Shown here: positions 1 through 64,000 of the stretch, piece by piece | Position numbering within the stretch: position 1 is the stretch's first letter | How the letters are laid out: every line of letters starts with the position of its first letter | Source: Bittarella massiliensis (ex Durand et al. 2017) | GTDB lineage: Bacteria > Bacillota > Clostridia > Oscillospirales > Ruminococcaceae | Length of the DNA: 64,000 bases | Direction: 5' to 3' | Assembly (NCBI RefSeq): GCF_001486165.1 | Contig: NZ_LN908977.1 | Span: 1,182,177-1,246,176, forward strand | The notes under the pieces: generated by a model | Told to the model about the DNA's origin: nothing | The model's database searches: none | What the model saw: only the letters and a program-made list of their open reading frames with translations | Made by a program: the position numbers and the translations under genes

Positions 1-16
1 AAAAGCAGCACGAATT

Positions 17-45
17 TTGACTTTTTGCATAACATGGGGTATAAT
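17..45 (+). promoter_or_regulatory. Sigma-A promoter for glmS
   Basis: A TTGACT -35 box (17-22) and a perfect TATAAT -10 box (40-45) are separated by 17 bp. Transcription should begin near 52, just upstream of the glmS ribozyme, so the long leader of about 215 nt is accounted for. Confidence 0.85.
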
Positions 46-76
46 ATCTTTCACTTGTGAGGAGAAAGGAGGGCAG

Positions 77-236
77 GGGAAGAGAAAGCGCCAGGGCCCA
101 CGGGGCCGACGAGGTGGAGGGTAATCGAAGATTCGGCGGATGCCCTCCCGGCTTTGGCAGAAGAGATTCTGCCCGGTCGTGACCGTCGCCACAAAACCCG
201 CTGGCAACAGCGGGGACAAAGGGCGTTCGGGGAACA
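77..236 (+). promoter_or_regulatory. glmS ribozyme (glucosamine-6-phosphate riboswitch)
   Basis: The leader of glmS carries the conserved blocks of the glmS self-cleaving ribozyme in order: AGCGCCAG at the cleavage site (87-94), GACGAGGTGGAGGG (108-121), TATCGA-like then TTCGGCGGATG (131-141) and CTCCCGG (145-151), and a 3' GACAAAGGG segment (215-223). By homology, cleavage falls between A87 and G88 and is triggered by glucosamine-6-phosphate, which destabilises the mRNA when the product of GlmS is abundant. Position directly between a good promoter and glmS supports the call. Exact 3' end of the folded element is approximate. Confidence 0.95.
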
Positions 237-266
237 ATTTTTGAAATGATTTGAGGGATACATAGT

Positions 267-2093
<1,827 letters not shown>

Positions 2094-2116
2094 ATTTCCA
2101 AACAACAAAATCTTTA

Positions 2117-2152
2117 AGAGGGAGCCCGCCTTGACGCGGGCTCTCTTTTTTG
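2117..2152 (+). terminator. Intrinsic terminator of glmS
   Basis: A hairpin with arms AGAGCCCGC-type (GGAGCCCGCC / GCGGGCTCTC) and a short TTGAC loop is followed by a run of T. It lies 24 bp after the glmS stop codon. Confidence 0.9.
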
Positions 2153-2273
2153 CACCCCAGCCCCAGTCTTTGTGGAAATAGAGGGGCGGTTGTGTTATGG
2201 TGGGTAAAAAGAAGAGTGTCCGCCGCAAGGCGGACGCCCTAGAAAGAAAAACATCTGTGGAGGTGTAGGAAAA

Positions 2274-2660
2274 ATGGAGTACCGGGTGGACGACCGGGGG
2301 CTTGACGCGGCGGCGTTTCTCTCCTTTGTCAACCAAATATGGCCGGGCGACTACGACCTGCAAAAGACCGAGCGCGCGCTGGCCAAGACCATCAACATTG
2401 CGGCCTACGACGGCCAACTGCTGGTGGGGTGCCTGCGCATCCTCACCGACGGCTATTATTTCGGCACCATCACAGAGTTGCTGGTCCTCCCGCAGTACCG
2501 GCGGCAGGGCGTCGGCAGCCACCTTCTCCGGCTGGCCCGGGAGCACACTCCCACCATGCTGTATTTCGGCGCGCAGCCGGGGGCAGAGGGGTTCTACGAA
2601 AAGAACGGGTGCCGGCCGAGTCTGCCCTCCTACACCATTCAAAAAAAGGGGTCGCAGTGA
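2274..2660 (+). CDS. GNAT family N-acetyltransferase
   Basis: A 128-residue single-domain GNAT protein, expected to move an acetyl group from acetyl-CoA to an amine; the substrate cannot be read from sequence. The core motif A is visible as LLVLPQYRRQGVGSHLLRLA (about residues 69-88), including the QxxGxG/A-type pyrophosphate loop RRQGVG. The C-terminal YEKNGCRP segment is the usual motif B end. GGAGGTG at 2260-2266 serves as ribosome site. A short GTCCGCC-GCAA-GGCGGAC hairpin lies upstream at 2218-2235. The second half of the gene is present again, degraded, 256 bp downstream. Confidence 0.85.
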   Translation: MEYRVDDRGLDAAAFLSFVNQIWPGDYDLQKTERALAKTINIAAYDGQLLVGCLRILTDGYYFGTITELLVLPQYRRQGVGSHLLRLAREHTPTMLYFGAQPGAEGFYEKNGCRPSLPSYTIQKKGSQ

Positions 2661-2955
2661 ACCCCTGCCTCTTCCAGAGAGCGGCTTGTTGCTGGTGGCT
2701 TGTTGCCTTCGTCGATCGGCATCCATCACAGAACCTTTGACCCTCCCGCAGTGCCGGCGGCAGGACATCAGCAGCCGCCTTCTCCGGCTGGCCCGGGAAC
2801 GCACCCCCACCATGCTGTATTTTGGCGCGCAGCTGGGGGCAGAGGGGTTCTATGAAAAGAACGGGTGTCGGCCAGGCCTGCCCTCCTACACCATTCAAAA
2901 AAAGAGGTTGCAGTGAGCCCCTTTCTCTTCCAGAGAGCGGCTTGTTGCTGATGGC
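2468..2955 (+). repeat. 256-bp tandem partial duplication (two copies)
   Basis: Bases 2468-2699 recur at 2724-2955 with a constant offset of 256 bp. The match starts at CATCACAGA and covers the last two-thirds of the acetyltransferase gene, its stop codon and about 40 bp of downstream sequence ending in CTTGTTGCTG. Copies differ by scattered substitutions, mostly transitions, and no length change is needed to align them. This looks like one unequal-crossing or slippage event followed by drift. Confidence 0.9.
2724..2916 (+). pseudogene. Truncated second copy of the GNAT gene
   Basis: The copy encodes the acetyl-CoA-binding half only, reading LPQCRRQDISSRLLRLARE and ending in YTIQKKRLQ before a stop at 2914-2916. 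It lacks the N-terminal half, a start codon and a ribosome site, and it sits one frame away from the parent because the unit length of 256 is not a multiple of three. The glycines of the pyrophosphate loop are changed (RRQGVG became RRQDIS), so even a fusion product would probably be inactive. Confidence 0.85.
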
Positions 2956-3341
2956 CCCCCCTCTGTAACGGGGACAAGGCCTTTCCCCCCTCTCCTCCTT
3001 TTACCCCAGAAATCGACTGCGCCGCTGGGCCTTTTCGCTCTCCTGGCGGCAAACGTACTCTCATCTGGGGAGAGCGCGAAAAGCTGCTGCCAGACAATAT
3101 CGCCTTTTCGCGGTCGGCGAGCCCTTCGCCCAGCCATATAAGAAAATGGCGTACACGCCTTTCTCCATGGGGACGGCCAATCACAGAGAAGCCTCCCCCG
3201 TTCCGAAGAACGCAAATCCCTTCTTCTCCTTTCCCCTCGCCCGGATGGGCGCTTGGGCATTTTGGCCTTTTCATTCACAATCTTCCAACTCTAAAATAGC
3301 GCTTAAAACCACCGCCGGATAGCGCCGTCTTTCCCCCGCGA
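2956..3341. other. Gene-free stretch
   Basis: About 390 bp between the decayed GNAT copy and the promoter of the next gene. No open frame with a plausible start and ribosome site was found on either strand, and no clear RNA structure. Confidence 0.6.
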
Positions 3342-3370
3342 TTGACAGGCTTTTTGTCCAGCCGTATAAT
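3342..3370 (+). promoter_or_regulatory. Consensus promoter for the M20 amidohydrolase
   Basis: TTGACA (3342-3347) and TATAAT (3365-3370) match consensus exactly with a 17-bp spacer. The transcript would carry an untranslated leader of about 85 nt before the ATG at 3462. Confidence 0.9.
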
Positions 3371-3461
3371 GGATAAGGAAATGCTGTAAAGCAGTAAAAT
3401 CATCGCGCTGTCCCCTTCACCCGCGACCGCGGGACAGCCGCTCTATTGGGAGGAAGAACAG

Positions 3462-4628
3462 ATGGACCTGCATCAACTTGTCAAATCGCACGAGTCATAC
3501 GTGGTGGAGCGCAGACGGGAATTTCACATGCACCCTGAGCTGAGCTTGCAGGAGGAGTGGACCTCCGGCCGCATCGCCGAGGAACTGGACGCCATGGGCA
3601 TCCCTTACGAGATCGTGGGCCGCCGCAACGTGGTAGGCGTCATCGAAGGGGGAAAGCCGGGTAAATCTCTGGCCATCCGCGCCGACTTCGACGCCCTTCC
3701 CCTGGAAGAGGAGACCGACGTCCCCTATAAATCCCAGATCCCCGGCTGCATGCACGCCTGTGGGCACGACGCCCACGCCGCTATGCTGCTGGGCACCGGC
3801 AAGGCCCTGCTGGAAATCAAAGACCAGCTGGCAGGGAAGGTCTACCTCTGCTTCCAAATCGCCGAGGAGGCCGGTCAGGGTGCCGACGAGATCGTGGAAT
3901 ACCTGCAGGGCAAGGGCGGGGTCGATCAGGCCATCGGCATCCACGTGCTGGGGGACTTGAATCCCGGCACCCTTGAACTGGTGCCCGGGGCCCGCCTCTC
4001 CGGGGCCGAGATTTTCTACATCGATGTCAAGGGGGTGGGGGGACACGGCTCCCGGCCCGACCTGACCGTCGACCCCATCAAGGCCACGGTGGACTGCTAC
4101 CAGCGGCTCATCACCATTCCGGTCAACCACCACAGCATGTTTGACACCTGCGTGGTCAGCCCCTGCGCCATCAAATCGGGGGACCGCTTCAACATCGTCC
4201 CCGAGACCGGACACATCGAGGGCACCATCCGCTACTACAAGTACGGCGACGGGCAGAAGGTGCTGGAGAAGATCCGCCAGACCTGTGAGGGGGTCTGCGC
4301 CTCCCACGGCTGCACCGTCGAGGTGACCAGCGCGGTCGCCGCCAAGTTCCCCCTCATCAACGACCCCGCCGCCACCGAGGACGGCCGCCAGATTGCCCAG
4401 GAAATGGGGCTGGAACTGGTCGACGGCAGAGACCCCTCTGCCGCTTCCGACAACTTCGCCGAATTCCTGGCGGCCTTCCCCGGCTTCTACGCCAACCTGG
4501 GCTGCCACTCCACCCGCCCCGGCACCTCCGGCAACCACCACAACCCCACCTTTGACGTGGACGAAAGCGCCCTCCCCCTGGGGGTCGAGTTCTTCGTCCG
4601 CTACACCGCTTTCTTCCTGGGCCAGTAG
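3462..4628 (+). CDS. M20 family metallo-amidohydrolase (N-acyl amino acid / peptide hydrolase)
   Basis: A 388-residue peptidase family M20D protein, the group of hippurate hydrolases, N-acyl-amino-acid amidohydrolases and related enzymes; the exact substrate is not determinable here. Metal-ligand segments are visible: HACGHDAHAAMLLG (about residues 99-112), the EEAGQG segment (around 143-148) and a late HNP-type histidine in GNHHNPTFD near 363. The dimerisation insert with GVGGHGSRPD is around 197-206. No signal peptide, so cytosolic. GGGAGGAAG just upstream of 3462 is the ribosome site. It is a single-gene unit with its own promoter and terminator. Confidence 0.88.
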   Translation: MDLHQLVKSHESYVVERRREFHMHPELSLQEEWTSGRIAEELDAMGIPYEIVGRRNVVGVIEGGKPGKSLAIRADFDALPLEEETDVPYKSQIPGCMHACGHDAHAAMLLGTGKALLEIKDQLAGKVYLCFQIAEEAGQGADEIVEYLQGKGGVDQAIGIHVLGDLNPGTLELVPGARLSGAEIFYIDVKGVGGHGSRPDLTVDPIKATVDCYQRLITIPVNHHSMFDTCVVSPCAIKSGDRFNIVPETGHIEGTIRYYKYGDGQKVLEKIRQTCEGVCASHGCTVEVTSAVAAKFPLINDPAATEDGRQIAQEMGLELVDGRDPSAASDNFAEFLAAFPGFYANLGCHSTRPGTSGNHHNPTFDVDESALPLGVEFFVRYTAFFLGQ

Positions 4629-4652
4629 GGCCCCTTTTCCCAGATATATAGA

Positions 4653-4692
4653 GAGGGAGATGCACAGGATCTGTGCATCTCCCTCTTTTTTT
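4653..4692 (+). terminator. Intrinsic terminator of the M20 gene
   Basis: A long perfect hairpin, GAGGGAGATGCACAG / CTGTGCATCTCCCTC with a GAT loop, is followed by a T run. It lies 24 bp beyond the stop and also separates this gene from the converging uridine phosphorylase gene. Confidence 0.92.
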
Positions 4693-4707
4693 ACCGGTAC
4701 CGCCGTG

Positions 4708-5511
4708 CTATCCTGCCCTCCTGGCGCGGTCCTTTTTCGCCAGGATGCGCACACTCTCACAGCCTGCAAGGCAGAGTTTTTCAATATAGCTGGCGGCATG
4801 GTCGATGGCCTTCTCCGGCTCAAAGTTGCCGCTTTCACCGGCGCATTGGCAGACATTGTCCAGCACCACTGAAATACCCCCGGCCCGCAGTCCCCAGACC
4901 CGGGCCAGCACAAAGATGAGGCTGGCCTCCATCTCGGCCGCCACCACCCCCATCCGCTTTAGGTCATCGAAGTGGCTGGCCCAACTGGACTGCCAGTAGC
5001 CGCCAAAAGAGGAGCCCGGCTTTGCATGGCGGGCGTAAAAGGTGTCAGCCGAGCGGGTGGTCCCCACATGGTACCGCTCTCCCATCCCCTCTGCCGCCTC
5101 GACACAGGCGTTCACCACTTCGTAGTTGGCGGCGGCGGGGAACTCTACCGGCGCGTAGAGCTTGGAGGCCCCATCCAGCCGGACGGCCGAGTCAAAGATG
5201 GCGATATCCCCGTTCTGAACCCAGTCCTGAAAGGTACCGCAGGTCCCGATGCGCAGAAATGTCGTGGCGCCGCACCGGGCCAACTCCTCCATGGCAATGG
5301 AGGTGGAAGGCGCGCCGATCCCCGTGCTGGCGCAGCTGATGGGCACCCCTTTGTACTCCCCGGTATAGGTAACGTACTCTCGGTTGCTCATCACTTTGGT
5401 GGCTTTGTCCCAATACTTGGCGACCATCTCCACCCGCCCCGGGTCTCCCGGAAGCAGCACGTAAGGGGCCACCTGCCCCTCCTCGATTTTCATGTGGAAT
5501 TGCTGTGACAT
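4708..5511 (-). CDS. udp: Uridine phosphorylase (nucleoside phosphorylase family I)
   Basis: The enzyme splits a nucleoside with phosphate into base and (deoxy)ribose-1-phosphate in the cytosol. The 267-residue protein has the family I pattern: YVLLPGDPGR (16-25, phosphate loop), STGIGAPSTSIAMEEL (around 61-76), FLRIGTCGTF, and the late AAEMEASLIFVLA segment whose Glu-Met-Glu binds ribose. The SIAMEEL and EMEASLIF signatures favour uridine phosphorylase over purine nucleoside phosphorylase, but a purine enzyme is not excluded. It is the second gene after a Crp/Fnr-like regulator with a 39-bp gap, so the two are probably co-transcribed. The wider region holds nucleoside uptake and hydrolase genes. 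Confidence 0.85.
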   Translation of the reverse strand: MSQQFHMKIEEGQVAPYVLLPGDPGRVEMVAKYWDKATKVMSNREYVTYTGEYKGVPISCASTGIGAPSTSIAMEELARCGATTFLRIGTCGTFQDWVQNGDIAIFDSAVRLDGASKLYAPVEFPAAANYEVVNACVEAAEGMGERYHVGTTRSADTFYARHAKPGSSFGGYWQSSWASHFDDLKRMGVVAAEMEASLIFVLARVWGLRAGGISVVLDNVCQCAGESGNFEPEKAIDHAASYIEKLCLAGCESVRILAKKDRARRAG

Positions 5512-5550
5512 GGTCCGTTCCTCCCTGTTTTTTTGTAGTGTGGGAAACGG

Positions 5551-6249
5551 TTAGAACGGAGGAAAGAGTTCCCTTAACGCTTCGGCCTGCGAGGGGGCGA
5601 GGGCGACCTTTCCCTTTTTGGAGCCCGCCAGCCCCCGCTCCCGCAACCGGTGCAGGATGCGAGTCACCGTGCGCACCGAAAGACCGGTGGCCTCTGCTAT
5701 CTCCTGGTGGCTGCGCCGGATCACCACCTCTGTCCCTCCCTTGCGCCCCTCCGCCTGAAAGCAACTGACAAGGTAGAATGCCACCCGACTCTCGCTCTCC
5801 ATCACCAGGGTATTTCGGTCCAAGAGCCCCTGATAAAGCAGAGCGCTCACCGCTTCACTCGCCTCCTTCATCAGGACTTGCGGGCTGTCTGTGAGCCAGC
5901 GGAGATAGGCCTCTCGAGAGAGGGCGCAGAACCGGCAGGTGCTCTTGGCCCGCACCGTCGCCGCCAAAAACGGGCTTTTCCCCAACGCCTCCCAGTGTCC
6001 AAATCGAACAAAAGGCGAAAACTCCCGCAGGGTGTGGGTGGTGTAGTTCGGCTGGTGGGTAGCCACCTGTACCCGACCCTCGATGAGGGTACAAACCTCC
6101 CACCAGCTGTCTCCCTGGCGCATCAGCACCTCGCCCGGATTTAGGTCGAGCAGGCGGATCTCGGTTCCCGGCGCCAAATTGGCAAACTGTTCTTGCAGCT
6201 GCGCCCGGCGGCCCTCCTCTTCTCCGGCCAACCACTCCTGCACCGTCAC
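5551..6249 (-). CDS. Crp/Fnr family transcriptional regulator
   Basis: A 232-residue regulator with an N-terminal cyclic-nucleotide-binding-like fold (about residues 25-125, including LNPGEVLMRQGDSWWEVCTL) and a C-terminal winged helix in which SHQEIAEATGLSVRTVTRI is the recognition helix region. A longer frame is open upstream, but the GTG at 6249 is chosen because GGAGAGGAGG lies 7 nt before it and the upstream residues are not conserved-looking. Effector is unknown; the usual cAMP-binding arginine pattern is not evident, and there is no Fnr-type N-terminal cysteine cluster. The gene precedes uridine phosphorylase, suggesting control of nucleoside use. Confidence 0.85.
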   Translation of the reverse strand: MTVQEWLAGEEEGRRAQLQEQFANLAPGTEIRLLDLNPGEVLMRQGDSWWEVCTLIEGRVQVATHQPNYTTHTLREFSPFVRFGHWEALGKSPFLAATVRAKSTCRFCALSREAYLRWLTDSPQVLMKEASEAVSALLYQGLLDRNTLVMESESRVAFYLVSCFQAEGRKGGTEVVIRRSHQEIAEATGLSVRTVTRILHRLRERGLAGSKKGKVALAPSQAEALRELFPPF

Positions 6250-6905
6250 AGGTACTCCTCCTCTCCTGCCAATGTCGATGGGCAGACCGCCGATTTGGAG
6301 GCTGCTCCTTTCCGTTTCCCTGGCACCATTGTAGTCCCCTCTTCTTTCACAAAAAAGGCCAGCTGTCCATACCTTCTCATTTTGTACATCCTTTCCACTC
6401 CTCCCTTCTTTTCTTGACGACCCTTTCAAATCGGATTGCTGTGTCTAACCCCTGTTCCCTCACCTACAACGAAGCCTGCTCTCTCAAAGCACAACCGCCC
6501 CCTGCTTGCCAATCTGGGGAGCGGCTTTTTCCCCCTTTGCCTGCAAAGGGGGCCATGCTGCCTACAACCGAAAAAAGGCCGGAGCAGATATATCCCCGCC
6601 CCTCCTTTGTCAATCTTTTTTCCCTATCATAACATCTGGCCAGCCGCAAGGGGAGATGGCAAACAGGCGCTGGGCTACCTTCCAAAAGCAGCCCAGCGCC
6701 TGTTTATAGGATAAAAGAAGAAATTATCGCAGACAAATGACCTGCACACCGTTCCCATTCTCCCCTGTGCGGGTAAAAAGCCTGCATGATAACATAAGTC
6801 CTTCCCCTGCCAGCGGGGCCAGGTCGAGCCCGTTCGCGTGCAAACTCCTTCTAAGACGTCTCTGCCTTATCTCCCAAATGTTTGGGCAGGGCGCTCCGGG
6901 TGCCG
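6250..6905. other. Gene-free stretch
   Basis: About 650 bp containing the upstream region of the Crp/Fnr gene and the 16-bp inverted repeat listed separately. Short open frames occur on both strands, but none has both a ribosome site and a protein-like composition. Confidence 0.55.
6661..6705. repeat. Perfect 16-bp inverted repeat
   Basis: AAACAGGCGCTGGGCT (6661-6676) and its exact complement AGCCCAGCGCCTGTTT (6690-6705) flank a 13-nt loop. No T run follows on either strand, so it is a weak terminator candidate; it may be a bidirectional transcript end or an mRNA-stabilising structure. Confidence 0.75.
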
Positions 6906-7289
6906 TCAGGAGAGGAGGATACCGGCCTTGTCCGCCATAAACTTCATCCACCGATCCCGCTTCATCATCGAGACCCTGTCGGTCACCGTCTCCCCTGTCT
7001 TTGCGTCCTCATGGGTGATGACAATGCCAATGGGCATCAAGCTCTGCGAACACTTTCCCAGTTCGCGGATGGTCTTGTAAGGGATGATGAGATTCTCTTC
7101 CAGCAGCCCTGTCGTGACAATCAGCCGCTCTTCAGTAAAATAGGCCCAGCCCTGTTTCCATCTGCCCATCTTTCCGACCAGGCGCTCCACATAACTCGCC
7201 TGCAGAAAGTCGATTAGGGTGTCTCCCTGCTCCATGGCGCCCAACTCCACAAGTTTTGCCTGCTGTTTCTCCAACTTTGATGCGCTCAT
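6906..7289 (-). CDS. Hypothetical PH-like (GRAM/YdbT-like) small protein
   Basis: A 127-residue protein of unknown function with no signal peptide or membrane segment. The start is set at the ATG at 7289 because CAGGAGG lies about 11 nt upstream; an ORF start 12 codons earlier has none. The middle, GRWKQGWAYFTEERLIVTTG followed by NLIIPYKTIRELGKC, has the beta-strand pattern of bacterial pleckstrin-homology-like domains, which often begin with a lysine/tryptophan-rich strand and an 'xIPYxxI' turn. That fold assignment is inference. It ends in a basic helix with RDRWMKFMADKAG. No functional neighbour is evident. Confidence 0.7.
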   Translation of the reverse strand: MSASKLEKQQAKLVELGAMEQGDTLIDFLQASYVERLVGKMGRWKQGWAYFTEERLIVTTGLLEENLIIPYKTIRELGKCSQSLMPIGIVITHEDAKTGETVTDRVSMMKRDRWMKFMADKAGILLS

Positions 7290-7656
7290 CTTATCTTTTT
7301 CCTCCTGTTTTTTGATTCGCCCCACTGTGGTGAAGTATCTGTCTCTATTTTACCACTAATTTGGCAATATGAAAACAGGCCTTTTTTTGCACACTTTTCT
7401 GCCTTTTAAAAATTGATTGAAAGACATCTACATCCAGATCTTTCCTAGTTATTTTGAGGATTGCAAAGTCTGCATTGTCTTAAAAAAGGGCGAACAAGTT
7501 TTTTAAAAAGCATTTGTTTTGCATGTTATTTTTCTGCTGTCTTGGAGAAAGGAGGAAATCGCCAGCTGCCAGAGTGCCCCCATCGCAGCGGACAGCCGGC
7601 AAAATCATCCCCTTCTCTTTTTTCATTATCCGGGTCGAGTGGCCGTCGTAAACAAT
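7290..7656. other. Gene-free stretch
   Basis: About 365 bp, noticeably more AT-rich than its surroundings at 7340-7530. It contains the upstream region of the PH-like gene; nothing else is recognisable. Confidence 0.5.
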
Positions 7657-7691
7657 CAAGAGCGCGACCGCTCAAGGCGACCGCGCTCTCT
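7657..7691 (-). terminator. Probable terminator of the second nucleoside hydrolase gene
   Basis: On the minus strand AGAGCGCGGTCGC and GCGGTCGCGCTCT pair over 13 positions with two G-U pairs and a CTTGA loop (7659-7689). The following sequence is only modestly T-rich, so the call is tentative. It lies 12 bp after the stop. Confidence 0.6.
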
Positions 7692-7701
7692 TTCATCGCT
7701 G

Positions 7702-8661
7702 CTATTTGGCGTAAACTTCCGCCATCTTATAAAACAGGTTGACAAACCGCTGGCGATCGGCGCCTCTGACCACCCGGCAGTTAGGGGTCTTCCCCTCTCG
7801 GTTGCGGTAATCCACCACCGTCCGGCCCATGCAGGGACCGTGGGTCTCCACCGAAACGGGCAGCCATTCATAGGTAAAGAGATCCTCGTCCAGCAGAGCG
7901 GCAATGGTCACCGCGTCCGGGGGCGAATGTTTGCCGGCAAACGGCGTTCCAGCCATGCGGGACTTTCTCTCTTCTTCACGCTTGGCCATAAACTCAAAGA
8001 AATTCTCGCTGTACCGGTTCTTCATCCCCACAAAGGTGTCGTACTCCTCGTCGGTGAGGTAGCTCATGTGGCAGGCGTCCAGGTCGATCATGGTCATGGG
8101 CACCCCCGCCTGAAAGACAATTTCCGCCGCGTGGGGGTCCGCCCAGACGTTGAACTCGCCATAGGGGGAGTGATTGCCCGTTGTCTGGGCCCCCCCCATG
8201 ATGGTCAGGTGCTTGATCAGGCCCTTGAGTTCCGGGTATTTGAGGAGGGCGATGGCGATGTTGGTCAGGGGGCCAACAGCAACAATCTGCATCTCCCCTT
8301 CGGCCTTTTTGCACTCCTCATAGATGACATCCCAGGCGGGCAAGAGGTCCAGTTCCTTATCGGTCTCGGGCAATTCCAGGCCGCCCATCCCGTTTTTCCC
8401 GTGGGCCATCTCCGCCGTCTCCTGGGGCACGATCAGCGGCTTCTCCGCTCCGGCTGCCACCCGGGTCCCACGCAGCCCCATCATCCCCGCCAAACGGCGG
8501 GCATTCTCTTTTGTGTGGCAGAGGGGGACATTCCCCGCCACTGCGGTGATGGCGCGGATCTCCACCCGGTCGCTGGAATTTGCCAGCAACATGCAGAAAG
8601 CATCGTCCACTCCCGGGTCGGTGTCAATAATCAGGGGAATCTTCTTTTCCAAATCAATCAT
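7702..8661 (-). CDS. Nucleoside hydrolase (inosine-uridine preferring type)
   Basis: This enzyme hydrolyses ribonucleosides to free base and ribose. The calcium-binding motif IIDTDPGVDDA (residues 10-20) is the hallmark of the family. ITAVAGNV, VGPLTNIAIAL, IMGGA and GEFNVWADPHAAEIVF follow in family order, and the length of 319 residues is typical. The frame continues 81 codons upstream, but those residues are low-complexity and basic. The ATG at 8661 is preferred because the calcium motif then sits near the N terminus and GAGAGGAG precedes it, although the spacing is very short. It is a paralogue of the hydrolase at 9143. Confidence 0.88.
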   Translation of the reverse strand: MIDLEKKIPLIIDTDPGVDDAFCMLLANSSDRVEIRAITAVAGNVPLCHTKENARRLAGMMGLRGTRVAAGAEKPLIVPQETAEMAHGKNGMGGLELPETDKELDLLPAWDVIYEECKKAEGEMQIVAVGPLTNIAIALLKYPELKGLIKHLTIMGGAQTTGNHSPYGEFNVWADPHAAEIVFQAGVPMTMIDLDACHMSYLTDEEYDTFVGMKNRYSENFFEFMAKREEERKSRMAGTPFAGKHSPPDAVTIAALLDEDLFTYEWLPVSVETHGPCMGRTVVDYRNREGKTPNCRVVRGADRQRFVNLFYKMAEVYAK

Positions 8662-9142
8662 ACTCCTCTCAAATGGCGGTTTATCCGCCTTGTTTTGCAG
8701 GTCGGTATAGGGGGCCTCTTCCTTCACGGAGATTCGGCGGCAGGCGCGCCCGGCGCTCCAGCTCGGCCGCTGCATCAGGATATTGAGACTGTCCTGCCCT
8801 TTGGCCTTCCCTGCTTTTCGCTCTCTTCGCAATCTTCTCTTACCGGGAAACCTTGTTGCCCGCCGTTTCCCCATAGCCCCGCCGCAGGGCATCTTTCTAG
8901 ACATCGGGCGAAATGATCTGCCCCTCCGGCTGCAAATGCAAATTCACGTTTTCTTCACAGCCATTGGCGCAATGTAGCCATTGAGGCCGTCTGCCGTCCA
9001 TCTAAGCGGCATTTAAAGGGGCTCAGTCAACACACATAGAACCAGCCTACCGGCAGTCGCTTCCTGTCCCTCTGCCTTTGCAGCGGCGAGTCTTTTTGTT
9101 CATCGCGGCCGTCCTGCCGTCAATTCTTAATGCATTTTTTGT
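8662..9142. other. Gene-free stretch between the two nucleoside hydrolases
   Basis: About 480 bp with no credible gene. The minus-strand frame of the downstream hydrolase is open through part of it but lacks a ribosome site. No riboswitch motif was recognised. Confidence 0.5.
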
Positions 9143-10084
9143 CTAGGCAACCTGCCCGTCGTAGTGGTGTAACAGCTCTTTGATGAGCCCCACAAAGGCC
9201 TCTCTGTCGATGTCCAGCCCCACATCGCAGTTGGGCTCTTTGCCGGTGACACCGCGAAAATCGGTCACCGTGCAGCCCACCGTGTGCTCGCCGTCCAAAT
9301 CGACCGAGACATTGAGGCGCTCTGTCCGGCAGATGCTGGGCTCGATGACCCAGGCTACGGCCACCGGGTCGTGCAGAGGGGTTTCATTGACGCCGATGGA
9401 CTTGTAGTAGCTCGAGAAAAAGTCCAGCAAATCGGCCACCATCACCGCTGCCCGGTTGCCGATGGCCCGGAAGTCGGCGATATCGCTGTCCCGGATCAGG
9501 GCCTTGTGGGTGATGTCGATGCCGCACATGGTGATGGGGATGCCGGAGGAAAAGACCAGATGGGTCGCTTCCGGGTCCTGCCAGGTGTTGAACTCGGTGG
9601 TGGGGGTGCGGTTGCCACTGAGGGCCGCCCCGCCCATCAGGGAGATGCGGCTGACCTTCGCCTTGAGTTCCGGGTGGGCCAAAAAGAGGGTGGCGATATT
9701 GGTCAGGGGGCCCAGGGGAATCAGGGTGACCGGGCGGTCACACCCCTCGATCAGTCGGCGCATAAACTCGACTGCGTGGGTGGAAACGGGCTTGGAGTGG
9801 GGCGGCGGCAGCGTTGGGCCGTCCAACCCGCTCTCGCCGTGTACGTTGGCCGCCACCGTCAGCTCTCTGCGGATGGGGCCCTCTGCCCCCACAGCCACCG
9901 GCACCTCTTTGCCGATGTAGTCGAGCACCGTCAGGCAGTTCTTGGTGATTTTCTCCAATGTCTGATTGCCGCCCACCAGGGTCACCCCCAGCACCTCCAG
10001 CTTTTCGCTGGCCAGCGCCATGGTGAGAGCAATGGCGTCGTCATGCCCGGGGTCGCAGTCGATAATAACGGGGATCTTCTCCAC
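9143..10084 (-). CDS. Nucleoside hydrolase
   Basis: A 313-residue nucleoside hydrolase with IIDCDPGHDDAIAL at residues 7-20 (the calcium site), VTLVGGN, LIPLGPLTNIATLFL, SLMGGAALSGNRTPTTEF and FNTWQDPEATHLVF in the family order. The GTG start at 10084 is supported by AGGAGG eight nt upstream. It lies 105 bp after the nupQ stop, beyond an intrinsic terminator, so it is probably transcribed separately or by read-through. Location next to the NupOPQ importer implies that imported nucleosides are its substrates. Substrate preference is not readable from sequence. Confidence 0.92.
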   Translation of the reverse strand: MEKIPVIIDCDPGHDDAIALTMALASEKLEVLGVTLVGGNQTLEKITKNCLTVLDYIGKEVPVAVGAEGPIRRELTVAANVHGESGLDGPTLPPPHSKPVSTHAVEFMRRLIEGCDRPVTLIPLGPLTNIATLFLAHPELKAKVSRISLMGGAALSGNRTPTTEFNTWQDPEATHLVFSSGIPITMCGIDITHKALIRDSDIADFRAIGNRAAVMVADLLDFFSSYYKSIGVNETPLHDPVAVAWVIEPSICRTERLNVSVDLDGEHTVGCTVTDFRGVTGKEPNCDVGLDIDREAFVGLIKELLHHYDGQVA

Positions 10085-10133
10085 AGATGTCTCCTCCTTT
10101 AAATAGCTACAGCCCTCTTGGCCGGCTGCCTTG

Positions 10134-10170
10134 GAAAAAACAAATGGATAGCCAAACAGCTATCCATTTG
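10134..10170 (-). terminator. Intrinsic terminator of the nupOPQ operon
   Basis: CAAATGGATAGC and GCTATCCATTTG form a perfect 12-bp stem with a six-base loop; on the minus strand six T residues follow. It lies about 20 bp past the nupQ stop. Confidence 0.92.
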
Positions 10171-10189
10171 CAAGATATTTGGATTTTGA

Positions 10190-11122
10190 CTATCTGGACA
10201 TGCGGAGCTTTTTGATTTTCGCTTCGCGGCGGATAGCGTAGACGATCAGGCCGATCAGGGTGACGAAGTAGGGGATCATCAGAACCAGCTGATAGGGGAT
10301 CTTCAGCGACTGCAGGATGGTGGCGATCGCTTCGGCAGCGCCAAACAGCATGGCGGCCAGCATGGTGCCAACAGGATGCGAGTTGCCGAGGTTCATAGCA
10401 GCCAGGGCGATAAAGCCACGGCCAGAGGTCATTTCACGCTGGAACCAGGTCACATAGTCCATGGAGAGGTAGGCGCCGCCCAGAGAAGCGAAGAAGCCAC
10501 AGATGATCAGAGACATGGCTTTGATCCTCTTGACGTTGACGCCGACAGACTCAGCGGCATCGGAGTTCTCGCCGACTGCACGGATCCGCAGACCGATGGC
10601 GGTCTTGAACAGCAGGAAGGCGGCGATGAACACGCAGATGAAGGCAAAGTAGGTCAGGATGCTGTGCCCGGAGAGGATCTCGCCCAGAACAGGGATGTCC
10701 TTGATCAGGGGGATGTCGATGCTGGGCATTTTGTAGCTGGTCAGCTTTGTTGATGTGCCCTTCTCACCCGTTATCATAAACAGTACGAATATGGTAAGGC
10801 CGGAGACGAAGGTGTTCAAAGCGGTACCGGCAAGCACCATGTTGGATTTCATGTAGATGCCGTCCCAAGCGAGGATGGCGGCAATCAAAACGCCTACCAG
10901 AATGGCGGCCAGAATGCCAGTCCAGAGGCTTCCACCGTAGTGGCACCCGAGAACGCCGCCCAAAGCCGCGGCCAGCATGGTACCTTCCAAGTTCAGGTTC
11001 AGAACGCCTGCTCTTGCAGTAAAGATAGCGCCCAGAGAAGCCAGCAGGATGGGGGTTGTAAAACGCAGAGCAGCTTTCAGGGTAGCCCAACTAAACAGAG
11101 TCGAAAAAATCTGTTCTAACAT
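10190..11122 (-). CDS. nupQ: Nucleoside ABC transporter permease
   Basis: A 310-residue integral membrane permease of the BmpC/NupQ group, one of two permeases in a nucleoside importer. The sequence is mostly hydrophobic helices; ILLASLGAIFTARAGVLNLN near the N terminus and the later SVGVNVKRIKAMSLIICG are typical of this permease pair, related to the ribose/sugar (CUT2) permeases. Its ATG overlaps the stop codon of nupP, so the two are translationally coupled. It is the last gene of the operon. The role follows from the full nupO-nupP-nupQ set and adjacent BMP lipoproteins. Confidence 0.92.
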   Translation of the reverse strand: MLEQIFSTLFSWATLKAALRFTTPILLASLGAIFTARAGVLNLNLEGTMLAAALGGVLGCHYGGSLWTGILAAILVGVLIAAILAWDGIYMKSNMVLAGTALNTFVSGLTIFVLFMITGEKGTSTKLTSYKMPSIDIPLIKDIPVLGEILSGHSILTYFAFICVFIAAFLLFKTAIGLRIRAVGENSDAAESVGVNVKRIKAMSLIICGFFASLGGAYLSMDYVTWFQREMTSGRGFIALAAMNLGNSHPVGTMLAAMLFGAAEAIATILQSLKIPYQLVLMIPYFVTLIGLIVYAIRREAKIKKLRMSR

Positions 11123-12201
11123 TACTTCGCAACCTCCTTCACAGCAATCTGTTTCTGAGCATTCTTAACGATGAGCTTGTGTTTCCACTTGGCCAGGAAC
11201 ATGTCGGCAGCAACCAGCATGATGACAACGCCCTGGATGATGAACACGAACTCGATGGGCATATCGGTAACACGGGACATGACGTCAGCACCGGTACGGA
11301 TGTATGCCAGGAACAGAGCGGACAGGGGAACCATCGCGGGGTTATAGCGAGCCAGGATGCCGACCATCAGGGCGTCGTTGCCGTAGGTCGGGGGAGCTTC
11401 CCAGGTGAACCGGGTGAACAGACCCATCATCTCGACAGAGCCGCCGATACCGGAGATGATACCGCCGATGATCTGGGAGTACATCATAACGGAGGCAACC
11501 GCGATGCCGGAGTACTTGGCGAAATCCTGGTTCTGGCCGACTGCGCGGATGGCGTAGCCCCATTTGGTTTTGTAAAGGAGCAGGTAAGCGAAGACCACGA
11601 CCAGGGCGCAGACAATGATGCCGGTGTGAATGCGGGTGCCCTTGATCAGAACGGTCAGCTTAGCGGATTTGTGGAACTCGTAAGAGGCGTTGAAGCCAGC
11701 ATCTTTGTCTTTGAAGACGTAAATCAAGAAGTAGGCGACAAAGTTGTTGACGATGTAGTTGAGCATCAGGGAAGAAACGACCTCAGAGGCCTTCCATTTC
11801 ACCTTCATGAAGGCGGGAACAGCGGCGATGGCACCGCCGATGATGGCGCCCATGAGGATGACCAGCAGGCTGTGCAGGCCCCTCGGCAGCTTCACGTAGA
11901 TGGCAAACCAGGAGCTCAAGCAGGCCGCCAGGAAGAAGGAGGACTGGGTGATCATGGAGAACTGGTTGGCCGAGTACATGATGGCAACACCGACGCCGCA
12001 GAAGGTCAAGGGGATCGCCAGCTCGATGACGTTCGCCATCCGGCGGACGGACTGCAGAGGCCCAATCAAGAAGACCTTGAAGGTCTCAAACGGGTCTTTA
12101 CTGACCAGCAGGATGAGGATAAACGCAATTACAAAAGAGATGAGAACACAGAGAACAGTTTTGAAAAAGTCAAAGCGTTTTTCAATTTGTTTACTAGTCA
12201 T
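11122..12201 (-). CDS. nupP: Nucleoside ABC transporter permease
   Basis: A 359-residue permease that pairs with NupQ in the membrane. It opens with a hydrophobic helix (VLCVLISFVIAFILILLVS), then AIPLTFCGVGVAIMYSANQF, characteristic of the YufP/NupP family. It overlaps nupO by 8 bp upstream and nupQ by 1 bp downstream, the normal tight packing for this operon. Confidence 0.92.
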   Translation of the reverse strand: MTSKQIEKRFDFFKTVLCVLISFVIAFILILLVSKDPFETFKVFLIGPLQSVRRMANVIELAIPLTFCGVGVAIMYSANQFSMITQSSFFLAACLSSWFAIYVKLPRGLHSLLVILMGAIIGGAIAAVPAFMKVKWKASEVVSSLMLNYIVNNFVAYFLIYVFKDKDAGFNASYEFHKSAKLTVLIKGTRIHTGIIVCALVVVFAYLLLYKTKWGYAIRAVGQNQDFAKYSGIAVASVMMYSQIIGGIISGIGGSVEMMGLFTRFTWEAPPTYGNDALMVGILARYNPAMVPLSALFLAYIRTGADVMSRVTDMPIEFVFIIQGVVIMLVAADMFLAKWKHKLIVKNAQKQIAVKEVAK

Positions 12202-13756
12202 AGCAGACCCTCCCGATTTCCTCGTCGGACATTCTCTTCAGGCCCAGCATATACTCACCAAGAATGAAGTCGGTGACCTGAGAGGCATCTTCAAAGTAGG
12301 CAACGATCTCGCCGCCGCACATGACAACCAAGCTGTCGCTCAATTCCAGCGCTTCGTTGAGGTCTGCGGTGATCAGCAGGACAGCCGCTCCGCCATCTCT
12401 CAGCTCGACGAGCTTTCTGCGGATGAATTCGGTGGCGCCGACGTCGATACCGCGGGTGGGCTGGTTGGCGACAATCAGGCGGGTATCGCCGGAGAACTCT
12501 CTGGCGACAACGACCTTCTGCATGTTGCCGCCGGAGAGCATCCGGACCGGCTCATTGCGGTCGCCGCATTTGACCAAGAACTCCTTGATGAGCTCGTCTA
12601 CTTCGGAGTCGAGCTTCTTGTTGTTCATCAGGGGGCCCTGCTTGTAGTCTTTCTTGTAGTAGCGGTCAGAGATGATGTTGTCCTTGACCGACAGGTTCTC
12701 GGAGCAGCCGTAGGTCATGCGGTCCTCGGAGATGTGGGCGACGCCCATCTCGCGGATCTGGCGGATGGACTTGCCGCGAATGGACTGGCCGTCGATGGTG
12801 ATCTCGCCGTTGTTCAGCGGCAGCAGGCCGGTGATGATCTCGGAGATCTCGCGCTGGCCGTTGCCCTCAACGCCGGCAATGCCGACGATCTCGCCCTTGC
12901 GGACGCTGGCACTGAAGCCTTTGACAATGTCGCGGCCCTCTTCATCTTTGTATGTAAGATCGCGGATCTTCAGCACGGTCTCTGTGGGCTGTGCTTTGGT
13001 CTTGTCGATCTTCAGCATGACGTCGCGGCCGACCATCATCCGGGAGATATCCTGCTGGGTCACGTCTGCCACAATGGCGGTGCCCACGGATTTGCCCAGG
13101 CGCAGGACGGTCAGGCGGTCGCAGAGCTCTTTGACCTCGTCCAGGTGGTGAGAGATGAAGATGATCGTATGGCCCAGCTCTTTCAGGTGGCGCAGCTGCA
13201 CGAACAGCTCGGCGGTCTCCTGCGGGGTCAGAACAGCGGTGGGCTCGTCGAGGATCAGGATCTCGGCGCCGCGGATCAGAGCTTTGAGGATCTCAACTTT
13301 CTGCTTGTTGCCGACAGCCAGCTCCTCGACCTTTCTGGTGACGTCCAGCTTAAAGCCGTACTTTTCACAGGCTTCCTGGGCGACCTTGTTGGCCTGCGCC
13401 ATGTTCAGCGGCCCGAACTTGCCGAACTTTTTGGGCTCCATGCCCAAAATCAGGTTTTCAGCGATGGTCAAAGAAGGGCAGAGCATAAAGTGCTGCCAAA
13501 CCATGCCTACCCCAAGGGCGATGGCCTCTAGGGGGTTGTTGATTTTGACCTCTTCTCCCTTGATGACAATGCGGCCTTCTTCGGGGGTTTCACTACCGAA
13601 GAGGACCTTCATCAAGGTGGACTTGCCAGCGCCGTTCTCGCCACACAGCGCGTGGATCTCGCCCTTATTAACGGACAATGTTACGTCTTTGTTGGCCACA
13701 AAGCCATTGGCGTACACTTTGGTAATGTTGTCCATTAATAGAATTTCTTCTGGCAT
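12194..13756 (-). CDS. nupO: Nucleoside ABC transporter ATP-binding protein
   Basis: A 520-residue tandem ATPase that powers nucleoside import. The first cassette has Walker A GENGAGKSTLMK (about 39-50), a signature region with VGNKQKVEILKAL (where LSGG is replaced by LAVGN) and Walker B ILILDEPTAVLTP. The second cassette has a degenerate Walker A (GVEGNGQ) and a strong LSGGNMQKV signature with LIVANQPTRGID. This double-cassette asymmetry is the norm for CUT2-like and BMP-linked importers. GAGGTG precedes the ATG at 13756. A structured leader candidate lies upstream (13850-13905). Confidence 0.94.
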   Translation of the reverse strand: MPEEILLMDNITKVYANGFVANKDVTLSVNKGEIHALCGENGAGKSTLMKVLFGSETPEEGRIVIKGEEVKINNPLEAIALGVGMVWQHFMLCPSLTIAENLILGMEPKKFGKFGPLNMAQANKVAQEACEKYGFKLDVTRKVEELAVGNKQKVEILKALIRGAEILILDEPTAVLTPQETAELFVQLRHLKELGHTIIFISHHLDEVKELCDRLTVLRLGKSVGTAIVADVTQQDISRMMVGRDVMLKIDKTKAQPTETVLKIRDLTYKDEEGRDIVKGFSASVRKGEIVGIAGVEGNGQREISEIITGLLPLNNGEITIDGQSIRGKSIRQIREMGVAHISEDRMTYGCSENLSVKDNIISDRYYKKDYKQGPLMNNKKLDSEVDELIKEFLVKCGDRNEPVRMLSGGNMQKVVVAREFSGDTRLIVANQPTRGIDVGATEFIRRKLVELRDGGAAVLLITADLNEALELSDSLVVMCGGEIVAYFEDASQVTDFILGEYMLGLKRMSDEEIGRVCYD

Positions 13757-14337
13757 ACAATCACCTCGTACTTACCTTTAAACGGCCTGCCTTTTGACAG
13801 GACATTTGCAGTAGATTTTCGTGATTTCGGGCGCTCGGGACACCCAAAGATTAGTACTGAAAACCCCGCGGCCGCACCATACGCCGCACGGCACCCAATA
13901 CTAATTTCACTATCATAAATTCTAACCAATTTGCTTGGAAATGTAAACAGGGAATGAAGAAAACCTCTTTATAGCACATATATGGCTTTTGGATTTTATG
14001 CAAATTGTCAATTTCTGAATTTTTGCTAAGAGGAACACTCTAAAATAACTAGATAAAATTGCCATAAACATTGAAAACAAACTGAACTTAATTTGTACAA
14101 CTGTATAGATGATTGTGTTTTTGCGGTGGTCCCCTCTTGTCAAATATAACAGTTTCCTCATTTTTACAGTTCGTTCACAAGTTTTGTCAATTCCGTCTGT
14201 TTTCCCCTTTTCTCCCCCTCATGCAAAGGGATGCTCTATCCTGCCCACAACTTGCACTTTCTCCATTTAGAAATGTTGCTTCTCAAGAAAGCAAGCGCTT
14301 TTTTGTTTTCGATGGGAGCCTGACAAACCTCTTTTGC
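13757..14337. other. Intergenic leader region of nupO
   Basis: About 580 bp, AT-rich in the distal part, holding the nupO 5' region. I searched by eye for purine-riboswitch consensus blocks and found none. The only structure found is listed separately. Confidence 0.5.
13850..13905 (-). promoter_or_regulatory. Candidate structured leader of nupO
   Basis: ATTAGTA (13850-13856) pairs with TACTAAT (13899-13905), enclosing a GC-rich interior in which GCGGC (13868-13872) pairs with GCCGC (13883-13887). The element lies 94 bp before the nupO start. It matches no riboswitch class I recognise; function as a leader is inference. Confidence 0.4.
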
Positions 14338-14370
14338 AAAAAAAGAAGAGCGGAATCATCCGCCCTTCTT
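14338..14370 (-). terminator. Intrinsic terminator of the first BMP lipoprotein gene
   Basis: On the minus strand AAGAAGGGCGGA and TCCGCTCTTCTT form a 12-bp stem with one G-U pair, TGAT loop and a following T run. It lies 20 bp after the stop and would separate this gene from nupO. Confidence 0.9.
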
Positions 14371-14389
14371 TTTATTGTTCGCTAGCAGT

Positions 14390-15487
14390 TTACGGTTTCA
14401 CAGAGTCACGGCGTTTGTTCAGCTCGTCCTGAGCCATGCCGTAGCCGGTGGTGACCTTCACTTTGCCGCTCTTGATGTCCTCGCGGGCAGCAGCGACAGC
14501 GTCTTTGCACTTCTGAGGAGCATTCTGCTGGTAGTAGTCGTTCTCAGCCAGATCGGCAACGCCCTTCTCAACGCCCCAGTCCTCACGGGTGCCGTAGTAG
14601 GTGGCAGTGCCGTTGTAGGTGTCGGTGATGGCGGTCTCCAGAGCCACGTTCACTCTCTTTTCAGCGGAGGTGATGATGACTGCGGCGATCTCAGGTTTCT
14701 CGTCTTTGAAGAACTCGTACTGGTCAGCGTCCACGCCGATGCCCCAGATTTTCTTCTCCTGGCAGGCCTGGAACACGCCCAGACCAGCGCCACCGGCGAC
14801 CTGGTGCAGAACGTCAGCATTGTTGTTGTTGACCATCATCAGAGAGAACTCTTTGGCTTTGGGGGCGTCGGTGTAAGAGCCGTTGTAGACCATGGCGACC
14901 TTGCCATTGGCGTCAGCTCTCTGGACACCCTCAATGAAGCCAACCAGGAAGTCGTTGATAACGGGGGCTTCCATGCCGCCGACAAAGCCAACAGTCTTGG
15001 TGTCGCTCAGGGTGATGGCGAAAACGCCGGCCAGGTAGTCACTCTCGCACTGACGGAAGGTGATGGCGAAGACGTTGGACATTTTGATCTCGGTGCCCGG
15101 CTCGATGTCGAAGCAGACGAACTTGGTGTTGGGCCACTCGTCAGCGTGTCTCTCGAGGATCTCCAGGAACTCGTTGCCGGAGAAGATGATCATGTCGTAC
15201 GCATCAGCGCTGTCCAGCAGGGTGGGCTCCATCTTGGATTTGTCGGTGCCGTACTCAACTGCTTTGTAGGTGATGCCCAGCTTTTCGCCGGCGGACTTGA
15301 CACCCTCGTAGGAGATGTCGTTGAAGGACTTGTCGCCCAGGTTACCACAGATGAAGCCGACGCTCTTGATGGCGCCCTCTTTGGCGTCGCCGCCAGAGTT
15401 GCCTCCCTCTTTGCTGTCGCCGCAACCGGTCAGGGCCAAACCCGCGACCATGGTCACTGCTAGCAGCATTGCCAGAAGTTTTTTCAT
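14390..15487 (-). CDS. BMP family nucleoside-binding lipoprotein (copy 1)
   Basis: Substrate-binding lipoprotein of the basic membrane protein (BMP/PnrA) family that delivers nucleosides to NupOPQ. The ATG at 15487 gives MKKLLAMLL, a signal peptide with lipobox LALTGC (Cys21) and a mature start CGDSKEGG; GGGAGG precedes it. A longer frame of 15 extra codons lacks a site. Family segments include GFICGNLGDKSFNDISYEG, NVFAITFRQCESDYLAGVFA and the HQVAGGAGLGVFQAC core with WGIGVDADQY, all around the nucleoside pocket in PnrA-like proteins. The product (365 residues) is closely similar to copy 2 over most of its length, most strongly in the C-terminal half. Confidence 0.93.
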   Translation of the reverse strand: MKKLLAMLLAVTMVAGLALTGCGDSKEGGNSGGDAKEGAIKSVGFICGNLGDKSFNDISYEGVKSAGEKLGITYKAVEYGTDKSKMEPTLLDSADAYDMIIFSGNEFLEILERHADEWPNTKFVCFDIEPGTEIKMSNVFAITFRQCESDYLAGVFAITLSDTKTVGFVGGMEAPVINDFLVGFIEGVQRADANGKVAMVYNGSYTDAPKAKEFSLMMVNNNNADVLHQVAGGAGLGVFQACQEKKIWGIGVDADQYEFFKDEKPEIAAVIITSAEKRVNVALETAITDTYNGTATYYGTREDWGVEKGVADLAENDYYQQNAPQKCKDAVAAAREDIKSGKVKVTTGYGMAQDELNKRRDSVKP

Positions 15488-15538
15488 TTTGAATAGCCTC
15501 CCCATAAAATTACTTGAGATGGGTTTTTCCATGCTTGC

Positions 15539-15567
15539 AGTATAATCCTTTCGTAACAGTTCGTCAA
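15539..15567 (-). promoter_or_regulatory. Promoter of BMP copy 1
   Basis: On the minus strand TTGACG (15567-15562) and TATACT (15544-15539) are spaced by 17 bp, about 45 bp upstream of the start codon. Confidence 0.8.
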
Positions 15568-15906
15568 TAAAATCGAACCGTTTTCTCTAATATGAAACAA
15601 AATCTCGCCCTTTTTTTGTGCACGATTTATAGAAAACCATAAATTCCATTTAAAAGTTCCCCTTCCTTATATAAATGGGCGTTTTCTCTTCAACTTTTGT
15701 TCAACATTTTCTATCAAATGTGATTTTCTGCGAAAAATCTGCCTGCTTTCCAATTTTGGCAGAAAGATCCGCTCAGACGGACAATTCCCCCTTTTTGCAT
15801 CTGTTTTCAGCTGCAAAGTCGCAGAGGATAGAAGATCCTTTCTCCTCCGTTGGCCTTTTGCCACTCCTTCTTTTTCACCCGTCAACTGCTATCTTTTTGC
15901 AACCAC
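15568..15906. other. Intergenic region between BMP copies 1 and 2
   Basis: About 340 bp of AT-rich sequence; no gene or known RNA motif was seen. Confidence 0.5.
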
Positions 15907-15932
15907 AAAGAAGGAAGGGCGCTCAGGCGCCC
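15907..15932 (-). terminator. Probable terminator of BMP copy 2
   Basis: GGGCGC / GCGCCC with a four-base loop (15917-15932) is followed on the minus strand by TTCCTTCTTTG. The stem is short but GC-only. Confidence 0.6.
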
Positions 15933-15961
15933 CCCCTCCTCGCAACTTCCCTTTAAAGTTG

Positions 15962-17056
15962 TTACGGTTTTACCGAGTTACGGCGTTTGTTCAGCTCTTC
16001 CTGTTCCATGCCGTAGCCGGTGGTGACCTTTACCTTGCCGCTCTTCACATCTTCGCGGGCCGCGTCGACCGCATCTTTGCAGGCCTGTGGTGCGTTGGCC
16101 TCATAGAAGTCGTTTTGGGCCAGGTCGGCAACCCCCTTTTCAATTCCCCAGTCCTCCCGGGTGCCATAGTAGGTGGCGGTGCCGTTGTAGGTATCGGTGA
16201 TGGCGGTCTCCAGGGCCACATTCACCCTCTTTTCAGCGGAGGTGATGATGACCGCGGCGATTTCGGGTTTCTCGTCTTTGAAGAACTCGTACTGGTCGGC
16301 ATCCACGCCGATGCCCCAGATCTCAGCTTCTTGGCAGGCCTGGAATACACCCAACCCAGCGCCGCCGGCAACCTGGTGCAGAACGTCCGCCTTGTTCTGA
16401 TTGACCATCATCAGAGAGAACTCTTTTGCTTTGGGGGCGTCGCTGTAAGATCCATTGTAGACCAGCGCCACCTTGCCGTTGGGGTCTACCCTCTGCACCC
16501 CTTCAATAAATCCGACCAAAAAGTCGTTGATGACAGGGGCCTCCATGCCGCCCAAAAACCCGACGACCTTGGTTTTACTCAAAGTCATGGCGAAGGCGCC
16601 GGCCAGGTAATCGCTTTCGCATTGGCGGAAAGTGATGGCAAAGACATTGGCCATCTTGATCTCGGTGCCCGGCTCGATGTCAAAGGCCACAAACTTGGTG
16701 TCCGGGAATTCATCGGGGTATTTGTACAGATACTCCAAAAATTCGTTGCCGGAGAAGATGACCATGTCATAGGTCTCTGCGCTGTCCAGAAGGGCCGGTT
16801 CCATCTTCGATTTGTCGCTGCCGTACTCCACAGCCTTGTAGGTGATGCCCAGTTTCTCACCGGCGGATTTGATGCCGGCGTAGGAGATGTCGATAAACGA
16901 CTTGTCGCCGAGCGCGCCGGCGAGGAACGCCACGCTCTTGATGGCCCCCTCTTTGGTCTCGCCAGAGCCGCCCTCCTCTTTGCTGTCGCCACAGCCGGTC
17001 AGAAGCATTCCCGCTGTCAATGTCAGTGCCAATAACAGTGCGCCGATTTTCTTCAT
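15962..17056 (-). CDS. BMP family nucleoside-binding lipoprotein (copy 2)
   Basis: A second PnrA-like lipoprotein, 364 residues, with signal peptide MKKIGALLLALTLTAG and lipobox MLLTGC (Cys22). GAGGAGG lies before the ATG at 17056. Long stretches such as KEFSLMMVNQNKADVLHQ and the last 120 residues are almost the same as copy 1, whereas the signal peptide and the region around residues 90-120 differ (LEYLYKYPDEFPDTKFVAFD against LEILERHADEWPNTKFVCFD). This is a recent duplication. Retention of two near-identical receptors suggests dosage or slight differences in ligand affinity. Confidence 0.93.
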   Translation of the reverse strand: MKKIGALLLALTLTAGMLLTGCGDSKEEGGSGETKEGAIKSVAFLAGALGDKSFIDISYAGIKSAGEKLGITYKAVEYGSDKSKMEPALLDSAETYDMVIFSGNEFLEYLYKYPDEFPDTKFVAFDIEPGTEIKMANVFAITFRQCESDYLAGAFAMTLSKTKVVGFLGGMEAPVINDFLVGFIEGVQRVDPNGKVALVYNGSYSDAPKAKEFSLMMVNQNKADVLHQVAGGAGLGVFQACQEAEIWGIGVDADQYEFFKDEKPEIAAVIITSAEKRVNVALETAITDTYNGTATYYGTREDWGIEKGVADLAQNDFYEANAPQACKDAVDAAREDVKSGKVKVTTGYGMEQEELNKRRNSVKP

Positions 17057-17310
17057 GTCAAGCAGCCTCCTCAGAATGGCCTCTCAAGGGTGGATTTGTT
17101 TGCCTTGACCATATACTATATCTAAAAATATGTCAACATGTAAATAAAAACTTCTCTCTTTTCAATTAATGCAGCCACTCCTTTTGTATCCATTGAACAG
17201 AAATATCGGTAAAGTCACCTGTTTTTACCCGCCACTGATCCCAGCCTCTCTCTGTCAAAGGAAGCTCACCGGCAGCCTCCGCTTCCGTGGCACGCCCCTT
17301 TTCTGCACAC
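17057..17310. other. Intergenic region between BMP copies 2 and 3
   Basis: About 250 bp. A TTGACA (minus, 17136-17131) with TATATG (17115-17110) at 15-bp spacing is a possible weak promoter for copy 2. Confidence 0.45.
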
Positions 17311-17346
17311 AAAAAAGAGGAGAGCGAAATCGCTCTCCTCTTTTGA
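17311..17346 (-). terminator. Intrinsic terminator of BMP copy 3
   Basis: AAAGAGGAGAGCGA / TCGCTCTCCTCTTT stem with a short loop and a six-T tail on the minus strand. Strong. Confidence 0.93.
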
Positions 17347-17391
17347 TTTGATTGAGCCGTTTGAAAACCCGCTTGTTGAGAGACCTCTCTC

Positions 17392-18495
17392 TTAGGCTTT
17401 GGCTTTGTTGCGCAGGGCGTTCAGGGTATCCTGATCCATGCCGTAACCGGTGGAAACTTTGATGGATCCGTCGATGATGCCCTTCTTGCACTCGTCGACA
17501 AATGCGCGCTGCTCTTCGGTGGTGTTCTCTTTGTAGTAGTCGTTCTCGACCAGAACGGTAACTTCCTTCTCAACGCCCCATTTTTTGATGGTGCCGAAGT
17601 CGCTGGTGTCGCCGTTGCAGGTGCGGGTGACGATGTCCTCGATGGCGATATCATTGCGTTTGAGCATGGAGGTCAGGATAACATTGGCGATCTCGGGCTT
17701 GGAGTCCACGAAGAACTGCCGCTGGTCGGCGTCAACGCCGATGCCCCAGACACCCTTGTTGTCGGCAGCAGCCTCGAACACGCCCAGGCCAGCGCCGCCG
17801 GCCACGCCGTGCAGAACGTCCGCCTTGTTGGTGGTGATCTGAAGGAGAGCGAACTCTTTGGCCTTGGGGGCGTTGGTGTAGTCGCCCACGAAGGCGATGG
17901 CCACCTTGCCGTCAGCCTTGGCGTGGAGGGCGCCCTCGATGTAGCCGACCATGAAGTCGTTGATAACGGGGGCCTCAGCGCCGCCGACAAAGCCGATGAC
18001 ACCGGATTTGGAAATCTTCATAGCCAGCGCGCCGGCCAGGAAGTCGCCCTCGTTCTGGGCGTAGGTGATGCAGAAGATGTTGGGGAACTTGGGGTCCTTG
18101 TCGGGGTCGATGTCAAAGCCGACAAACTTCACGTCGGAGAACTCCTCCGCGTGGCGCTGGATCAGCTCCAGCTGCTCGCCGCTGGAGAAGAAGACCATGT
18201 CGTAGTTCTCAGCCGCGTCCAGGAAAGCGGGCTCCATCTTGGACTTGTCGGTGCCGTACTCGATGACCTTGTAGTCCAGGCCCAGTTTCTTGCCGGAGTT
18301 GACGATGCCGTCGTTGGCGATGTCGTTAAAGGATTTGTCGCCCAGGTTGGTGGTGACAAAGCAGATGCTCTTGATACCGCTCTTGTTGTCGCCGCTGCTG
18401 TCGCCAGTACCCTTGTCCTTGCTGTCGCCGCAGCCAACGAGCGCCAGAGAGGCGATCATGGTCACGGCAAGCAAAGATGCCAGTAATTTTTTCAT
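17392..18495 (-). CDS. BMP family nucleoside-binding lipoprotein (copy 3)
   Basis: The most divergent of the three PnrA-like receptors, 367 residues. Start ATG at 18495 follows GGAGGAGG; it yields MKKLLASLLAVTMIASLALV with lipobox LALVGC and mature start CGDSKDKG. Shared family segments are TNLGDKSFNDIAND, IFCITYAQNEGDFLAGALA, GFVGGAEAPVINDFMVGYIE and HGVAGGAGLGVFEAAADNKG. Its receptor pocket differs from copies 1 and 2 at several of these segments, so a different nucleoside preference is plausible (inference). It has its own promoter and terminator and so forms a separate unit from copies 1 and 2. Confidence 0.93.
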   Translation of the reverse strand: MKKLLASLLAVTMIASLALVGCGDSKDKGTGDSSGDNKSGIKSICFVTTNLGDKSFNDIANDGIVNSGKKLGLDYKVIEYGTDKSKMEPAFLDAAENYDMVFFSSGEQLELIQRHAEEFSDVKFVGFDIDPDKDPKFPNIFCITYAQNEGDFLAGALAMKISKSGVIGFVGGAEAPVINDFMVGYIEGALHAKADGKVAIAFVGDYTNAPKAKEFALLQITTNKADVLHGVAGGAGLGVFEAAADNKGVWGIGVDADQRQFFVDSKPEIANVILTSMLKRNDIAIEDIVTRTCNGDTSDFGTIKKWGVEKEVTVLVENDYYKENTTEEQRAFVDECKKGIIDGSIKVSTGYGMDQDTLNALRNKAKA

Positions 18496-18562
18496 TTTGA
18501 AACCTCCTCCAAATGGTTCCCCGCGCCACACGGGGATTGTCAAACGGGTTTTGCTGTAACTA

Positions 18563-18591
18563 ATTTTAGCCAGCTGGGAATGCCTTGTCAA
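18563..18591 (-). promoter_or_regulatory. Promoter of BMP copy 3
   Basis: Minus-strand TTGACA (18591-18586) and TAAAAT (18568-18563) with a 17-bp spacer, about 60 bp upstream of the start. Confidence 0.8.
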
Positions 18592-18969
18592 TTCAATTGC
18601 CCCATCTTTGCCGATTTCCATTAAAAGCAATTTTGATTTTTGTCTACTTTTCCTTTTTATATGTAAGTTGTTCATATAGAAAACCGTTTTTACATTTCAT
18701 TGTAGTAAAATGCTACAACTTTTTTGTCAAAGTCTTCTTTTCCTCCTCTCCCGTTGCCGGCCGGTCGAAAATATGCAAATTGCATGCAACTATCATTTTC
18801 GTTAAAAACATTCATCAATTTTCATTTCTCGACGCAACCCTTCACCGGGGGGATAAAAATTTTTTTGCGGCATTTTAGGGCACAAAATAGACGCGCCCCC
18901 CTCCCGCACAAAAAAAAGACGCCTCCACCCGCTGTATGAAGACGCCTTTCTATTCATTCTTTCCTGAAT
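18592..18969. other. AT-rich intergenic region
   Basis: About 375 bp upstream of BMP copy 3, AT-rich. Near its end GACGCCT occurs twice in direct orientation (about 18918 and 18942), which cannot form a hairpin. No gene is evident. Confidence 0.5.
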
Positions 18970-19851
18970 TTACATGTCCCGCTTGTCGCCGAGGAAGAAG
19001 ATAGCCATGGTGCCGCAGCCGGTATGGCTGCCGATGACCGTGCCGATATAGTTGATATACACCTCTTTGACGCCAAAGCGCTGCTTGATCTGCCTGGCCG
19101 TCTGCTGGGCGTCCTCTAGGCAGTCGGCATGACAGATATAGACCACGTCGTTGTCCTCTTTGACAAACTTCTCCTCCATGGTCTTGAGCAGGGACTCGAT
19201 CCCCGCCTTGCGGCCCCGCGCCTTGCCCACCGGGATGAGCTTGCCCTCGTTGTTGACGTGGATGATGGGCTTGATTCCCAGCATGGTGCCAAAGACCGCC
19301 GCCGTCTTGGAGACGCGGCCGCCCCGCTGCAGGTGGTGCAGGTCGTCGGCAATGACCTGGTGGCACAGGCGCAGCTTGTTGCGCTCGGTCCACTCGGCCA
19401 CCTCCTCCATGCTCTTGCCCTCGTCCTGCAGGCGGCGCATGTGGTGGTAGAGCAGTCCCTCCCCCAGGGAGGCGCAGAGGGAGTCGATGACGGTGATCTT
19501 GCGCTCGGGGTATTTTTCCCGCAGTTCGTCGGCTGCCACCATCATGCTGCCGCAGGTGCCGCTGAGGCCGGAGGTGAAGGCCAGGTGGAGGATGTCATAC
19601 CCCTGCTGCAAGAGGGGCTCAAAGAAGCGGATCCCCTCCTCCGGGGTGACCTGCGAGGTGGTGGGCATGGCCCCCGCCCGCAGGGCGTCGTAAAAGGCCT
19701 TGTAGTCGCCTGTTTCGGTGGCGTTGAGGTCGGGGTGGCTCACCCCGTCCACCACGTAGGAGAGGGGGACCATGTGGATGTCGTGTTCCTTTATATAAGC
19801 GGGGTCAAAATCGGTGGTAGAATCGGTGGTGATGAGATAGGTGTTTTCCAT
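18970..19851 (-). CDS. DegV family fatty-acid-binding protein
   Basis: A 293-residue DegV protein; members bind a fatty acid, and the FakB branch presents it to the kinase FakA for phosphorylation and phospholipid synthesis. The N-terminal ITTDSTTDFDPAYIKEHDI and the following PLSYVVDG are the DegV signature; SQVTPEEGIRFFEPLLQQG and HLAFTSGLSGTCGSMMVAA follow, the latter including the Ser of the lipid-binding pocket. No FakA or acyltransferase gene is nearby, so the in vivo lipid role is inferred from family only. It is divergent from the antiporter gene. Confidence 0.9.
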   Translation of the reverse strand: MENTYLITTDSTTDFDPAYIKEHDIHMVPLSYVVDGVSHPDLNATETGDYKAFYDALRAGAMPTTSQVTPEEGIRFFEPLLQQGYDILHLAFTSGLSGTCGSMMVAADELREKYPERKITVIDSLCASLGEGLLYHHMRRLQDEGKSMEEVAEWTERNKLRLCHQVIADDLHHLQRGGRVSKTAAVFGTMLGIKPIIHVNNEGKLIPVGKARGRKAGIESLLKTMEEKFVKEDNDVVYICHADCLEDAQQTARQIKQRFGVKEVYINYIGTVIGSHTGCGTMAIFFLGDKRDM

Positions 19852-19976
19852 GTTGGATACCTCCCTGTTTATTGTCTACATTTTATAGTATCTGCACTGG
19901 GAAATCAAGGCAAACCCGTTTTCCCCACTTTTTCTCCAAGGCTGTTCCAAAAAAGATGTGCAGTTTGTCGGCGCGA

Positions 19977-20005
19977 TTGTTTTTCCACACAAATTGTGAT
20001 AAAAT
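19977..20005 (+). promoter_or_regulatory. Probable promoter of the NhaC-type gene
   Basis: TTGTTT (19977-19982) and TAAAAT (20000-20005) at a 17-bp spacing, 47 bp upstream of the ATG. Confidence 0.6.
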
Positions 20006-20052
20006 TTGATAAGCTGTGTCGATTTCAGCAAAACCAAAGGAGGTCATCTACA

Positions 20053-21609
20053 ATGGAGCACTTCGGCTTCTGGTCCCTGCTCCCCCCCATTTTGGCCATC
20101 GTTCTGGCCCTCATCACCAAAGAGGTCATCTCCTCCCTGCTGGTGGGCATCCTCTCCGGGCTGCTCATCTACACCGGCGGCAACCCCCTTCAGGCCCTGG
20201 TGGAGCTCTTTTCACTCATCACCACCAAAATTGGCGACAACGCCTACATGGTGGTCTTCCTCTCCCTGCTGGGGGCCCTGGTCTGCGTGGTCACCATGTC
20301 CGGCGGCTCCCGCTCCTACGGGGAATGGGCGTCCCGCAAGATCAAAAAGCGCTCCAGCGCCATGCTGGCCACCAGCGGGCTGGGACTGCTCATCTTTATT
20401 GACGACTACTTCAACTGCCTCACCGTGGGCACCGTCATGCGCCCCATCACCGACAAACACCTGATTTCCCGCGCCAAGCTGGCCTACGTGATCGACGCCA
20501 CCGCCGCCCCCATCTGCGCCATCGCCCCCATCTCCAGCTTTGCGGCCTACGCCATCTCGGTGCTGGCGGACACCGGCGCCACCCAAAACGGGATGACCAC
20601 CTTCCTGCAGTCCATCCCCTTCAACCTCTATGCCATCCTCACCATCATCATGGTCATCGCCCTCTCCCTCTGTCAGCTGGATTTCGGCCCGATGGAGCGC
20701 TTTGAGAAGACCCGCCGGGAAGGCAGTGAAATCACAAACGTCCCCGCCGCCCAGGCGCAGGACGAGCTGGACGGGATCGTCCCCTCGGAAAAGGGGCGGA
20801 TCTGGGATCTGGTCCTCCCCATCGCCTCCCTCATCCTCTTCACCGTGGCCTCCATGCTCTGGACCGGCGGTTTCGGCACTGTGGTGGATGGCGAAAAGGT
20901 CGGACTGATGGCCGCCTTTGCCAACACCGACTCCAACGCCTCCCTCACCTACGGGGCCTTCGGCGCCCTGATCGTGGCCCTGCTCCTCTACCTGCCCCGC
21001 CGCCTCATGACCTTTAAAGAATTTTTCGGCGGCATCACCACCGGCTTCAAGTCCATGCTCAGCGCCATCACCATCATGGTCCTGGCCTGGTCCATCGGCG
21101 GCGTCTGCACCGAATACCTGCTCACCGGGCAGTACGTGGGCGAGCTGGTGCGCTCCTCCCACTTCCCCCTGCAGCTCTTCCCCGCCGTCATCTTTGCGGT
21201 GGCGGGCGGCCTCGCCTTCGCCACCGGCACCTCCTGGGGGACCTTTGCCATGCTCATCCCCATCTCGGTGGAGATCTCCCGCTACTCGGCGCCGGAGCTC
21301 ATCCCCATCATCTTCGCCGCCATCCTGGCCGGGGCGGTCTACGGCGACCACTGCTCCCCCATCTCCGACACCACCATCCTCTCCTCCGCGGGGGCCGGGT
21401 GCAACCACATCGACCACGTGTCCACCCAACTGCCCTACGCCACCCTGGCCGCCGGCTGCTGCTTTGTGGGCTTTGTTGTGGCGGGCTTCACCGCCAACGC
21501 CCTCCTCACCCTGGTGGTGGCCGTGGCCCTGCTGCTGCTCTCCCTCCTCTTCCTCCACCGCCGCACCATGAAAAAAGAGCGGGCCGAGGCAGAGGCGGCC
21601 AGCCGCTAG
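20053..21609 (+). CDS. NhaC family Na+/H+ antiporter
   Basis: A 518-residue polytopic membrane protein of the NhaC superfamily, exchanging sodium (or an organic substrate) for protons across the cytoplasmic membrane. The ATG at 20053 follows AAAGGAGG by ten nt; the frame is open much further upstream, but that part is the antisense of DegV. Conserved NhaC segments are visible: LLIFIDDYFNCLTVGTVMRP (about 117-136), IDATAAPICAIAPISSFA and, late in the protein, FATGTSWGTFAMLIPIS followed by GAVYGDHCSPISDTTILSSA. A hydrophilic loop rich in charged residues separates the halves around residue 220-255. Some NhaC relatives carry other substrates, so ion specificity is inference. Confidence 0.88.
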   Translation: MEHFGFWSLLPPILAIVLALITKEVISSLLVGILSGLLIYTGGNPLQALVELFSLITTKIGDNAYMVVFLSLLGALVCVVTMSGGSRSYGEWASRKIKKRSSAMLATSGLGLLIFIDDYFNCLTVGTVMRPITDKHLISRAKLAYVIDATAAPICAIAPISSFAAYAISVLADTGATQNGMTTFLQSIPFNLYAILTIIMVIALSLCQLDFGPMERFEKTRREGSEITNVPAAQAQDELDGIVPSEKGRIWDLVLPIASLILFTVASMLWTGGFGTVVDGEKVGLMAAFANTDSNASLTYGAFGALIVALLLYLPRRLMTFKEFFGGITTGFKSMLSAITIMVLAWSIGGVCTEYLLTGQYVGELVRSSHFPLQLFPAVIFAVAGGLAFATGTSWGTFAMLIPISVEISRYSAPELIPIIFAAILAGAVYGDHCSPISDTTILSSAGAGCNHIDHVSTQLPYATLAAGCCFVGFVVAGFTANALLTLVVAVALLLLSLLFLHRRTMKKERAEAEAASR

Positions 21610-21676
21610 GCGCGGCACCTCCTCCGGCAAACCCGTCCACTCGGGCAGCCACACGACCTTGGAAAGGGGATCTTTT

Positions 21677-21961
21677 ATGGACAACGAATCGCTGGTCCGC
21701 GCCTCCTACATGGCGGGGCAGACCCTGGTATACGCCCTATTGATGCTCATTGCGGTCTTTGTCGTCCGCAAGCTCATCAGCAACCACTACAAGAAAAAGC
21801 AACAGCAAAAAGAGGAATTCAACCGGGCCAACAGCCGCGCCTACGACGGGCCGGCGGAAAAGCTGGAGATCCAGCCCCCGGAACCCCCTGCCGAGCACCT
21901 GGAGATCCAGGAGCCGGCGAGGGAGGAGGACGACGCCCCTCCCCCAGAGGACGGGCGCTGA
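21677..21961 (+). CDS. Small single-span membrane protein
   Basis: A 94-residue protein, unknown function. It begins at the ATG at 21677, preceded by GGAAAGGGG. One membrane segment (about residues 14-31, LVYALLMLIAVFVVRKLI) is followed by a basic KKKQQQK stretch and then an acidic, proline-rich tail (PEPPAEHLEIQEPAREEDD) predicted cytosolic. It is 67 bp downstream of the antiporter gene with no terminator between, so it probably shares its transcript and could be an accessory subunit (inference). A strong terminator follows. Confidence 0.7.
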   Translation: MDNESLVRASYMAGQTLVYALLMLIAVFVVRKLISNHYKKKQQQKEEFNRANSRAYDGPAEKLEIQPPEPPAEHLEIQEPAREEDDAPPPEDGR

Positions 21962-21970
21962 CCCCTCAAG

Positions 21971-22018
21971 AAAAGACAGGGCCGGTGGAGCAAACGATGC
22001 TCCACCGGCCCTGTCTTT
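21971..22018 (+). terminator. Intrinsic terminator after the antiporter operon
   Basis: GACAGGGCCGGTGGAGCA and its exact complement form an 18-bp stem with a short AACGA loop, followed by TTTTCCCC. Very stable. Confidence 0.9.
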
Positions 22019-22242
22019 TCCCCTCTCCGCGGGAAAGTCCTTCTGCAGTGGGGGCGCTGCGGGAGAAAAGGGCGGGCGCTGGGACGGCAGCCCAGCGCCC
22101 CCGGTAGAGGGCCGGACAGAAGCGGACCCTCCTCGGGCAAACCGGCCGTACCCGCCCTGCCGTCCCGCCGCATCGGCAGACAGCAAAAGGGGGAGGGACA
22201 AGCGCATGCGAGGCGCCGTCTCCCCCTTTTTTATGGTGCCGT

Positions 22243-22998
22243 CTATTGTGCCTTTTTGGGGCAGGTGTAGCGCGGCAGGCCCCTGCTGTGCCGCCCGTAC
22301 TCGATGGCCTCTTTGGGGCAGCGGCAGATACAGGCCATGCAGTGGGTGCAGCGCTCCCCCCATACGGGTTTTCCGCCCGACAGGCGGACGTTGTCGAGGG
22401 AGCAGACCTCGACACATCTGCCGCAGGAGACGCAGGCATCGGTGGCGTAAAACTTCTTGGCGTGGACAAACAGGGGGTAAAAGAGCCGGTTGACCAGCCC
22501 GCTGTTGACCCGACCGCCAAAGGAGACCTCTGGTCTGGGGAAATTTTCGCCCCCCTTGAGGAGGCGGGTTGCGCTCTCGATCCCCCTGTCCGCCTTCTCT
22601 ATCGTCCGCAGCGCCTCCTCCCTGGTCGGGGTGGTGAACAGGGCGAGGTAGTTTTCGGGCATCACGATTTCCATACACCCGCGGTCATTCATCCCCTTTT
22701 GGGTGCAGAGCTCCGCCAGATAGCGCCCGGCATCTCCAATGCTCCCGCCGCAGGTCATGACAAAATACAGCTCCGCACTCCCGGAGAGGGGGGTGCGTTC
22801 CAGCCACGCCTGCAGGATGCGCGGGATCCTCCAGGCGTATGTCGGGGCGACCACCACCCAGGGGCGCTGGGAGTGCCGCTCCGAAAAGTCGCTGTTTTTG
22901 ATGGCTTCAAAGAGGTTCAAGACCTCGTCGCCGACCAACCGCCCCAGCTTTTGGGCGACATACTCGCTGTTTCCCGTTCCTGAAAAGTACAAAATCAT
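22243..22998 (-). CDS. EFR1-type flavodoxin-ferredoxin protein
   Basis: A 251-residue redox protein with a flavodoxin-like FMN domain (MILYFSGTGNSEYVAQKLG, residues 1-19) and a C-terminal pair of 4Fe-4S motifs, CVSCGRCVEVC and CTHCMACICRC. Such EFR1 proteins act as cytosolic electron carriers, partners unknown. The start ATG at 22998 overlaps the stop of the ArsR gene as ATGA, so translation is coupled; a longer frame reads into the ArsR coding region. It is the third gene of a redox operon after the nitroreductase and ArsR genes. Confidence 0.9.
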   Translation of the reverse strand: MILYFSGTGNSEYVAQKLGRLVGDEVLNLFEAIKNSDFSERHSQRPWVVVAPTYAWRIPRILQAWLERTPLSGSAELYFVMTCGGSIGDAGRYLAELCTQKGMNDRGCMEIVMPENYLALFTTPTREEALRTIEKADRGIESATRLLKGGENFPRPEVSFGGRVNSGLVNRLFYPLFVHAKKFYATDACVSCGRCVEVCSLDNVRLSGGKPVWGERCTHCMACICRCPKEAIEYGRHSRGLPRYTCPKKAQ

Positions 22999-23360
22999 CC
23001 TTCTTCCCCCTCCGATGGCGCACTGATGTGCTGGATGCTCGAATAGACGCGGCCCACCAGATCGGCGATCTCTTTCCACCGCGTCTCGTCGGCGCTCAAA
23101 TAGTAGTAGTGCTTTGTCCCCTCCCTGCGCATGGCGACGATGCCCGCCTCTTTCAATATCTTCAGGTGGTGGGAGACAGAAGGGCGGGTGAGATGGGTTT
23201 TCTGGGCGATCTCCCCCACCCGGATCCCGGACAGGTCGCTCTCCAACAGGGCGAGCAGGAGGGCCTGCCTCGTCTCATCGCCGATCGCCGTGAAGGCGTC
23301 CCGACAGCGCCGAAAGCCGGCGGCGAGCTGCCGACGGTTTTCCTCACACCCTTTTTCCAT
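22995..23360 (-). CDS. ArsR/SmtB family transcriptional regulator
   Basis: A 121-residue winged-helix repressor. The recognition region THLTRPSVSHHLKILKEAGI and wing RREGTKHYYYLS (about 65-105) are standard ArsR. No CxC metal motif is seen in the recognition helix and no obvious alpha-5 His/Asp pair, so the inducer is probably not a classical thiophilic metal. It lies 12 bp after the nitroreductase stop and overlaps the next gene, so it most likely regulates its own operon. A 12-bp palindrome upstream of the first gene is a candidate operator. Confidence 0.92.
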   Translation of the reverse strand: MEKGCEENRRQLAAGFRRCRDAFTAIGDETRQALLLALLESDLSGIRVGEIAQKTHLTRPSVSHHLKILKEAGIVAMRREGTKHYYYLSADETRWKEIADLVGRVYSSIQHISAPSEGEEG

Positions 23361-23372
23361 TCCCGATCCCCC

Positions 23373-24146
23373 CTATAAATATCGCACATCCAGCGCCCGG
23401 TGAGGGGTCGACCGCAGATACTTGACACCCGGATAGCCGAGCACCAACGTCATGGCCACCCGTTTCCCCTTGGGGACGCCGATCACCCGTTTTATCTTTC
23501 GCGAAGCGCGGGCGGCCATGGTAAAAAAGCCGCTGTACAGCACGCCCAGGCCGTTTGCCTCCGCGACGAACTCCATATTCTGCGCGGCGAGGACGCCATT
23601 CGTCGGATCGTTGGCCAGGATGACGATGACAGTTGGCGCGCGAAAGAAGAAAAAGTGCTCGTCGATCCGGCTGTTCCTCGCCAGTGGGCTAAACCAGCCC
23701 GCGATCGGCCGCACCGCCCTGAACAGCCTGACCGCCATCCCCTCCACGCGGTCTTTTTCCCTGTCGAGGACGGCAAAGGAGAGGTCCTGTGCGTTCTTTG
23801 CCGTGTGGGTGAGCCGGCCCGCCTCCAAAATCTGTGCCAGCACCTCCCGCGGGATCTCCCTCTGCTGAAAGGTGCGGACGCTCCTGCGAAAGCGGATGGC
23901 GTTCAAAACGTCGTCGGGGCAGAGGCGGACATCCCCCTCCTTCTCGACCTGTCCGTCCCCGCAGCCCACCATGGAAATGGCCTTTTGCGGACAGACCGCC
24001 GAGCACTGCCCGCAAAAGATGCAGGACTCTCCTATTGTGCCCGCTTTTTGGCCGCTGATGGCAATGTTGCGGGCAACGCAGACCCGACTGCACAGACCAC
24101 ATCCCACACAGCGTTCTGTGTCAATGATCACCTGGCGCTGTTTCAT
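23373..24146 (-). CDS. Nitroreductase family protein with N-terminal 2x[4Fe-4S] ferredoxin domain
   Basis: A 257-residue cytosolic oxidoreductase. The N-terminal CVGCGLCSRVC and CIFCGQCSAVC motifs (about 12-22 and 41-51) form two 4Fe-4S clusters; the rest is a flavin nitroreductase fold beginning FRRSVRTFQQREIP, with AGRLTHTAKNAQDLSFAV and a C-terminal LVLGYPGVKYLRS. The start is the ATG at 24146; a TTG 7 codons upstream is in frame but AAAGGA sits only before the ATG. Electrons may pass from reduced ferredoxin through these clusters to FMN. It is the first gene of an operon with ArsR and the flavodoxin-ferredoxin protein. Confidence 0.9.
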   Translation of the reverse strand: MKQRQVIIDTERCVGCGLCSRVCVARNIAISGQKAGTIGESCIFCGQCSAVCPQKAISMVGCGDGQVEKEGDVRLCPDDVLNAIRFRRSVRTFQQREIPREVLAQILEAGRLTHTAKNAQDLSFAVLDREKDRVEGMAVRLFRAVRPIAGWFSPLARNSRIDEHFFFFRAPTVIVILANDPTNGVLAAQNMEFVAEANGLGVLYSGFFTMAARASRKIKRVIGVPKGKRVAMTLVLGYPGVKYLRSTPHRALDVRYL

Positions 24147-24177
24147 CTCTTCCCATCCTTTCGTCAACCTTCTTTAA

Positions 24178-24189
24178 CTGTTATAACAG
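24178..24189. promoter_or_regulatory. Palindrome upstream of the redox operon, candidate ArsR operator
   Basis: CTGTTATAACAG is a perfect 12-bp palindrome 32 bp before the nitroreductase start. Its TATAAC core could be the -10 hexamer, so a bound repressor would block transcription. Assignment to ArsR is inference from operon content. Confidence 0.5.
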
Positions 24190-24302
24190 AGAGACGGGGG
24201 CAAAACAACATCGGTAAAGGAATTGGCTCCCATTCAGCCCCCTGCGCCCGGCGCGGGCCGACACGGGACCACCCCCGAAGGAGGCGCCAAATGCCGCCCA
24301 GA

Positions 24303-24348
24303 CGAAAAAGAGGGCGGCGGCACAGCCCCTTGGCCGCGCCGCCGCCCC
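24303..24348 (-). terminator. Intrinsic terminator of the membrane protein gene
   Basis: GGGCGGCGGC (24312-24321) pairs with GCCGCCGCCC (24338-24347); a T-rich tract (TCTTTTTCGTC) follows on the minus strand. Confidence 0.75.
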
Positions 24349-24401
24349 ACCTCTATTCCCGCCGCCTGCCCCTCAACCGGGGGTGGCTTTTCTATTTTAA
24401 A

Positions 24402-25175
24402 TCAATCCTCCAGCGCGGGGCGGTAGTCCGGATCCCGCCGCTTGAGGATAAAGTCGGCCAGGATCAGCTGGGCCATCCCCATGTAGCTGTTGACATAGGC
24501 CAGGTAGAGCGAGCAGGCCAACCGCACCCCAATGGCCGCCCACAGGCCGTAGCCCTCCGCCGCCATCCCCGCCAGTTCCGGCGGCACGACCCAGAGGATA
24601 AAGGAGAGGATGAGGACGATCACCTGAACGGCGTTGTGCCGCATGGCCTTGCAGGAGGCCACCACCGACTGCAGGGGGTTGCGCCGGGGCGACAGGGCCT
24701 GACAGTACTTGGCCAGGAGGACAAAGAGGGAAAAGATGACCGCCAGCAGGGAGAAGATCGTCAGCACCAGCCCGGTGCCCAGCCCCCCGGTGCCCCGAAC
24801 GGCCATCAGCCCGTCGGCCCGGCTCAGCAGGGTGGAGAAAAAGCTCATCAGCACATCGGTGCAGAGGCCCAGGACCAGCGCCCGCCAGAGGCGGCCGGGG
24901 GCCGTGTAAAACCAAAAGAGGTCGGCCATGCGGGCCCGCTCCTCCTCCCGCACCCGCCAGAGGGCGCGCACAAACCCCAGCGAGAGGGGGAAGAGCAGCC
25001 ATTTGACCGCCGGTGAGATCAGGGTCAGCCCCAGGGTCAACGCCTCCCCCTGGGGGAGGAAATAGCCCACTGTGCCCCCCGCCGTCACCAGGAAGGAGTA
25101 GACCAGCGCCACCAGATAGAGCCCCTTCTGGCCCCGGCAGAGCTCCTTTGCCTGCCGCTTGATCTCCTGTGTCAA
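24402..25175 (-). CDS. Integral membrane protein (DUF975-like)
   Basis: A 257-residue protein with about six hydrophobic spans, including YLVALVYSFLVTAGGTVGYF near the N terminus, LGTGLVLTIFSLLAVIFSLF and VIVLILSFILWVVPPELAG. It opens with a basic amphipathic segment (TQEIKRQAKELCRGQKG), as in DUF975-type proteins of clostridia. The start is the TTG at 25175, six nt after GGGGAGGGG. No catalytic motif is seen and the neighbours give no functional lead. The family link is tentative. Confidence 0.7.
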   Translation of the reverse strand: MTQEIKRQAKELCRGQKGLYLVALVYSFLVTAGGTVGYFLPQGEALTLGLTLISPAVKWLLFPLSLGFVRALWRVREEERARMADLFWFYTAPGRLWRALVLGLCTDVLMSFFSTLLSRADGLMAVRGTGGLGTGLVLTIFSLLAVIFSLFVLLAKYCQALSPRRNPLQSVVASCKAMRHNAVQVIVLILSFILWVVPPELAGMAAEGYGLWAAIGVRLACSLYLAYVNSYMGMAQLILADFILKRRDPDYRPALED

Positions 25176-25268
25176 AACAGACCCCTCCCCATGCCGCGTC
25201 TGCGGCCGCAATGTAGTGAAAAGTATAGCACATCCGCCCGGCCCGGACAAGGTCTGCCCCAGACAGAG

Positions 25269-25301
25269 AGGGCGGGCGGCGCGAGGTGCGCCGCCCGCCC
25301 G
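25269..25301. terminator. Strong hairpin, possible bidirectional terminator
   Basis: GGGCGGGCGGCGC and GCGCCGCCCGCCC pair perfectly around a GAGGT loop. A T run (TTTGTGTTTTTT) follows on the plus side and a weaker TCTCTGTC on the minus side, where the EEP-family gene ends at 25320. Confidence 0.6.
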
Positions 25302-25319
25302 GGCAATTTGTGTTTTTTG

Positions 25320-26156
25320 TCAGTCGGCGGCCTGGGACTTGGCGTCCTGGGTGCGCAGCCGCAGGGTGCAGATGACCGGGTAGTGGTCCGACGGGTAGAA
25401 CCCGTCCTCACTGCGCTTGTCCAGCTGCACGTCCAGCACCTCGAACTCCTCGGTGACGAAGATGTAGTCCAGCCGCCGGGTGGTGTTGTCCTTTCCCTTG
25501 AAATAGTGAAAGGTGTTGACCCCCTGTCCCCCGTTTTGCAGGGCGGTGAAGACGTCCTGAAAGTGGGGGCCGTTTTTTAGCGACCGCTCCCGGATCCGCC
25601 GCACCGAACCCGATCGGGGCCCGGCGTTCAGGTCCCCCATCAGGATGGTGGGCAAGGGGTCGATCCGCTGGTACTCGGCAATGCGGTCGAAGATGACCTT
25701 GACCTCCAGGTTGCGGGCCACCGGCAGCAGGTGGTCAAAGTGGGTGTTGAAGACCCGGATGCGCTGGCGCACCTTCTTCAAATAGACCTCCACCACCGTA
25801 CAGATGCGGGGAAAGATGGCAAAGGCGTAGCGGCTGCCGATCTTGGCCGGGCTCTTGGAGAGCCAGAAGGTGTCGTGAAAGAGGACGTCCACATCCTCGT
25901 TCTTGACGATGATGTCCGAGTGCTCGTCCCCCAAATTGCGCTTGCGGCCCCAGCCAAAGAGGCTGTACCCCTCCAGCAGGGAGGCGATGTCCTGGCGCAT
26001 CACCGGCATCAGTTCCTGCACCCCCACCACGCTGGCCCCCGAGTCGCGAATGACCCCGGCCGCCAGCTCCCGGCGGTTTTCCCATATTTTTTTGCGGGCA
26101 AACCGGCTGTCCCGCTTGAGGTTAAAGGTGATGACTTTCAGCACCTGCTCACTCAC
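25320..26156 (-). CDS. Endonuclease/exonuclease/phosphatase (EEP) family protein
   Basis: A 278-residue cytosolic metallo-phosphodiesterase fold. Family residues are visible in order: ITFNLK (N-terminal Asn), VVGVQEL (metal-binding Glu), FNTHFDH, LMGDLNAGP (catalytic Asp/Asn) and the terminal PSDHYPVI (Asp-His pair). The GTG start at 26156 is preceded by GGAGGG. The family includes sphingomyelinases, DNA repair nucleases and phosphatases; the lack of a signal peptide argues for an intracellular role, otherwise unknown. It is a single-gene unit. Confidence 0.88.
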   Translation of the reverse strand: MSEQVLKVITFNLKRDSRFARKKIWENRRELAAGVIRDSGASVVGVQELMPVMRQDIASLLEGYSLFGWGRKRNLGDEHSDIIVKNEDVDVLFHDTFWLSKSPAKIGSRYAFAIFPRICTVVEVYLKKVRQRIRVFNTHFDHLLPVARNLEVKVIFDRIAEYQRIDPLPTILMGDLNAGPRSGSVRRIRERSLKNGPHFQDVFTALQNGGQGVNTFHYFKGKDNTTRRLDYIFVTEEFEVLDVQLDKRSEDGFYPSDHYPVICTLRLRTQDAKSQAAD

Positions 26157-26310
26157 AGCTATCCCTCCAACTTACCCTTTCAGTATACCACAATCGTCGC
26201 AAAAGGGAACCTGTCCCCAGGGGGTTGGGAGGAATTTTCAGCATTTTGAAAGGGCGCTGTAACCTTTTTTACCGCCCCGACCGCTTCCTCCCTCCATCCC
26301 CGAAGAGGGC

Positions 26311-26344
26311 AAAAAAGGGAGAGCGGCCGACGGCCACCCTCCCC
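26311..26344 (-). terminator. Intrinsic terminator of the pot operon
   Basis: On the minus strand GGGAGGGTGGCC and GGCCGCTCTCCC pair (two G-U pairs) around a GTC loop, followed by six T. Confidence 0.88.
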
Positions 26345-26356
26345 TGTGGAAAAATG

Positions 26357-27604
26357 CTATTTTTCATACCGCTTGCGGCGGTTTTTGATGCTCCGCCGCA
26401 CATTGATGAAGAGGGAGGCGGCGATGGCCCCCGCCACAAAGACGGGGATGATCCAGCGGTTGACGTTCTGGTCGTCGCTGAGCACCTCGATCCAGAGCTG
26501 CTGCATGTACTCGTTGGTCTCGTCGTCCAGGTTGAGGAAGGTCTCGGCGCGCTCCAGCACCTCGTCCCCGGGGTAGAGGACCGGGTCGGCCTTCTCCTCC
26601 TCGTCCATCAGCTCCACCGCCCCGGTGTTGGGGGAGGAATAGCCGATGGTCTCGAAGTTCTCGTAGGCCACGGCGGGGTCGTTGAGGAAGTTGATGAAGA
26701 GCTCCGCCGCCTCTTGGTTGTTGCAGTCTTTGGGCACGCAGGCCGCGTCCACAAAGCGGTTGGTCCCCTCTTTGGGAAAGGCAAAGGCGATGTCCGGATT
26801 GTCCGCCTTGATGAGGGCGTAGTCCCCCGCGTAGTAGGGGGCGATGGCCGCCTCGCCTGCGCCCAGCTTGTCAAAAATCTCGTCCATGACGTAGGCCTGC
26901 ACCAGGGGCTTTTGCTCCTTGAGCAGGTCGGCCGCCTCTTTGAGCTGGTCCTTGTCGGTGGTGTTCATCGAGTAGCCCAGCTTTTTCAGGGCGATGCCGA
27001 AAGCGTCGCGGGAGTTGTTGAACATCAAGATTTGGCCGGCGTAGTCCATGTCCCAGAGGATGTCCCAGCTGTCCACCTCTTTTTCCACCATGGCGGCGTT
27101 ATAGAGGATGCCCACCGTCCCCCAGGTGTAGGCCACCGAGTACTTCCCCTCGGGGTCGTATTCTAAATTCTTGAAGTTGTCGTCCACATAGCGATCGTAG
27201 TTGGGGATGTTCTTGAAATTTAGTTCGGCCAACATCCCCTCCTCGATGAGCTTGCCCACCATGTAGTCGGAGGGGAAGATCACGTCGTACTTGGAGGCGC
27301 CGCTCTTGAGTTTGGCGTACATCTCCTCGTTGGTGGCGAAGTTGGTGTAGTTGACCTTGATGCCGGTGAGCTTTTCAAACTCCTTGCAGACGTTCATGGA
27401 GTCGTCCTCGCCCTCGGCGATGTAGAGGCCCCAGTTGTAGACGTTGATGGAGACGTTTTGCCCCCGGAACTTCTGGTAGTCCACCCCGGTGGTGTCGAAC
27501 TCGTAGCCGTCCTCCTCGGCCAGAACTGGGCAGGCGGCGCAGAGGAGGAGCGCCAGGCAGAGCAACAGGGAGAACACCCGCTTGAAAAGATGGTTTTTTT
27601 TCAT
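26357..27604 (-). CDS. potD: Spermidine/putrescine-binding protein with C-terminal membrane anchor
   Basis: The extracellular receptor of the polyamine importer, 415 residues. An N-terminal signal sequence (FSLLLCLALLLCAACPVLAEE) is cleavable, probably by signal peptidase I after VLA; a lipobox is not convincing. Polyamine-receptor segments include NVSINVYNWGLYI, DVIFPSDYMVGKLIEEGML and FINFLNDPAVAYENFETIGY. Unusually, a hydrophobic helix (WIIPVFVAGAIAASLFI, about residues 383-399) and a basic tail follow, predicting a second, C-terminal anchor in place of the lipid. Its start overlaps the potC stop as ATGA. It is the last gene of potABCD. Confidence 0.93.
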   Translation of the reverse strand: MKKNHLFKRVFSLLLCLALLLCAACPVLAEEDGYEFDTTGVDYQKFRGQNVSINVYNWGLYIAEGEDDSMNVCKEFEKLTGIKVNYTNFATNEEMYAKLKSGASKYDVIFPSDYMVGKLIEEGMLAELNFKNIPNYDRYVDDNFKNLEYDPEGKYSVAYTWGTVGILYNAAMVEKEVDSWDILWDMDYAGQILMFNNSRDAFGIALKKLGYSMNTTDKDQLKEAADLLKEQKPLVQAYVMDEIFDKLGAGEAAIAPYYAGDYALIKADNPDIAFAFPKEGTNRFVDAACVPKDCNNQEAAELFINFLNDPAVAYENFETIGYSSPNTGAVELMDEEEKADPVLYPGDEVLERAETFLNLDDETNEYMQQLWIEVLSDDQNVNRWIIPVFVAGAIAASLFINVRRSIKNRRKRYEK

Positions 27605-28407
27605 CTTCCCGCCCTCCCTTTGTTGCGCTCCCGCCGGGCGGAAATCAGGTTGTAGATCACCAGCAGGGAGAGGATGACCGCGAACATCACCGCCGAGAGG
27701 GCGTTGATTTCGGGGCTGACCTTTTTGCGGGTCATGGAGTAGATGGCCAGGGGCAGGGTCTGGGCGGTGGGACCGGCCACAAAGTGGCTGATGATGAAGT
27801 CGTCGAAGGAGTAGGTCAGGGCCATCAAAAAGCCGGACATGATCCCCGGCATGATCTCGGGGATGACCACCTTGAAGAAGGCCTGCACCGGGTTGCAGCC
27901 CAGGTCGCGGGCCGCCTCCACCTGGTGGGCGTCCATCTGGCGCAGCTTGGGCATGACGTTGAGGATCACATAGGGCACATCGAAGGTGATGTGGGCGATG
28001 ATGAGGGTGGTGAGCCCAAACTGAAAGCGCAGAAAGACAAACAGCAGCATCAGCGAGACGCCGATGACGATCTCCGGGTTGATGACCGGCAGATAGGTGA
28101 AGTTCATCACCAAACTGCGCATCTTGCGACCCATGGCGTTGATGCCCACGGCCGCCAGGGTGCCGATGGCGGTGGCCGCCACCGAGGCGATGACCGCCAC
28201 CACCAGGGAGTTTAGGAGGGCGGACATGATGGCCTCGTTGTGAAAGAGCTTGGCGTACCAGTCAAAGGTGAAACCGGAGAAGACCGCCCGGCTCTTGGAC
28301 TCGTTGAAGGAGTAGACGATGAGCACCAAGATGGGCAGGTAGAGAAAGGCATAGACCAGCACCATGTAGAACTTGGCGCCAAAGGACATTTTCTTTTTGT
28401 TGTTCAC
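27601..28407 (-). CDS. potC: Spermidine/putrescine ABC transporter permease
   Basis: A 268-residue membrane permease of the PotC type. It begins with GTG (28407) overlapping the potB stop. Hydrophobic spans are evident, for example MVLVYAFLYLPILVLIVYSF. The EAA loop that docks the ATPase reads EAARDLGCNPVQAFFKVVIP (about residues 165-184). Gene order and overlap with potB and potD fix its role in polyamine import. Confidence 0.94.
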   Translation of the reverse strand: MNNKKKMSFGAKFYMVLVYAFLYLPILVLIVYSFNESKSRAVFSGFTFDWYAKLFHNEAIMSALLNSLVVAVIASVAATAIGTLAAVGINAMGRKMRSLVMNFTYLPVINPEIVIGVSLMLLFVFLRFQFGLTTLIIAHITFDVPYVILNVMPKLRQMDAHQVEAARDLGCNPVQAFFKVVIPEIMPGIMSGFLMALTYSFDDFIISHFVAGPTAQTLPLAIYSMTRKKVSPEINALSAVMFAVILSLLVIYNLISARRERNKGRAGR

Positions 28408-29216
28408 GAGTAGATGCCCTCCTTTCCAGAACTGTCGAACTGGTTAAAGAGGCTCATGCACAGCAGCACGATCACCATCAGCACCAGCGAGATGGCGGAG
28501 CCCATGTGGGGGTTGTAGCTGGCGCCGATGAACTGCAGCTCGATGATGTCACCGATAAGGCTGTTGCCGCCGCCCCCCAGCATCCGGGAGATGATAAAGG
28601 TGGAGATGGCCGGCACGAACACCATGGTGACGCCGGTCATCACCCCGGGCAGGCTCAGGGGGAAGACCACCCGGCGAAAGCTCTGAAACCAGTTGGCGCC
28701 CAGGTCCTGGGCCGCCTCCAGGGTGGTGTTCTCGATCTTGACCATGATGGAGTGCAGCGGCAGGATCATAAAGGGAAGGTAGTTGTAGACCATCCCCAGC
28801 ACCACCGCGCCGGAGGTGTTGATCATCTGTACCGGGCCCAGGCCGAAAAAGCCCAGAAATTTGTTGATGAGGCCGCCGTTTTCCAGCAGGGTCATCCAGG
28901 CGTAGGTGCGCAGCAGGAAGTTCATCCACATGGGGAGCATCACCAGCATGATGAAGGTCCGCTGGACCGAGGCCCGGGTGCGGGAGAGGAAGAAGGCCAG
29001 GGGGTATGCGATCAGCAGGCAGATGACCGTGGCCACCGCCGCCAGCCAGATGGAGCGCAGCAGCACCCCGGTGTACTGGCCTACCTGGGAGATGTTTTCA
29101 ATGGTGAAGGCCCCGTCTTGCGTGGTGAAGGCAAAGTAGAGCACCAGCCCCACCGGGACGACGATGAAGACCGCCATCCAAATCAGATACGGGAGGGAGG
29201 GCAGCTTTGACTTCAT
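28404..29216 (-). CDS. potB: Spermidine/putrescine ABC transporter permease
   Basis: A 270-residue PotB-type permease with six predicted spans, starting at the ATG at 29216 that overlaps the potA stop by four bases. The EAA loop is [20 protein letters not shown] (about 161-180). PotB and PotC form the heterodimeric channel driven by PotA. Confidence 0.94.
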
Positions 29217-30262
29217 TTCTCCCCCTCCATCTTCCGCATGATGTGGATGTCGTCGGGGGTGAGGGTCATCCCCACCACGGCGCCCACCTGCTCGCTCTGG
29301 GTGGAGTGGACCTTCCAGTGGTAGCCCATGGAGTCGATGCCGATCTCGAAGTGTACCCCCTTAAAGATGATGGATTCCACCACCCCGGTGATCTGGCCGG
29401 AAATCTGGGGGACGATCTTCACGTCCTCCGGGCGGACCACCACGTCCACCTGCTCGTCCTTATCAAAGCCCTTGTCCACGCAGACAAACTCCGCGCCGCC
29501 AAACTCCACCAGGAAGTCCCGCCGCATGATGCCCGGCAAGATGTTCGACTCGCCGATGAAGTTGGCCACAAAGGCGTTGATGGGCTCGTTGTAGATATCT
29601 TCGGGAGAGCCGATCTGCTGAATGACCCCGTCGTTCATCACCACCACCGTGTCGCTCATGGTGAGGGCCTCTTCCTGGTCGTGGGTCACGTAGACAAAGG
29701 TGATCTCCAAACTCTTCTGGATCCGCTTGAGTTCCACCTGCATCCCCTTGCGCAGTTTCAGGTCCAGGGCGCCCAGGGGCTCGTCCAATAAGAGGACGCG
29801 GGGGCGCAGCACCAGGGCGCGGGCAATCGCCACCCGTTGCTGCTGTCCGCCCGACAGCTGGTCGATGCTGCGCTTCTCGTAGCCCGAGAGGTTGACCAGG
29901 GCCAGCATCTCCTGCACCCGGCTGGCGATCTCCTGCTCCGGCAGCTTTTGGATGCGCAGCCCGAACGCCACATTCTCAAAGACATTGAGATGGGCAAAGA
30001 GGGCATAGCGCTGAAAGACGGTGTTCACCTGCCGCTTGTGGGGCGGCAGGGCCTTGATGTCTTTGCCATCAAAAAGGACCTCTCCTGCTGTCGGCTCCAC
30101 AAACCCGCCGATGACGCGGAGGGTGGTGGTTTTGCCGCAGCCGGATGGCCCTAGCAATGTCACAAACTCCTTGTCGCCGATATCCAGGTCCATCCCGTCG
30201 ATGACGCGTTCGTCGTCGTAGTCGACGACAAGGTTTTTGATTTCAATTATATTGTTTTTCAT
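29213..30262 (-). CDS. potA: Spermidine/putrescine ABC transporter ATP-binding protein
   Basis: The ATPase of the importer, 349 residues. Walker A is [12 protein letters not shown] (about 38-49), the signature [15 protein letters not shown] (about 135-149), Walker [13 protein letters not shown] and the switch His in [12 protein letters not shown]. The C-terminal third is a TOBE regulatory domain. First gene of the operon; promoter at 30423-30451 gives a leader of about 155 nt. Confidence 0.96.
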
Positions 30263-30389
30263 CTCTTTATCACATCCCCTTTGCGGTTTTTTGCAGGCCG
30301 CCTCCCGGCTTGCGCGCGACAGCTTTTGACTCCACCCCGCAAAAGGTTTTTACCGGATTGCCCCGGTTTCTGTGGGCATACGCTGCCAT

Positions 30390-30399
30390 GCACATGTGC
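30390..30399. promoter_or_regulatory. Palindrome downstream of the pot promoter
   Basis: GCACATGTGC is a perfect 10-bp palindrome about 24 bp after the pot -10 box, inside a wider imperfect symmetry (CATGCAGGCACATGTGCATG). A repressor operator is possible; no cognate regulator gene is next to the operon. Confidence 0.4.
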
Positions 30400-30422
30400 C
30401 TGCATGAATGAGATACCCCTAC

Positions 30423-30451
30423 ACTATACGTGCTTTGTAACACTTTGTCAA
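30423..30451 (-). promoter_or_regulatory. Promoter of the potABCD operon
   Basis: Minus-strand TTGACA (30451-30446) and TATAGT (30428-30423) with a 17-bp spacer, 160 bp upstream of potA. Confidence 0.85.
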
Positions 30452-30561
30452 CAAATTCAGCCCTCTGCTCTTGTAAAATACATTTTTGAGCGGAAAACAG
30501 CATGGTCATCCCCTTTTTGAGAGGGCAAGCAAAAACAGACGGTTTTTTTGAAAAAACCCCC

Positions 30562-30590
30562 TTGCAATTCAAAATTGAATATGCTATATT
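30562..30590 (+). promoter_or_regulatory. Promoter of tRNA-Pro
   Basis: TTGCAA (30562-30567) and TATATT (30585-30590) with 17-bp spacing place the transcript start a few bases before the tRNA. Confidence 0.75.
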
Positions 30591-30602
30591 AGTAGGGCAG
30601 TT

Positions 30603-30679
30603 CCGGGTGTAGCGCAGTTTGGTAGCGCGCTTGAATGGGGTTCAAGAGGCCGCAGGTTCGACTCCTGTCACTCGGACCA
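30603..30679 (+). tRNA. tRNA-Pro (anticodon GGG)
   Basis: A full cloverleaf is visible: acceptor CCGGGTG pairs with CACTCGG, D stem GCGC/GCGC, anticodon stem CTTGA/TCAAG enclosing loop ATGGGGT, and T arm GCAGG-TTCGACT-CCTGT. The anticodon is GGG at loop positions 34-36 with G37, as expected for proline. CCA is encoded. It reads CCC and CCU codons. The 3' end borders an AT-rich insert, consistent with tRNA genes as integration sites. Confidence 0.97.
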
Positions 30680-30685
30680 AAAAAA

Positions 30686-30715
30686 GACCGCCGACAAAAA
30701 TCGGCGGTCTTTTTT
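30686..30715 (+). terminator. Intrinsic terminator of tRNA-Pro
   Basis: GACCGCCGA / TCGGCGGTC with a short A-rich loop and a T run, directly after the tRNA. Confidence 0.92.
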
Positions 30716-30816
30716 ATTTTTCCGACTCAAAATAGATAGGATTTGAACTCAAAGAGCTATTTTATATCGACGAGCACCTATTTTTATGTTAATATTGTAA
30801 AATAGGAGTGATAAAG

Positions 30817-32115
30817 ATGCATACTACAGAAGTATTTGGTATTTCTACTCGTGTTAAGCCGGCTTCCTATGTCGATCGAAATAACCTAGATGCTGTTATT
30901 CAGCGACTTCTAAAACACGATACCCATATTGCCTTAAGGGGAGCTTCTAAGTGTGGAAAGTCTTGGCTCCGTCAGCACACCATACCAGAGAATAACACCG
31001 TTCAATGCAGACTGAATAAAACGGTCCAAGATATTTACATTGAGGCACTGGCGAATTTAGGTGTATGTTTAGAGATAGAACAGACACAATCAACTAGGAT
31101 CAATGGAAACCTAAATGCCACTGGTGAAGCTGGACTAAAAATTATTGCCAAGGTTGCAGCCGAACTGGGTTTTACTGTTGAGTACTCTAGCAAAAAGTCG
31201 ATAAAGGATCTGAGATGCGATTTAAGCAACTTAAGATTCATCGCAGAATTGATAAAAGAGTCTGGGAAAAAGCTGGTGATTGAAGATTTTCATTATCTTT
31301 CCTTTGATGAAAGAAGAAAACTGGCATTTGATTTAAAAACCCTTTGGGACTTAGAGTGTTATGTTGTAGTAGTAGGTGTCTGGACACAAACAAATTTGAT
31401 CACCTTCTTAAACCCCGATTTATCCGGTAGGATTGAAGAAGTCAGTATAAGCTGGTCAAATGAAGACCTGGAAAAAGTGATCAATAAGGGATCTGACTGT
31501 TTAAACATTTCAATATCCAAAGAAATCAAAAAATCTTTAATTCAGGATTCAGTAAATAATGTTGGAATCTTGCAGAAACTTCTCTTGGATTTAGTTGAGG
31601 GGATGGGAATAGAAGATCGATGTCAAAAACTTCAAGAGATTAATAGTATGGACTTATATCATCGCACAACGCTAAATTATGCAAACCAATTGGATGGTCT
31701 TTACCAAGAGTTTGCCAAAATAGTATCTGCCGGTATCCGCCGGCGAAAAGATGCCACTGGAATTTATGCGTACACTATGAAGGCGATTGTTGAAGCATCA
31801 GACCAAAAGCTTCTATCTGGTTTTTCTGTCGATGAGATATTTGACATAACTCATATTTGGCAAGAACGAATTTCCAAACAAAATTTAAGAACCATTCTAG
31901 GAAAGCTTGAAGAACTACAGGTGGATGAAGGTCGACGTCGTTTGGTTGTTGGATATGATGAATCCACGAACTGTGTATATATTGTAGATCATCAACTCCT
32001 ATTTTATCGAAAGCACCACTCAATGGATTGGCCTTGGGAACGACTGGCTGTGGAATCAATTGCTATCGAAAAGAATCAAATTATTCTTGAAGGCTTTAAC
32101 GACGATTGCATTTAA
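30817..32115 (+). CDS. AT-rich P-loop ATPase (AAA/STAND-like), function unknown
   Basis: A 432-residue protein whose base composition (AT-rich, with AAA/GAA/TTA codons) contrasts sharply with both flanks, a sign of horizontal transfer. Walker A is GASKCGKS (42-49) and Walker B is LVIEDFHYL (153-161, Glu156/Asp157); YVVVVGVWTQTNLI resembles a sensor-1 strand, and DLSGRIEEVSISWSNEDLEKVI has the arginine pattern of an Orc/Cdc6-like lid. The last 130 residues (with VDEIFDITHIWQERISKQNLR) look like a winged-helix or wHTH module. ATG at 30817 is preferred over an earlier GTG because TAGGAG precedes it. No integrase, transposase or second cargo gene is beside it. A role in defence or mobile-element replication is inference only. 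Confidence 0.88.
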   Translation: MHTTEVFGISTRVKPASYVDRNNLDAVIQRLLKHDTHIALRGASKCGKSWLRQHTIPENNTVQCRLNKTVQDIYIEALANLGVCLEIEQTQSTRINGNLNATGEAGLKIIAKVAAELGFTVEYSSKKSIKDLRCDLSNLRFIAELIKESGKKLVIEDFHYLSFDERRKLAFDLKTLWDLECYVVVVGVWTQTNLITFLNPDLSGRIEEVSISWSNEDLEKVINKGSDCLNISISKEIKKSLIQDSVNNVGILQKLLLDLVEGMGIEDRCQKLQEINSMDLYHRTTLNYANQLDGLYQEFAKIVSAGIRRRKDATGIYAYTMKAIVEASDQKLLSGFSVDEIFDITHIWQERISKQNLRTILGKLEELQVDEGRRRLVVGYDESTNCVYIVDHQLLFYRKHHSMDWPWERLAVESIAIEKNQIILEGFNDDCI

Positions 32116-32439
32116 AATTGATATTTCACAAGAATGTTTTTTTCTCGTCCTTCAATTTCTTTTTAGTGAGAACACAGTGTAAGCAAGGAACATGCAATCT
32201 CTATCGACTCTACGTCTCAGCTTTTTGTTGGGTAGTTTTTATCAGTTTGCATAACACAATACAAATATACCATTTCTTAATACTAGATAATGTACTCCGT
32301 CCTGTTCAATATCTAGCATTTTAACCTTTGATTTCGACCACTGTCTTTCGCTACACCTACGCAGTCGCAACCCCAAAGATTTCCGTCGCCTTGGTCATTA
32401 GTAAACCTTCGTTCCCTCTGCTGCCCAAATATCTTTGAC
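32116..32439. other. Gene-free AT-rich tail of the insert
   Basis: About 320 bp, AT-rich like the ATPase gene for its first half and then GC-balanced. Short frames exist but lack ribosome sites. No attachment-site repeat of the tRNA 3' end was found here by eye. Confidence 0.5.
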
Positions 32440-32476
32440 AAAAAAGAGAACTCACCTGCCGGTGAGCTCTCTTTTA
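32440..32476 (-). terminator. Intrinsic terminator of the lipoprotein operon
   Basis: On the minus strand AAAAGAGAGCTCACC and GGTGAGTTCTCTTTT pair around GGCA and end in a T run, six bp past the stop. Confidence 0.92.
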
Positions 32477-32481
32477 TCTGT

Positions 32482-33876
32482 TTACAGCCCAGCGCCATCT
32501 GCTCCGTAAGCTGCCTGTTCCGCGGTGAATCCTTCATATTTGAGCTGGTTGATCAGCTCCTGCCGGGAATAGGAGAAAATCGTTAGGTAGGACTTGGCCT
32601 TTTTGACCGCCTGTTCATTCCAGTTTGCCCCACAGTTGTTCACCCCATAAGCCGTCTGCTCGTCGGTGAACCCCTCGTATTTGAGCTGATGGGTCAACCC
32701 CGATTGGGAAAAGGCCGCCGTATTTAGATAGGATTTGGCCTTCTTCAGCGCCTGCGCGTTCCAATCCGCCCCACAGTTGTTCACCCCGTAGGCCGTCTGC
32801 TCGTCGGTGAATCCCTCGTACTGCAGCTGATGGGTCAACCCCGGTTTGGAAAAAGCCGCTGTATTTAGGTAGGACTTGGCTTTTTTCAGCGCCTGCGCAT
32901 TCCAGTCCGCCCCGCAGTGGTCCGCGCCGTAGACCGCGTCCTCGTGGGAAAATTTCTCGTACTCCAACTGCTTGACCAGCCCCTGGTGGGAGAAGGCTGC
33001 GGAGCCCAGATAGGACTTGGCCCTGCTGAGGGCCTTTTTCTGTTCCGCCGTGGCCCCGCCCATCAAGGTGCCACCGCTCTGAGAAGCGCTGCTCTGAGCG
33101 CTGTTGCTGGGTTTTGAGCTGCTCTGCCCCGCACCGCTCTGGGTCGAGCCGCTTTGGCCAGAACTGCTCGCGCCTGCATGGCTGCCCCCACCCTGATTGC
33201 CGGCAGTCCCCTGAGAACTGCTGGCCGTACCGCCGCCTGCCGCAGCGCTGGAAGAGGGCTTTGACGATCCGCCGCTTTCCCCGCCACCGGATACCTCCCC
33301 CCAGCTGATCCCTTGGCTGCTGAAACGAAAGCTGTCGGTGATGGGGGTGATCTGGGCGCTCATCTCCTCTTTGAGGGCGTCGCCCATGGTGAAGATGGCA
33401 AAATACATGGCCTCTTTGTCCGGGCCGGCGAAGATATACGCCTCTATGGTGTAGACCCCGTAGGGGTCAACCCGCTCGGTGTAATTGACCTTCAGCGCCT
33501 CCACCCCCGCCAGCTTGACCCGCTCTTTTTTGTTCAGGTGAAAGTCGACCGCTCCCTTTTCCATCCCCTCCAAGACCGCGTCATACACCCCATAGAGTGC
33601 CTCGGTGTCGGCGGCAGAGGAGACATCTCGGTCGGAGTAAAAGAGGAAGAAATAGCCCGCCTTATTCTCCTGGGTGGGGTAGTGGTAGCACCTCGTGTCG
33701 TCCTTCACCCTCCGCCAGTCGGCGGGCACTTTATAGGAAAGCTTCTCCAGCTGCACACTCTCCATCTGTGGGGAGGAGCTCTCTTTTTTCTCCTCTTCCC
33801 TCTTGGGGATCGTTTTGCAGCCCGTCAGCTGCAGACACAGGGCCAGCGCGAGGATGGCCCCAACCGCTCTCTTCAT
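32482..33876 (-). CDS. Ltp-repeat lipoprotein with N-terminal PsbP-like domain
   Basis: A 464-residue surface lipoprotein. Signal peptide MKRAVGAILALALCLQLTGC ends in a lipobox at Cys20; ATG at 33876 follows GGAGG. Residues about 45-180 match the paralogous lipoprotein upstream (VPADW...HYPT and FHLNKKERVKLAG). A Ser/Gly/Gln-rich linker (about 185-275) leads to four repeats of 44-49 residues, each with a KAKSYL-x-x-AAFS motif, a QLxYEGFT segment and AYGxxNCGADWN. This is the repeat of the host cell surface-exposed (Ltp) lipoprotein family, known from the phage TP-J34 protein that blocks superinfecting phage DNA entry; many bacteria carry it without a proven role. It follows the paralogue by 50 bp in one operon. 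Confidence 0.88.
   Translation of the reverse strand: MKRAVGAILALALCLQLTGCKTIPKREEEKKESSSPQMESVQLEKLSYKVPADWRRVKDDTRCYHYPTQENKAGYFFLFYSDRDVSSAADTEALYGVYDAVLEGMEKGAVDFHLNKKERVKLAGVEALKVNYTERVDPYGVYTIEAYIFAGPDKEAMYFAIFTMGDALKEEMSAQITPITDSFRFSSQGISWGEVSGGGESGGSSKPSSSAAAGGGTASSSQGTAGNQGGGSHAGASSSGQSGSTQSGAGQSSSKPSNSAQSSASQSGGTLMGGATAEQKKALSRAKSYLGSAAFSHQGLVKQLEYEKFSHEDAVYGADHCGADWNAQALKKAKSYLNTAAFSKPGLTHQLQYEGFTDEQTAYGVNNCGADWNAQALKKAKSYLNTAAFSQSGLTHQLKYEGFTDEQTAYGVNNCGANWNEQAVKKAKSYLTIFSYSRQELINQLKYEGFTAEQAAYGADGAGL
32485..33045 (-). repeat. Four tandem Ltp-repeat units (about 141 bp each)
   Basis: Units lie at 32899-33045, 32758-32898, 32617-32757 and 32485-32616 in the order of translation. 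The two central ones are nearly identical at DNA level, including silent positions, so they come from a recent duplication; the outer two have diverged. Confidence 0.9.
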
Positions 33877-33926
33877 ATCAACGCCTCCAAACACTCATCT
33901 GTGGGCCCATCTGGCTGCCCGGTTTC

Positions 33927-34487
33927 TCACTTGTGAAACTGCACGCTGTTGACAATGGGGGCGATGGCTGGATTCATGGTCTTGGCCAGCTCGTCGTTCA
34001 TGATGAAAATCAGAAAGTACATGATGTCGCTGTCCACATCGGCCAACAGGTAGACCACGGTGGTGTAGGGCCCCCGCCCGCCAATGGTCTGGGTGTAGGT
34101 GACTTTCATGGCCAATTTGCCCGCCAGATCTACATACTCCTTTTTGTCCAGTCGAAAATTGTCCGCGCTGCCCTGGACCCCCTGAAAGGCCAGCTCGTAC
34201 CCCAATTTGAGGGCATTTTCGCTGGTGGCGACCGAGAGGTCCGCCTCCATATAGTTGACGTTGAGCAGCCCCGCCGTCTTGTCGGAAGAGGGGTAGTGCC
34301 AGTAGCCCGTCTCCCCCGCCTGCTGGACCCACTCCTCAGGGACCTGGTAGGTGATGCCCTGCAGGGACACCGTCTTCATCGCCACCTTCGACGCGCTCTC
34401 CCCGCCCTTCTGGGGCTTCCCTTTGCCGCACCCAGTCAGCTGCAGGGCCAGACACAGCGCCATGACGACTGCCAAACACCTTTTCAT
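33927..34487 (-). CDS. Lipoprotein with PsbP-like domain
   Basis: A 186-residue lipoprotein with signal peptide MKRCLAVVMALCLALQLTGC (lipobox at Cys20) and a single compact domain. Segments such as YQVPEEWVQQ, YWHYPSSD, FRLDKKEYVDLAG and PYTTVVYLLADVDSDIMYFL align with residues 45-180 of the Ltp-repeat protein encoded just downstream, so the pair arose by duplication and one copy gained the repeats. GGAGGAG precedes the ATG at 34487. Function unknown; the domain type resembles PsbP/DUF1795-like folds (inference). Confidence 0.85.
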   Translation of the reverse strand: MKRCLAVVMALCLALQLTGCGKGKPQKGGESASKVAMKTVSLQGITYQVPEEWVQQAGETGYWHYPSSDKTAGLLNVNYMEADLSVATSENALKLGYELAFQGVQGSADNFRLDKKEYVDLAGKLAMKVTYTQTIGGRGPYTTVVYLLADVDSDIMYFLIFIMNDELAKTMNPAIAPIVNSVQFHK

Positions 34488-34627
34488 ACAAACTCCTCCT
34501 TGCGGGCCGTCGATGGCCCGTTTTGCCCATTATAACACATCCTAAACGACAAAAAAGGAGAAAATTCGACATACAGGTTGTGCAGATTGCTCGGCGGCCC
34601 AAAGCCCCCATTTTCGCCCTCCCCTTT

Positions 34628-34664
34628 TAAAAAAACAGGACCCGCACATGATGCGGGCCCTGTT
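34628..34664 (-). terminator. Intrinsic terminator of the large surface protein gene
   Basis: AACAGGACCCGCA and TGCGGGCCCTGTT pair around a short loop, with a T run on the minus strand. Confidence 0.9.
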
Positions 34665-34741
34665 CTCTATTTGGGGGCGCAGACAGCCGCAAACGACACG
34701 GCGTCCCTTACTTTTACATTGGGGCCGTCATCCCTTTCCCG

Positions 34742-37700
34742 TCACCGGGAGGAGGGGGAGCTGTCTGTTCTGCGATTGCGGCGGGGAAGAAGGGTGAGAC
34801 CTCCCAGGCCGGCAGCCAGGGCCGCCAGGAGGAGGACCATCCCATCCCCCTTCTCGCCGGTGGTGGGACTGCCGCCGTCCGGCTCTCCCCCGCCGGGGGT
34901 GGGCGCGGGATCGGGGGCAGGGGCGGGGGTAGGCGTGGGATCGGGCTTGGGGATGGGGTCGGGCTCCTCTGTGCCGGCGGCAACCAAGGCCTTAATGGCA
35001 AAGAGGGCGCCCGAGTCGTTGCCGTAGTAGGCGACGCCGCTGGCCCCGTCGATGACCACATTGGAGAGGCAGTAGTTCTGGCTCCCCTCCTGGGGGGTGT
35101 AGACGGTGGCGAGGGTCAGCTGCCCATCTTTGAGGGTCGCCCGGTAGAGGGCGCCCGGGTTGGCGTTTTGGGTGAACCAGGCGCTCACCTCTTCCCCGTC
35201 AACGGTGAGGGTGGGGGTGTTGCCTGCGGCCGCCAGGGCCAGTTGGGTGATGGGGGCCAGGGTGGCGCTGTCAAACACCGCCAGGTAGCCGTCGGCGAAG
35301 GTCCCGCCGGCCACAAACACCTTGCCCTCCGCCACCGCCGGGCTGGCATTGGTGCCGGCTGGGAGGGCGGCCTTGGCCGAGAGGGTGGGGACGCCGCCCT
35401 CACTCAGGGTGACGCGGCAGAGCTGGCCGTCTTTGGTGGCACAGTAGAGGGCCCCGCCCGATTGGACAATGGCGCTGCGCACCCCGCCGCCCAGGTCGAG
35501 GGTCCCCTTGACGGCACCGGTCTTGGCGTCGGCCGAGACCAGCACGCCGTCGTCCCCGGCAAAGGCGATGAAGTCGCCCACCATGGTGGCTCCCGCCCCG
35601 TAGTAGCCGGGGCCGTCCACGCCGTAGGTCCAGAGGGGGGCCACCTCCTCATCGCTGCGGCGGCCGTCGGTATCCGCCGCCGAAAAGGCGGCAAAGTACC
35701 CCTTCAACCGGCTGCCGGAAGAGCCGTTGGTAAAGCCGGTGTAGAAGACGCCGTCGCGGTAGGTGATGGTGGAGAGCGCCTGCATCCCGCTGACGCCCTC
35801 GGTCAAAAAGAGGGATTCGAGGGTAGAGGCGCTAAAGACCTGTACCCGCCCGTCCCCCAGGGGGACAAAGAGTTTGCCCTCGCCGTAGGCGAGATAGGCG
35901 TAGTAGCCGTTCGGGGCCGCCAGGGCTGCCGCCTTTTCCACCTCGCCGGTGGAGGCGTTTAGCAGCTGCACCTGGTTGTCCCGCACCAGGGCCAACTTGC
36001 CGTCCACCAGGATGGGGGAACCGGCATAGCCGCCGCCCCAGAGGGGGTCGACTGCGGTGCAGGTCTGCTGCCAGAGCAGCGAGCTGCTGCCGGCGGGCTT
36101 GAGGGAGGGGAGGACGGCGTTGTTGCCGACATCCCCCTGGTGCATCGGCCAGGCGGAGGGGAGAGCGGGCTGAACCGGGCCGGGCACCGGGGTGCGTTTG
36201 AGGACCAGATTGAGGGTGTTGGTCTGCCCCTGCACGGTGACGGCGAGGACGACCGGGGTCTCCTTCCCCGTCAGGGGGATGGTGACACGCACCGGGTTTC
36301 CCTTGGCCTCGGCGGCCAGGGAGACCGCCTGCGCCCCCACCTCTTTGCCGTTTACGGTGACGACGGCGGCGGGGTCCTTGACATTCAGGGTGAGGGTCAC
36401 CTCGTCCTTGGCCTCGTCCACCGGGATGGTGTAGCTGCTCTCCCCCGGCTGCAACGCGATGTCGAGCCCCTCGACCGAGAGGGCGGCGACCTCGTTGGTA
36501 AAGGCGGGGATGGTCAGCGCGACCTGGGCGGTGATGCCGGGGACGGCCGCTGTGCCGTCGGCGTTCTTCACCTTCTCATAGCGCAGGCTCTTCAGAGGGG
36601 TGGAGAGGGTGACCTGCGCGTCGGGCTCGCCAAAGTCGGGCCGCTTGAGCAGCTCAAAGAGGTTGGAGCCGCCGTAACCGCCGGTGGTGGTGCCGATGTA
36701 GCCGTAGGGAGAGGCGCTCCAGCTGCCCAGCTCCACCCCCACGTTGCCGGGGCAGGAACTGTTTTTCAGGGTGTAGACAAAGGCGTCGCCCTCCCTGTGC
36801 ATCCGGTAGAAGGAGACATGACCGTTTGCCCGGTCCCACCCCAGGTTGTGGGTGATGAAGTCAGGGCTCTCGTTTGCGCCCTTGATGCCGTCAAAGAGGG
36901 CGGCCTCGCAGGCCTTCATCTCGGCGTTGGCGGCGTCCACCTCGGCCTGGGTGATCCCCTTGATGGTGACCGGGAAGGTCTTGGTGGCGCTGACCCCCTG
37001 GTAGGTGAGGGTCAATTTGAGGTTGGTCTGGGTGTCGGGCGCGCCGACGCTGCGGTAGACATTGCAGCGCAGATAGCTGGCGGTGAGGTAGTTGGTCCCA
37101 TCCGCCGCCGCGCTGTCGGTGGACCACTGGTAACTCATGGCCCTGTTCTCGGGGGTGTCGGCGATCATCCCCGCCTTGATCAGGTCGCTGACATCCTTGA
37201 GCTGGATGTCGAATTCCAGCGCCTGGGGGTCGATTTCGGTCAGCCCCAGGCTGCTCATCTCGGTAAAGCCGTCGAGGGTGACCCCCGCCAGCGCCGCATC
37301 GACGGCCGTCTGGGCGGCGTCCTGCTCCTGCTGGGTGACGGCGGGGACCATGAGGGGAATCTCCACCGTCCGCTTGGTGACCGAGCCAGAGGTGTAACTG
37401 TCCTTGTCGATGGTGAGGGTCAGCTTGACGGTGGCGTCGGGCTCGCCGTAGGCGGGCCGGTTGACCTTCACCGAGCTGGAGCCGTAGGAGGGCGGATCGA
37501 TAACAGCGGTGTTGTCACTCGCCCACTTCAGCGCGATGTCGCTGTACCCGCTCACCCCGTAGGAGGAGAGGGTCTTTTGCAGTTTCAGCGGGCCCACCAC
37601 GTGGTCGGCGCCGGCATTGTCCAGGCCGATGAGGGCAAATCCGTCCGCCCCGCCAAAGAGGGCGGCGGCGCCGTCGATCTGCTCCTGGGTGGTCTTAACA

Positions 37701-39109
37701 TGCACTGCCACGGTGACCAAAACGGTCTTGTCGTAAGAGACGCCGGGGACGCTCGCCTTGGAGAAGCGGAAGACGACCTCTCCCTGCACCTTCTCATCCG
37801 TATAGGCAATTCTGCCGTTTTCGGCGCCCGCGGCAGCAGAGATGTTGGCGTTGCCGCTGGAGACCACCTCGACTGAAATGTCGGTGCGGTCCATCTTGTC
37901 CTGCCAGACCTTCTCGATGCTGGTGCCGCTGGCGTAGGAGTATTCGCTCACATAGAGGCCGGTCACTTGGTGGAGGCTCACCCCGTCCACCGCGGCCTGG
38001 ATCTCGGCGCGCACCTCGTCGGCGGTGACGGCCTTGACGGTGACCGAAAAGACCTTGGTGGCGCTCGCGTTGCCGCGGGAGATGGTGGCGGTGAGGGTGA
38101 GGGTCACATCCGTCCCGTCGGTGGGGCGGGTGAGCTTGCCGTTGTCGCCGAGGACCGCTTGATTGTCGCTCTGCCAGGCGATGCTGGTCCCGGCGCTGCC
38201 GGCGGTGGGCAGGGCCAAATCGCCCTTCACCGCCGAGAGGTCGCCCAGATCCAGCTCGCCTTTGGCCTTGGCCACCGCCTCGGCGTCGGTGTAGGTCACC
38301 TCGGTGACCGTCAGCTCGGCATAGGGGCGGCTGATGTCGATGGCCGGATTCCCCTTGCTGTCGTACCAACTGCTCTTGCGGACAGCGGAGAGGGTGTACC
38401 GGCCCGCCTCGTCAAAGGTGAGGGAGGCGACGCCGTTTTCGTCGGTGGTGCCCACCTCGGCCTCTGCCCCGCCTTCTTTAGAGGCGAGGATGGTGGCCCC
38501 CTTGACCGGCGACGCCGCTGCGGCGTTCATCCCCGCGGCGCCCATGAGGGTGACCGAGACGGGCTCGCCGGTGTTGGCCGTCAGGCTGTCACCGGCAAAA
38601 TAGGTGTAGAGGCTGCCGGCGTATGCACTGTACCAGAGGTCGTATAGGGTGACCTCGTCGCCATTTGCCAGGGGGCAGCCGTCGATGAGGTAGCCGGTGC
38701 CGTCCTTTGCGGGATAGGCGTCGTTGACCATGTACATGAAATAGACATCGGTCGGGGCGTCGGCGTTGGTGTCCAAAAAGTCCTGCAAAAAGCCGGGAGT
38801 GGCGTCGATAACGTCCGCCGGGTCCAGGCCGTTGTCCACGCAGTACTGCGCCAGCAGGTGCAGGGGGGTGTAAAAACCGGGGTCCTTACCCGCCCAGGCC
38901 GTGAGGCCGTATTCGGGCAGGGACTTGTAGGTGTCGGGCAGGGTGACGGCCGTCGGCTCAACCGCCGTAAAGCCGTACCCCTCGACCCGCAGGGTGGTGC
39001 TGATCCCGGCGCCGCCCCGAGGGGCGCCGGCCGCGGCGTAGGCCGGGGTCAGTAGGGCGCCCAGCGCCAGACAGAGCGCCAGGACCAAGCTTGTCAGTCG
39101 TTTTGTCAT
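34742..39109 (-). CDS. Large cell-wall surface protein with transcobalamin-like domain, Ig-like repeats and beta-propeller
   Basis: A 1455-residue secreted protein. ATG at 39109 follows AGGAGA; the signal peptide is MTKRLTSLVLALCLALGALL to AYA. Residues about 35-180 resemble DUF4430, the transcobalamin C-terminal-like domain (TPLHLLAQYC, YFMYMVND and NGDEVTLYDLWYSAYAG). Five or so degenerate Ig-like (aBig_2-type) repeats follow (for example SIAWQSDNQAVLG, ALKWASDNTAV), then a cadherin-like strand set and a PQQ-type propeller (about 1080-1400: GSPILVDGKLALVRDNQVQL, GKLFVPLGDGRVQVFSAS). The tail GSPTTGEKGDG, a hydrophobic span and RRNRR form a sortase-like sorting signal. A cobalamin riboswitch and terminator lie upstream. 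Cobalamin or corrinoid binding at the surface is inferred. Confidence 0.88.
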   Translation of the reverse strand: MTKRLTSLVLALCLALGALLTPAYAAAGAPRGGAGISTTLRVEGYGFTAVEPTAVTLPDTYKSLPEYGLTAWAGKDPGFYTPLHLLAQYCVDNGLDPADVIDATPGFLQDFLDTNADAPTDVYFMYMVNDAYPAKDGTGYLIDGCPLANGDEVTLYDLWYSAYAGSLYTYFAGDSLTANTGEPVSVTLMGAAGMNAAAASPVKGATILASKEGGAEAEVGTTDENGVASLTFDEAGRYTLSAVRKSSWYDSKGNPAIDISRPYAELTVTEVTYTDAEAVAKAKGELDLGDLSAVKGDLALPTAGSAGTSIAWQSDNQAVLGDNGKLTRPTDGTDVTLTLTATISRGNASATKVFSVTVKAVTADEVRAEIQAAVDGVSLHQVTGLYVSEYSYASGTSIEKVWQDKMDRTDISVEVVSSGNANISAAAGAENGRIAYTDEKVQGEVVFRFSKASVPGVSYDKTVLVTVAVHVKTTQEQIDGAAALFGGADGFALIGLDNAGADHVVGPLKLQKTLSSYGVSGYSDIALKWASDNTAVIDPPSYGSSSVKVNRPAYGEPDATVKLTLTIDKDSYTSGSVTKRTVEIPLMVPAVTQQEQDAAQTAVDAALAGVTLDGFTEMSSLGLTEIDPQALEFDIQLKDVSDLIKAGMIADTPENRAMSYQWSTDSAAADGTNYLTASYLRCNVYRSVGAPDTQTNLKLTLTYQGVSATKTFPVTIKGITQAEVDAANAEMKACEAALFDGIKGANESPDFITHNLGWDRANGHVSFYRMHREGDAFVYTLKNSSCPGNVGVELGSWSASPYGYIGTTTGGYGGSNLFELLKRPDFGEPDAQVTLSTPLKSLRYEKVKNADGTAAVPGITAQVALTIPAFTNEVAALSVEGLDIALQPGESSYTIPVDEAKDEVTLTLNVKDPAAVVTVNGKEVGAQAVSLAAEAKGNPVRVTIPLTGKETPVVLAVTVQGQTNTLNLVLKRTPVPGPVQPALPSAWPMHQGDVGNNAVLPSLKPAGSSSLLWQQTCTAVDPLWGGGYAGSPILVDGKLALVRDNQVQLLNASTGEVEKAAALAAPNGYYAYLAYGEGKLFVPLGDGRVQVFSASTLESLFLTEGVSGMQALSTITYRDGVFYTGFTNGSSGSRLKGYFAAFSAADTDGRRSDEEVAPLWTYGVDGPGYYGAGATMVGDFIAFAGDDGVLVSADAKTGAVKGTLDLGGGVRSAIVQSGGALYCATKDGQLCRVTLSEGGVPTLSAKAALPAGTNASPAVAEGKVFVAGGTFADGYLAVFDSATLAPITQLALAAAGNTPTLTVDGEEVSAWFTQNANPGALYRATLKDGQLTLATVYTPQEGSQNYCLSNVVIDGASGVAYYGNDSGALFAIKALVAAGTEEPDPIPKPDPTPTPAPAPDPAPTPGGGEPDGGSPTTGEKGDGMVLLLAALAAGLGGLTLLPRRNRRTDSSPSSR

Positions 39110-39142
39110 TGTCTCTCTCCTTTTTTTGTTCCCTTCGGGGGA

Positions 39143-39177
39143 AAAAGGAAAGGGCCCGCCGAAACTCGGCGGGCCCC
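39143..39177 (-). terminator. Intrinsic terminator between riboswitch and coding region
   Basis: GGGCCCGCCGA and TCGGCGGGCCC form a perfect 11-bp stem with a three-base loop; TTTCCTTTTT follows on the minus strand, 34 bp before the start codon. This is the expression platform expected for a transcription-terminating riboswitch. Confidence 0.85.
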
Positions 39178-39259
39178 AAAGAGCGTACAAACATGATTGG
39201 GGGGCCAGGACACGCCCCCGCGCACTATTGTACCGTCTTTTCCTCACCGAAAGATAGGT

Positions 39260-39478
39260 TCCAATGCGCCGGCGGATATCCTGACTTGAGGCTGCGGGCG
39301 GCCTGTTGGCCGCCACTCCTCCCCCCGCCCTTCCCAGCGCGCGCCCAGAACGCACGCCAGTGGTTGCGGGGTTCGTCCCCTCTCACAGTAGAGTGAGCTG
39401 CTGCGGATTTGCACCGCATTCCCCGTCCGGCGGCAGGGCTTTTGCCCGCCGCCTCCACAGCCAAAAGGCTGTACCGAC
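39260..39478 (-). promoter_or_regulatory. Cobalamin riboswitch
   Basis: The minus strand shows the class core GGAATGCGGTGCAAATCCGC (39423-39402 region), CCCGCAACCACTG-type sequence further 3', and the B12 box AAGTCAGGATATCCGCC (39286-39270), in the proper order and spacing. Adenosylcobalamin-type ligands would favour the terminator at 39143-39177 and reduce expression of the surface protein. The boundaries are approximate. Confidence 0.93.
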
Positions 39479-39484
39479 ACCCCT

Positions 39485-39513
39485 ATGGTACAGGCATTTT
39501 TTGGAATTGTCAA
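39485..39513 (-). promoter_or_regulatory. Promoter of the cobalamin-riboswitch transcript
   Basis: Minus-strand TTGACA (39513-39508) and TACCAT (39490-39485) with a 17-bp spacer; start would be near 39478, at the 5' edge of the riboswitch. Confidence 0.75.
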
Positions 39514-39673
39514 TGCCTGACCAAGCGATTTTTCCCCCTTTCGGCAGGGGGTGGCCTCCCCGCAAAATCGACGTCCTTCCTTGTTTTGCGGCCAGTTTCA
39601 TGGTATGATAAAAAATATCGATCCCGGCGAACAAGGGGCGCCGACTTGAAACGAAAAAGGAGCGATCTCCCCC

Positions 39674-40180
39674 ATGGGAATTTTTGTTGCAATAGCCATC
39701 CTCTTCATTTTGATCTCCTGCGTCCTCTTTTTGGTGCGCACCCCGCTGGCCCAGTGGGGCAGTTGGCAGTGGATCTTCCTGGCCTTCAGCGTGCTGCTGC
39801 TGCTCTTCTTTGTGGCCATGGTCTGGTACTCCATCCAGACCCATCGGGAGCGCAAGGAGGAGAAGGCCGAGCGGGCCCAGCAGGAGCGGGAGGCCCGCCG
39901 CCGGCAGGCCGCCATCACCTACGACGACCTGGACATCCTCCCCGAGGAGGAGCGGGAGGAACCCGACGACTTTGACTACGAGGGGTACAGCCAGGTCGAG
40001 GAGGGTGAGATCGTCTACATCGACGGCAAGGTGATGATCGCCGGTTCGGAAGAGGCCAACGCCGCGGTGGCCGCCCTCAAGGCCGAGAAGGAGGAGGCCC
40101 GCCGCCGGGACGCCGAGGAGAAAGCCCGCCTCAAGGCCGAGGAAGAGGCCCGCCAAAAGGGCGAAGATCCCCAGGAATGA
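39674..40180 (+). CDS. Two-span membrane protein with charged tail, unknown function
   Basis: A 168-residue protein with two N-terminal membrane segments (FVAIAILFILISCVLFLV and WIFLAFSVLLLLFFVAMVWY) and a long, highly charged C-terminal half rich in Glu, Arg and Lys that is predicted helical or coiled-coil (ALKAEKEEARRRDAEEKARL). A short acidic segment with IVYIDGKVMIAGS lies between. AAGGAG at about 39657 is the ribosome site. It converges on rarA with a shared terminator. No family is recognised. Confidence 0.75.
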   Translation: MGIFVAIAILFILISCVLFLVRTPLAQWGSWQWIFLAFSVLLLLFFVAMVWYSIQTHRERKEEKAERAQQEREARRRQAAITYDDLDILPEEEREEPDDFDYEGYSQVEEGEIVYIDGKVMIAGSEEANAAVAALKAEKEEARRRDAEEKARLKAEEEARQKGEDPQE

Positions 40181-40197
40181 CCCCGTTTTTCGGCAGC

Positions 40198-40241
40198 CAA
40201 AAGCCGCCCTCGCCGCGCGTTGCGGCAGGGGCGGCTTTTTT
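40198..40241. terminator. Bidirectional terminator between the membrane protein gene and rarA
   Basis: AAAAGCCGCCC and GGGGCGGCTTTTTT pair across a GC-rich loop; A/T tracts flank both sides, so it can end both convergent transcripts. Confidence 0.85.
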
Positions 40242-40253
40242 GCTGGAAAGGGG

Positions 40254-41537
40254 CTACTTCTCCCCCTCCTTGTGGCGGGCCTTGATCCCGTCCCAGTAGG
40301 CCTTGGCGGCCTGCTCGGTCTTGTTGGGGCCGTACTGGTAGTAGACCCGGCCGCGCAGGCTGTCGGGCAGGTACTGCTGGGCCACATAGTGGTCGGGGTA
40401 GTCGTGGGGCAGGCGGTAGCTGAGCCCGCGGCCCATCTTGGCCGCCCCGCCGTAGTGGGCGTCTTTGATGGAGGCGGGCACGTCGGAGTAGCGGCCCGCC
40501 TCCACGTCGGCCATGGCGGCGGCGATGGCCAGGTTGGCCGAGTTGGATTTGGGGGCGGTGGCCATGAGGATGGCGGCCTGGGCCAGGGGGATGCGCCCCT
40601 CGGGCAGCCCCAGTTGCAGGGCGCTGTCGACGCAGGCCTTGACGATGGCCACGCACTGGGGGTAGGCCAGACCCACGTCCTCGCTGGCGATCACCAGCAG
40701 CCGCCGGCAGGCCGAGGGCAGATCCCCCGCCGCCAGCAGCCGGGCCAGGTAGTGGACGGCCGCGTCCGGGTCGGACCCGCGGATCGACTTTTGCAGAGCG
40801 CTCATCACGTCGTAGTGAGCGTCGCCGTCCCGGTCGTAGCGCATGGCCGAGCGCTGGGCCACCTGCATCGCCCGCTCCAGGGTGATGGTCTTTTCCTCCC
40901 CGCCCTCGTCAAAGCCGGTGCCGTTGCAGCACAGCTCCACCGCGTTGAGGGACTTGCGCACATCCCTCCCGCAGCTCTGGGCGATGTAGTCGGCCACCTC
41001 GTCGGGGCAGTGGATGGGGTAGCCCATCTCCCCCGCCATCTTCTCAAAGGCGCGCAGCACCGCCCGCTTGACCTCCTGTGGCTCCACCGGCCGGAACTCG
41101 AAGATGGTGGAGCGGCTGAGAATGGCGTTGTAGACGTAAAAATAGGGGTTTTCGGTTGTGGAGGCGATGAGGGTGATGGAGCCGTCCTCCAAAAATTCCA
41201 GCAGGGTCTGCTGTTGCTTTTTGTTCAGGTACTGGATCTCGTCCAGGTAGAGGAGGATCCCCCCCGCGCCGGAGAAGGTGTCCAGCTCGGCGATGATCTG
41301 CTTGATGTCGGCGGTGGAGGCGGTGGTGCCGTTGAGGCGGTGGAGTTCCTTCCCCGCCTGCTTGGCCACGATGCGGGCCACGGTGGTCTTCCCCACCCCC
41401 GAAGGGCCGTAAAAGATCATGTTGGGGATCTGCCCCGAGTCGGCGATGTTGCGAAAGACCGAGCCGGGGGCCAGCAGGTGTTGCTGGCCCACCACCTCGT
41501 CGAGGGTCTGGGGGCGAATGCGGTCGGCCAAGGGCAT
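40254..41537 (-). CDS. rarA: Replication-associated recombination protein A (AAA+ ATPase)
   Basis: RarA/MgsA acts at stalled replication forks and interacts with SSB. The 427-residue protein opens RIRPQTLDEVVGQQHLL, with Walker A GPSGVGKTTVAR (about 50-61), Walker B LLYLDEIQYLNKKQQ, and sensor-1 IASTTENPYF. The C-terminal half carries the tetramerisation domain with GSDPDAAVHYLARLLAAGD and RLLVIASEDVGLAYP. ATG at 41537 follows AGGAGG by eight nt; the 12 extra upstream codons have none. Confidence 0.95.
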   Translation of the reverse strand: MPLADRIRPQTLDEVVGQQHLLAPGSVFRNIADSGQIPNMIFYGPSGVGKTTVARIVAKQAGKELHRLNGTTASTADIKQIIAELDTFSGAGGILLYLDEIQYLNKKQQQTLLEFLEDGSITLIASTTENPYFYVYNAILSRSTIFEFRPVEPQEVKRAVLRAFEKMAGEMGYPIHCPDEVADYIAQSCGRDVRKSLNAVELCCNGTGFDEGGEEKTITLERAMQVAQRSAMRYDRDGDAHYDVMSALQKSIRGSDPDAAVHYLARLLAAGDLPSACRRLLVIASEDVGLAYPQCVAIVKACVDSALQLGLPEGRIPLAQAAILMATAPKSNSANLAIAAAMADVEAGRYSDVPASIKDAHYGGAAKMGRGLSYRLPHDYPDHYVAQQYLPDSLRGRVYYQYGPNKTEQAAKAYWDGIKARHKEGEK

Positions 41538-41575
41538 GGCGGTCTCCTCCTGTTTTTTGCAAAGTGAAGTCAAAA

Positions 41576-41613
41576 CAGATGGGCCGGCGGGCTTCTCCCC
41601 GCCGGCCCATCTG
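41576..41613 (-). terminator. Hairpin terminator of glyA
   Basis: CAGATGGGCCGGCGGG and CCCGCCGGCCCATCTG form a 16-bp stem around a five-base loop; TTTTGAC follows on the minus strand. It lies 27 bp after the glyA stop and just before rarA, so it may limit read-through. Confidence 0.75.
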
Positions 41614-41639
41614 CTATTGTAACACAGTCTCCCCTGTTT

Positions 41640-42896
41640 TTAGAGGTAGAGGGGATATTTTTCGCACAGGGCCCCCACCCGCTGGCGGATGGCGTCGGCC
41701 TGGCCCGCAAAGTCGGCGGCGGCCAGGTAGATGAGCTCGGCGATCTCGGTCATGTCCGCTTCCTTGAGGCCGCGGGTGGTGACCGCCGGGCTGCCGGCGC
41801 GGATGCCGCTGGTGACAAAGGTGCTCTTGGGGTCAAAGGGGATGGCGTTTTTGTTGACGGTGATGTAGACCTCGTCCAGCCGGCGCTCAAACTCCTTGCC
41901 GGTGAGGTCGAAGTTCTGCAGGTCCACCAGCACCAGGTGGTTTTCGGTGCCGCCGGAGACCAGGCGGAACCCCCGCTCGGTGAGGCCGGCGGCCAGGGCG
42001 GCGGCGTTTTTCACCACCTGGCGCTGGTAGTCCTTGAAGGCGGGCTGCAGCGCCTCGCCAAAGCAGACGGCCTTGGCGGCGATGATGTGTTCCAGCGGGC
42101 CGCCCTGGGTGCCGGGGAAGATGGCCTTGTCGATTTTTTTGCCCAGCTCGGGGTCGTTGGAGAGGATGAGGCCGCCCCGGGGGCCCCGCAGGGTCTTGTG
42201 GGTGGTGGTGGTGACCACGTCGGCCCAGGGCAGGGGGGAGGGGTGCTCCCCGGCGGCCACCAGCCCGGCGATGTGGGCCATGTCCACCATCAGCAGGGCG
42301 CCGCACTCCTTGGCGATCCCCGCAAGGGTCTCAAAGTCGATGGTGCGGGGGTAGGCGCTGGCCCCGGCCACGATCAGTTTGGGCCGCCACTCCAGCGCCT
42401 GGGCGCGCAGGGCGTCGTAGTCGATCTGCTCGTCCTCGCGGGTGACCCCGTAGGAGGCAAACTGAAAGTATTTTCCCGACATGTTCACCGGGCTGCCGTG
42501 GGTCAGGTGCCCGCCGTCGGCCAGGGACATCCCCAGCACCTTGTCGCCGGGGGCGAGGAGGGCAAAGTAGACGGCCATGTTGGCCTGGGCGCCCGAGTGG
42601 GGCTGCACGTTGGCCCACTGGCAGTCAAAGAGCGCCTTGGCCCGGTCGATGGCCAGGGTCTCCACCATGTCGATGTACTCGCAACCGCCGTAGTAGCGCT
42701 TGCCGGGGTAGCCCTCGGCATACTTGTTGGTGAGGATGCTCCCCATGGCGGCCATCACCGCCGGCGAGACGATGTTCTCGGAGGCGATCAGCTCCAAATT
42801 GCGGCGCTGGCGGGCCAGCTCCAGCCCCATGGCCTTGGCCAGCTCGGGATCGGTCTTTCCCACAAAGCCGATGGTGTCCATCATATCTGCAAACAT
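41640..42896 (-). CDS. glyA: Serine hydroxymethyltransferase
   Basis: GlyA converts serine and tetrahydrofolate to glycine and methylene-THF, a main one-carbon source, in the cytosol. The 418-residue protein has [13 protein letters not shown] near the N terminus, [18 protein letters not shown], and [20 protein letters not shown]; the PLP lysine is in [23 protein letters not shown] site precedes the ATG at 42896. Length is normal for bacteria. Confidence 0.97.
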
Positions 42897-43295
42897 AGTT
42901 CTTCCCTCCTATTTTCCAAGCCGCAAACCGGGGCCGCGGCCGCATTATCAACCAGTATACCCCGATTTCTTCAAAAGCACAAGGCGGCGCACAGACCGCC
43001 GGGCCTCTCACCGGGCGCCGTTTGCCCAAAGTGGGGCGGATGCGGCCAGAACCGCCCCCGCCCCATCCGCCGTCCCCCCGCAGAGTGAGGGCGCACGGCC
43101 GCAAGGGGAAGGGGCGGGGCCGGCAAAACCGCACAGACGGGCAGAGGACGTCCCCTGCACCCGTGCCATCGCCACGGCGCGCAGACCAGCGCGGCCACAG
43201 CCGCCTGATGGGCCCCCCTTCTGCCGTCCGGCTGCGCTTTCCGCCCCCTTTCACCGGGGAAGCGAAAGGGCGGGACAACAGGTGCCGCGGGGGCC
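42897..43295. other. Gene-free GC-rich stretch
   Basis: About 400 bp upstream of glyA. Near 43241-43273 CCGCCCCCTTTC and GAAAGGGCGGG can pair, without a T run. No glycine riboswitch consensus was recognised. Confidence 0.5.
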
Positions 43296-43721
43296 CTAGC
43301 GGCCGACGAGCATTTGAAAGAGGGGGGCGCTCTCGTTCCAGACCAGGGGGTAGGTGTGGGGGAAATAGAGGGCCATGCGCACCACGTAGATCAGCAGCAC
43401 CCCCACCATCATCGCCCCGTAGGGCCAGACCTGGGTATGCCAGGTCTTTTTGAGGAGGAGGGAGAGCAGGGCAACCCCCGCCGTCAGGGCCACCAGATAG
43501 ATGGCCGGGTTGAGGGCGAAGGCACCGGCAAAGTCCAGCTGCAACAGGCAGATCCCGGCGCGGGTGAGGCCACAGCCGGGGCAGGGCACCCCGGTGATTG
43601 CATAGAAGGGGCACTGGTAGTGGCCGGTGAGGATCAGCACCACCTCCACCGCAAAGAGGGCGACGATGAGCCAGACCAGCCAGCGGTTTTTGGGGCGGGG
43701 GGCGGATGGAGCACGGTTCAC
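43296..43721 (-). CDS. DUF2752 membrane protein
   Basis: A 141-residue protein with three to four membrane spans (for example WLVWLIVALFAVEVVLILTG). The family signature CPFYAITGVPCPGCGLTRAG (about residues 37-56) places the conserved cysteines and Thr-Arg between spans 1 and 2. DUF2752 has no established function. GTG at 43721 is chosen since AGGAGGT lies six nt upstream; the open frame 69 codons longer has no site. Confidence 0.85.
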   Translation of the reverse strand: MNRAPSAPRPKNRWLVWLIVALFAVEVVLILTGHYQCPFYAITGVPCPGCGLTRAGICLLQLDFAGAFALNPAIYLVALTAGVALLSLLLKKTWHTQVWPYGAMMVGVLLIYVVRMALYFPHTYPLVWNESAPLFQMLVGR

Positions 43722-44360
43722 GGACAGACCTCCTCTCCTTCGTTTTTCCGGGCCGCCCAGCACGGAGCAGCGGGCGGCCGATTTTTTTATTTTACCATGA
43801 AACGGCCCCGCTGGCAAAGGGGGACGGCGGGTTTCCAGCGGGGTTTCAGCGGGCGAAAATCGGCGAGGGACCCGGCTGCTTGCCGGGCGGCAGGGCTTTT
43901 CTCTGCCAACCGCATGTGGACAGGACATCCTCTCAACCGTGCTCCAAACGGTTCTTCCATTTCAAAATTTCCCGATGCAACAGCGCTCCTGCCTGTCAGG
44001 GCCTCTCCATTTCCCCGGCGGCAGAGCCGCAATAGGGTGGCACGCCGCCCCCTGCCACGGGCCGCATTGTTTACTGCCGCCTGTGCAAGCGCCCAACTCG
44101 TAGCGGGGAAATCGAACGCCCTTATAAGGCCAAACCCGGCCAGCCCTGAAATAGGGGGTCGGCACAGCTTTGGGGAGCTGCGCTCGCGGCCCTCTCCAAC
44201 CGCCGGTTGGGGCGCACCTCATTTTACGACAGATAAAATCTGCAAATCCGCCCCCGCCGTCTTGCGCAACACCGGGCGGTATGGTACACTATTTTTGTCT
44301 AATTTGCGGGATAGAGGCCGTTTTCCAGCGGCTTTTTCCGCCCTGTGAGGAGGGTGTTTC
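43722..44360. other. Gene-free stretch before nth
   Basis: About 640 bp of mixed GC sequence. No gene is supported. An AGGGTGGCAC at 44034-44043 recalls a T-box antiterminator but lacks the other T-box elements. The nth promoter could not be placed with confidence. Confidence 0.5.
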
Positions 44361-45044
44361 ATGACCAAAAAAGAGCGCGCCTTAGAGGCGGTGCGGCGGC
44401 TGAAGGAGATCTACCCCATGTCCGACTGCACCCTGGAATACGACCAGCCCTACCGGCTGCTCATCGCGGTGCGGCTGGCGGCCCAGTGCACCGACGCGCG
44501 GGTAAACCAGATCACGCCCATTCTATTCGAGCGCTTCCCCACTTTGGAGTCCCTGGCCGACGCCGACCCCCAGGACGTGGAGGCCATCGTCCGCCCCTGT
44601 GGGCTGGGCAAGACCAAGGCGCGAGACATCGTCAGCCTCTGCGGGATGCTCATCGACCAGTACGACTCCCAGGTGCCCGACAGCTTGGAGGAGCTGCTCA
44701 AGCTGCCCGGGGTGGGGCGCAAGACCGCCAACTTGATCGTGGGGGACGTGTTCGGCAAACCGGCCATCGTCACCGACACCCACTGCATCCGCCTGTCCTA
44801 CCGCATCGGCCTGACGGAGCGCAAAGAGCCGGTGAAGGTGGAGATGGCCCTGCGCAAGATCATCCCCCCGGAGGAGTCCAACAACTTCTGCCACCGGCTG
44901 GTCAACTTCGGGCGGGACGTCTGCAACGCCCGCAGCCCCAAGTGCGAGGGCTGCCCCCTGGCGGACATCTGCAAAAAGACCGACGTGGAGAAAAAGCCCG
45001 CCAAGAAGCCCGCCGCCAAAAAGGCGGCCGCCCCGGCGGTCTGA
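44361..45044 (+). CDS. nth: Endonuclease III (DNA glycosylase/AP lyase)
   Basis: Removes oxidised pyrimidines and nicks abasic sites in base excision repair. The helix-hairpin-helix reads LPGVGRKTANLI with the catalytic Lys in GRKTA (about residue 121), and the catalytic Asp is in VTDTHCIRLSYR (about residue 139). The 4Fe-4S cluster is C-x6-C-x2-C-x5-C in CNARSPKCEGCPLADIC. A Lys/Ala-rich tail (KKPAKKPAAKKAAAPAV) extends the usual length by about 15 residues and may bind DNA. ATG at 44361 follows GAGGAGG. Confidence 0.96.
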   Translation: MTKKERALEAVRRLKEIYPMSDCTLEYDQPYRLLIAVRLAAQCTDARVNQITPILFERFPTLESLADADPQDVEAIVRPCGLGKTKARDIVSLCGMLIDQYDSQVPDSLEELLKLPGVGRKTANLIVGDVFGKPAIVTDTHCIRLSYRIGLTERKEPVKVEMALRKIIPPEESNNFCHRLVNFGRDVCNARSPKCEGCPLADICKKTDVEKKPAKKPAAKKAAAPAV

Positions 45045-45078
45045 GGAACAAGTGGAGAGAGACGAGAGGAGAGAGAGC

Positions 45079-46176
45079 ATGGCCCCTTCAAAAGTGTATT
45101 TCACCAACATGCGCACCACCCTGGAGGAAAATCTGCTGCAGAAGCTGGAGCGCCTCTGCCGGGAGGCGGGGATGGAGCGCATCGACTTTCACAACAAGTA
45201 CGCCGCCATCAAGATCCACTTCGGCGAGCCGGGGAACCTGGCGTTTTTGCGGCCCAACTACGCCAAGGTGGTGGCCGACCTGGTCAAAAAGCTGGGGGGC
45301 CGCCCCTTCTTGACTGACTGCAACACCCTCTATGTGGGGCGGCGCAAAAACGCTCTGGACCACCTGGACGCCGCCTATGAAAACGGGTACAGCCCCTTTT
45401 CCACCGGCTGCCACGTGATCATCGCCGACGGTCTCAAGGGGACCGACGAGGCCCTGGTGCCCATCGACGGGGAGTATGTGCGCGAGGCCAAGATCGGCCA
45501 AGCGGTGATGGACGCAGACGTGGTCATCTCCCTGACCCACTTCAAGTGCCACGAGGCCACCGGCATCGGCGGGGCGCTCAAGAACATCGGCATGGGCTGC
45601 GGTTCCCGCGCCGGGAAGATGGAGATGCACTCCAGCGGCAAACCCTATGTGGAGGAGGAGCGCTGCATCAGCTGCGGCAGCTGCCGCAAGAACTGCGCCC
45701 ATGGCGCCATCTCCTTTGTGGAGAAAAAGGCCCGCATCGACCACAGCCGCTGCGTGGGCTGCGGGCGCTGCATCGGCGTCTGCCCGGCGGACGCGGTGCA
45801 GCCCGCGTCGGACGAGGCCAACGAGATCCTCGACTGCAAGATCGCCGAGTACTCCCTGGCGGTACTTCAGGGGCGGCCCCACTTCCACATCAGCCTGGTG
45901 ATCGACGTCTCCCCCTTCTGCGACTGCCATGCTGAAAACGACGCGGCCATCATCCCCGACGTGGGGATGTTCGCCTCCTTCGACCCGGTGGCGCTGGACA
46001 TGGCCTGCACCGACATGGCCAACCGCCAGCCCGCCCTCCCCGGCAGCCACCTGGACGGCAGGGAGGACGGCGACCACTTCTGCGCCGCCCACCCCACCAC
46101 CGACTGGAAGGGCACCCTGCTGCACGCCGAGAAGATCGGCCTGGGCAGCACCGAGTACGAACTGGTTGAAATCTAG
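45079..46176 (+). CDS. DUF362 iron-sulfur protein
   Basis: A 365-residue cytosolic protein with an N-terminal DUF362 domain (KVYFTNMRTTLEENLLQKLE, FGEPGNLAFLRP, SLTHFKCHEATGIGGALKNI) and a central ferredoxin insert with CISCGSCRKNC (about 194-204) and CVGCGRCIGVC, each binding a 4Fe-4S cluster. These proteins are common in anaerobes; substrates are unknown. ATG at 45079 follows AGGAGAG; it lies 34 bp after nth, so co-transcription is likely. Confidence 0.9.
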   Translation: MAPSKVYFTNMRTTLEENLLQKLERLCREAGMERIDFHNKYAAIKIHFGEPGNLAFLRPNYAKVVADLVKKLGGRPFLTDCNTLYVGRRKNALDHLDAAYENGYSPFSTGCHVIIADGLKGTDEALVPIDGEYVREAKIGQAVMDADVVISLTHFKCHEATGIGGALKNIGMGCGSRAGKMEMHSSGKPYVEEERCISCGSCRKNCAHGAISFVEKKARIDHSRCVGCGRCIGVCPADAVQPASDEANEILDCKIAEYSLAVLQGRPHFHISLVIDVSPFCDCHAENDAAIIPDVGMFASFDPVALDMACTDMANRQPALPGSHLDGREDGDHFCAAHPTTDWKGTLLHAEKIGLGSTEYELVEI

Positions 46177-46222
46177 GCCCGCCGGGCGGGCTCTCAGCGC
46201 GAAAAATCATTCACAAACAAAG

Positions 46223-46261
46223 CGGGGCCGGAAGGGATCCTCCTTCCGGCCCCGCCTTTTT
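46223..46261 (+). terminator. Intrinsic terminator of the nth operon
   Basis: CGGGGCCGGAAGGA and TCCTTCCGGCCCCG pair closely, with GCCTTTTT after. Strong stem, short loop. Confidence 0.92.
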
Positions 46262-47107
46262 GCGCCCTCTTTTCACCCCAAACATTTTCGCCCTTTGCTC
46301 CATCCCCCGTGCGGGTGCGCCCGGCAGGCCGCTCTTTGGCCCCAGCAACAGGGCCATCGCCGAGGGCGACCCCCGCAAAGGCGTCCCCATTGCCTCCCCC
46401 TCTTGTCCGCCCCCAAACAGACGCTGATCGGTTCGGACCGGGCCGGCCTTATAGGCGCGAGCCCTCTTCTGCTTGAAGTGGGGGCCAATTGGTCGGGGGA
46501 AACCGTCCTCCTCCCTTGTTGGGGTCAGCGGCGGCCCGCCAGGGGGATATCCAGGCGGGCCGCCCCTGCCCCCGTCCCTGCCGGTACAACGCAAGGGGCT
46601 TGCACTCTAGGGAGGGGGGACATCCCACAGGACGTGGAGTGAACGATCACAGCAAGCACTTGCGACAATATCGTCAAAAAATCATCCCCTCGCGGGGCAA
46701 TGTTTGAAAGCGCGGCCAGACGGGGAATGGCGGGTCGCACAGCCGCATATTGCAGCCTCCAAAAGTCCCCCCACAACCTGGCGGGGTGTTGGCGGCGCTT
46801 TCCCCTGCCTGTCCCACAGAACTTCTCCTTCCCGGCCGAAGGCCCCGCTGGCAGGGGCGGTGGGGCTTTTTTGACCCGCCATCACCCCCTTCACCTGGGG
46901 ATTCCCTTTCTCCCGGCCATACATGGCATATAGAAGGGCAAGAGAGGACAGGGCCGAAAAGGGGTTCCCTTTTCTCCCATACAGGTAGGCGCGGCCGGAA
47001 AGGCCCTGTCAAAATTGGTCCTCACCAGTCGCCCCCCTCTCCTATCCCCTTTCATCGCTTTTGGAGTGCAGGGCAAAGGGGCGCGCTTTTCCCCTCCCGC
47101 CCCGGTA
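46262..47107. other. Gene-free stretch of about 850 bp
   Basis: The largest empty non-repeat interval in the window. Frames on both strands are open by chance and rich in Pro, Arg and Gly without ribosome sites. A GCCCC / GGGGC hairpin followed by CTTTTTT lies at about 46850-46873 on the plus strand. A decayed gene or unannotated RNA cannot be excluded. Confidence 0.45.
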
Positions 47108-47145
47108 GAAAAAGGGGGCCGGCGGTCTAAGACCGCCAGCCCCAC
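47108..47145 (-). terminator. Intrinsic terminator of the XRE regulator pair
   Basis: GGGGCTGGCGGTCTTAGACCGCCGGCCCC on the minus strand folds on itself, followed by six T. Confidence 0.92.
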
Positions 47146-47153
47146 AAGGTTTT

Positions 47154-47396
47154 TTACAGCTTGATTTCCACCACGCCGCCGTCTTTGGTGCGCACCTCCA
47201 CCAAGGTGAAGCCCGGATGGGCTTTGCGGTAGCGGCGGATGGCCTGAAAGAAGGTCAGGATCTGCGCAGCCGTCAGCTCGATGCCCCGGTCTTTTGCCGC
47301 GCGGGCGAAAACCCTGGCCGAGAGGCCGCTGAAGGCCAGCCGGTTGGGGATGGGGAGGTGAAGGCGAAAGCCCTCCTCCCGGATGCGAATGTTCAT
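47154..47396 (-). CDS. Small hypothetical protein coupled to the XRE regulator
   Basis: An 80-residue basic protein of unknown function with no membrane segment. It reads as a compact alpha/beta unit (FRLHLPIPNRLAFSGLSARV then QILTFFQAIRRYRKAHPGF and LVEVRTKDGGVVEIKL). Its LHLPIPxxL start echoes IRIKLPLSLV in the C-terminal half of the regulator, hinting that the two share a domain. ATG overlaps the regulator stop by four bases, so the pair is translationally coupled. Confidence 0.72.
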   Translation of the reverse strand: MNIRIREEGFRLHLPIPNRLAFSGLSARVFARAAKDRGIELTAAQILTFFQAIRRYRKAHPGFTLVEVRTKDGGVVEIKL

Positions 47397-47890
47397 TCCA
47401 CCACGATCTCCACGTGTTCGCCCTTGGCGGTGTCGACCTCTACCAGGCGGCCGATGACCCCCTGCTCCACCAAATCAAAGATCTTGTCGAAGTCCAGATC
47501 CTTGAGGGCGGGGTTCTCCCCCACCTGGGGGATCTGCAGTCCGATTTGCAGGCCGATGCGCACCAGCGAGAGGGGCAGCTTGATCCGCACCCGGTCCCCC
47601 TCGTCGCTGTCGACGATGATTTTGATGAGCATCTCGTCCGCGTTCTTCCGCTCCTCCGGCGGCAGCAGCCGCACCTCTTCCCCCCGGGGGCCCCGCAGCA
47701 GTTCGTCCACGGTGATGCCGAAGAAGTCGGCGAGTTGGGGGAGGATGAGGATGTCGGGACAGGAGGCGCCGTTCTCCCACTTGGAGACCGCCTGGGGCGA
47801 AACCCCAAACTCCTCCGCCAGCTGTTCCTGGGTGAGCCCCTTGGCCCGCCGGTTTTCCGCGATCTGTCTGCCGATCTGATTCTCTTCCAT
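47393..47890 (-). CDS. XRE family transcriptional regulator
   Basis: A 165-residue regulator. The N-terminal helix-turn-helix is standard (QIAENRRAKGLTQEQLAEEF then GVSPQAVSKWENGASCPDI, residues 8-46). The C-terminal half is not an effector domain I recognise; it has a beta-rich VRIKLPLSLVRIGLQIGLQI and a repeating KDLDFDKIFDLVEQG segment. Target genes unknown. It forms a two-gene unit with the 80-residue protein. Confidence 0.9.
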   Translation of the reverse strand: MEENQIGRQIAENRRAKGLTQEQLAEEFGVSPQAVSKWENGASCPDILILPQLADFFGITVDELLRGPRGEEVRLLPPEERKNADEMLIKIIVDSDEGDRVRIKLPLSLVRIGLQIGLQIPQVGENPALKDLDFDKIFDLVEQGVIGRLVEVDTAKGEHVEIVVE

Positions 47891-48102
47891 TTTTCATTTC
47901 TCCCTTTCGGTGATGTAGGCGGCTCCCTTTGGGGCCTGGTACCAGTATGCCGGAAATGGCCCCCCGTCGGAAGGGACTTGCCGTTGAGCGAAGGGAGAGC
48001 GCTGGTTGCATTTTGCCCGCTTTTCCCCGGTTTTTCACAACTGCGGGTTGGATTTTGCCGGTTTTCCCTCAACCGGCGTCCATCTCTCTACTGTTGGTTG
48101 TA

Positions 48103-48624
48103 TCACACCTCCAGCAGCTTGTCAAAGCAGAGGCGCTCGGCCCCCGCCTCGGCGCCGTCTTGCAGGTAGATGATCCCGCAGTAGGCAAAGCCGTTTTTTT
48201 CGAGCATCCGCTGCATCGAGGCGTTTTGCCGGTGGGTGTCGATGCGGATCTGCCCCACCCCCTGCGCCCTGCAGAGGTCGGCCGCCGCCGACACCAGCCG
48301 GCCGGCCAGCCCCTGCCCCTTGCAGTCCTCCCGCACCGCGACCCGGTGCATCACCGCGTAGGGGCCCTCGCCCCGCCAACTCCCCTGGGAGATGGTGTCG
48401 TAGGTGGGCTCCCCCGCAAAGGAGATGGCGGCGGTGCCCAGCACCCGCCCCCCGTCGGCCAGCACATAGGACCAGCCCCGGGCGATGTCCGCCTCGATGG
48501 CGGGGCGGTCGGGGTAGCCGTTTTGCCACTGGTCGATCCCCCGCGCCTTTAAGGAGGCCTGCGCCTGGCGGACGATCTCCATCACCCCGTCCAGGTCGGC
48601 GGCCTCTGTCCTGCGAAATGTCAT
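48103..48624 (-). CDS. GNAT family N-acetyltransferase
   Basis: A 173-residue GNAT with motif A MHRVAVREDCKGQGLAGRLV (about 92-111) and the C-terminal ASMQRMLEKNGFAYCG typical of the fold. Its frame is open far upstream through the MATE gene as a shadow; the ATG at 48624 is preceded by GGGAGGA and begins MTFRRTEAADL, a typical GNAT start. Substrate unknown. Confidence 0.88.
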   Translation of the reverse strand: MTFRRTEAADLDGVMEIVRQAQASLKARGIDQWQNGYPDRPAIEADIARGWSYVLADGGRVLGTAAISFAGEPTYDTISQGSWRGEGPYAVMHRVAVREDCKGQGLAGRLVSAAADLCRAQGVGQIRIDTHRQNASMQRMLEKNGFAYCGIIYLQDGAEAGAERLCFDKLLEV

Positions 48625-48700
48625 CTCTTGCACTCCTCCCTCTTCTCTTTCTCTGTTTGTCCTTTTATTATACGGGATGTGCCCCCCTCCCGCAACACGC

Positions 48701-48740
48701 AAAAAAGCGCCCCGGACGGGGTCCCGTCCAGGGCGCTTTT
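48701..48740 (-). terminator. Intrinsic terminator of the MATE gene
   Basis: AAAAGCGCCCTGGACGGG and CCGTCCGGGGCGCTTTTTT pair around a short loop on the minus strand. Confidence 0.92.
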
Positions 48741-48758
48741 CGTCAGGTGGAAAACGGG

Positions 48759-50135
48759 TCACTGCCCCTGCACCACCGGCTCTGCCGACTCCTCGGGGAG
48801 GGCCGCCAGCCGGCTGCGCAGGTTGTAGATGAGCAGGCCGATGCACAGCAGGAAGGTCAGCAGTTCGGAAGAGGGGGTGGTCAGCCAGACCCCGTCGACC
48901 CCCAGCAGGCTCGAGAGGGTCCAGAGGCCCAGCAGCATGAAGACGACCCCCTTGCAGATGGAGAGGAGGTTGGCGCTGCGGGAGCACTCGAGCCCCTGAA
49001 AGATGGCGATGGTGGTCAGGTTGCAGGCCATGGTCAGGAAGGCAAAGCTGTACAGCCGCAACCCGTGGGTGCCGATGGCGATGAGGGCGTCCTCCCCCGC
49101 CTTGGCAAAGACCCCGATCACCTGGCTGGGGAAGAGCTGGAAGAGGGCGAAGAGGAACAGTCCAAAGCCCACCGCCACCGCATAGGCGGTGACGAGGGAG
49201 CGCTTGACCCGCTCCCGCTTGCCGGCACCGTAGTTGACCCCCACCAGGGGCTGGGCCGAGAGGCCGATGGAGTTGCACATGGAAAAGACCACGAAGGAGA
49301 GGTTGGAGACCACCGAGTAGGCGGAGACCGCCAGGTCGCCCCCCAGCCGCAGCATGGCGTTGTTGAAGCAGAAGATGGTGAAGGCCGAGGCCAGTTCGGA
49401 CACGCAGGAGCCAAAGCCGTTTTTGGCCACCCGCCCCAGCCAGGAGAACATGGCTTTGGAGGGGCGGAAGGCGATGGTGTGGGGATGCCCCTTGCGGAAG
49501 TGGAGCAGGTTGACGGCAATGCCCACCGCCGGGGCCAGACCGGTGGCCAGAGAGGCGCCGAAGACCCCCATCCCCATGGGGAAGATGAAGACGTAGTCGA
49601 AGATGATGTTGAAGCTGTTGGAGGCGATGGTCGCCCCCATCACCAGGTTGGGGGCCCCGTCCACCCGCACAAAGAAGCCGATGATCTGGTTGAGGATGTA
49701 GAGCACCTGGGTGGCGGTGAGGGGGAGCAGGTAGTCCTTGACCATGGGCAGCAGCTCCTCGCTGGCGCCGGAAAAGCGGGCGATGGGGTCCAAAAAGAGC
49801 ATGACCACGGCGGTGATGAGCACCCCGGCGATCGCCCCCAAGCTCACGCAGAGGGAGAAGAGCTCGGTCCCCGCCCGCTCGTTTCGCCGCCCGGTCTCGA
49901 TGCCCAGGATGGTGCAGCCGCCGATGCCCAGCAGCAGGGAGATGACCCCGCCCACAATGACAAAGGGCAGCGCCAAACTCAGCACCGCCAGCCCGTCGGC
50001 CCCCACCCCTTTGCCCACATAGAACATGTCGACAAAGGCAAAGGCCGAGACGGAAAAGTTGCTCAGCAGCGTCGGCACAAAGTAGCGGATGAAGTGCCCC
50101 TTCACACTTCCCCTGGTCAAATCGTACTGTTTCAA
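48759..50135 (-). CDS. MATE family efflux transporter
   Basis: A 458-residue multidrug and toxin extrusion type transporter with twelve predicted spans in two halves. FVPTLLSNFSVSAFAFVDMF (N lobe) and the second-half start SELASAFTIFCFNNAML are typical; a QPLVGVNYGAGKRERVKRS loop follows in the C lobe. The start is a TTG at 50135, supported by AGAGGAGG about six nt upstream. Substrates cannot be read from sequence; sodium or proton coupling is not resolved. Confidence 0.93.
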   Translation of the reverse strand: MKQYDLTRGSVKGHFIRYFVPTLLSNFSVSAFAFVDMFYVGKGVGADGLAVLSLALPFVIVGGVISLLLGIGGCTILGIETGRRNERAGTELFSLCVSLGAIAGVLITAVVMLFLDPIARFSGASEELLPMVKDYLLPLTATQVLYILNQIIGFFVRVDGAPNLVMGATIASNSFNIIFDYVFIFPMGMGVFGASLATGLAPAVGIAVNLLHFRKGHPHTIAFRPSKAMFSWLGRVAKNGFGSCVSELASAFTIFCFNNAMLRLGGDLAVSAYSVVSNLSFVVFSMCNSIGLSAQPLVGVNYGAGKRERVKRSLVTAYAVAVGFGLFLFALFQLFPSQVIGVFAKAGEDALIAIGTHGLRLYSFAFLTMACNLTTIAIFQGLECSRSANLLSICKGVVFMLLGLWTLSSLLGVDGVWLTTPSSELLTFLLCIGLLIYNLRSRLAALPEESAEPVVQGQ

Positions 50136-50308
50136 ACAAATCCTCCTCTGTCAAAACCGGCGGCGGATGGCCCCGGAAAAATTAGTCCAAAGTTATACTA
50201 TATACCCCCAAAAAGGGGCACGGCGATGGCTCGCCGCACCCAATTCGGTTGGTTCTTGGCGCCGGTGAAGACCCTGTCAAGGCCCCTGCGGCTATTTTTG
50301 AGAACCCC

Positions 50309-50698
50309 TTAAAGGGGCTTTTTCTCCCGCATTCGCTGGAGGAAGCGCTGGGCCCCCACCACGGCGCGGGTGTGCTCCCCCTCGCCGATCTTGCCAAAAT
50401 CGTCCTCGGCGGTGACGGCGAAGCGGGCGGTGCGCCCGTCAAAGGACAGCAGGGTGGCCGTGGCCCGGACGGTGGCCCCCAGCGGACTGGGGGAGAGGTG
50501 GGTCGAGCCGATCTGGGCCCCTACCGAGGTCTCGCCCTCTTTTAACAAGGGGGCCAGGCAGGCGGTGGCCGCCTTCTCCATCAAGGCCAGCATGGCGGGG
50601 GTGGCGTACACCTCCAACGCGCCGCTGCCCACGGCTTTGGCGGTCTTTTCGGGCGTCACCTCTTCGGTGGCGGTGTAGCTGCGGTTTTCCTGCTCCAT
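50309..50698 (-). CDS. Fluoroacetyl-CoA-type thioesterase family protein
   Basis: A 129-residue hotdog-fold thioesterase resembling the FlK group. Helix and strands read ATPAMLALMEKAATACLAP and the active-site region HLSPSPLGATVRATATLLSF. It lies 27 bp after clpC with no terminator between, so it may ride on the CtsR-controlled heat-shock transcript. The acyl-CoA substrate is unknown; true fluoroacetyl-CoA activity is unlikely to be the natural role. Confidence 0.8.
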   Translation of the reverse strand: MEQENRSYTATEEVTPEKTAKAVGSGALEVYATPAMLALMEKAATACLAPLLKEGETSVGAQIGSTHLSPSPLGATVRATATLLSFDGRTARFAVTAEDDFGKIGEGEHTRAVVGAQRFLQRMREKKPL

Positions 50699-50725
50699 TG
50701 GGCTCCCCCTCGATCGTCCGATATT

Positions 50726-53164
50726 TTACGAATCGTGTTTAGTATAGAAGAACTGGTCGCCATAGTCAAGGGTAATGGCGTCATTTTTTTGCAGTTTTCC
50801 GGCCAACAGCTCCTCCGAGAGCATATCCTCCACGTGGGAGACGATGGCCCGGCGCAGGGGGCGGGCCCCGTAGACCGGGTCAAAGCCCACCGAGGCAAGC
50901 TGTTTGACCGCCGCCTCGGTCCAGTCCATCTGCACCCCTACGTTTTTCAGCCGCCCAGCCAGTTCGCCCAGCATGTTGCCGGCGATCTGTTCGATGTTTT
51001 CCTGGGTGAGCTTGGAGAAGACGATGATGTCGTCCACCCGGTTCAAAAACTCGGGGCGGAAGGTCTCTTTGAGCTGCTCCATCACCCGGGCCTTGACGTC
51101 CTGTTCCAGGCTGTCGGCCACCCCGGAAAAGCCCAGGCTCTGGCGCTTTTCGGTGATGAGCCGGGCCCCCACGTTGGAGGTCATGATGATCACGCAGTTG
51201 CGGAAGTTGACCTTGCGGCCCTGGCTGTCGGTGAGGGTGCCCTCGTCCATGATCTGCAGCAGCATGTTGAAGACGTCGGGGTGGGCCTTTTCGATCTCGT
51301 CAAAGAGGACCACGCTGTAGGGGTTGCGGCGCACCTTCTCGGTGAGCTGGCCGCCCTCGTCGTAGCCCACATACCCCGGGGGCGAGCCGATGAGCTTGGA
51401 GACGGTGTGCTTCTCCATGTACTCGGACATGTCCAGCCGGATCATGGCGGTGTCGTCGCCGAAGAGGGCCTCGGCCAGAGCCTTGGTGAGCTCGGTCTTG
51501 CCCACGCCGGTGGGCCCCAAAAAGATGAAGGAGCCGATGGGGCGGCGGGGGTCTTTGAGCCCGGCCCGCCCCCGGCGGATGGCCTTGGCGATGGCGGTGA
51601 CCGCCTCGTCCTGGCCGATGACCCGCCGCTTGAGGATATTTTCCATGTCCAGCAGGCGCTCGCTCTCCTGCTTGGTCAGCTGGCTCACCGGCACCTTGGT
51701 CCAGAGGGAGACCACCTGGGCGATCTCCTCGGGGCCCACCTCGTCGGACTTGTGGGTGTTGCCCTCCTCCCACTTTTTCTTCTGGGCGTCCAACTTCTCC
51801 TTGAGGGTCTTTTCCTGATCGCGCAGGGCGGCTGCCCGCTCGAAGTCCTGGGCGTTGACCGCCGACTCCTTCTCGGCGGCCAGCTGGCCCAACTGCTCTT
51901 CCAGCTCCCGCACGTCCTGGGGGGCGGTGTAGTTTTTCAGCCGCACCCGGGAACAGGCCTCGTCGATGAGGTCGATGGCCTTGTCGGGCAGGTAGCGGTC
52001 GCTGATGTAGCGGGTGGAGAGCTCCACCGCCGCCTCGATGGCCTCGTCGGTGATCTTGACCTTGTGGTGGGCCTCGTACTTGTCCCGCAGCCCCTTGAGG
52101 ATCTCCACCGAGTCCTCCTTCGAGGGCTCCTCCACCGTCACCGGCTGGAACCGACGCTCCAGGGCGGCGTCCTTTTCAATGTACTTGCGGTACTCGTCCA
52201 GGGTGGTGGCGCCGATGACCTGGATCTCCCCCCGGGAGAGGGCGGGCTTCAGGATGTTGGCGGCGTCCACCGCCCCCTCGGCCGCGCCGGCACCCATGAT
52301 GGTGTGCAGCTCGTCGATGAAGAGGATGACGTTTTTGGAGGCGGTGAGCTCGGCGATGGCGTTTTTCAGCCGCTCCTCAAAGTCGCCCCGGTACTTGGTG
52401 CCCGCCAGCATCCCGGTCAGATCCAGGGTGATGACCCGCTTGCCCTTGAGGATCTCGGGCACCTCCCCGGCGGCGATCTTCTGGGCCAGCCCCTCGGCCA
52501 GGGCGGTCTTGCCCACCCCCGGCTCGCCGATGAGGCAGGGGTTGTTCTTGGTGCGCCGGGAGAGGATCTGGGTCACCCGCTCGATCTCCCGGTCCCGGCC
52601 GATGACCGGGTCCAGCAGCCCGTCGCGGGCGGCCTTGGTCAGGTCCTTGCCGTATTTGTCCAGGGTGGCGGTGCTCCCCTTCCCCCCCTTGGGGGCGCCG
52701 GGTTCCACCGCCTCGCCGCCGTCGGCCGAGACCGACTCGGCGCACTCGCCGTAGAGGCGGTCGATGTCCACCCCGCACTGTTCCAGTAGCCGCACCGCCA
52801 CCGAGTCCCGCTCGCTCAGCAGAGCCAGCAGCAGGTGTTCGGTGCCCACATAGTTGTGGCCCATCTTGCGGGCCTGGAGGATGGATAGCTCCAAGATCCG
52901 CTTCACCCGGGGGGTGAAGTCGTTGGGAGTGACGCTGGAGTGGATGCCCCGCCCCACCATCTCCACGATTTTTTGCTCTAAGTCGGTGTAGGTGATCTCG
53001 CTCTCGGAGAGCACCTGCCCCGCCACCCCGGAGCCCTCTTTGATGAGCCCGGCCAGGATGTGTTCGCTGCCGATATAAGTGTGGCCCAGGTTCTGGGCTG
53101 TCTCAATGGCCATGTTCAAGGCCGTGTTGGCCTTTTCGGTGAATCCGCGAAATGAGTACATCAT
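50726..53164 (-). CDS. clpC: ATP-dependent Clp protease ATP-binding subunit ClpC
   Basis: The unfoldase that feeds ClpP and, with McsB, degrades phosphoarginine-tagged proteins. The 812-residue protein has two Clp_N repeats (about 1-145), AAA1 with [13 protein letters not shown], a middle domain with a UVR-like helix ([16 protein letters not shown]), and AAA2 with [13 protein letters not shown] and [16 protein letters not shown]. The ATG at 53164 opens [19 protein letters not shown], standard for ClpC. Fourth gene of the operon, 62 bp after mcsB. Confidence 0.97.
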
Positions 53165-53226
53165 TTCATCCCTCCTCTATCCCCGCCCTGTGGGCGGGCG
53201 CTCTCGGCGGCCTCTGCCGCCCTCTG

Positions 53227-54303
53227 TCACTGGTTTTCCCGGCCCTCTGCCGGGGATCGGTCCTCTCGGACCCGCCGCTCCCGGCCCAGGATGTCCCGCA
53301 CGATCTGGGCGCGGATGCGGTCGCGCTCCCGGGCCGACTGGGCCTCGGGGTGGGCCGCGGCGATGGAGTTGGCCCCGGTCTCCCCCAGCAGGCGGGCGGC
53401 GGTGAAGAAGTCCAGCTTTTCCACCACCTGCCCGGCGATCCCCAGCCGCAGCTGGGAGACGCAGTCGATGACCTCCCGGTGGGAGAGGAGCCGGGCGTTT
53501 TCCAGCACCCCCAGGGCGCGGTAGACCCGGTCCTCAAAGGCCAGGGGGTCCTCGGCGCAGAACTGGGCGCGCTGGCGGCGCTCCTCGGCGGCCAGCTGCC
53601 GCACCACCGCGGCCAGATTGTCCCGCACCTGCTTTTCCGAGAGGCCCAGGCTCAACTGGTTGGAGATCTGGTAGAAGCTCCCCTCGGCCGAGGTGCCCTC
53701 GCCGTAGGTGCCCCGAATAGTTATGCCCAGTTTGTAGGCGCTGTTAATCAGGCTGCGCAGGTATCCCGAGCGCTCCAGCGCCGGCAGGTGGACCATCACC
53801 GAAGCCCGCATCCCGGTGCCCAGGTTGGTGGGGCAGTGGGTCAGGTAGCCCCACCGCTCGTCAAAAGCGAAGTGCAGCCCCTCGTCCAGCAGGTCGTCGA
53901 GCCGGTCGGCCAGCTGCCAGCACCCTTCGCAGCAGAGGCCGGCCCCCATGATCTGGATGCGCAGGTGGTCCTCCTCGCAGAGCATCACCGAGACCGTCTC
54001 GTCGTCCGAGAGGAGGAGGCCGCCCCCGGCCTTGGCCATCTCCAAACTGATGAGATGGCGCTCGACCAGGGCCATGCGGTGGCTCTGGTCAAGGGCGCCC
54101 ACGTCCACATAGCGAAGCTGCAGCCCCTCGCCAAAGGCGGCATTTTCCACCGCTGCCTGCACCCGCTGGATGAAGGCGGCCCGCTGCCGGGCACTCATCA
54201 AATCGGGGAAGGGCAGATCGCCCACGTTGCGGGCCAGGCGGATGCGGCTGGAAATCACCACGTCCCCCTCGGGGCCCGACTGAAAGTACCACTTCTCGCC
54301 CAT
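53227..54303 (-). CDS. mcsB: Protein arginine kinase McsB
   Basis: McsB phosphorylates arginines on misfolded proteins and on CtsR, marking them for ClpC. The 358-residue protein is a bacterial relative of the phosphagen kinases: VVISSRIRLARN near the N terminus, then LVERHLISLEMAKAGGGLL, MLCEEDHLRIQIMGAG with the conserved nucleotide region, and THCPTNLGTGMRASVMVHLP. The ATG at 54303 overlaps the mcsA stop by one base (TGATG), fixing the start; nine upstream codons belong to the mcsA frame. Confidence 0.96.
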   Translation of the reverse strand: MGEKWYFQSGPEGDVVISSRIRLARNVGDLPFPDLMSARQRAAFIQRVQAAVENAAFGEGLQLRYVDVGALDQSHRMALVERHLISLEMAKAGGGLLLSDDETVSVMLCEEDHLRIQIMGAGLCCEGCWQLADRLDDLLDEGLHFAFDERWGYLTHCPTNLGTGMRASVMVHLPALERSGYLRSLINSAYKLGITIRGTYGEGTSAEGSFYQISNQLSLGLSEKQVRDNLAAVVRQLAAEERRQRAQFCAEDPLAFEDRVYRALGVLENARLLSHREVIDCVSQLRLGIAGQVVEKLDFFTAARLLGETGANSIAAAHPEAQSARERDRIRAQIVRDILGRERRVREDRSPAEGRENQ

Positions 54304-54797
54304 CACTGCTCCCCCTCCTCTCTCGCGCACTCGGGCTGTTCCAGGGCGCGGATCTGGTCGCGCAGCACGGCCGCCCGCTCAAAGTTCTGGCTCTCGACGG
54401 CCGCCTGCATCTCCTCCTTGAGGGCGGCCAGCTCGGCCGACCGGTCCTGCCGCGGGGCCAGGTGGGCCGAGTGGGGGATCTTTCCCTGGTGGGTCAAGTT
54501 GCCGTGGATCTTGCCCACCATCCGCGCCACGTCCTCGCCGAAGAAGTCGTAGCACTGGGCGCAGCCCAACTTCCCCTTCTCGGCGATCTGTTCAAAGGTG
54601 CTGCCGCAGCCCGGGCAGCGCCGCTGCACCTGGGGGGTATGCCCCTCCCCGAAGAGGGCCCCGGCGAGGATGCCGCCGCCCAAAAGCCCCATGTTGGCCA
54701 TACAGCTGGGGCAGAGGTGCAAAATGGTCTCCTGCCCGCCCGCCACCTGGCGGTAGCTGATCTGGGCCTGGTTTTTCTTGCAGATGTCACAGAGCAT
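54303..54797 (-). CDS. mcsA: McsA, activator of McsB
   Basis: A 164-residue zinc-binding adaptor that activates McsB. Cysteine pairs CDICKK, CPSC, CPGC and CAQC (within the first 90 residues) are the metal sites, and the C-terminal UVR motif LKEEMQAAVESQNFERAAVL binds partners. It lies 12 bp after ctsR. Confidence 0.95.
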   Translation of the reverse strand: MLCDICKKNQAQISYRQVAGGQETILHLCPSCMANMGLLGGGILAGALFGEGHTPQVQRRCPGCGSTFEQIAEKGKLGCAQCYDFFGEDVARMVGKIHGNLTHQGKIPHSAHLAPRQDRSAELAALKEEMQAAVESQNFERAAVLRDQIRALEQPECAREEGEQ

Positions 54798-54809
54798 ATC
54801 GCTTCCTCC

Positions 54810-55256
54810 TCACGCGTTGAGCAGCATGTTTTTAAACAGGGCCGCCCGCACCCGGTCGCGGCAGTCGGGGGGGCAGGGGCGCAGGGTCTTGTCGGACACC
54901 GCCGAGAGCATCAGCCGGGCGGTGTCCTCGCTCAAGATCTCCCGCTGGGCCAGATTTTTTAAGAGGATGCGGGCGGTGTTCTCGTCCAGCGCCTCGCCGA
55001 TGGAGTTGACCACGTGCATGATGAAATTCTGCGGCCCCACGGTGATGCGGGTGATGCGGATGTACCCCCCGCCCCCCCGGCGGCTCTCGATGGTGTAGCC
55101 CTGCTCCGGCGTAAAGCGGGAGGTGAGGACATAGTTGATTTGGCTGGGCACACAGCCGATCTCCCCGGCAAACTCGTTGCGCTGGATCTCGGCAATGCCG
55201 TCCTGCTCCTCCATCAGCTGGAGGATGCGCTGGGTGATCAAGTCGCTGATTTTCAT
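54810..55256 (-). CDS. ctsR: Class III heat-shock repressor CtsR
   Basis: Repressor of clp and mcs genes, released by heat and by McsB. The 148-residue protein has the N-terminal wHTH (QRNEFAGEIGCVPSQINYVL) with the thermosensing tetraglycine wing SRRGGGGYIRITRI (about 62-75). First gene of the operon; two CtsR-like operators flank its promoter. Ribosome site AAGGGGAA is weak. Confidence 0.96.
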   Translation of the reverse strand: MKISDLITQRILQLMEEQDGIAEIQRNEFAGEIGCVPSQINYVLTSRFTPEQGYTIESRRGGGGYIRITRITVGPQNFIMHVVNSIGEALDENTARILLKNLAQREILSEDTARLMLSAVSDKTLRPCPPDCRDRVRAALFKNMLLNA

Positions 55257-55305
55257 CGTTCCCCTTCCCCTTTCTGGGCCTCGTCTCTATCTCTATGCAA
55301 TAGGA

Positions 55306-55361
55306 GCTGACTTTATCTGACCTTATGAAATCAGTATACTCATAAGTCAGGAAAAGTCAAA
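55306..55361 (-). promoter_or_regulatory. ctsR promoter with two CtsR operators
   Basis: On the minus strand TTGACT (55360-55355) and TATACT (55338-55333) have a 16-bp spacer. Overlapping the -35 box is AGTCAGG-AAA-AGTCAAA (55345-55361 on the plus strand) and, downstream of the -10, GGTCAGA-TAA-AGTCAGC (minus, 55322-55306). Both fit the 7-3-7 CtsR heptad-repeat operator, in opposite orientation. Autoregulation is the expected result. Confidence 0.88.
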
Positions 55362-55431
55362 GTATCAAATATTGGAAATAGCTCTCCCACGCGCCCATTT
55401 TTGAGACCGTTTGCCCTTTTTCGCCTTCTGA

Positions 55432-55464
55432 CAAAAAAAGCGGGCGCTTCACCAGCGCCCGCTC
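55432..55464 (-). terminator. Intrinsic terminator of the CofE-like operon
   Basis: GCGGGCGC and GCGCCCGC pair around TTCACCA-type loop, with seven T on the minus strand, just after the GNAT gene and before the divergent-looking ctsR promoter region. Confidence 0.9.
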
Positions 55465-55475
55465 TCTCTTCTCTC

Positions 55476-55931
55476 TCACAGCTCTTTGAGCATGCTCACA
55501 TGGGGCCAGCCGTCCTTGGTAAAGGCTTTGCCCTGGGAGGTGTAGCCCGCCGCCTCGTAAAAACCCGCCGCCTGCACCTGGGCGTGCAGCAACAGCGAGC
55601 GGGCCCCCAGTTCGCGGGCCTTGCCCTCGGTCTCCTCCATCAGCAAAAGGCCCAGCTTCTGGCCCCGGCAGCTCTTCTTGACGCAGACCCGGCCGACGAT
55701 GTACTGCCCCGGCTCCTCTCCGGGAAAGAGGCGGCAGACAGCCACCGCCTCGCCGCCCCGGCGGACGATCAGGTGGTATGCGGTGTCGTCCACCTCGTCC
55801 ACCTCGATCTCGGCGAGAAAGTCCTGCTCGTAGGTAAAGACCTCCATCCGCAGGGCAAATCCGTCCTCCGCCCCCTCTTTGCCCCGGTGCCACTCGCACC
55901 GCAGGGCCTCGCTTTGCAGCTGTCTCGCCAT
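55476..55931 (-). CDS. GNAT family N-acetyltransferase (ElaA-like)
   Basis: A 151-residue GNAT. Motif A is YIVGRVCVKKSCRGQKLGLL (about 76-95) with the RGQKLG loop, and the C-terminal LLHAQVQAAGFYEAAGYTSQ is typical of ElaA/YjcF-type enzymes. ATG at 55931 follows GGGAGGG; an upstream ATG 12 codons earlier has no site. Third gene of the unit with the CofE-like and hypothetical genes; its acyl acceptor is unknown. Confidence 0.88.
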   Translation of the reverse strand: MARQLQSEALRCEWHRGKEGAEDGFALRMEVFTYEQDFLAEIEVDEVDDTAYHLIVRRGGEAVAVCRLFPGEEPGQYIVGRVCVKKSCRGQKLGLLLMEETEGKARELGARSLLLHAQVQAAGFYEAAGYTSQGKAFTKDGWPHVSMLKEL

Positions 55932-55966
55932 CTCAACGCCCTCCCCTTTTTCACGATTCCCCGCCA

Positions 55967-56509
55967 TTATAGCACAAAGGGAAGGCGGGGAAAAGGCGCG
56001 GGCAGTCTCACCCTGACTGGGCGGCCCGGCCGCTCCCTCGCGGCGACGTACTGGGCGGCAGAGACGAAGTTCTGGATGTCCTCTTCGTCCAGCTCCCGGA
56101 CGGCGCAGAGCTCCTCCCAGAGCAGGGTGCTCCCCTCCACCGTGAAAAGGCCGATGACCGTGTTGACGCCGACGAAGATCCTGCCGCCCACCCTTCCCTC
56201 GGGGGCCGAATCGCCGCTCTCCCCCTCACACAGGGTCTTTCTCGCCCCGCTGTTTTCCAGGTAAAAGGTCCGTGCGGCAGGGCGGGCGGCGGCCGGCAAT
56301 TTTTCGCGGCAGCAGGCATTTCCCAAAACGCTGCCGGTCACGCTACCGGCGGCCCACCCGTCGAACATTTCGGTCAGCTCATACCTGCCCTGCAGATAGC
56401 CAAGCAGCGCCCGCCCCGAGGCCCGGTCCGGCCGCAGCCGGTCGCGGTACCCCTCCCAAAGGGCCCGCCACTGCGCGGTCGTCTCTTTTGTCGGCTCTTC
56501 TGTGACCAC
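55967..56509 (-). CDS. Hypothetical protein
   Basis: A 180-residue cytosolic protein with no recognised domain. GTG at 56509 is used because GAGGGAGGG lies nine nt before it; the frame is open 13 codons more without a site. The N-terminal half is helical and charged (QWRALWEGYRDRLRPDRAS); a central segment with IFVGVNTVIGLFTVEGSTL is beta-like. It lies 55 bp after the CofE-like gene and 35 bp before the GNAT gene, so all three appear co-transcribed. Confidence 0.65.
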   Translation of the reverse strand: MVTEEPTKETTAQWRALWEGYRDRLRPDRASGRALLGYLQGRYELTEMFDGWAAGSVTGSVLGNACCREKLPAAARPAARTFYLENSGARKTLCEGESGDSAPEGRVGGRIFVGVNTVIGLFTVEGSTLLWEELCAVRELDEEDIQNFVSAAQYVAARERPGRPVRVRLPAPFPRLPFVL

Positions 56510-56564
56510 GGCGCACCACCCTCCCTCTGTTTTTTCCCGCCATAACACACCGGGCCCTGCCCTG

Positions 56565-57323
56565 CTACCCCCGGCGGAGGATCCCCATGGGGGTCTGCTC
56601 GCTGCACTGGCCCAGGGGGTTGTCCCGCAGCAGGGAGCGCAGGTGCGCCCGGTCCATCCGCCGGTCGGAGACCCCGAGGATCTCGCCCCCCAGGTCGTTG
56701 AGGTCCACCACCGCTACCGCACAGCCCAGGGCCTGGGCCAGCTCTTCGGCCACCCCGTCGGGGCGGAGGGGGCCCAGCACCACATAGCGGTTGTAGGGGG
56801 GCAGGGTGTTGGGGCAGGGGCCGTCGATGCTGGCCGCCCGATACCCCGCCACCCGATAAAACCAGCCCCGCTCCCCCAGCAGTTTCCCCACCGCCGAGAC
56901 CGCCGCCGCCAGCAGGATGCGGAGGGTGCCGCACTCCCGCAGGGCGCACTCCATGGTCTCAGGCATGGCCAGGCCGATGCCGTAGGGGGTACGGCGGACA
57001 AACCGGCTCAAAAAGCGGGCCAGAGGGCGGGGGTGGATCTCCTCCAGGGGGATGGCCCGCCGCTGGGTGCAGGCCACCGCCTTCTCGGTGACAAAGAGGA
57101 TGTCCCCCTTCTCGAGCAGCGGCCCGGCGTACCGGCGCGCCACCTGCACGATGTCGTCCCCCGCAGTGATGACGGGGGTGCGGATGCACAGCCGCCGATA
57201 GCGCATCCCCTGCCAGGTGATCTCCTCCTCCTTGTCGGGGTTGATGACGGTCCCCGCCACCGAGGCGGGGCGCTGTACCCCCTTTTCCCCGTCTCTCGAC
57301 TGCTCTTTTTCTCTCTCGTCCAT
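56565..57323 (-). CDS. CofE-like F420-0:gamma-glutamyl ligase family protein
   Basis: A 252-residue protein resembling CofE, the ligase that adds glutamate to coenzyme F420-0. GDILFVTEKAVACTQRRAIP and the FVRRTPYGIGLAMPETMECA region match the family pattern, as does YNRYVVLGPLRPDG with VVDLNDLGGEILGVSD (nucleotide and metal side). The enzyme family appears in bacteria with no F420, where the true acceptor is unknown. No other F420 gene is in the window. ATG at 57323 is 9-10 nt after GGAGCAG. Confidence 0.75.
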   Translation of the reverse strand: MDEREKEQSRDGEKGVQRPASVAGTVINPDKEEEITWQGMRYRRLCIRTPVITAGDDIVQVARRYAGPLLEKGDILFVTEKAVACTQRRAIPLEEIHPRPLARFLSRFVRRTPYGIGLAMPETMECALRECGTLRILLAAAVSAVGKLLGERGWFYRVAGYRAASIDGPCPNTLPPYNRYVVLGPLRPDGVAEELAQALGCAVAVVDLNDLGGEILGVSDRRMDRAHLRSLLRDNPLGQCSEQTPMGILRRG

Positions 57324-57459
57324 CTCTCGACTGCTCCTCTCCGGCCCAGGCGGGCCCGTTTCTCTTTGACAAGACCCATTCTAGCGCGGGCGGCGAAGCG
57401 GTGTTTTGAGGGGAGATGGAGAAAAAGTGGGGAATTGATGGAGGCTTTCTCAAGACTTG

Positions 57460-58100
57460 ACGGAAGGGGGTACCAAAACGGCCCAGAGATAGGCGGACGC
57501 AGCGGCAGGGAGAGGTGGAGCGGCAGAGGGCCGAGCGTTCCAGCGCGGAGAAACCGGCAAGAAGGGGGCCGATGTCCACGGCACGGAGAAATCGGCGAAA
57601 GGGAAGCCAGTGGCCATGATACAGGGGAACTGGCAAGAGAGCAGCCGGGAGGGGTGGTGCGAAAAACCCTGTAGGGCGGGCGGAAGCGGCGGTACAAAAA
57701 AGCGGCAGGGGGGCTACCCAATGCGATTGCACAGGGAAACTGGCGAGAGCATACCCAGCGCCGCAGCGCGGGGAAAGCAATGAGAGGATGTCCGGGAGAC
57801 GGGAGGGCACAGGGAAATCGGCAGGAGGGCGACTGGGCGCTGCCGCGCAGGAAAATCGGCAAGAAGAGGGGCTGGGAATGGGGGCTGGGGAAACCAATGG
57901 GAGGCTGCTCGAGAGCGGCGGCGCCGGAAAGCCAGCGGAACGGCGCCCGGGAGGGGTCGCGCAAAAAATCGGCAAGCGGGGATGAGAGCGGCAGCGCGGG
58001 AAAACCGCGGGAGGAGAACCGGGAGAGGCGGCACGGAAAAGGCAGCAGGAACTCTGCCGAGGGGGGATGGCGCGGGAACCCCCTTGAGCAGACGACGCGG
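57460..58100. repeat. Degenerate tandem repeat block, about 38-bp period
   Basis: A motif of the type GCGC-GG-GAAA-YCGGCAAG-AGG recurs with cores at 57551, 57589, 57628, 57664, 57699, 57737, 57774, 57815, 57853, 57891, 57928, 57966, 58002, 58038 and 58076, i.e. spacings of 35-41 bp (mean near 38). Copies are heavily diverged, so no two are identical. The period is not a multiple of three, so each unit shifts frame and the open frames on the minus strand are not repeat proteins. Function unknown. Confidence 0.85.
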
Positions 58101-58179
58101 AAGCGAGACCGGCCAAAAAGGCCGGGCTGCAAAGAGAGCGGGCAGCTGCCCCATTCGGCAACCGCCCGCTCCTCTTTAT

Positions 58180-59334
58180 CTATCTCGCCGGTCCTGATGG
58201 CCCCCCGCCGGTCCCCACCGGCAGGTCGACGGTGAAGGCGATGCGCCCACCCCCGCTCTCGGCCCGGATATCCCCCCCGTGGCGCTGCACGATGTCCCGG
58301 GCGATGGCCAGCCCCAACCCCGCGCCGCCGGTGGCCGTCTGCCGGGAGGCGTCGAGCCGGTAAAACTTCTCAAAGATCGCCTCCAGCTTTTCCTGGGGAA
58401 TGTCGCCGGCGTTCTCAAAGCAGACAGAGACCCTCTCCCCTGTCCGATTGCCGAAGATGTGGATGTCGCCCTCCGGCGCGCCGTAGGCGACGGCGTTTTT
58501 GAGGAGGTTTTGAAAGACCCGGGCCATCTTGTCCGGGTCGACCCAGGCGCAGAGCGAGGGGGGGAGGTGCAGCCTCGCCTGCCGCCCCCCGGCGGCCAGC
58601 TGGGGGTAGGCCTCGTCGGCGACCTGTACCAGCATACAGCAGAGGTCCACCGGCTGGCGGGAAAGGGCCTCCTGTTGCAGCAGGTCCCGGGTGATTTCAA
58701 AGAATTCCCCCACCAGCCCCTCCAGGCGGCCGGCCTTTTCCAGGGCGATGCGGATGTACTTCTCCCGCTGCTGGGGGGGCATATCCGGCGCCTCGTCCAG
58801 CAAGCTCAAATAGCCGATGACCGAGGTGAGGGGGGTCTTGATGTCGTGGGCCAGGTAGAGCACCAGGTCGTTTTTGCGGCGCTCGGCCTCCCGCTCGGCG
58901 GCGGCGCTGCGCTCCAACTCGTCCTTGACCGCCCCCAGCTTCTCGGCCATAAAATCCAATTCGGGCGGGAGGACCAGATTTTCCCCCTTCCCGCCGGCCA
59001 GCCAGTCCACCCCGGCGATGATCTCGTCAAAGTAGCCGGTGAACCAGCTCAACAGCGCCCAGAAGAAGAGGAGGAAAAAGGCGACGATGGCCACCCCCAA
59101 AAAGATGTCCAGGTACTGGCGCACATAGTTGAAGTAGAGCCGGGCGGCGGTCTCCCAGCTGACCCCCAGGTAGGTGCTGATGCACCCGGCGATCCAGTTG
59201 CCGATTTTCCCCCGCCCGGCCGAGCGCAGCACCGCCACCGTCACCACCGCCAGCAGGGCTATGCCCAGCACCCGCCCGAACACCTTGCGCATCATCTGCC
59301 GATAGGGCTTTTGCCGCCAGCCGTTACCCCTCAA
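58180..59334 (-). CDS. VanS-like sensor histidine kinase
   Basis: A 384-residue membrane kinase. Two spans (LGIALLAVVTVAVLRSAG and IVAFFLLFFWALLSWF) frame an extracytoplasmic sensor of about 45 residues. The H box is VLYLAHDIKTPLTSVIGYLS with the phosphorylated His in AHDIKTP; N (FQNLLKNAVAYG), and G boxes (GGAGLGLAI) follow. Start TTG at 59334 lies inside the last codons of the response regulator gene with GGGGAGTGGGG before it, so it is coupled to the regulator. The signal is unknown; no van ligase genes are near. Confidence 0.9.
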   Translation of the reverse strand: MRGNGWRQKPYRQMMRKVFGRVLGIALLAVVTVAVLRSAGRGKIGNWIAGCISTYLGVSWETAARLYFNYVRQYLDIFLGVAIVAFFLLFFWALLSWFTGYFDEIIAGVDWLAGGKGENLVLPPELDFMAEKLGAVKDELERSAAAEREAERRKNDLVLYLAHDIKTPLTSVIGYLSLLDEAPDMPPQQREKYIRIALEKAGRLEGLVGEFFEITRDLLQQEALSRQPVDLCCMLVQVADEAYPQLAAGGRQARLHLPPSLCAWVDPDKMARVFQNLLKNAVAYGAPEGDIHIFGNRTGERVSVCFENAGDIPQEKLEAIFEKFYRLDASRQTATGGAGLGLAIARDIVQRHGGDIRAESGGGRIAFTVDLPVGTGGGPSGPAR

Positions 59335-60019
59335 TTTTATACCCCACTCCCCACACCGTCTTGATGTATTTCGGCCGCTCCACCGAGTCGCCCATCTTCT
59401 CGCGCAGGTGGCGGATGTGGGTGGCGATGGTGTTGTTGTTCTTGGTGAAATAGGCCTCGCCCCAAATTTGGGCGAAGAGCTGCTCTGAACCGACCACCCG
59501 CCCCCGCTCCTCGCAGAGGATCTGCAGGATGGCAAATTCGGTGGGGGTGAGCACCAGGGGCTTCCCGTCGAGGGTGCACTCGTGGGTGCCGGGGTCGACG
59601 GTCAGCCCGCCCCGCACCAGCAGCCCGTCAGGACGGGCGGCGGCGGGGTTGTAGCGGGTGTAGCGCCGCAGCTGCGCCTTGACGCGGGCCACCAGTTCCA
59701 GGGGGCGAAAGGGCTTGGTGACGTAGTCGTCGGCCCCCAGGGCAAAGCCGGTGATCTTGTCGGTCTCCTCCCCCTTGGCCGTCAGCAGAAGGATGGGAAA
59801 GGTGTGCTCCTCCCTGATTTGGCGGCAGAGGGCAAAGCCGTCCCCGTCGGGGAGCATCACGTCCAGCACCGCCAGGTCGATCTTCTCCCCGGCGATGCAG
59901 GCCAGGGCGTCTTTGGCCCGGTAAAAGGTCCGCACCGCAAAGCCCTCGTTTTTCAAGTACACCTCGATGAGGTCGGCGATCTCCCGCTCGTCGTCCACCA
60001 CCAACACCGTCTCGCCCAT
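59324..60019 (-). CDS. OmpR/VanR-like response regulator
   Basis: A 231-residue DNA-binding regulator. The receiver has VLVVDDE (5-11), phospho-Asp in DLAVLDVMLPDGDG, Thr/Ser in LLLTAKGEE and Lys in YVTKPF; the winged helix reads TPTEFAILQILCEERGRVVG and ending TVWGVGYKIEG. ATG at 60019 follows GGGGGA; two earlier in-frame ATGs have no site. First gene of the pair with the kinase. Confidence 0.93.
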   Translation of the reverse strand: MGETVLVVDDEREIADLIEVYLKNEGFAVRTFYRAKDALACIAGEKIDLAVLDVMLPDGDGFALCRQIREEHTFPILLLTAKGEETDKITGFALGADDYVTKPFRPLELVARVKAQLRRYTRYNPAAARPDGLLVRGGLTVDPGTHECTLDGKPLVLTPTEFAILQILCEERGRVVGSEQLFAQIWGEAYFTKNNNTIATHIRHLREKMGDSVERPKYIKTVWGVGYKIEG

Positions 60020-60146
60020 CTGCGCATCCCCCTCTTCTCCCATTTTCTCCATTGTACCAGAAAAGGGGGCGGATATTTATTGAGAATTTCTGTGTTTTTG
60101 CGAAATACGGCCCTCCTCCAAGCAGGCGGACTTTTTTGCATTTTGG

Positions 60147-60175
60147 TTGCACGGCGGGGAAAAATGGGGTATACT
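60147..60175 (+). promoter_or_regulatory. Promoter of the serS T-box transcript
   Basis: TTGCAC (60147-60152) and TATACT (60170-60175) with 17-bp spacing. Divergent from the two-component operon, whose start lies about 150 bp to the left. Confidence 0.8.
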
Positions 60176-60194
60176 GAAGGCAAGAAAACAGCAT

Positions 60195-60440
60195 TTCACA
60201 GCGACGACGGGAACTGCGGTCCGCGAATCCGCCCAGAGAGCCGGTGGTTGGTGCAAACCGGCGGGAGGGACGGGCCTTTCCACCCCCGAGCTGTCGGCGA
60301 CGAGCCGAAGGCCGGTGCCCTTTACCGCACCGTCGAGAGGCCGCCCCGCAGGGGCGAGCAATTTGGGTGGCAACGCGGAAGGAACGCCTTTCGTCCCAAC
60401 AGCGCCGAGAGGGCGGCTGGGGACGGGGGGCTTTTTTGTT
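60195..60440 (+). promoter_or_regulatory. Serine T-box leader of serS
   Basis: The leader has the AGAGAGCCGGTGGTTGGTGC stem I element (60234-60253), then AAACCGG, and later the canonical TGGGTGGCAACGCGG antiterminator segment (60363-60377). TTCGTCCC then pairs with GGGGACG in a terminator (about 60392-60427) followed by GGGGGGCTTTTTT. A TCC triplet at 60279-60281 within the specifier region fits tRNA-Ser recognition, read with caution. Uncharged tRNA-Ser should favour read-through to serS. Confidence 0.93.
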
Positions 60441-60475
60441 GCCCCACAGCTTTGAAAGAAGAGGAGAGAGAAGCG

Positions 60476-61759
60476 ATGCTGGACATCAATCTGCTGCGGC
60501 AGGACCCCCAGCGGGTCAAGGAGAACATCAAGAAAAAATTTCAGGAGGAAAAGCTGATCCTGGTGGACGAGGTGGTAAAGCTGGACCGGGAGTTCCGCGA
60601 GGCCAAGTCCCGGGGGGATCTGCTGCGCAGCCAGCGCAACTCCATCAGCAAGGAGATCGGCGCCCTGATGGGCAAGGGGCTCAAGGAAGAGGCCGAGAAG
60701 ACCAAGGCCAAGGTGGCCGCCATCGCCGGGGAGCTGAGCGAGCTCAAGGCCAAGGAGGAGGAGCTGACCCAGCAGATCCGCGAGCGGATGCTGGTCATCC
60801 CCAACCTGATCGACGACTCGGTCCCCATCGGCAAGGACGACAGCGAGAACGTGGAGATCGAGCGCTTCGGCGAGCCGGTGGTGCCTGACTTTGAGGTGCC
60901 CTATCACGTGGACATCATGGAGGGGCTCGACGGCATCGACCTGGACAGCGCCCGGCGCACCAGCGGCAACGGCTTTTACTACCTCAAGGGGGACATCGCC
61001 CGGCTGCACTCGGCCATCCTCTCCTACGCCCGGGACTTTATGATCGACCGGGGCTTCACCTACTATGTGCCCCCCTTCATGATCCGCAGCAACGTGGTCA
61101 CCGGGGTGATGAGCTTTGCCGAGATGGAGAACATGATGTACAAGATCGAGGGGGAGGACCTCTACCTCATCGGCACCAGCGAGCACTCGATGATTGGCAA
61201 GTTCATCGACACCATCCTCCCCGAGGCCGAGCTGCCCCAGGCCCTCACCAGCTACTCCCCCTGTTTCCGCAAAGAGGTGGGTGCCCACGGCATTGAGGAG
61301 CGGGGGGTCTACCGCATCCACCAGTTTGAAAAACAGGAAATGGTGGTGGTCTGCAAGCCCGAGGACAGCATGATGTGGTACGACAAGCTGTGGCAGAACA
61401 CCGTCGACTTCTTCCGCAGCCTGGACATCCCGGTGCGCACCCTGGAGTGCTGCTCGGGCGACCTGGCCGACCTGAAGGTCAAGAGCCTGGACGTGGAAGC
61501 CTGGTCCCCCCGCCAGAAAAAGTATTTCGAGGTGGGCAGCTGCTCCAACCTGGGCGACGCCCAGGCCCGGCGGCTGGGCATCCGCGTCAAGGGGGCCGAC
61601 GGGAAAAACTACTTCCCCCACACCCTCAACAACACGGTGGTGGCCCCGCCGCGGATGCTCATTGCCTATCTGGAAAACAACCTCCAGGCAGACGGCACCG
61701 TGGCCATCCCCCAGCCGCTGCGGATGTACATGGGCGGCAAGGACAAGCTGGAAAAATAG
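60476..61759 (+). CDS. serS: Serine--tRNA ligase
   Basis: SerRS charges tRNA-Ser. The 427-residue protein has an N-terminal coiled-coil arm (about 25-105: KAKVAAIAGELSELKAKEEE) and a class II catalytic domain: motif 2 SPCFRKEVGAHGIEERGVYR and motif 3 NNTVVAPPRMLIAYLENN (arginine in PPR), differing from the E. coli NGSGLAVGR form but a known variant. ATG at 60476 follows GAGGAGAG; earlier residues in the frame are antisense of the response regulator and T-box. Regulated by its T-box leader. Confidence 0.97.
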   Translation: MLDINLLRQDPQRVKENIKKKFQEEKLILVDEVVKLDREFREAKSRGDLLRSQRNSISKEIGALMGKGLKEEAEKTKAKVAAIAGELSELKAKEEELTQQIRERMLVIPNLIDDSVPIGKDDSENVEIERFGEPVVPDFEVPYHVDIMEGLDGIDLDSARRTSGNGFYYLKGDIARLHSAILSYARDFMIDRGFTYYVPPFMIRSNVVTGVMSFAEMENMMYKIEGEDLYLIGTSEHSMIGKFIDTILPEAELPQALTSYSPCFRKEVGAHGIEERGVYRIHQFEKQEMVVVCKPEDSMMWYDKLWQNTVDFFRSLDIPVRTLECCSGDLADLKVKSLDVEAWSPRQKKYFEVGSCSNLGDAQARRLGIRVKGADGKNYFPHTLNNTVVAPPRMLIAYLENNLQADGTVAIPQPLRMYMGGKDKLEK

Positions 61760-61772
61760 AGCGATCTGCCCA

Positions 61773-61808
61773 AGAGAGGGGCGCCGGTCTGGCGCCCCTC
61801 TCTTTTTT
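61773..61808 (+). terminator. Intrinsic terminator of serS
   Basis: AGAGAGGGGCGCC and GGCGCCCCTCTCT pair around GGTCT, with six T following. Confidence 0.93.
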
Positions 61809-62383
61809 GCGGCCATTTTCCCGTTTTCCCTCCGCCCTCCGCCGTTCCCTCTCGCCGGCAAAGGGCGGCGCCCGACGGTGGCGTGTCCACCCGGGCCTCT
61901 CCTCCTGCCTCCCGGACGGGCAAAACAGCGGGCCCGGCGGCAGGACGGGCAGAGAGGCTCGGCTGCACAGTTACCGATGGTCCCCCTGTCCGCCCCGAAA
62001 GCAAGCAGAGACACCGCCGCCTTGTTGGGACATCCCCGCCGCCCCCCCGAAAATCGCTGTACTGCGCCCAACGTCGGCCCTCACGGTGGGAGGGATCGGC
62101 CCACGCAAAAAGCCTCTTTTCCAGCGACGACAGCCGCTTCCGCAGCTCCACCGAAAAGCCCCTTCTCCCATATTTTTCGCGGGATCGCACAGGTCCGCTT
62201 GGCCCGCTGCAAGGCGACCCCCTCTCCTCCCTGTGCTCTTGCACAATTTCAGTCTCCACTTTTCTACACTGTCATAGAATGTTTCACAAACTCTTCACCG
62301 TTTTGTTTTTTATGCTATAATAGTAAAAAGGTTTTGTCGAAATCAGTCGATGTGGACAGCTCATCCATTCGGGAGGAGGGGCA
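61809..62383. other. Gene-free stretch before the lipoprotein family
   Basis: About 575 bp. A TATAAT (62316-62321) with a weak TTCACC (62294-62299) upstream is a possible promoter for the decayed lipoprotein gene. Nothing else was recognised. Confidence 0.5.
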
Positions 62384-63018
62384 GTGCGAAGAAGAGGTTC
62401 GGTGGGGCGCTGGCACTGTTCCTCGCCCTGACGCTGGTCCTCACCGGCTGTGGGGCCAACCACAAGGAGGCGATCTAGGGACGCCGTCAACGGCTACTTT
62501 GCCACCCTGCAGGCAGGCGATTTGGAGGGGCTGGACGAGCTGTGCACCGACAACTTCACCGACGAGTACAAAATCCGCTTTTACTGCAATGCCATGAAGG
62601 CGGAATTCGGCACCACCTCGCTGGGCGGCGGGTTTGAGAAGCGGGGACAGGCATTCGCCAAGTACCTGGCCGCGCACACCATCCGCCAATACAGCCTGGT
62701 GAGCGCCAAGGAGGAGAATGGCCATGCCACCGCCGTTCTCACCGGAAAGAAGATCGACCTGCTCAACGACTCCTTCCCTGTGTACAACAAGGATTTGGGC
62801 ACCCAGTGCGTCAATGAGCACCTCTACGAGCTGCCGCTGTCCTGCAGACCCAAGGGAAAAGGCGATGGAGGAAAAGATCTCCGAAGGGCTTTACGGCCTC
62901 CTCTTTGAGAAGATGCGCACTTCGGCGGACAGCGGCCCCGGCAGAGGATTTTGAGATGGAGATGACCCTAAAACAGGCCGATGGAAGGTAGCTGGTCAGC
63001 CGCACCCGGCCCAACTAG
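62384..63018 (+). pseudogene. Decayed lipoprotein gene, paralogue of the next two genes
   Basis: Across several frames the sequence still reads as the same family: a signal peptide ending LVLTGCGANHKEAI then stop, DAVNGYFATLQAGDLEGLDEL after a frame change, HLYELPLSC, then EEKISEGLYGLLFEKMR, and a final DFEMEMTLKQADGR before TAG where a Trp codon is expected. At least three frame changes and one nonsense mutation are needed to restore it. GGAGGAGGG precedes the likely GTG start at 62384. Sequencing error is an alternative for single indels but not for so many. Confidence 0.82.
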
Positions 63019-63074
63019 ACGGAAGCGCAGAGCGCCCCGCCGGGAAAAGGGCGTTTGCAAAAGGGGGAAGTGAC

Positions 63075-63734
63075 ATGAAAAAATGGGGAAGCATCCTGTT
63101 GGCCGCCCTGCTCTGCCTCGCCCTTTCGGGGTGCGGGAAGAGGGATCAGCAGGCCATTGAGAGCACCGTCAACAATTTCTTTGCCGCCGTGCAGGAGGGC
63201 GAGTGGGAGAGGGCAACGGAGGAGAGCTGCACCCCGCGCTACGACTCCGGCACCTTCCGCATCGAGGACAAGGTCGCCTACTACTACGACCTGATCCACG
63301 TCCTCCTCCGCGAGAACCTGGGCGACACCTTCCGCCAGGAGGGGGAGCGGTTTCTCCAGCACGCCTTGAGCAAATTTGTCCCCAGCTACGCCATCGAAAG
63401 CATTGAAATCGAGAAGGGCTCTCCTACCAAAGAGCGAACGGCTAGGGTGACGGTGCGCGGCAAGTCCATTGATTTCCACCAGTTGCCCCTGCAGTTGGAG
63501 CCGGAGGCCATCATCACCCAGTACACCGACACCCACCTGTACGAATTGGCCGCCATCCTGCGCTCCCAAGGGGAGGACGCCATGGGACAGTGGCTCTACG
63601 ATGCTGTCGCCCCCCTGATTTACGACGACCTCTGCAAACAGGTCGACGAGATCGAGTCCGTCGACTTCGCCTGCGTTTTGACCCTCAAGGGAAACGACGG
63701 CGAGTGGCGCATCGATCGCATTCAGGAACTGTAA
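63075..63734 (+). CDS. Lipoprotein of tandem paralogous family
   Basis: A 219-residue lipoprotein, unknown function. Signal peptide MKKWGSILLAALLCLALSGC (lipobox at Cys20). The body has a helical start (QAIESTVNNFFAAVQEGEWE) followed by mixed alpha/beta, reminiscent of NTF2-like or DUF5105 lipoproteins of Clostridia (inference). GGGGGAAG precedes the ATG. It lies between a decayed paralogue and one cut by the window end, so this is a small lineage-specific expansion. Confidence 0.85.
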   Translation: MKKWGSILLAALLCLALSGCGKRDQQAIESTVNNFFAAVQEGEWERATEESCTPRYDSGTFRIEDKVAYYYDLIHVLLRENLGDTFRQEGERFLQHALSKFVPSYAIESIEIEKGSPTKERTARVTVRGKSIDFHQLPLQLEPEAIITQYTDTHLYELAAILRSQGEDAMGQWLYDAVAPLIYDDLCKQVDEIESVDFACVLTLKGNDGEWRIDRIQEL

Positions 63735-63840
63735 AAAAGCAGCCTGCCGGCAAAAAAGAGGAGGATGCCCCATCCCCGGCAGAGCGCTTTGAGAGGGCGG
63801 CCGACCCGTCTGGGCGACCGCCCGCGAAAGGAGAAGGAAT

Positions 63841-64000
63841 ATGAAAAAGCTCATCAGTACCGCCCTTGTCGTTGTGCTCTGCCTGGCCCTCACCGGCTGC
63901 GGCAACAAGGACGAAAAGGCCATTCAAGAGGTGGTCAACGGCTATTTTGCCGCCTTTCAGGCGGGGGATCTGAGCGGGGCCAAGGACTTTTGCGACGATG
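63841..64000 (+). CDS. Lipoprotein, third family member (cut by window end)
   Basis: Start of a third paralogue: MKKLISTALVVVLCLALTGC (lipobox at Cys20), then AIQEVVNGYFAAFQAGDLSG, which parallels both neighbours. AAAGGAG lies before the ATG. Only the first 53 codons are inside the window. Confidence 0.85.
   Translation, partial: MKKLISTALVVVLCLALTGCGNKDEKAIQEVVNGYFAAFQAGDLSGAKDFCDD

Follow-up and report, generated by a model that had tools for sequence, protein, structure and literature searches.

The gene described here lies on the minus strand of the window, the whole 64,000-nucleotide stretch that was analysed, and encodes a 1455-residue surface protein, P0001 (Table 1). Its secretion is read from a signal-peptide-like N-terminus. 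The open reading frame is intact, in agreement with the earlier note, which had placed one secreted protein of this size behind a cobalamin riboswitch. The riboswitch itself was confirmed by the RF00174 model, which matched over its full length with 81.3 bits against a gathering cut-off of 31.5 bits. A chance riboswitch is excluded by the ~81 bits together with the adjoining terminator.

The promoter and terminator proposed with it were both located, the promoter by consensus only. The sequence TTGACA-17-TACCAT agrees with 10 of 12 consensus positions, and 0.3 such sites are expected by chance in shuffles of the 801-base region. It lies so close to the aptamer that a transcription start approximately 7 nt downstream would land in the outer P1 stem. 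The 12-pair terminator stem is followed on its 3' side by the tail TTCCTTTTTC. In the folded leader, opening the 3' arm of this stem by force costs about 20 kcal/mol. A scan of the region found 3 terminator-like sites against 1.4 in shuffles; the other two are weak and lie at 39673-39656.

Table 1. Features of the P0001 gene and its leader, in positions of the window.
Feature	Position	Strand	Basis
Sigma-70-like promoter TTGACA-N17-TACCAT	39485..39513	-	Consensus scan, 10/12 matches; consensus only
Cobalamin riboswitch aptamer RF00174	39254..39493	-	81.3 bits, E 1.9e-18, model 1-189 of 189
Intrinsic terminator (expression platform)	39151..39177	-	12-pair stem, 10 G-C, U-rich tail
CDS of 1455-aa surface protein P0001, predicted to be secreted	34742..39109	-	ATG 39109, stop 34742, GGAG upstream
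Putative signal peptide, residues 1 to ~27	39029..39109	-	Sequence reading: MTKR, hydrophobic core, AYAA
Probable divergent DUF4430 / SLBB transcobalamin-like domain, residues 34-172	38594..39010	-	hhalign profile comparison; AF2 medium confidence
Ig/prealbumin-like domain, residues 167-273	38291..38611	-	CarboxypepD_reg E 2.5e-5; VIA Z ~8 to Ig domains
Three aBig_2 stretches, residues 279 to ~880	36470..38275	-	Pfam aBig_2; outer limit by reading
Cadherin-like beta-sandwich, residues 886-965	36215..36454	-	22.3 bits, just below cut-off 24.2 (Pfam)
BamB/PQQ_2-type beta-propeller, residues 980-1375	34985..36172	-	PQQ_2; 49-51% identity to relatives in B12-ECF operons
LPXTG-like sorting signal, residues 1414-1455	34745..34870	-	SPTTG, hydrophobic stretch, RRNRR tail

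Domain architecture of P0001

The middle of P0001 is built of Ig-like parts. Pfam matched aBig_2 at 122.6 bits over three stretches, the best of which covers residues 279-360; these repeats are missing from the aligned homologue in G168. The Ig/prealbumin-like domain that precedes them matched CarboxypepD_reg at 25.0 bits, below the gathering cut-off of 32.3. When P0001 was searched against PDB sequences, it matched the Ig-type region of an arabinanase (E 2.8e-13) and gave weak matches that include BamB. The tail had been read as a sortase signal. It consists of an SPTTG motif, a hydrophobic stretch and an RRNRR end, which the LPXTG model TIGR01167 scored at 11.2 bits, below its cut-off of 15.9, but a sortase is encoded in the host genome (48.5 bits). 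Sortase probably anchors P0001 in the wall.

The N-terminal domain had been likened to DUF4430 (PF14478). Pfam is blind to this resemblance: P0001 gave no DUF4430 match even at E ≤ 10, and 3 of 23 aligned members of the N-terminal family touch DUF4430, with a best E of 0.042. Profile comparison with hhalign nevertheless upheld it. The domain matched a profile of 16 DUF4430 domains at 90.3% (E 1.5e-6) over 28 aligned columns centred on YMVN...NGDEV, whereas 100 column-shuffled profiles reached at most 9.0% and a reversed one 0.7%. Profiles of EcfT, EcfA, EcfS, the toroid and the propeller stayed at or below 0.2%. A single DUF4430 sequence (L053) in place of the profile gave only 0.8%. A shorter N-terminal family reached only 4.4% against DUF4430, too little to link that family to it. 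The SLBB clade is characterised by a beta-grasp fold with a beta-hairpin insert; the AF2 model of the domain, of medium confidence (pLDDT 53-83 in ten-residue blocks), is arranged as strand-strand-helices-strand-strand. A fold search with this model returned Ig-domain proteins, in alignments that covered almost only its Ig-like half. No transcobalamin is among the fold matches listed, but the Ig-like half filled these lists, and a transcobalamin-like fold may have been missed. Against PDB sequences the N-terminal profile found only scaffoldin and others, at E 0.005 or worse. We conclude that the N-terminal domain of P0001 probably belongs, as a highly diverged homologue, to the transcobalamin-type (SLBB) domains, and do not count it as a member of Pfam DUF4430.

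At the other end of the protein, PQQ_2 matched at 34.4 bits in the whole protein and at 44.9 bits in the isolated domain (Pfam cut-off 27.6). This propeller is 49-51% identical to those of relatives in G168 and UBA5397, which lie in B12-ECF operons. At E ≤ 1e-10, 197 genomes yielded 6 propellers of the P0001 family, all behind RF00174 (5 above the cut-off, one at 26.3 bits). The profile was built from 5 of these 6, and G101 is the sole new match; it fits the riboswitch pattern, with propeller and N-terminal-type domain joined in reverse order. Among the relatives, the two domains are paired in either order. ECF transporter genes adjoin five of the six propeller genes, the exception being the window gene, and in G037 and G118 the propeller makes up the bulk of the operon-head protein. 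The earlier note had suggested that the propeller and the Ig repeats together may present a binding domain. For the propeller we reject this: it is unlikely to be a mere spacer because it is well conserved, forms the bulk of some operon-head proteins and is paired with the N-terminal-type domain, whereas the aligned homologue lacks the Ig repeats. BtuG also has a propeller fold. The BtuG-type propeller family PF16819 left P0001 unmatched at E ≤ 1 and touched one of six members of the P0001 family at E 0.12, and BtuG is absent from the best 60 of 61 PDB sequence matches at E ≤ 10.

B12-riboswitch operons in the host and its relatives

At the P0001 locus there is no CbiO-like/CbiQ-like operon within the 64-kb window. 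Six-frame scans with the EcfT, EcfS, DUF4430, toroid and propeller profiles matched no frame of the window except the P0001 gene, in line with the earlier statement that no transporter gene stands beside it. EcfA-like ATPases occur in the window only at 12197-13771 and 29216-30349. We call the gene an orphan variant of the SLBB/ECF system, not a full member. Elsewhere in the host genome, an ECF operon (DUF4430 protein, EcfT, EcfA, EcfS) lies behind a riboswitch of 112 bits, and its first gene encodes a propeller related to that of P0001 (26% identity). The EcfT of this operon had no Pfam match at E ≤ 0.001 and is so named because it resembles relatives, including one that matches CbiQ.

The host genome, which is 99% complete, encodes the B12-dependent methionine synthase MetH and another B12-binding protein. 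Its only match to the CobQ/CbiA family (GATase_3), the one enzyme family that the B12-synthesis test covered, is of PdxT type (SNO, 162.9 bits). The host seems to need vitamin B12 yet not to make it. In the 13 other genomes of the same family that were searched, neither the propeller profile at E ≤ 1e-10 nor the N-terminal query at E ≤ 0.001 matched anything, so the P0001 gene is patchily distributed.

Homologues with both end domains are found in three other genomes in the order RF00174-protein-DUF4430-EcfT-EcfA (riboswitch scores of 62.9, 60.8 and 58.9 bits); the loci are so alike that they count as about one lineage. Another 20 loci carry the N-terminal domain. Eleven of them have a cobalamin-clan riboswitch above the cut-off no more than about 0.5 kb upstream, three more have one just below it, and 15 carry EcfT. 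A scan of genome contigs gave 2 loci. The EcfT, EcfA and EcfS labels rest on reading and similarity, and Pfam identified one EcfT of a relative as CbiQ (36.9 bits), one EcfA as ABC_tran and one EcfS as ECF-type. Neither of the two S components examined was assigned to a B12 family: one matched riboflavin-type and general ECF models and, weakly, folate-type models, and the other was unmatched in NCBIfam. The predicted fold of a toroid+DUF4430 relative behind a B12 riboswitch (L112) resembles those of transcobalamin, intrinsic factor and haptocorrin; cobalamin carriers take the first 15 places in Foldseek and the first 12 in VIA (Z 16.7-18.3). By sequence, the toroid profile found squalene-hopene cyclases and relatives in the PDB, and not transcobalamin.

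The earlier note contrasted the gene with most B12-riboswitch targets, which it described as importers or enzymes. The gene is not a lone case, since surface proteins of this kind lie behind 20 of 65 cobalamin riboswitches in a hand-picked sample of the host's order. This sample was drawn as 74 regions, about every other RF00174 match listed, with the window's own row left out and 9 regions shorter than 2 kb removed. Such domains lie within 1.8 kb of 18 of the 65 cobalamin riboswitches and of none of 30 thiamine riboswitches (Fisher p 4.5e-4), whose loci reach about 1.5 kb to each side where the contig allows. Without L082, L099, L118 and L119, which overlap the loci used to train the profiles, the counts are 14 of 61 within 1.8 kb (p 0.002) and 16 of 61 overall. 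All counts come from six-frame scans, as the greedy gene caller picks antisense frames in GC-rich DNA.

Proposed function and alternatives

In our view P0001 likely captures corrinoids (B12) while tethered to the wall, as part of a Gram-positive transcobalamin-like/ECF uptake system. The corrinoid scavenging suggested by the earlier note is favoured by the relatives in B12-riboswitch ECF operons and by a host with B12 enzymes and without CobQ/CbiA. Judging from the aptamer and terminator, low B12 would allow transcription past the terminator. P0001 would then be exported and probably attached to the wall by sortase. The DUF4430-like domain and the BamB-type propeller, whose pairing comes from comparison, would be the conserved working ends that bind the ligand, and the Ig-like repeats an extendable stalk. 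The corrinoid may then be passed to the complex of DUF4430 protein, EcfT, EcfA and EcfS, the separate operon for which is present in the genome.

In transcobalamin, the alpha/alpha toroid supplies much of the B12 cavity. P0001 has no toroid and the toroid profile is unmatched in the window, which counts against the capture reading; P0001 as a transcobalamin is rejected on this ground. Vertebrate transcobalamin, intrinsic factor and haptocorrin are matched by the modelled toroid+DUF4430 relative over both domains, whereas P0001 keeps the probable DUF4430-type domain and has a BamB-type propeller. It is possible, although we would not expect it, that this propeller replaced the toroid as the partner of the beta-grasp domain, that Gram-positive bacteria came to a propeller-based surface B12 trap independently of BtuG, and that the gene encodes a wall-tethered, transporter-free antenna whose long Ig stalk lets it harvest corrinoid away from the membrane for a separately encoded ECF complex.

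P0001 and BtuG of Bacteroides would be alike as surface propeller proteins for B12 capture, that of P0001 being of the PQQ_2/BamB type. They differ in that BtuG is a surface-exposed lipoprotein that works with the outer-membrane transporter BtuB (PMC6143338, PMC10404256, available text). The accessory B12-binding surface proteins BtuH and BtuJ of Bacteroidota, from riboswitch-regulated loci, are DUF4465 proteins (PMC8941943, PMC13398666, available text); the latter also names PF16819, a propeller family, alongside genes for DUF4465. With BtuH and BtuJ, P0001 would share an accessory role in B12 capture at the surface and a locus under riboswitch control. DUF4465 is a beta-jellyroll and has no Pfam match in P0001. 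The proposed system would have ECF-type B12 import in common with ECF-CbrT (PMC6593275, available text), but P0001 would assist from outside the cell and form no part of the transporter; the S components of the operons were not assigned to CbrT.

P0001 would extend a system already predicted in the available text of PMC1796856 (2007), and no new class is claimed. The proteins described there are secreted Gram-positive SLBB proteins, several of which bear anchor motifs, and are fused to a toroid, an Ig or a beta-propeller domain. Their operons encode a CbiO-like ATPase and a CbiQ-like protein. Their hosts usually lack key B12 synthesis enzymes, and B12 scavenging was proposed. Common to these proteins and P0001 are secretion, predicted for P0001, an SLBB-type domain, probable in P0001, with Ig or propeller parts, and a host that seems to lack a key B12 synthesis enzyme, here judged by the CobQ/CbiA family. 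P0001 departs from them in a domain too divergent for Pfam, a gene that stands alone, a long Ig stalk and the lack of a toroid. The word "riboswitch" is absent from that paper, whereas the P0001 locus has one.

Many gut bacteria need B12 that they cannot make, and the B12 transport systems of many gut genomes were called an open problem in 2019 (PMC6593275, available text). Surface capture of B12 is established in Bacteroides; for Gram-positives it rests on the 2007 prediction, which the sampled riboswitches now tie to a regulator. Among the open-licence PubMed Central papers listed, preprints aside, we saw no experiment that asked whether these bacterial proteins bind B12, which does not prove absence. 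Two kinds of compact protein are at hand for tests: one of two domains, which may combine a propeller with half of transcobalamin, and the toroid+DUF4430 proteins, among them one whose predicted fold resembles that of the vertebrate B12 carriers. Should they bind B12, competition for it between bacteria and host carriers becomes directly testable, as does the low-GC Gram-positive origin of animal transcobalamin proposed in PMC1796856 (available text).

Rather than intact B12, the ligand could be another compound of corrinoid metabolism (cobalt, cobinamide or a lower-ligand base) or a different tetrapyrrole such as haem. We give this an outside chance. In its favour, one of the two S components examined fits ECF families of riboflavin/folate type and the other no named family, neither being of a B12 family, and PMC1796856, in its available text, allows B12 "or its precursors" and, in archaea, another metabolite. 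A cobalamin riboswitch, however, heads much of the class, the toroid+DUF4430 relative is most like cobalamin carriers, and a host with no CobQ/CbiA in its genome could do little with early precursors. It is distinctly unlikely that P0001 is an adhesin or polysaccharide binder, binding glycans by its propeller and Ig domains and repressed by B12 for other reasons. Although an extracellular arabinanase contains aBig_2, many exported proteins carry PQQ-type propellers, and polysaccharide tethering by the extra domains is proposed in the available text of PMC1796856, the propeller and the N-terminal domain head B12-ECF operons and are found at none of the 30 thiamine-riboswitch loci.

A locus without a transporter gene would also suit a surface corrinoid sensor that reports availability without contributing to uptake, sensing being an option named in the earlier note. 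We think this very improbable, since the Pfam scan found no signalling domain in P0001 and its relatives adjoin importers. That the gene is a functionless, decaying duplicate of an operon-head gene is hardly credible. It is indeed a second, transporter-less copy, with a propeller gene already in the host ECF operon, but the 1455-codon frame, the riboswitch and the terminator are all intact, and the propeller retains its conserved motifs and close identity to those of two relatives.

The window locus and its N-terminal domain

The window gene encodes P0001, a secreted protein read from a single open frame of 1455 codons. The earlier note had placed a cobalamin riboswitch before this gene, and the RF00174 model confirmed it with 81.3 bits, well over the cut-off of 31.5. 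The leader also holds an intrinsic terminator of 12 pairs, so that riboswitch, terminator and export-type protein stand together at this locus. The reported lack of a neighboring transporter gene held as well. Profiles of EcfT and EcfS (ECF transporter parts), DUF4430, the transcobalamin-like alpha/alpha toroid and the propeller matched no window frame besides the P0001 gene.

P0001 begins with a signal-peptide-like stretch and an N-terminal domain of ~140 residues. An Ig/prealbumin-like domain comes next, then three aBig_2 stretches and a Cadherin-like domain. After these come a propeller of the BamB/PQQ_2 type, a linker rich in proline, and an SPTTG-hydrophobic-RRNRR tail. The tail had been read as a sortase signal. 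Its pattern and the one sortase match in the own genome are consistent with this, but its score is below the cut-off of the LPXTG model.

The N-terminal domain has no Pfam match. A profile of this domain and three homologues was compared with the DUF4430 domains of 16 operon proteins, giving a probability of 90.3% and an E-value of 1.5e-6 (for this single comparison). As controls, 100 column-shuffled DUF4430 profiles reached at most 9.0% and the reversed profile 0.7%, and the EcfT, EcfA, EcfS, toroid, and propeller profiles gave at most 0.2%. The match is confined to 28 aligned columns near YMVN...NGDEV, a short span. A shorter N-terminal family matched the window-type profile at 58.7% and DUF4430 at just 4.4%; the tie to DUF4430 therefore goes via the window-type domain. 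A lone DUF4430 sequence from L053, a locus with the layout DUF4430 (55 bits), CarboxypepD-like domain, toroid downstream of an RF00174 riboswitch, gave 0.8%. Residues 30-275 were modelled with AlphaFold2 (pLDDT 77, pTM 0.74). The N-terminal part of the model runs strand-strand-helices-strand-strand, and the Ig-like half took up the matches in fold searches. The proposed DUF4430 likeness was thus upheld by the profile comparison but not by Pfam. Judged from these profiles, the domain is probably homologous to DUF4430, with a putative transcobalamin-type fold.

Features of the window and of related loci
Feature	Location	Strand	Remarks
Promoter-like sequence, cobalamin riboswitch, terminator, single ORF in series	window 39513-34742	minus	
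glmS ribozyme	window 76-239		86.7 bits; ordinary
tRNA gene, then 435-aa ATPase-like frame	window 30603-32115		may mark the border of an integrated element
Two lipoprotein-like genes	window 32482-34487		N-terminal halves related, terminal repeats of the first resembling Ltp-type repeats (both by reading)
Own B12-ECF S-component gene, broken by an adapter-like stretch and a copied EcfT piece	L006 (G000:C7:333000-352000), ~8548-8680		
Third RF00174 site of own genome	C8:261562-261753 (L007, G000:C8:250000-265000)		85.2 bits; upstream of nrdD
133-aa DUF4430 protein and ECF S-type membrane protein	L008 (G000:C7:590000-598000), 4101-5041		30 bits (DUF4430); adjoins genes reading as uroporphyrinogen/siroheme genes
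Transporter-less DUF4430 frame	L124 (G055:C1:184616-193716)		2534 codons; largest of class seen; DUF4430 52.7 bits; cobalamin riboswitch upstream

Both end domains recur with B12 riboswitches and ECF genes

Matches to the N-terminal region came from 20 of the 197 genomes searched in the order (own genome included), at 20 loci besides that of the window. A cobalamin-clan riboswitch over the cut-off lies within ~0.5 kb upstream of 11 of these (L010, L011, L012, L013, L021, L023, L024, L025, L027 (AdoCbl-II), and one locus each in genomes G064 and G060). Three more (L019, L028, L029) have a match slightly below the cut-off, and none was seen upstream of the remaining six. EcfT is present at 15 of the 20: 14 with both profiles on the same strand, plus L031, where the N-terminal match came from a separate search. 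The other five comprise two without a related gene (L035, L039), two without a transporter (L044, L045), and one that reaches the contig end (L049). A common layout starts with the riboswitch and an anchored N-terminal-type protein, continues with a toroid+DUF4430 protein and EcfT, and ends with a double EcfA and EcfS.

The pairing of N-terminal-type domain and propeller recurs in G168 and in the Ruminococcaceae bacteria UBA5397 and UBA5450 (MAGs), each with an RF00174 riboswitch upstream and DUF4430, EcfT, and EcfA genes downstream. These three are closely similar and worth scarcely more than one lineage. The other 13 same-family genomes searched gave no match to the N-terminal region or propeller.

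A propeller profile built from six sequences (window, G168, UBA5397, G037, G118, own-genome C7) had six matches in 5 of 197 genomes at E<=1e-10, five of them already in the profile. The sole new match, in G101, lies in a protein that carries, from N- to C-terminus, the propeller, an N-terminal-type domain, and S-layer domains (the last by sequence reading), and its gene is followed by DUF4430, EcfT, EcfA, and EcfS genes. Its riboswitch match is 26.3 bits, below the cut-off of 31.5; with the five over the cut-off, all six propellers lie behind a cobalamin riboswitch. EcfT adjoins every propeller gene except that of the window. Motifs shared by the propellers include W..H/F.G close to the beginning and one resembling QNYC...NGTLYY.NDSG.LFAI at the end.

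Two relatives, L044 and L047, end in Pfam SLH domains where others carry a sortase-like tail, and L038, L087, L112, L123, and L170 have S-layer homology ends by sequence reading. The mode of surface attachment thus seems to have been swapped among relatives.

A census was also taken from the riboswitch side. Of the 197 genomes, 122 had an RF00174 match, which was over the cut-off in 113. From these matches, 74 regions were chosen by rank, their neighbors not yet inspected, and the 65 of at least 2 kb were kept. A toroid, DUF4430, N-terminal-type, or propeller frame starts within 2 kb in 20 of the 65 (16 of 61 without the four training loci). Within the first 1.8 kb, the count was 18 of 65 versus none of 30 loci with thiamine riboswitches, where both strands were scanned (Fisher p 4.5e-4; without training loci 14 of 61 versus 0 of 30, p 0.002). 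Ten of the 20 positive regions contain EcfT or EcfS, and two are too short to judge. In the remaining eight (L053, L071, L112, L113, L115, L119, L123, L124), neither occurs within 9 kb; the window gene is therefore not alone in its transporter-less layout.

Predicted transcobalamin architecture and a possible role in the host

By sequence, the toroid profile matches squalene-hopene cyclases. For the AlphaFold2 model of L112, a toroid+DUF4430 relative (pLDDT 70.8, pTM 0.59), Foldseek ranks 1-15 are transcobalamin, intrinsic factor, and haptocorrin (E 2.4e-8 to 4.3e-6, TM ~0.5). The same carriers fill VIA ranks 1-12 (Z 16.7-18.3, 330-351 residues, rmsd 4.8-5.5). Terpene cyclases follow at Z 16.0, less than one Z from the lower carrier matches and so tied with them by Z, but they cover the toroid alone (~240 residues). 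The model points to members of the class with a whole transcobalamin architecture. This result does not extend to P0001, which lacks the toroid.

A 2007 SLBB superfamily analysis (PMC1796856) describes secreted transcobalamin-like proteins in low-GC Gram-positives. Anchor motifs occur in several, and the class shows fusions to toroid, Ig, or propeller domains as well as CbiO/CbiQ operons; the hosts usually lack key B12 synthesis enzymes, and B12 scavenging was proposed. The window gene fits this class as a variant, differing in its riboswitch control, its lack of transporter genes, its Pfam-missed domain, and a propeller but no toroid. No experimental B12-binding test of bacterial transcobalamin-like proteins was found in searches of open-licence PubMed Central papers.

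The own genome (2.8 Mb, 9 contigs, 99% complete) has three RF00174 sites. One is that of the window. The second (112 bits) precedes the C7 operon of propeller protein, DUF4430 protein (64.4 bits), EcfT, EcfA, and S component. Pfam gave no match to this EcfT at E<=0.001, but the protein strongly matches EcfT of relatives, one a CbiQ member. The third precedes nrdD (NRDD 644.6 bits), the gene of the anaerobic (class III) ribonucleotide reductase, which is a B12-independent route. The genome also encodes a methionine synthase that carries B12 domains, along with a B12-binding protein of 160 residues resembling, by reading, the glutamate mutase small subunit. In the one synthesis family examined, CobQ/CbiA glutaminase, the sole match is PdxT-type (SNO 162.9 bits). 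The host thus probably uses corrinoids without making them.

We propose that low B12 would lead to expression of P0001, which would be linked to the wall. One or both of its end domains may bind corrinoids and hand them over to the ECF complex encoded on C7. The Ig stalk, which is absent from the operon homologue of G168, would set the reach.

The interruption of the C7 S-component gene looks like an assembly chimera in the record; we take the adapter-like stretch to be Nextera mosaic-end sequence.
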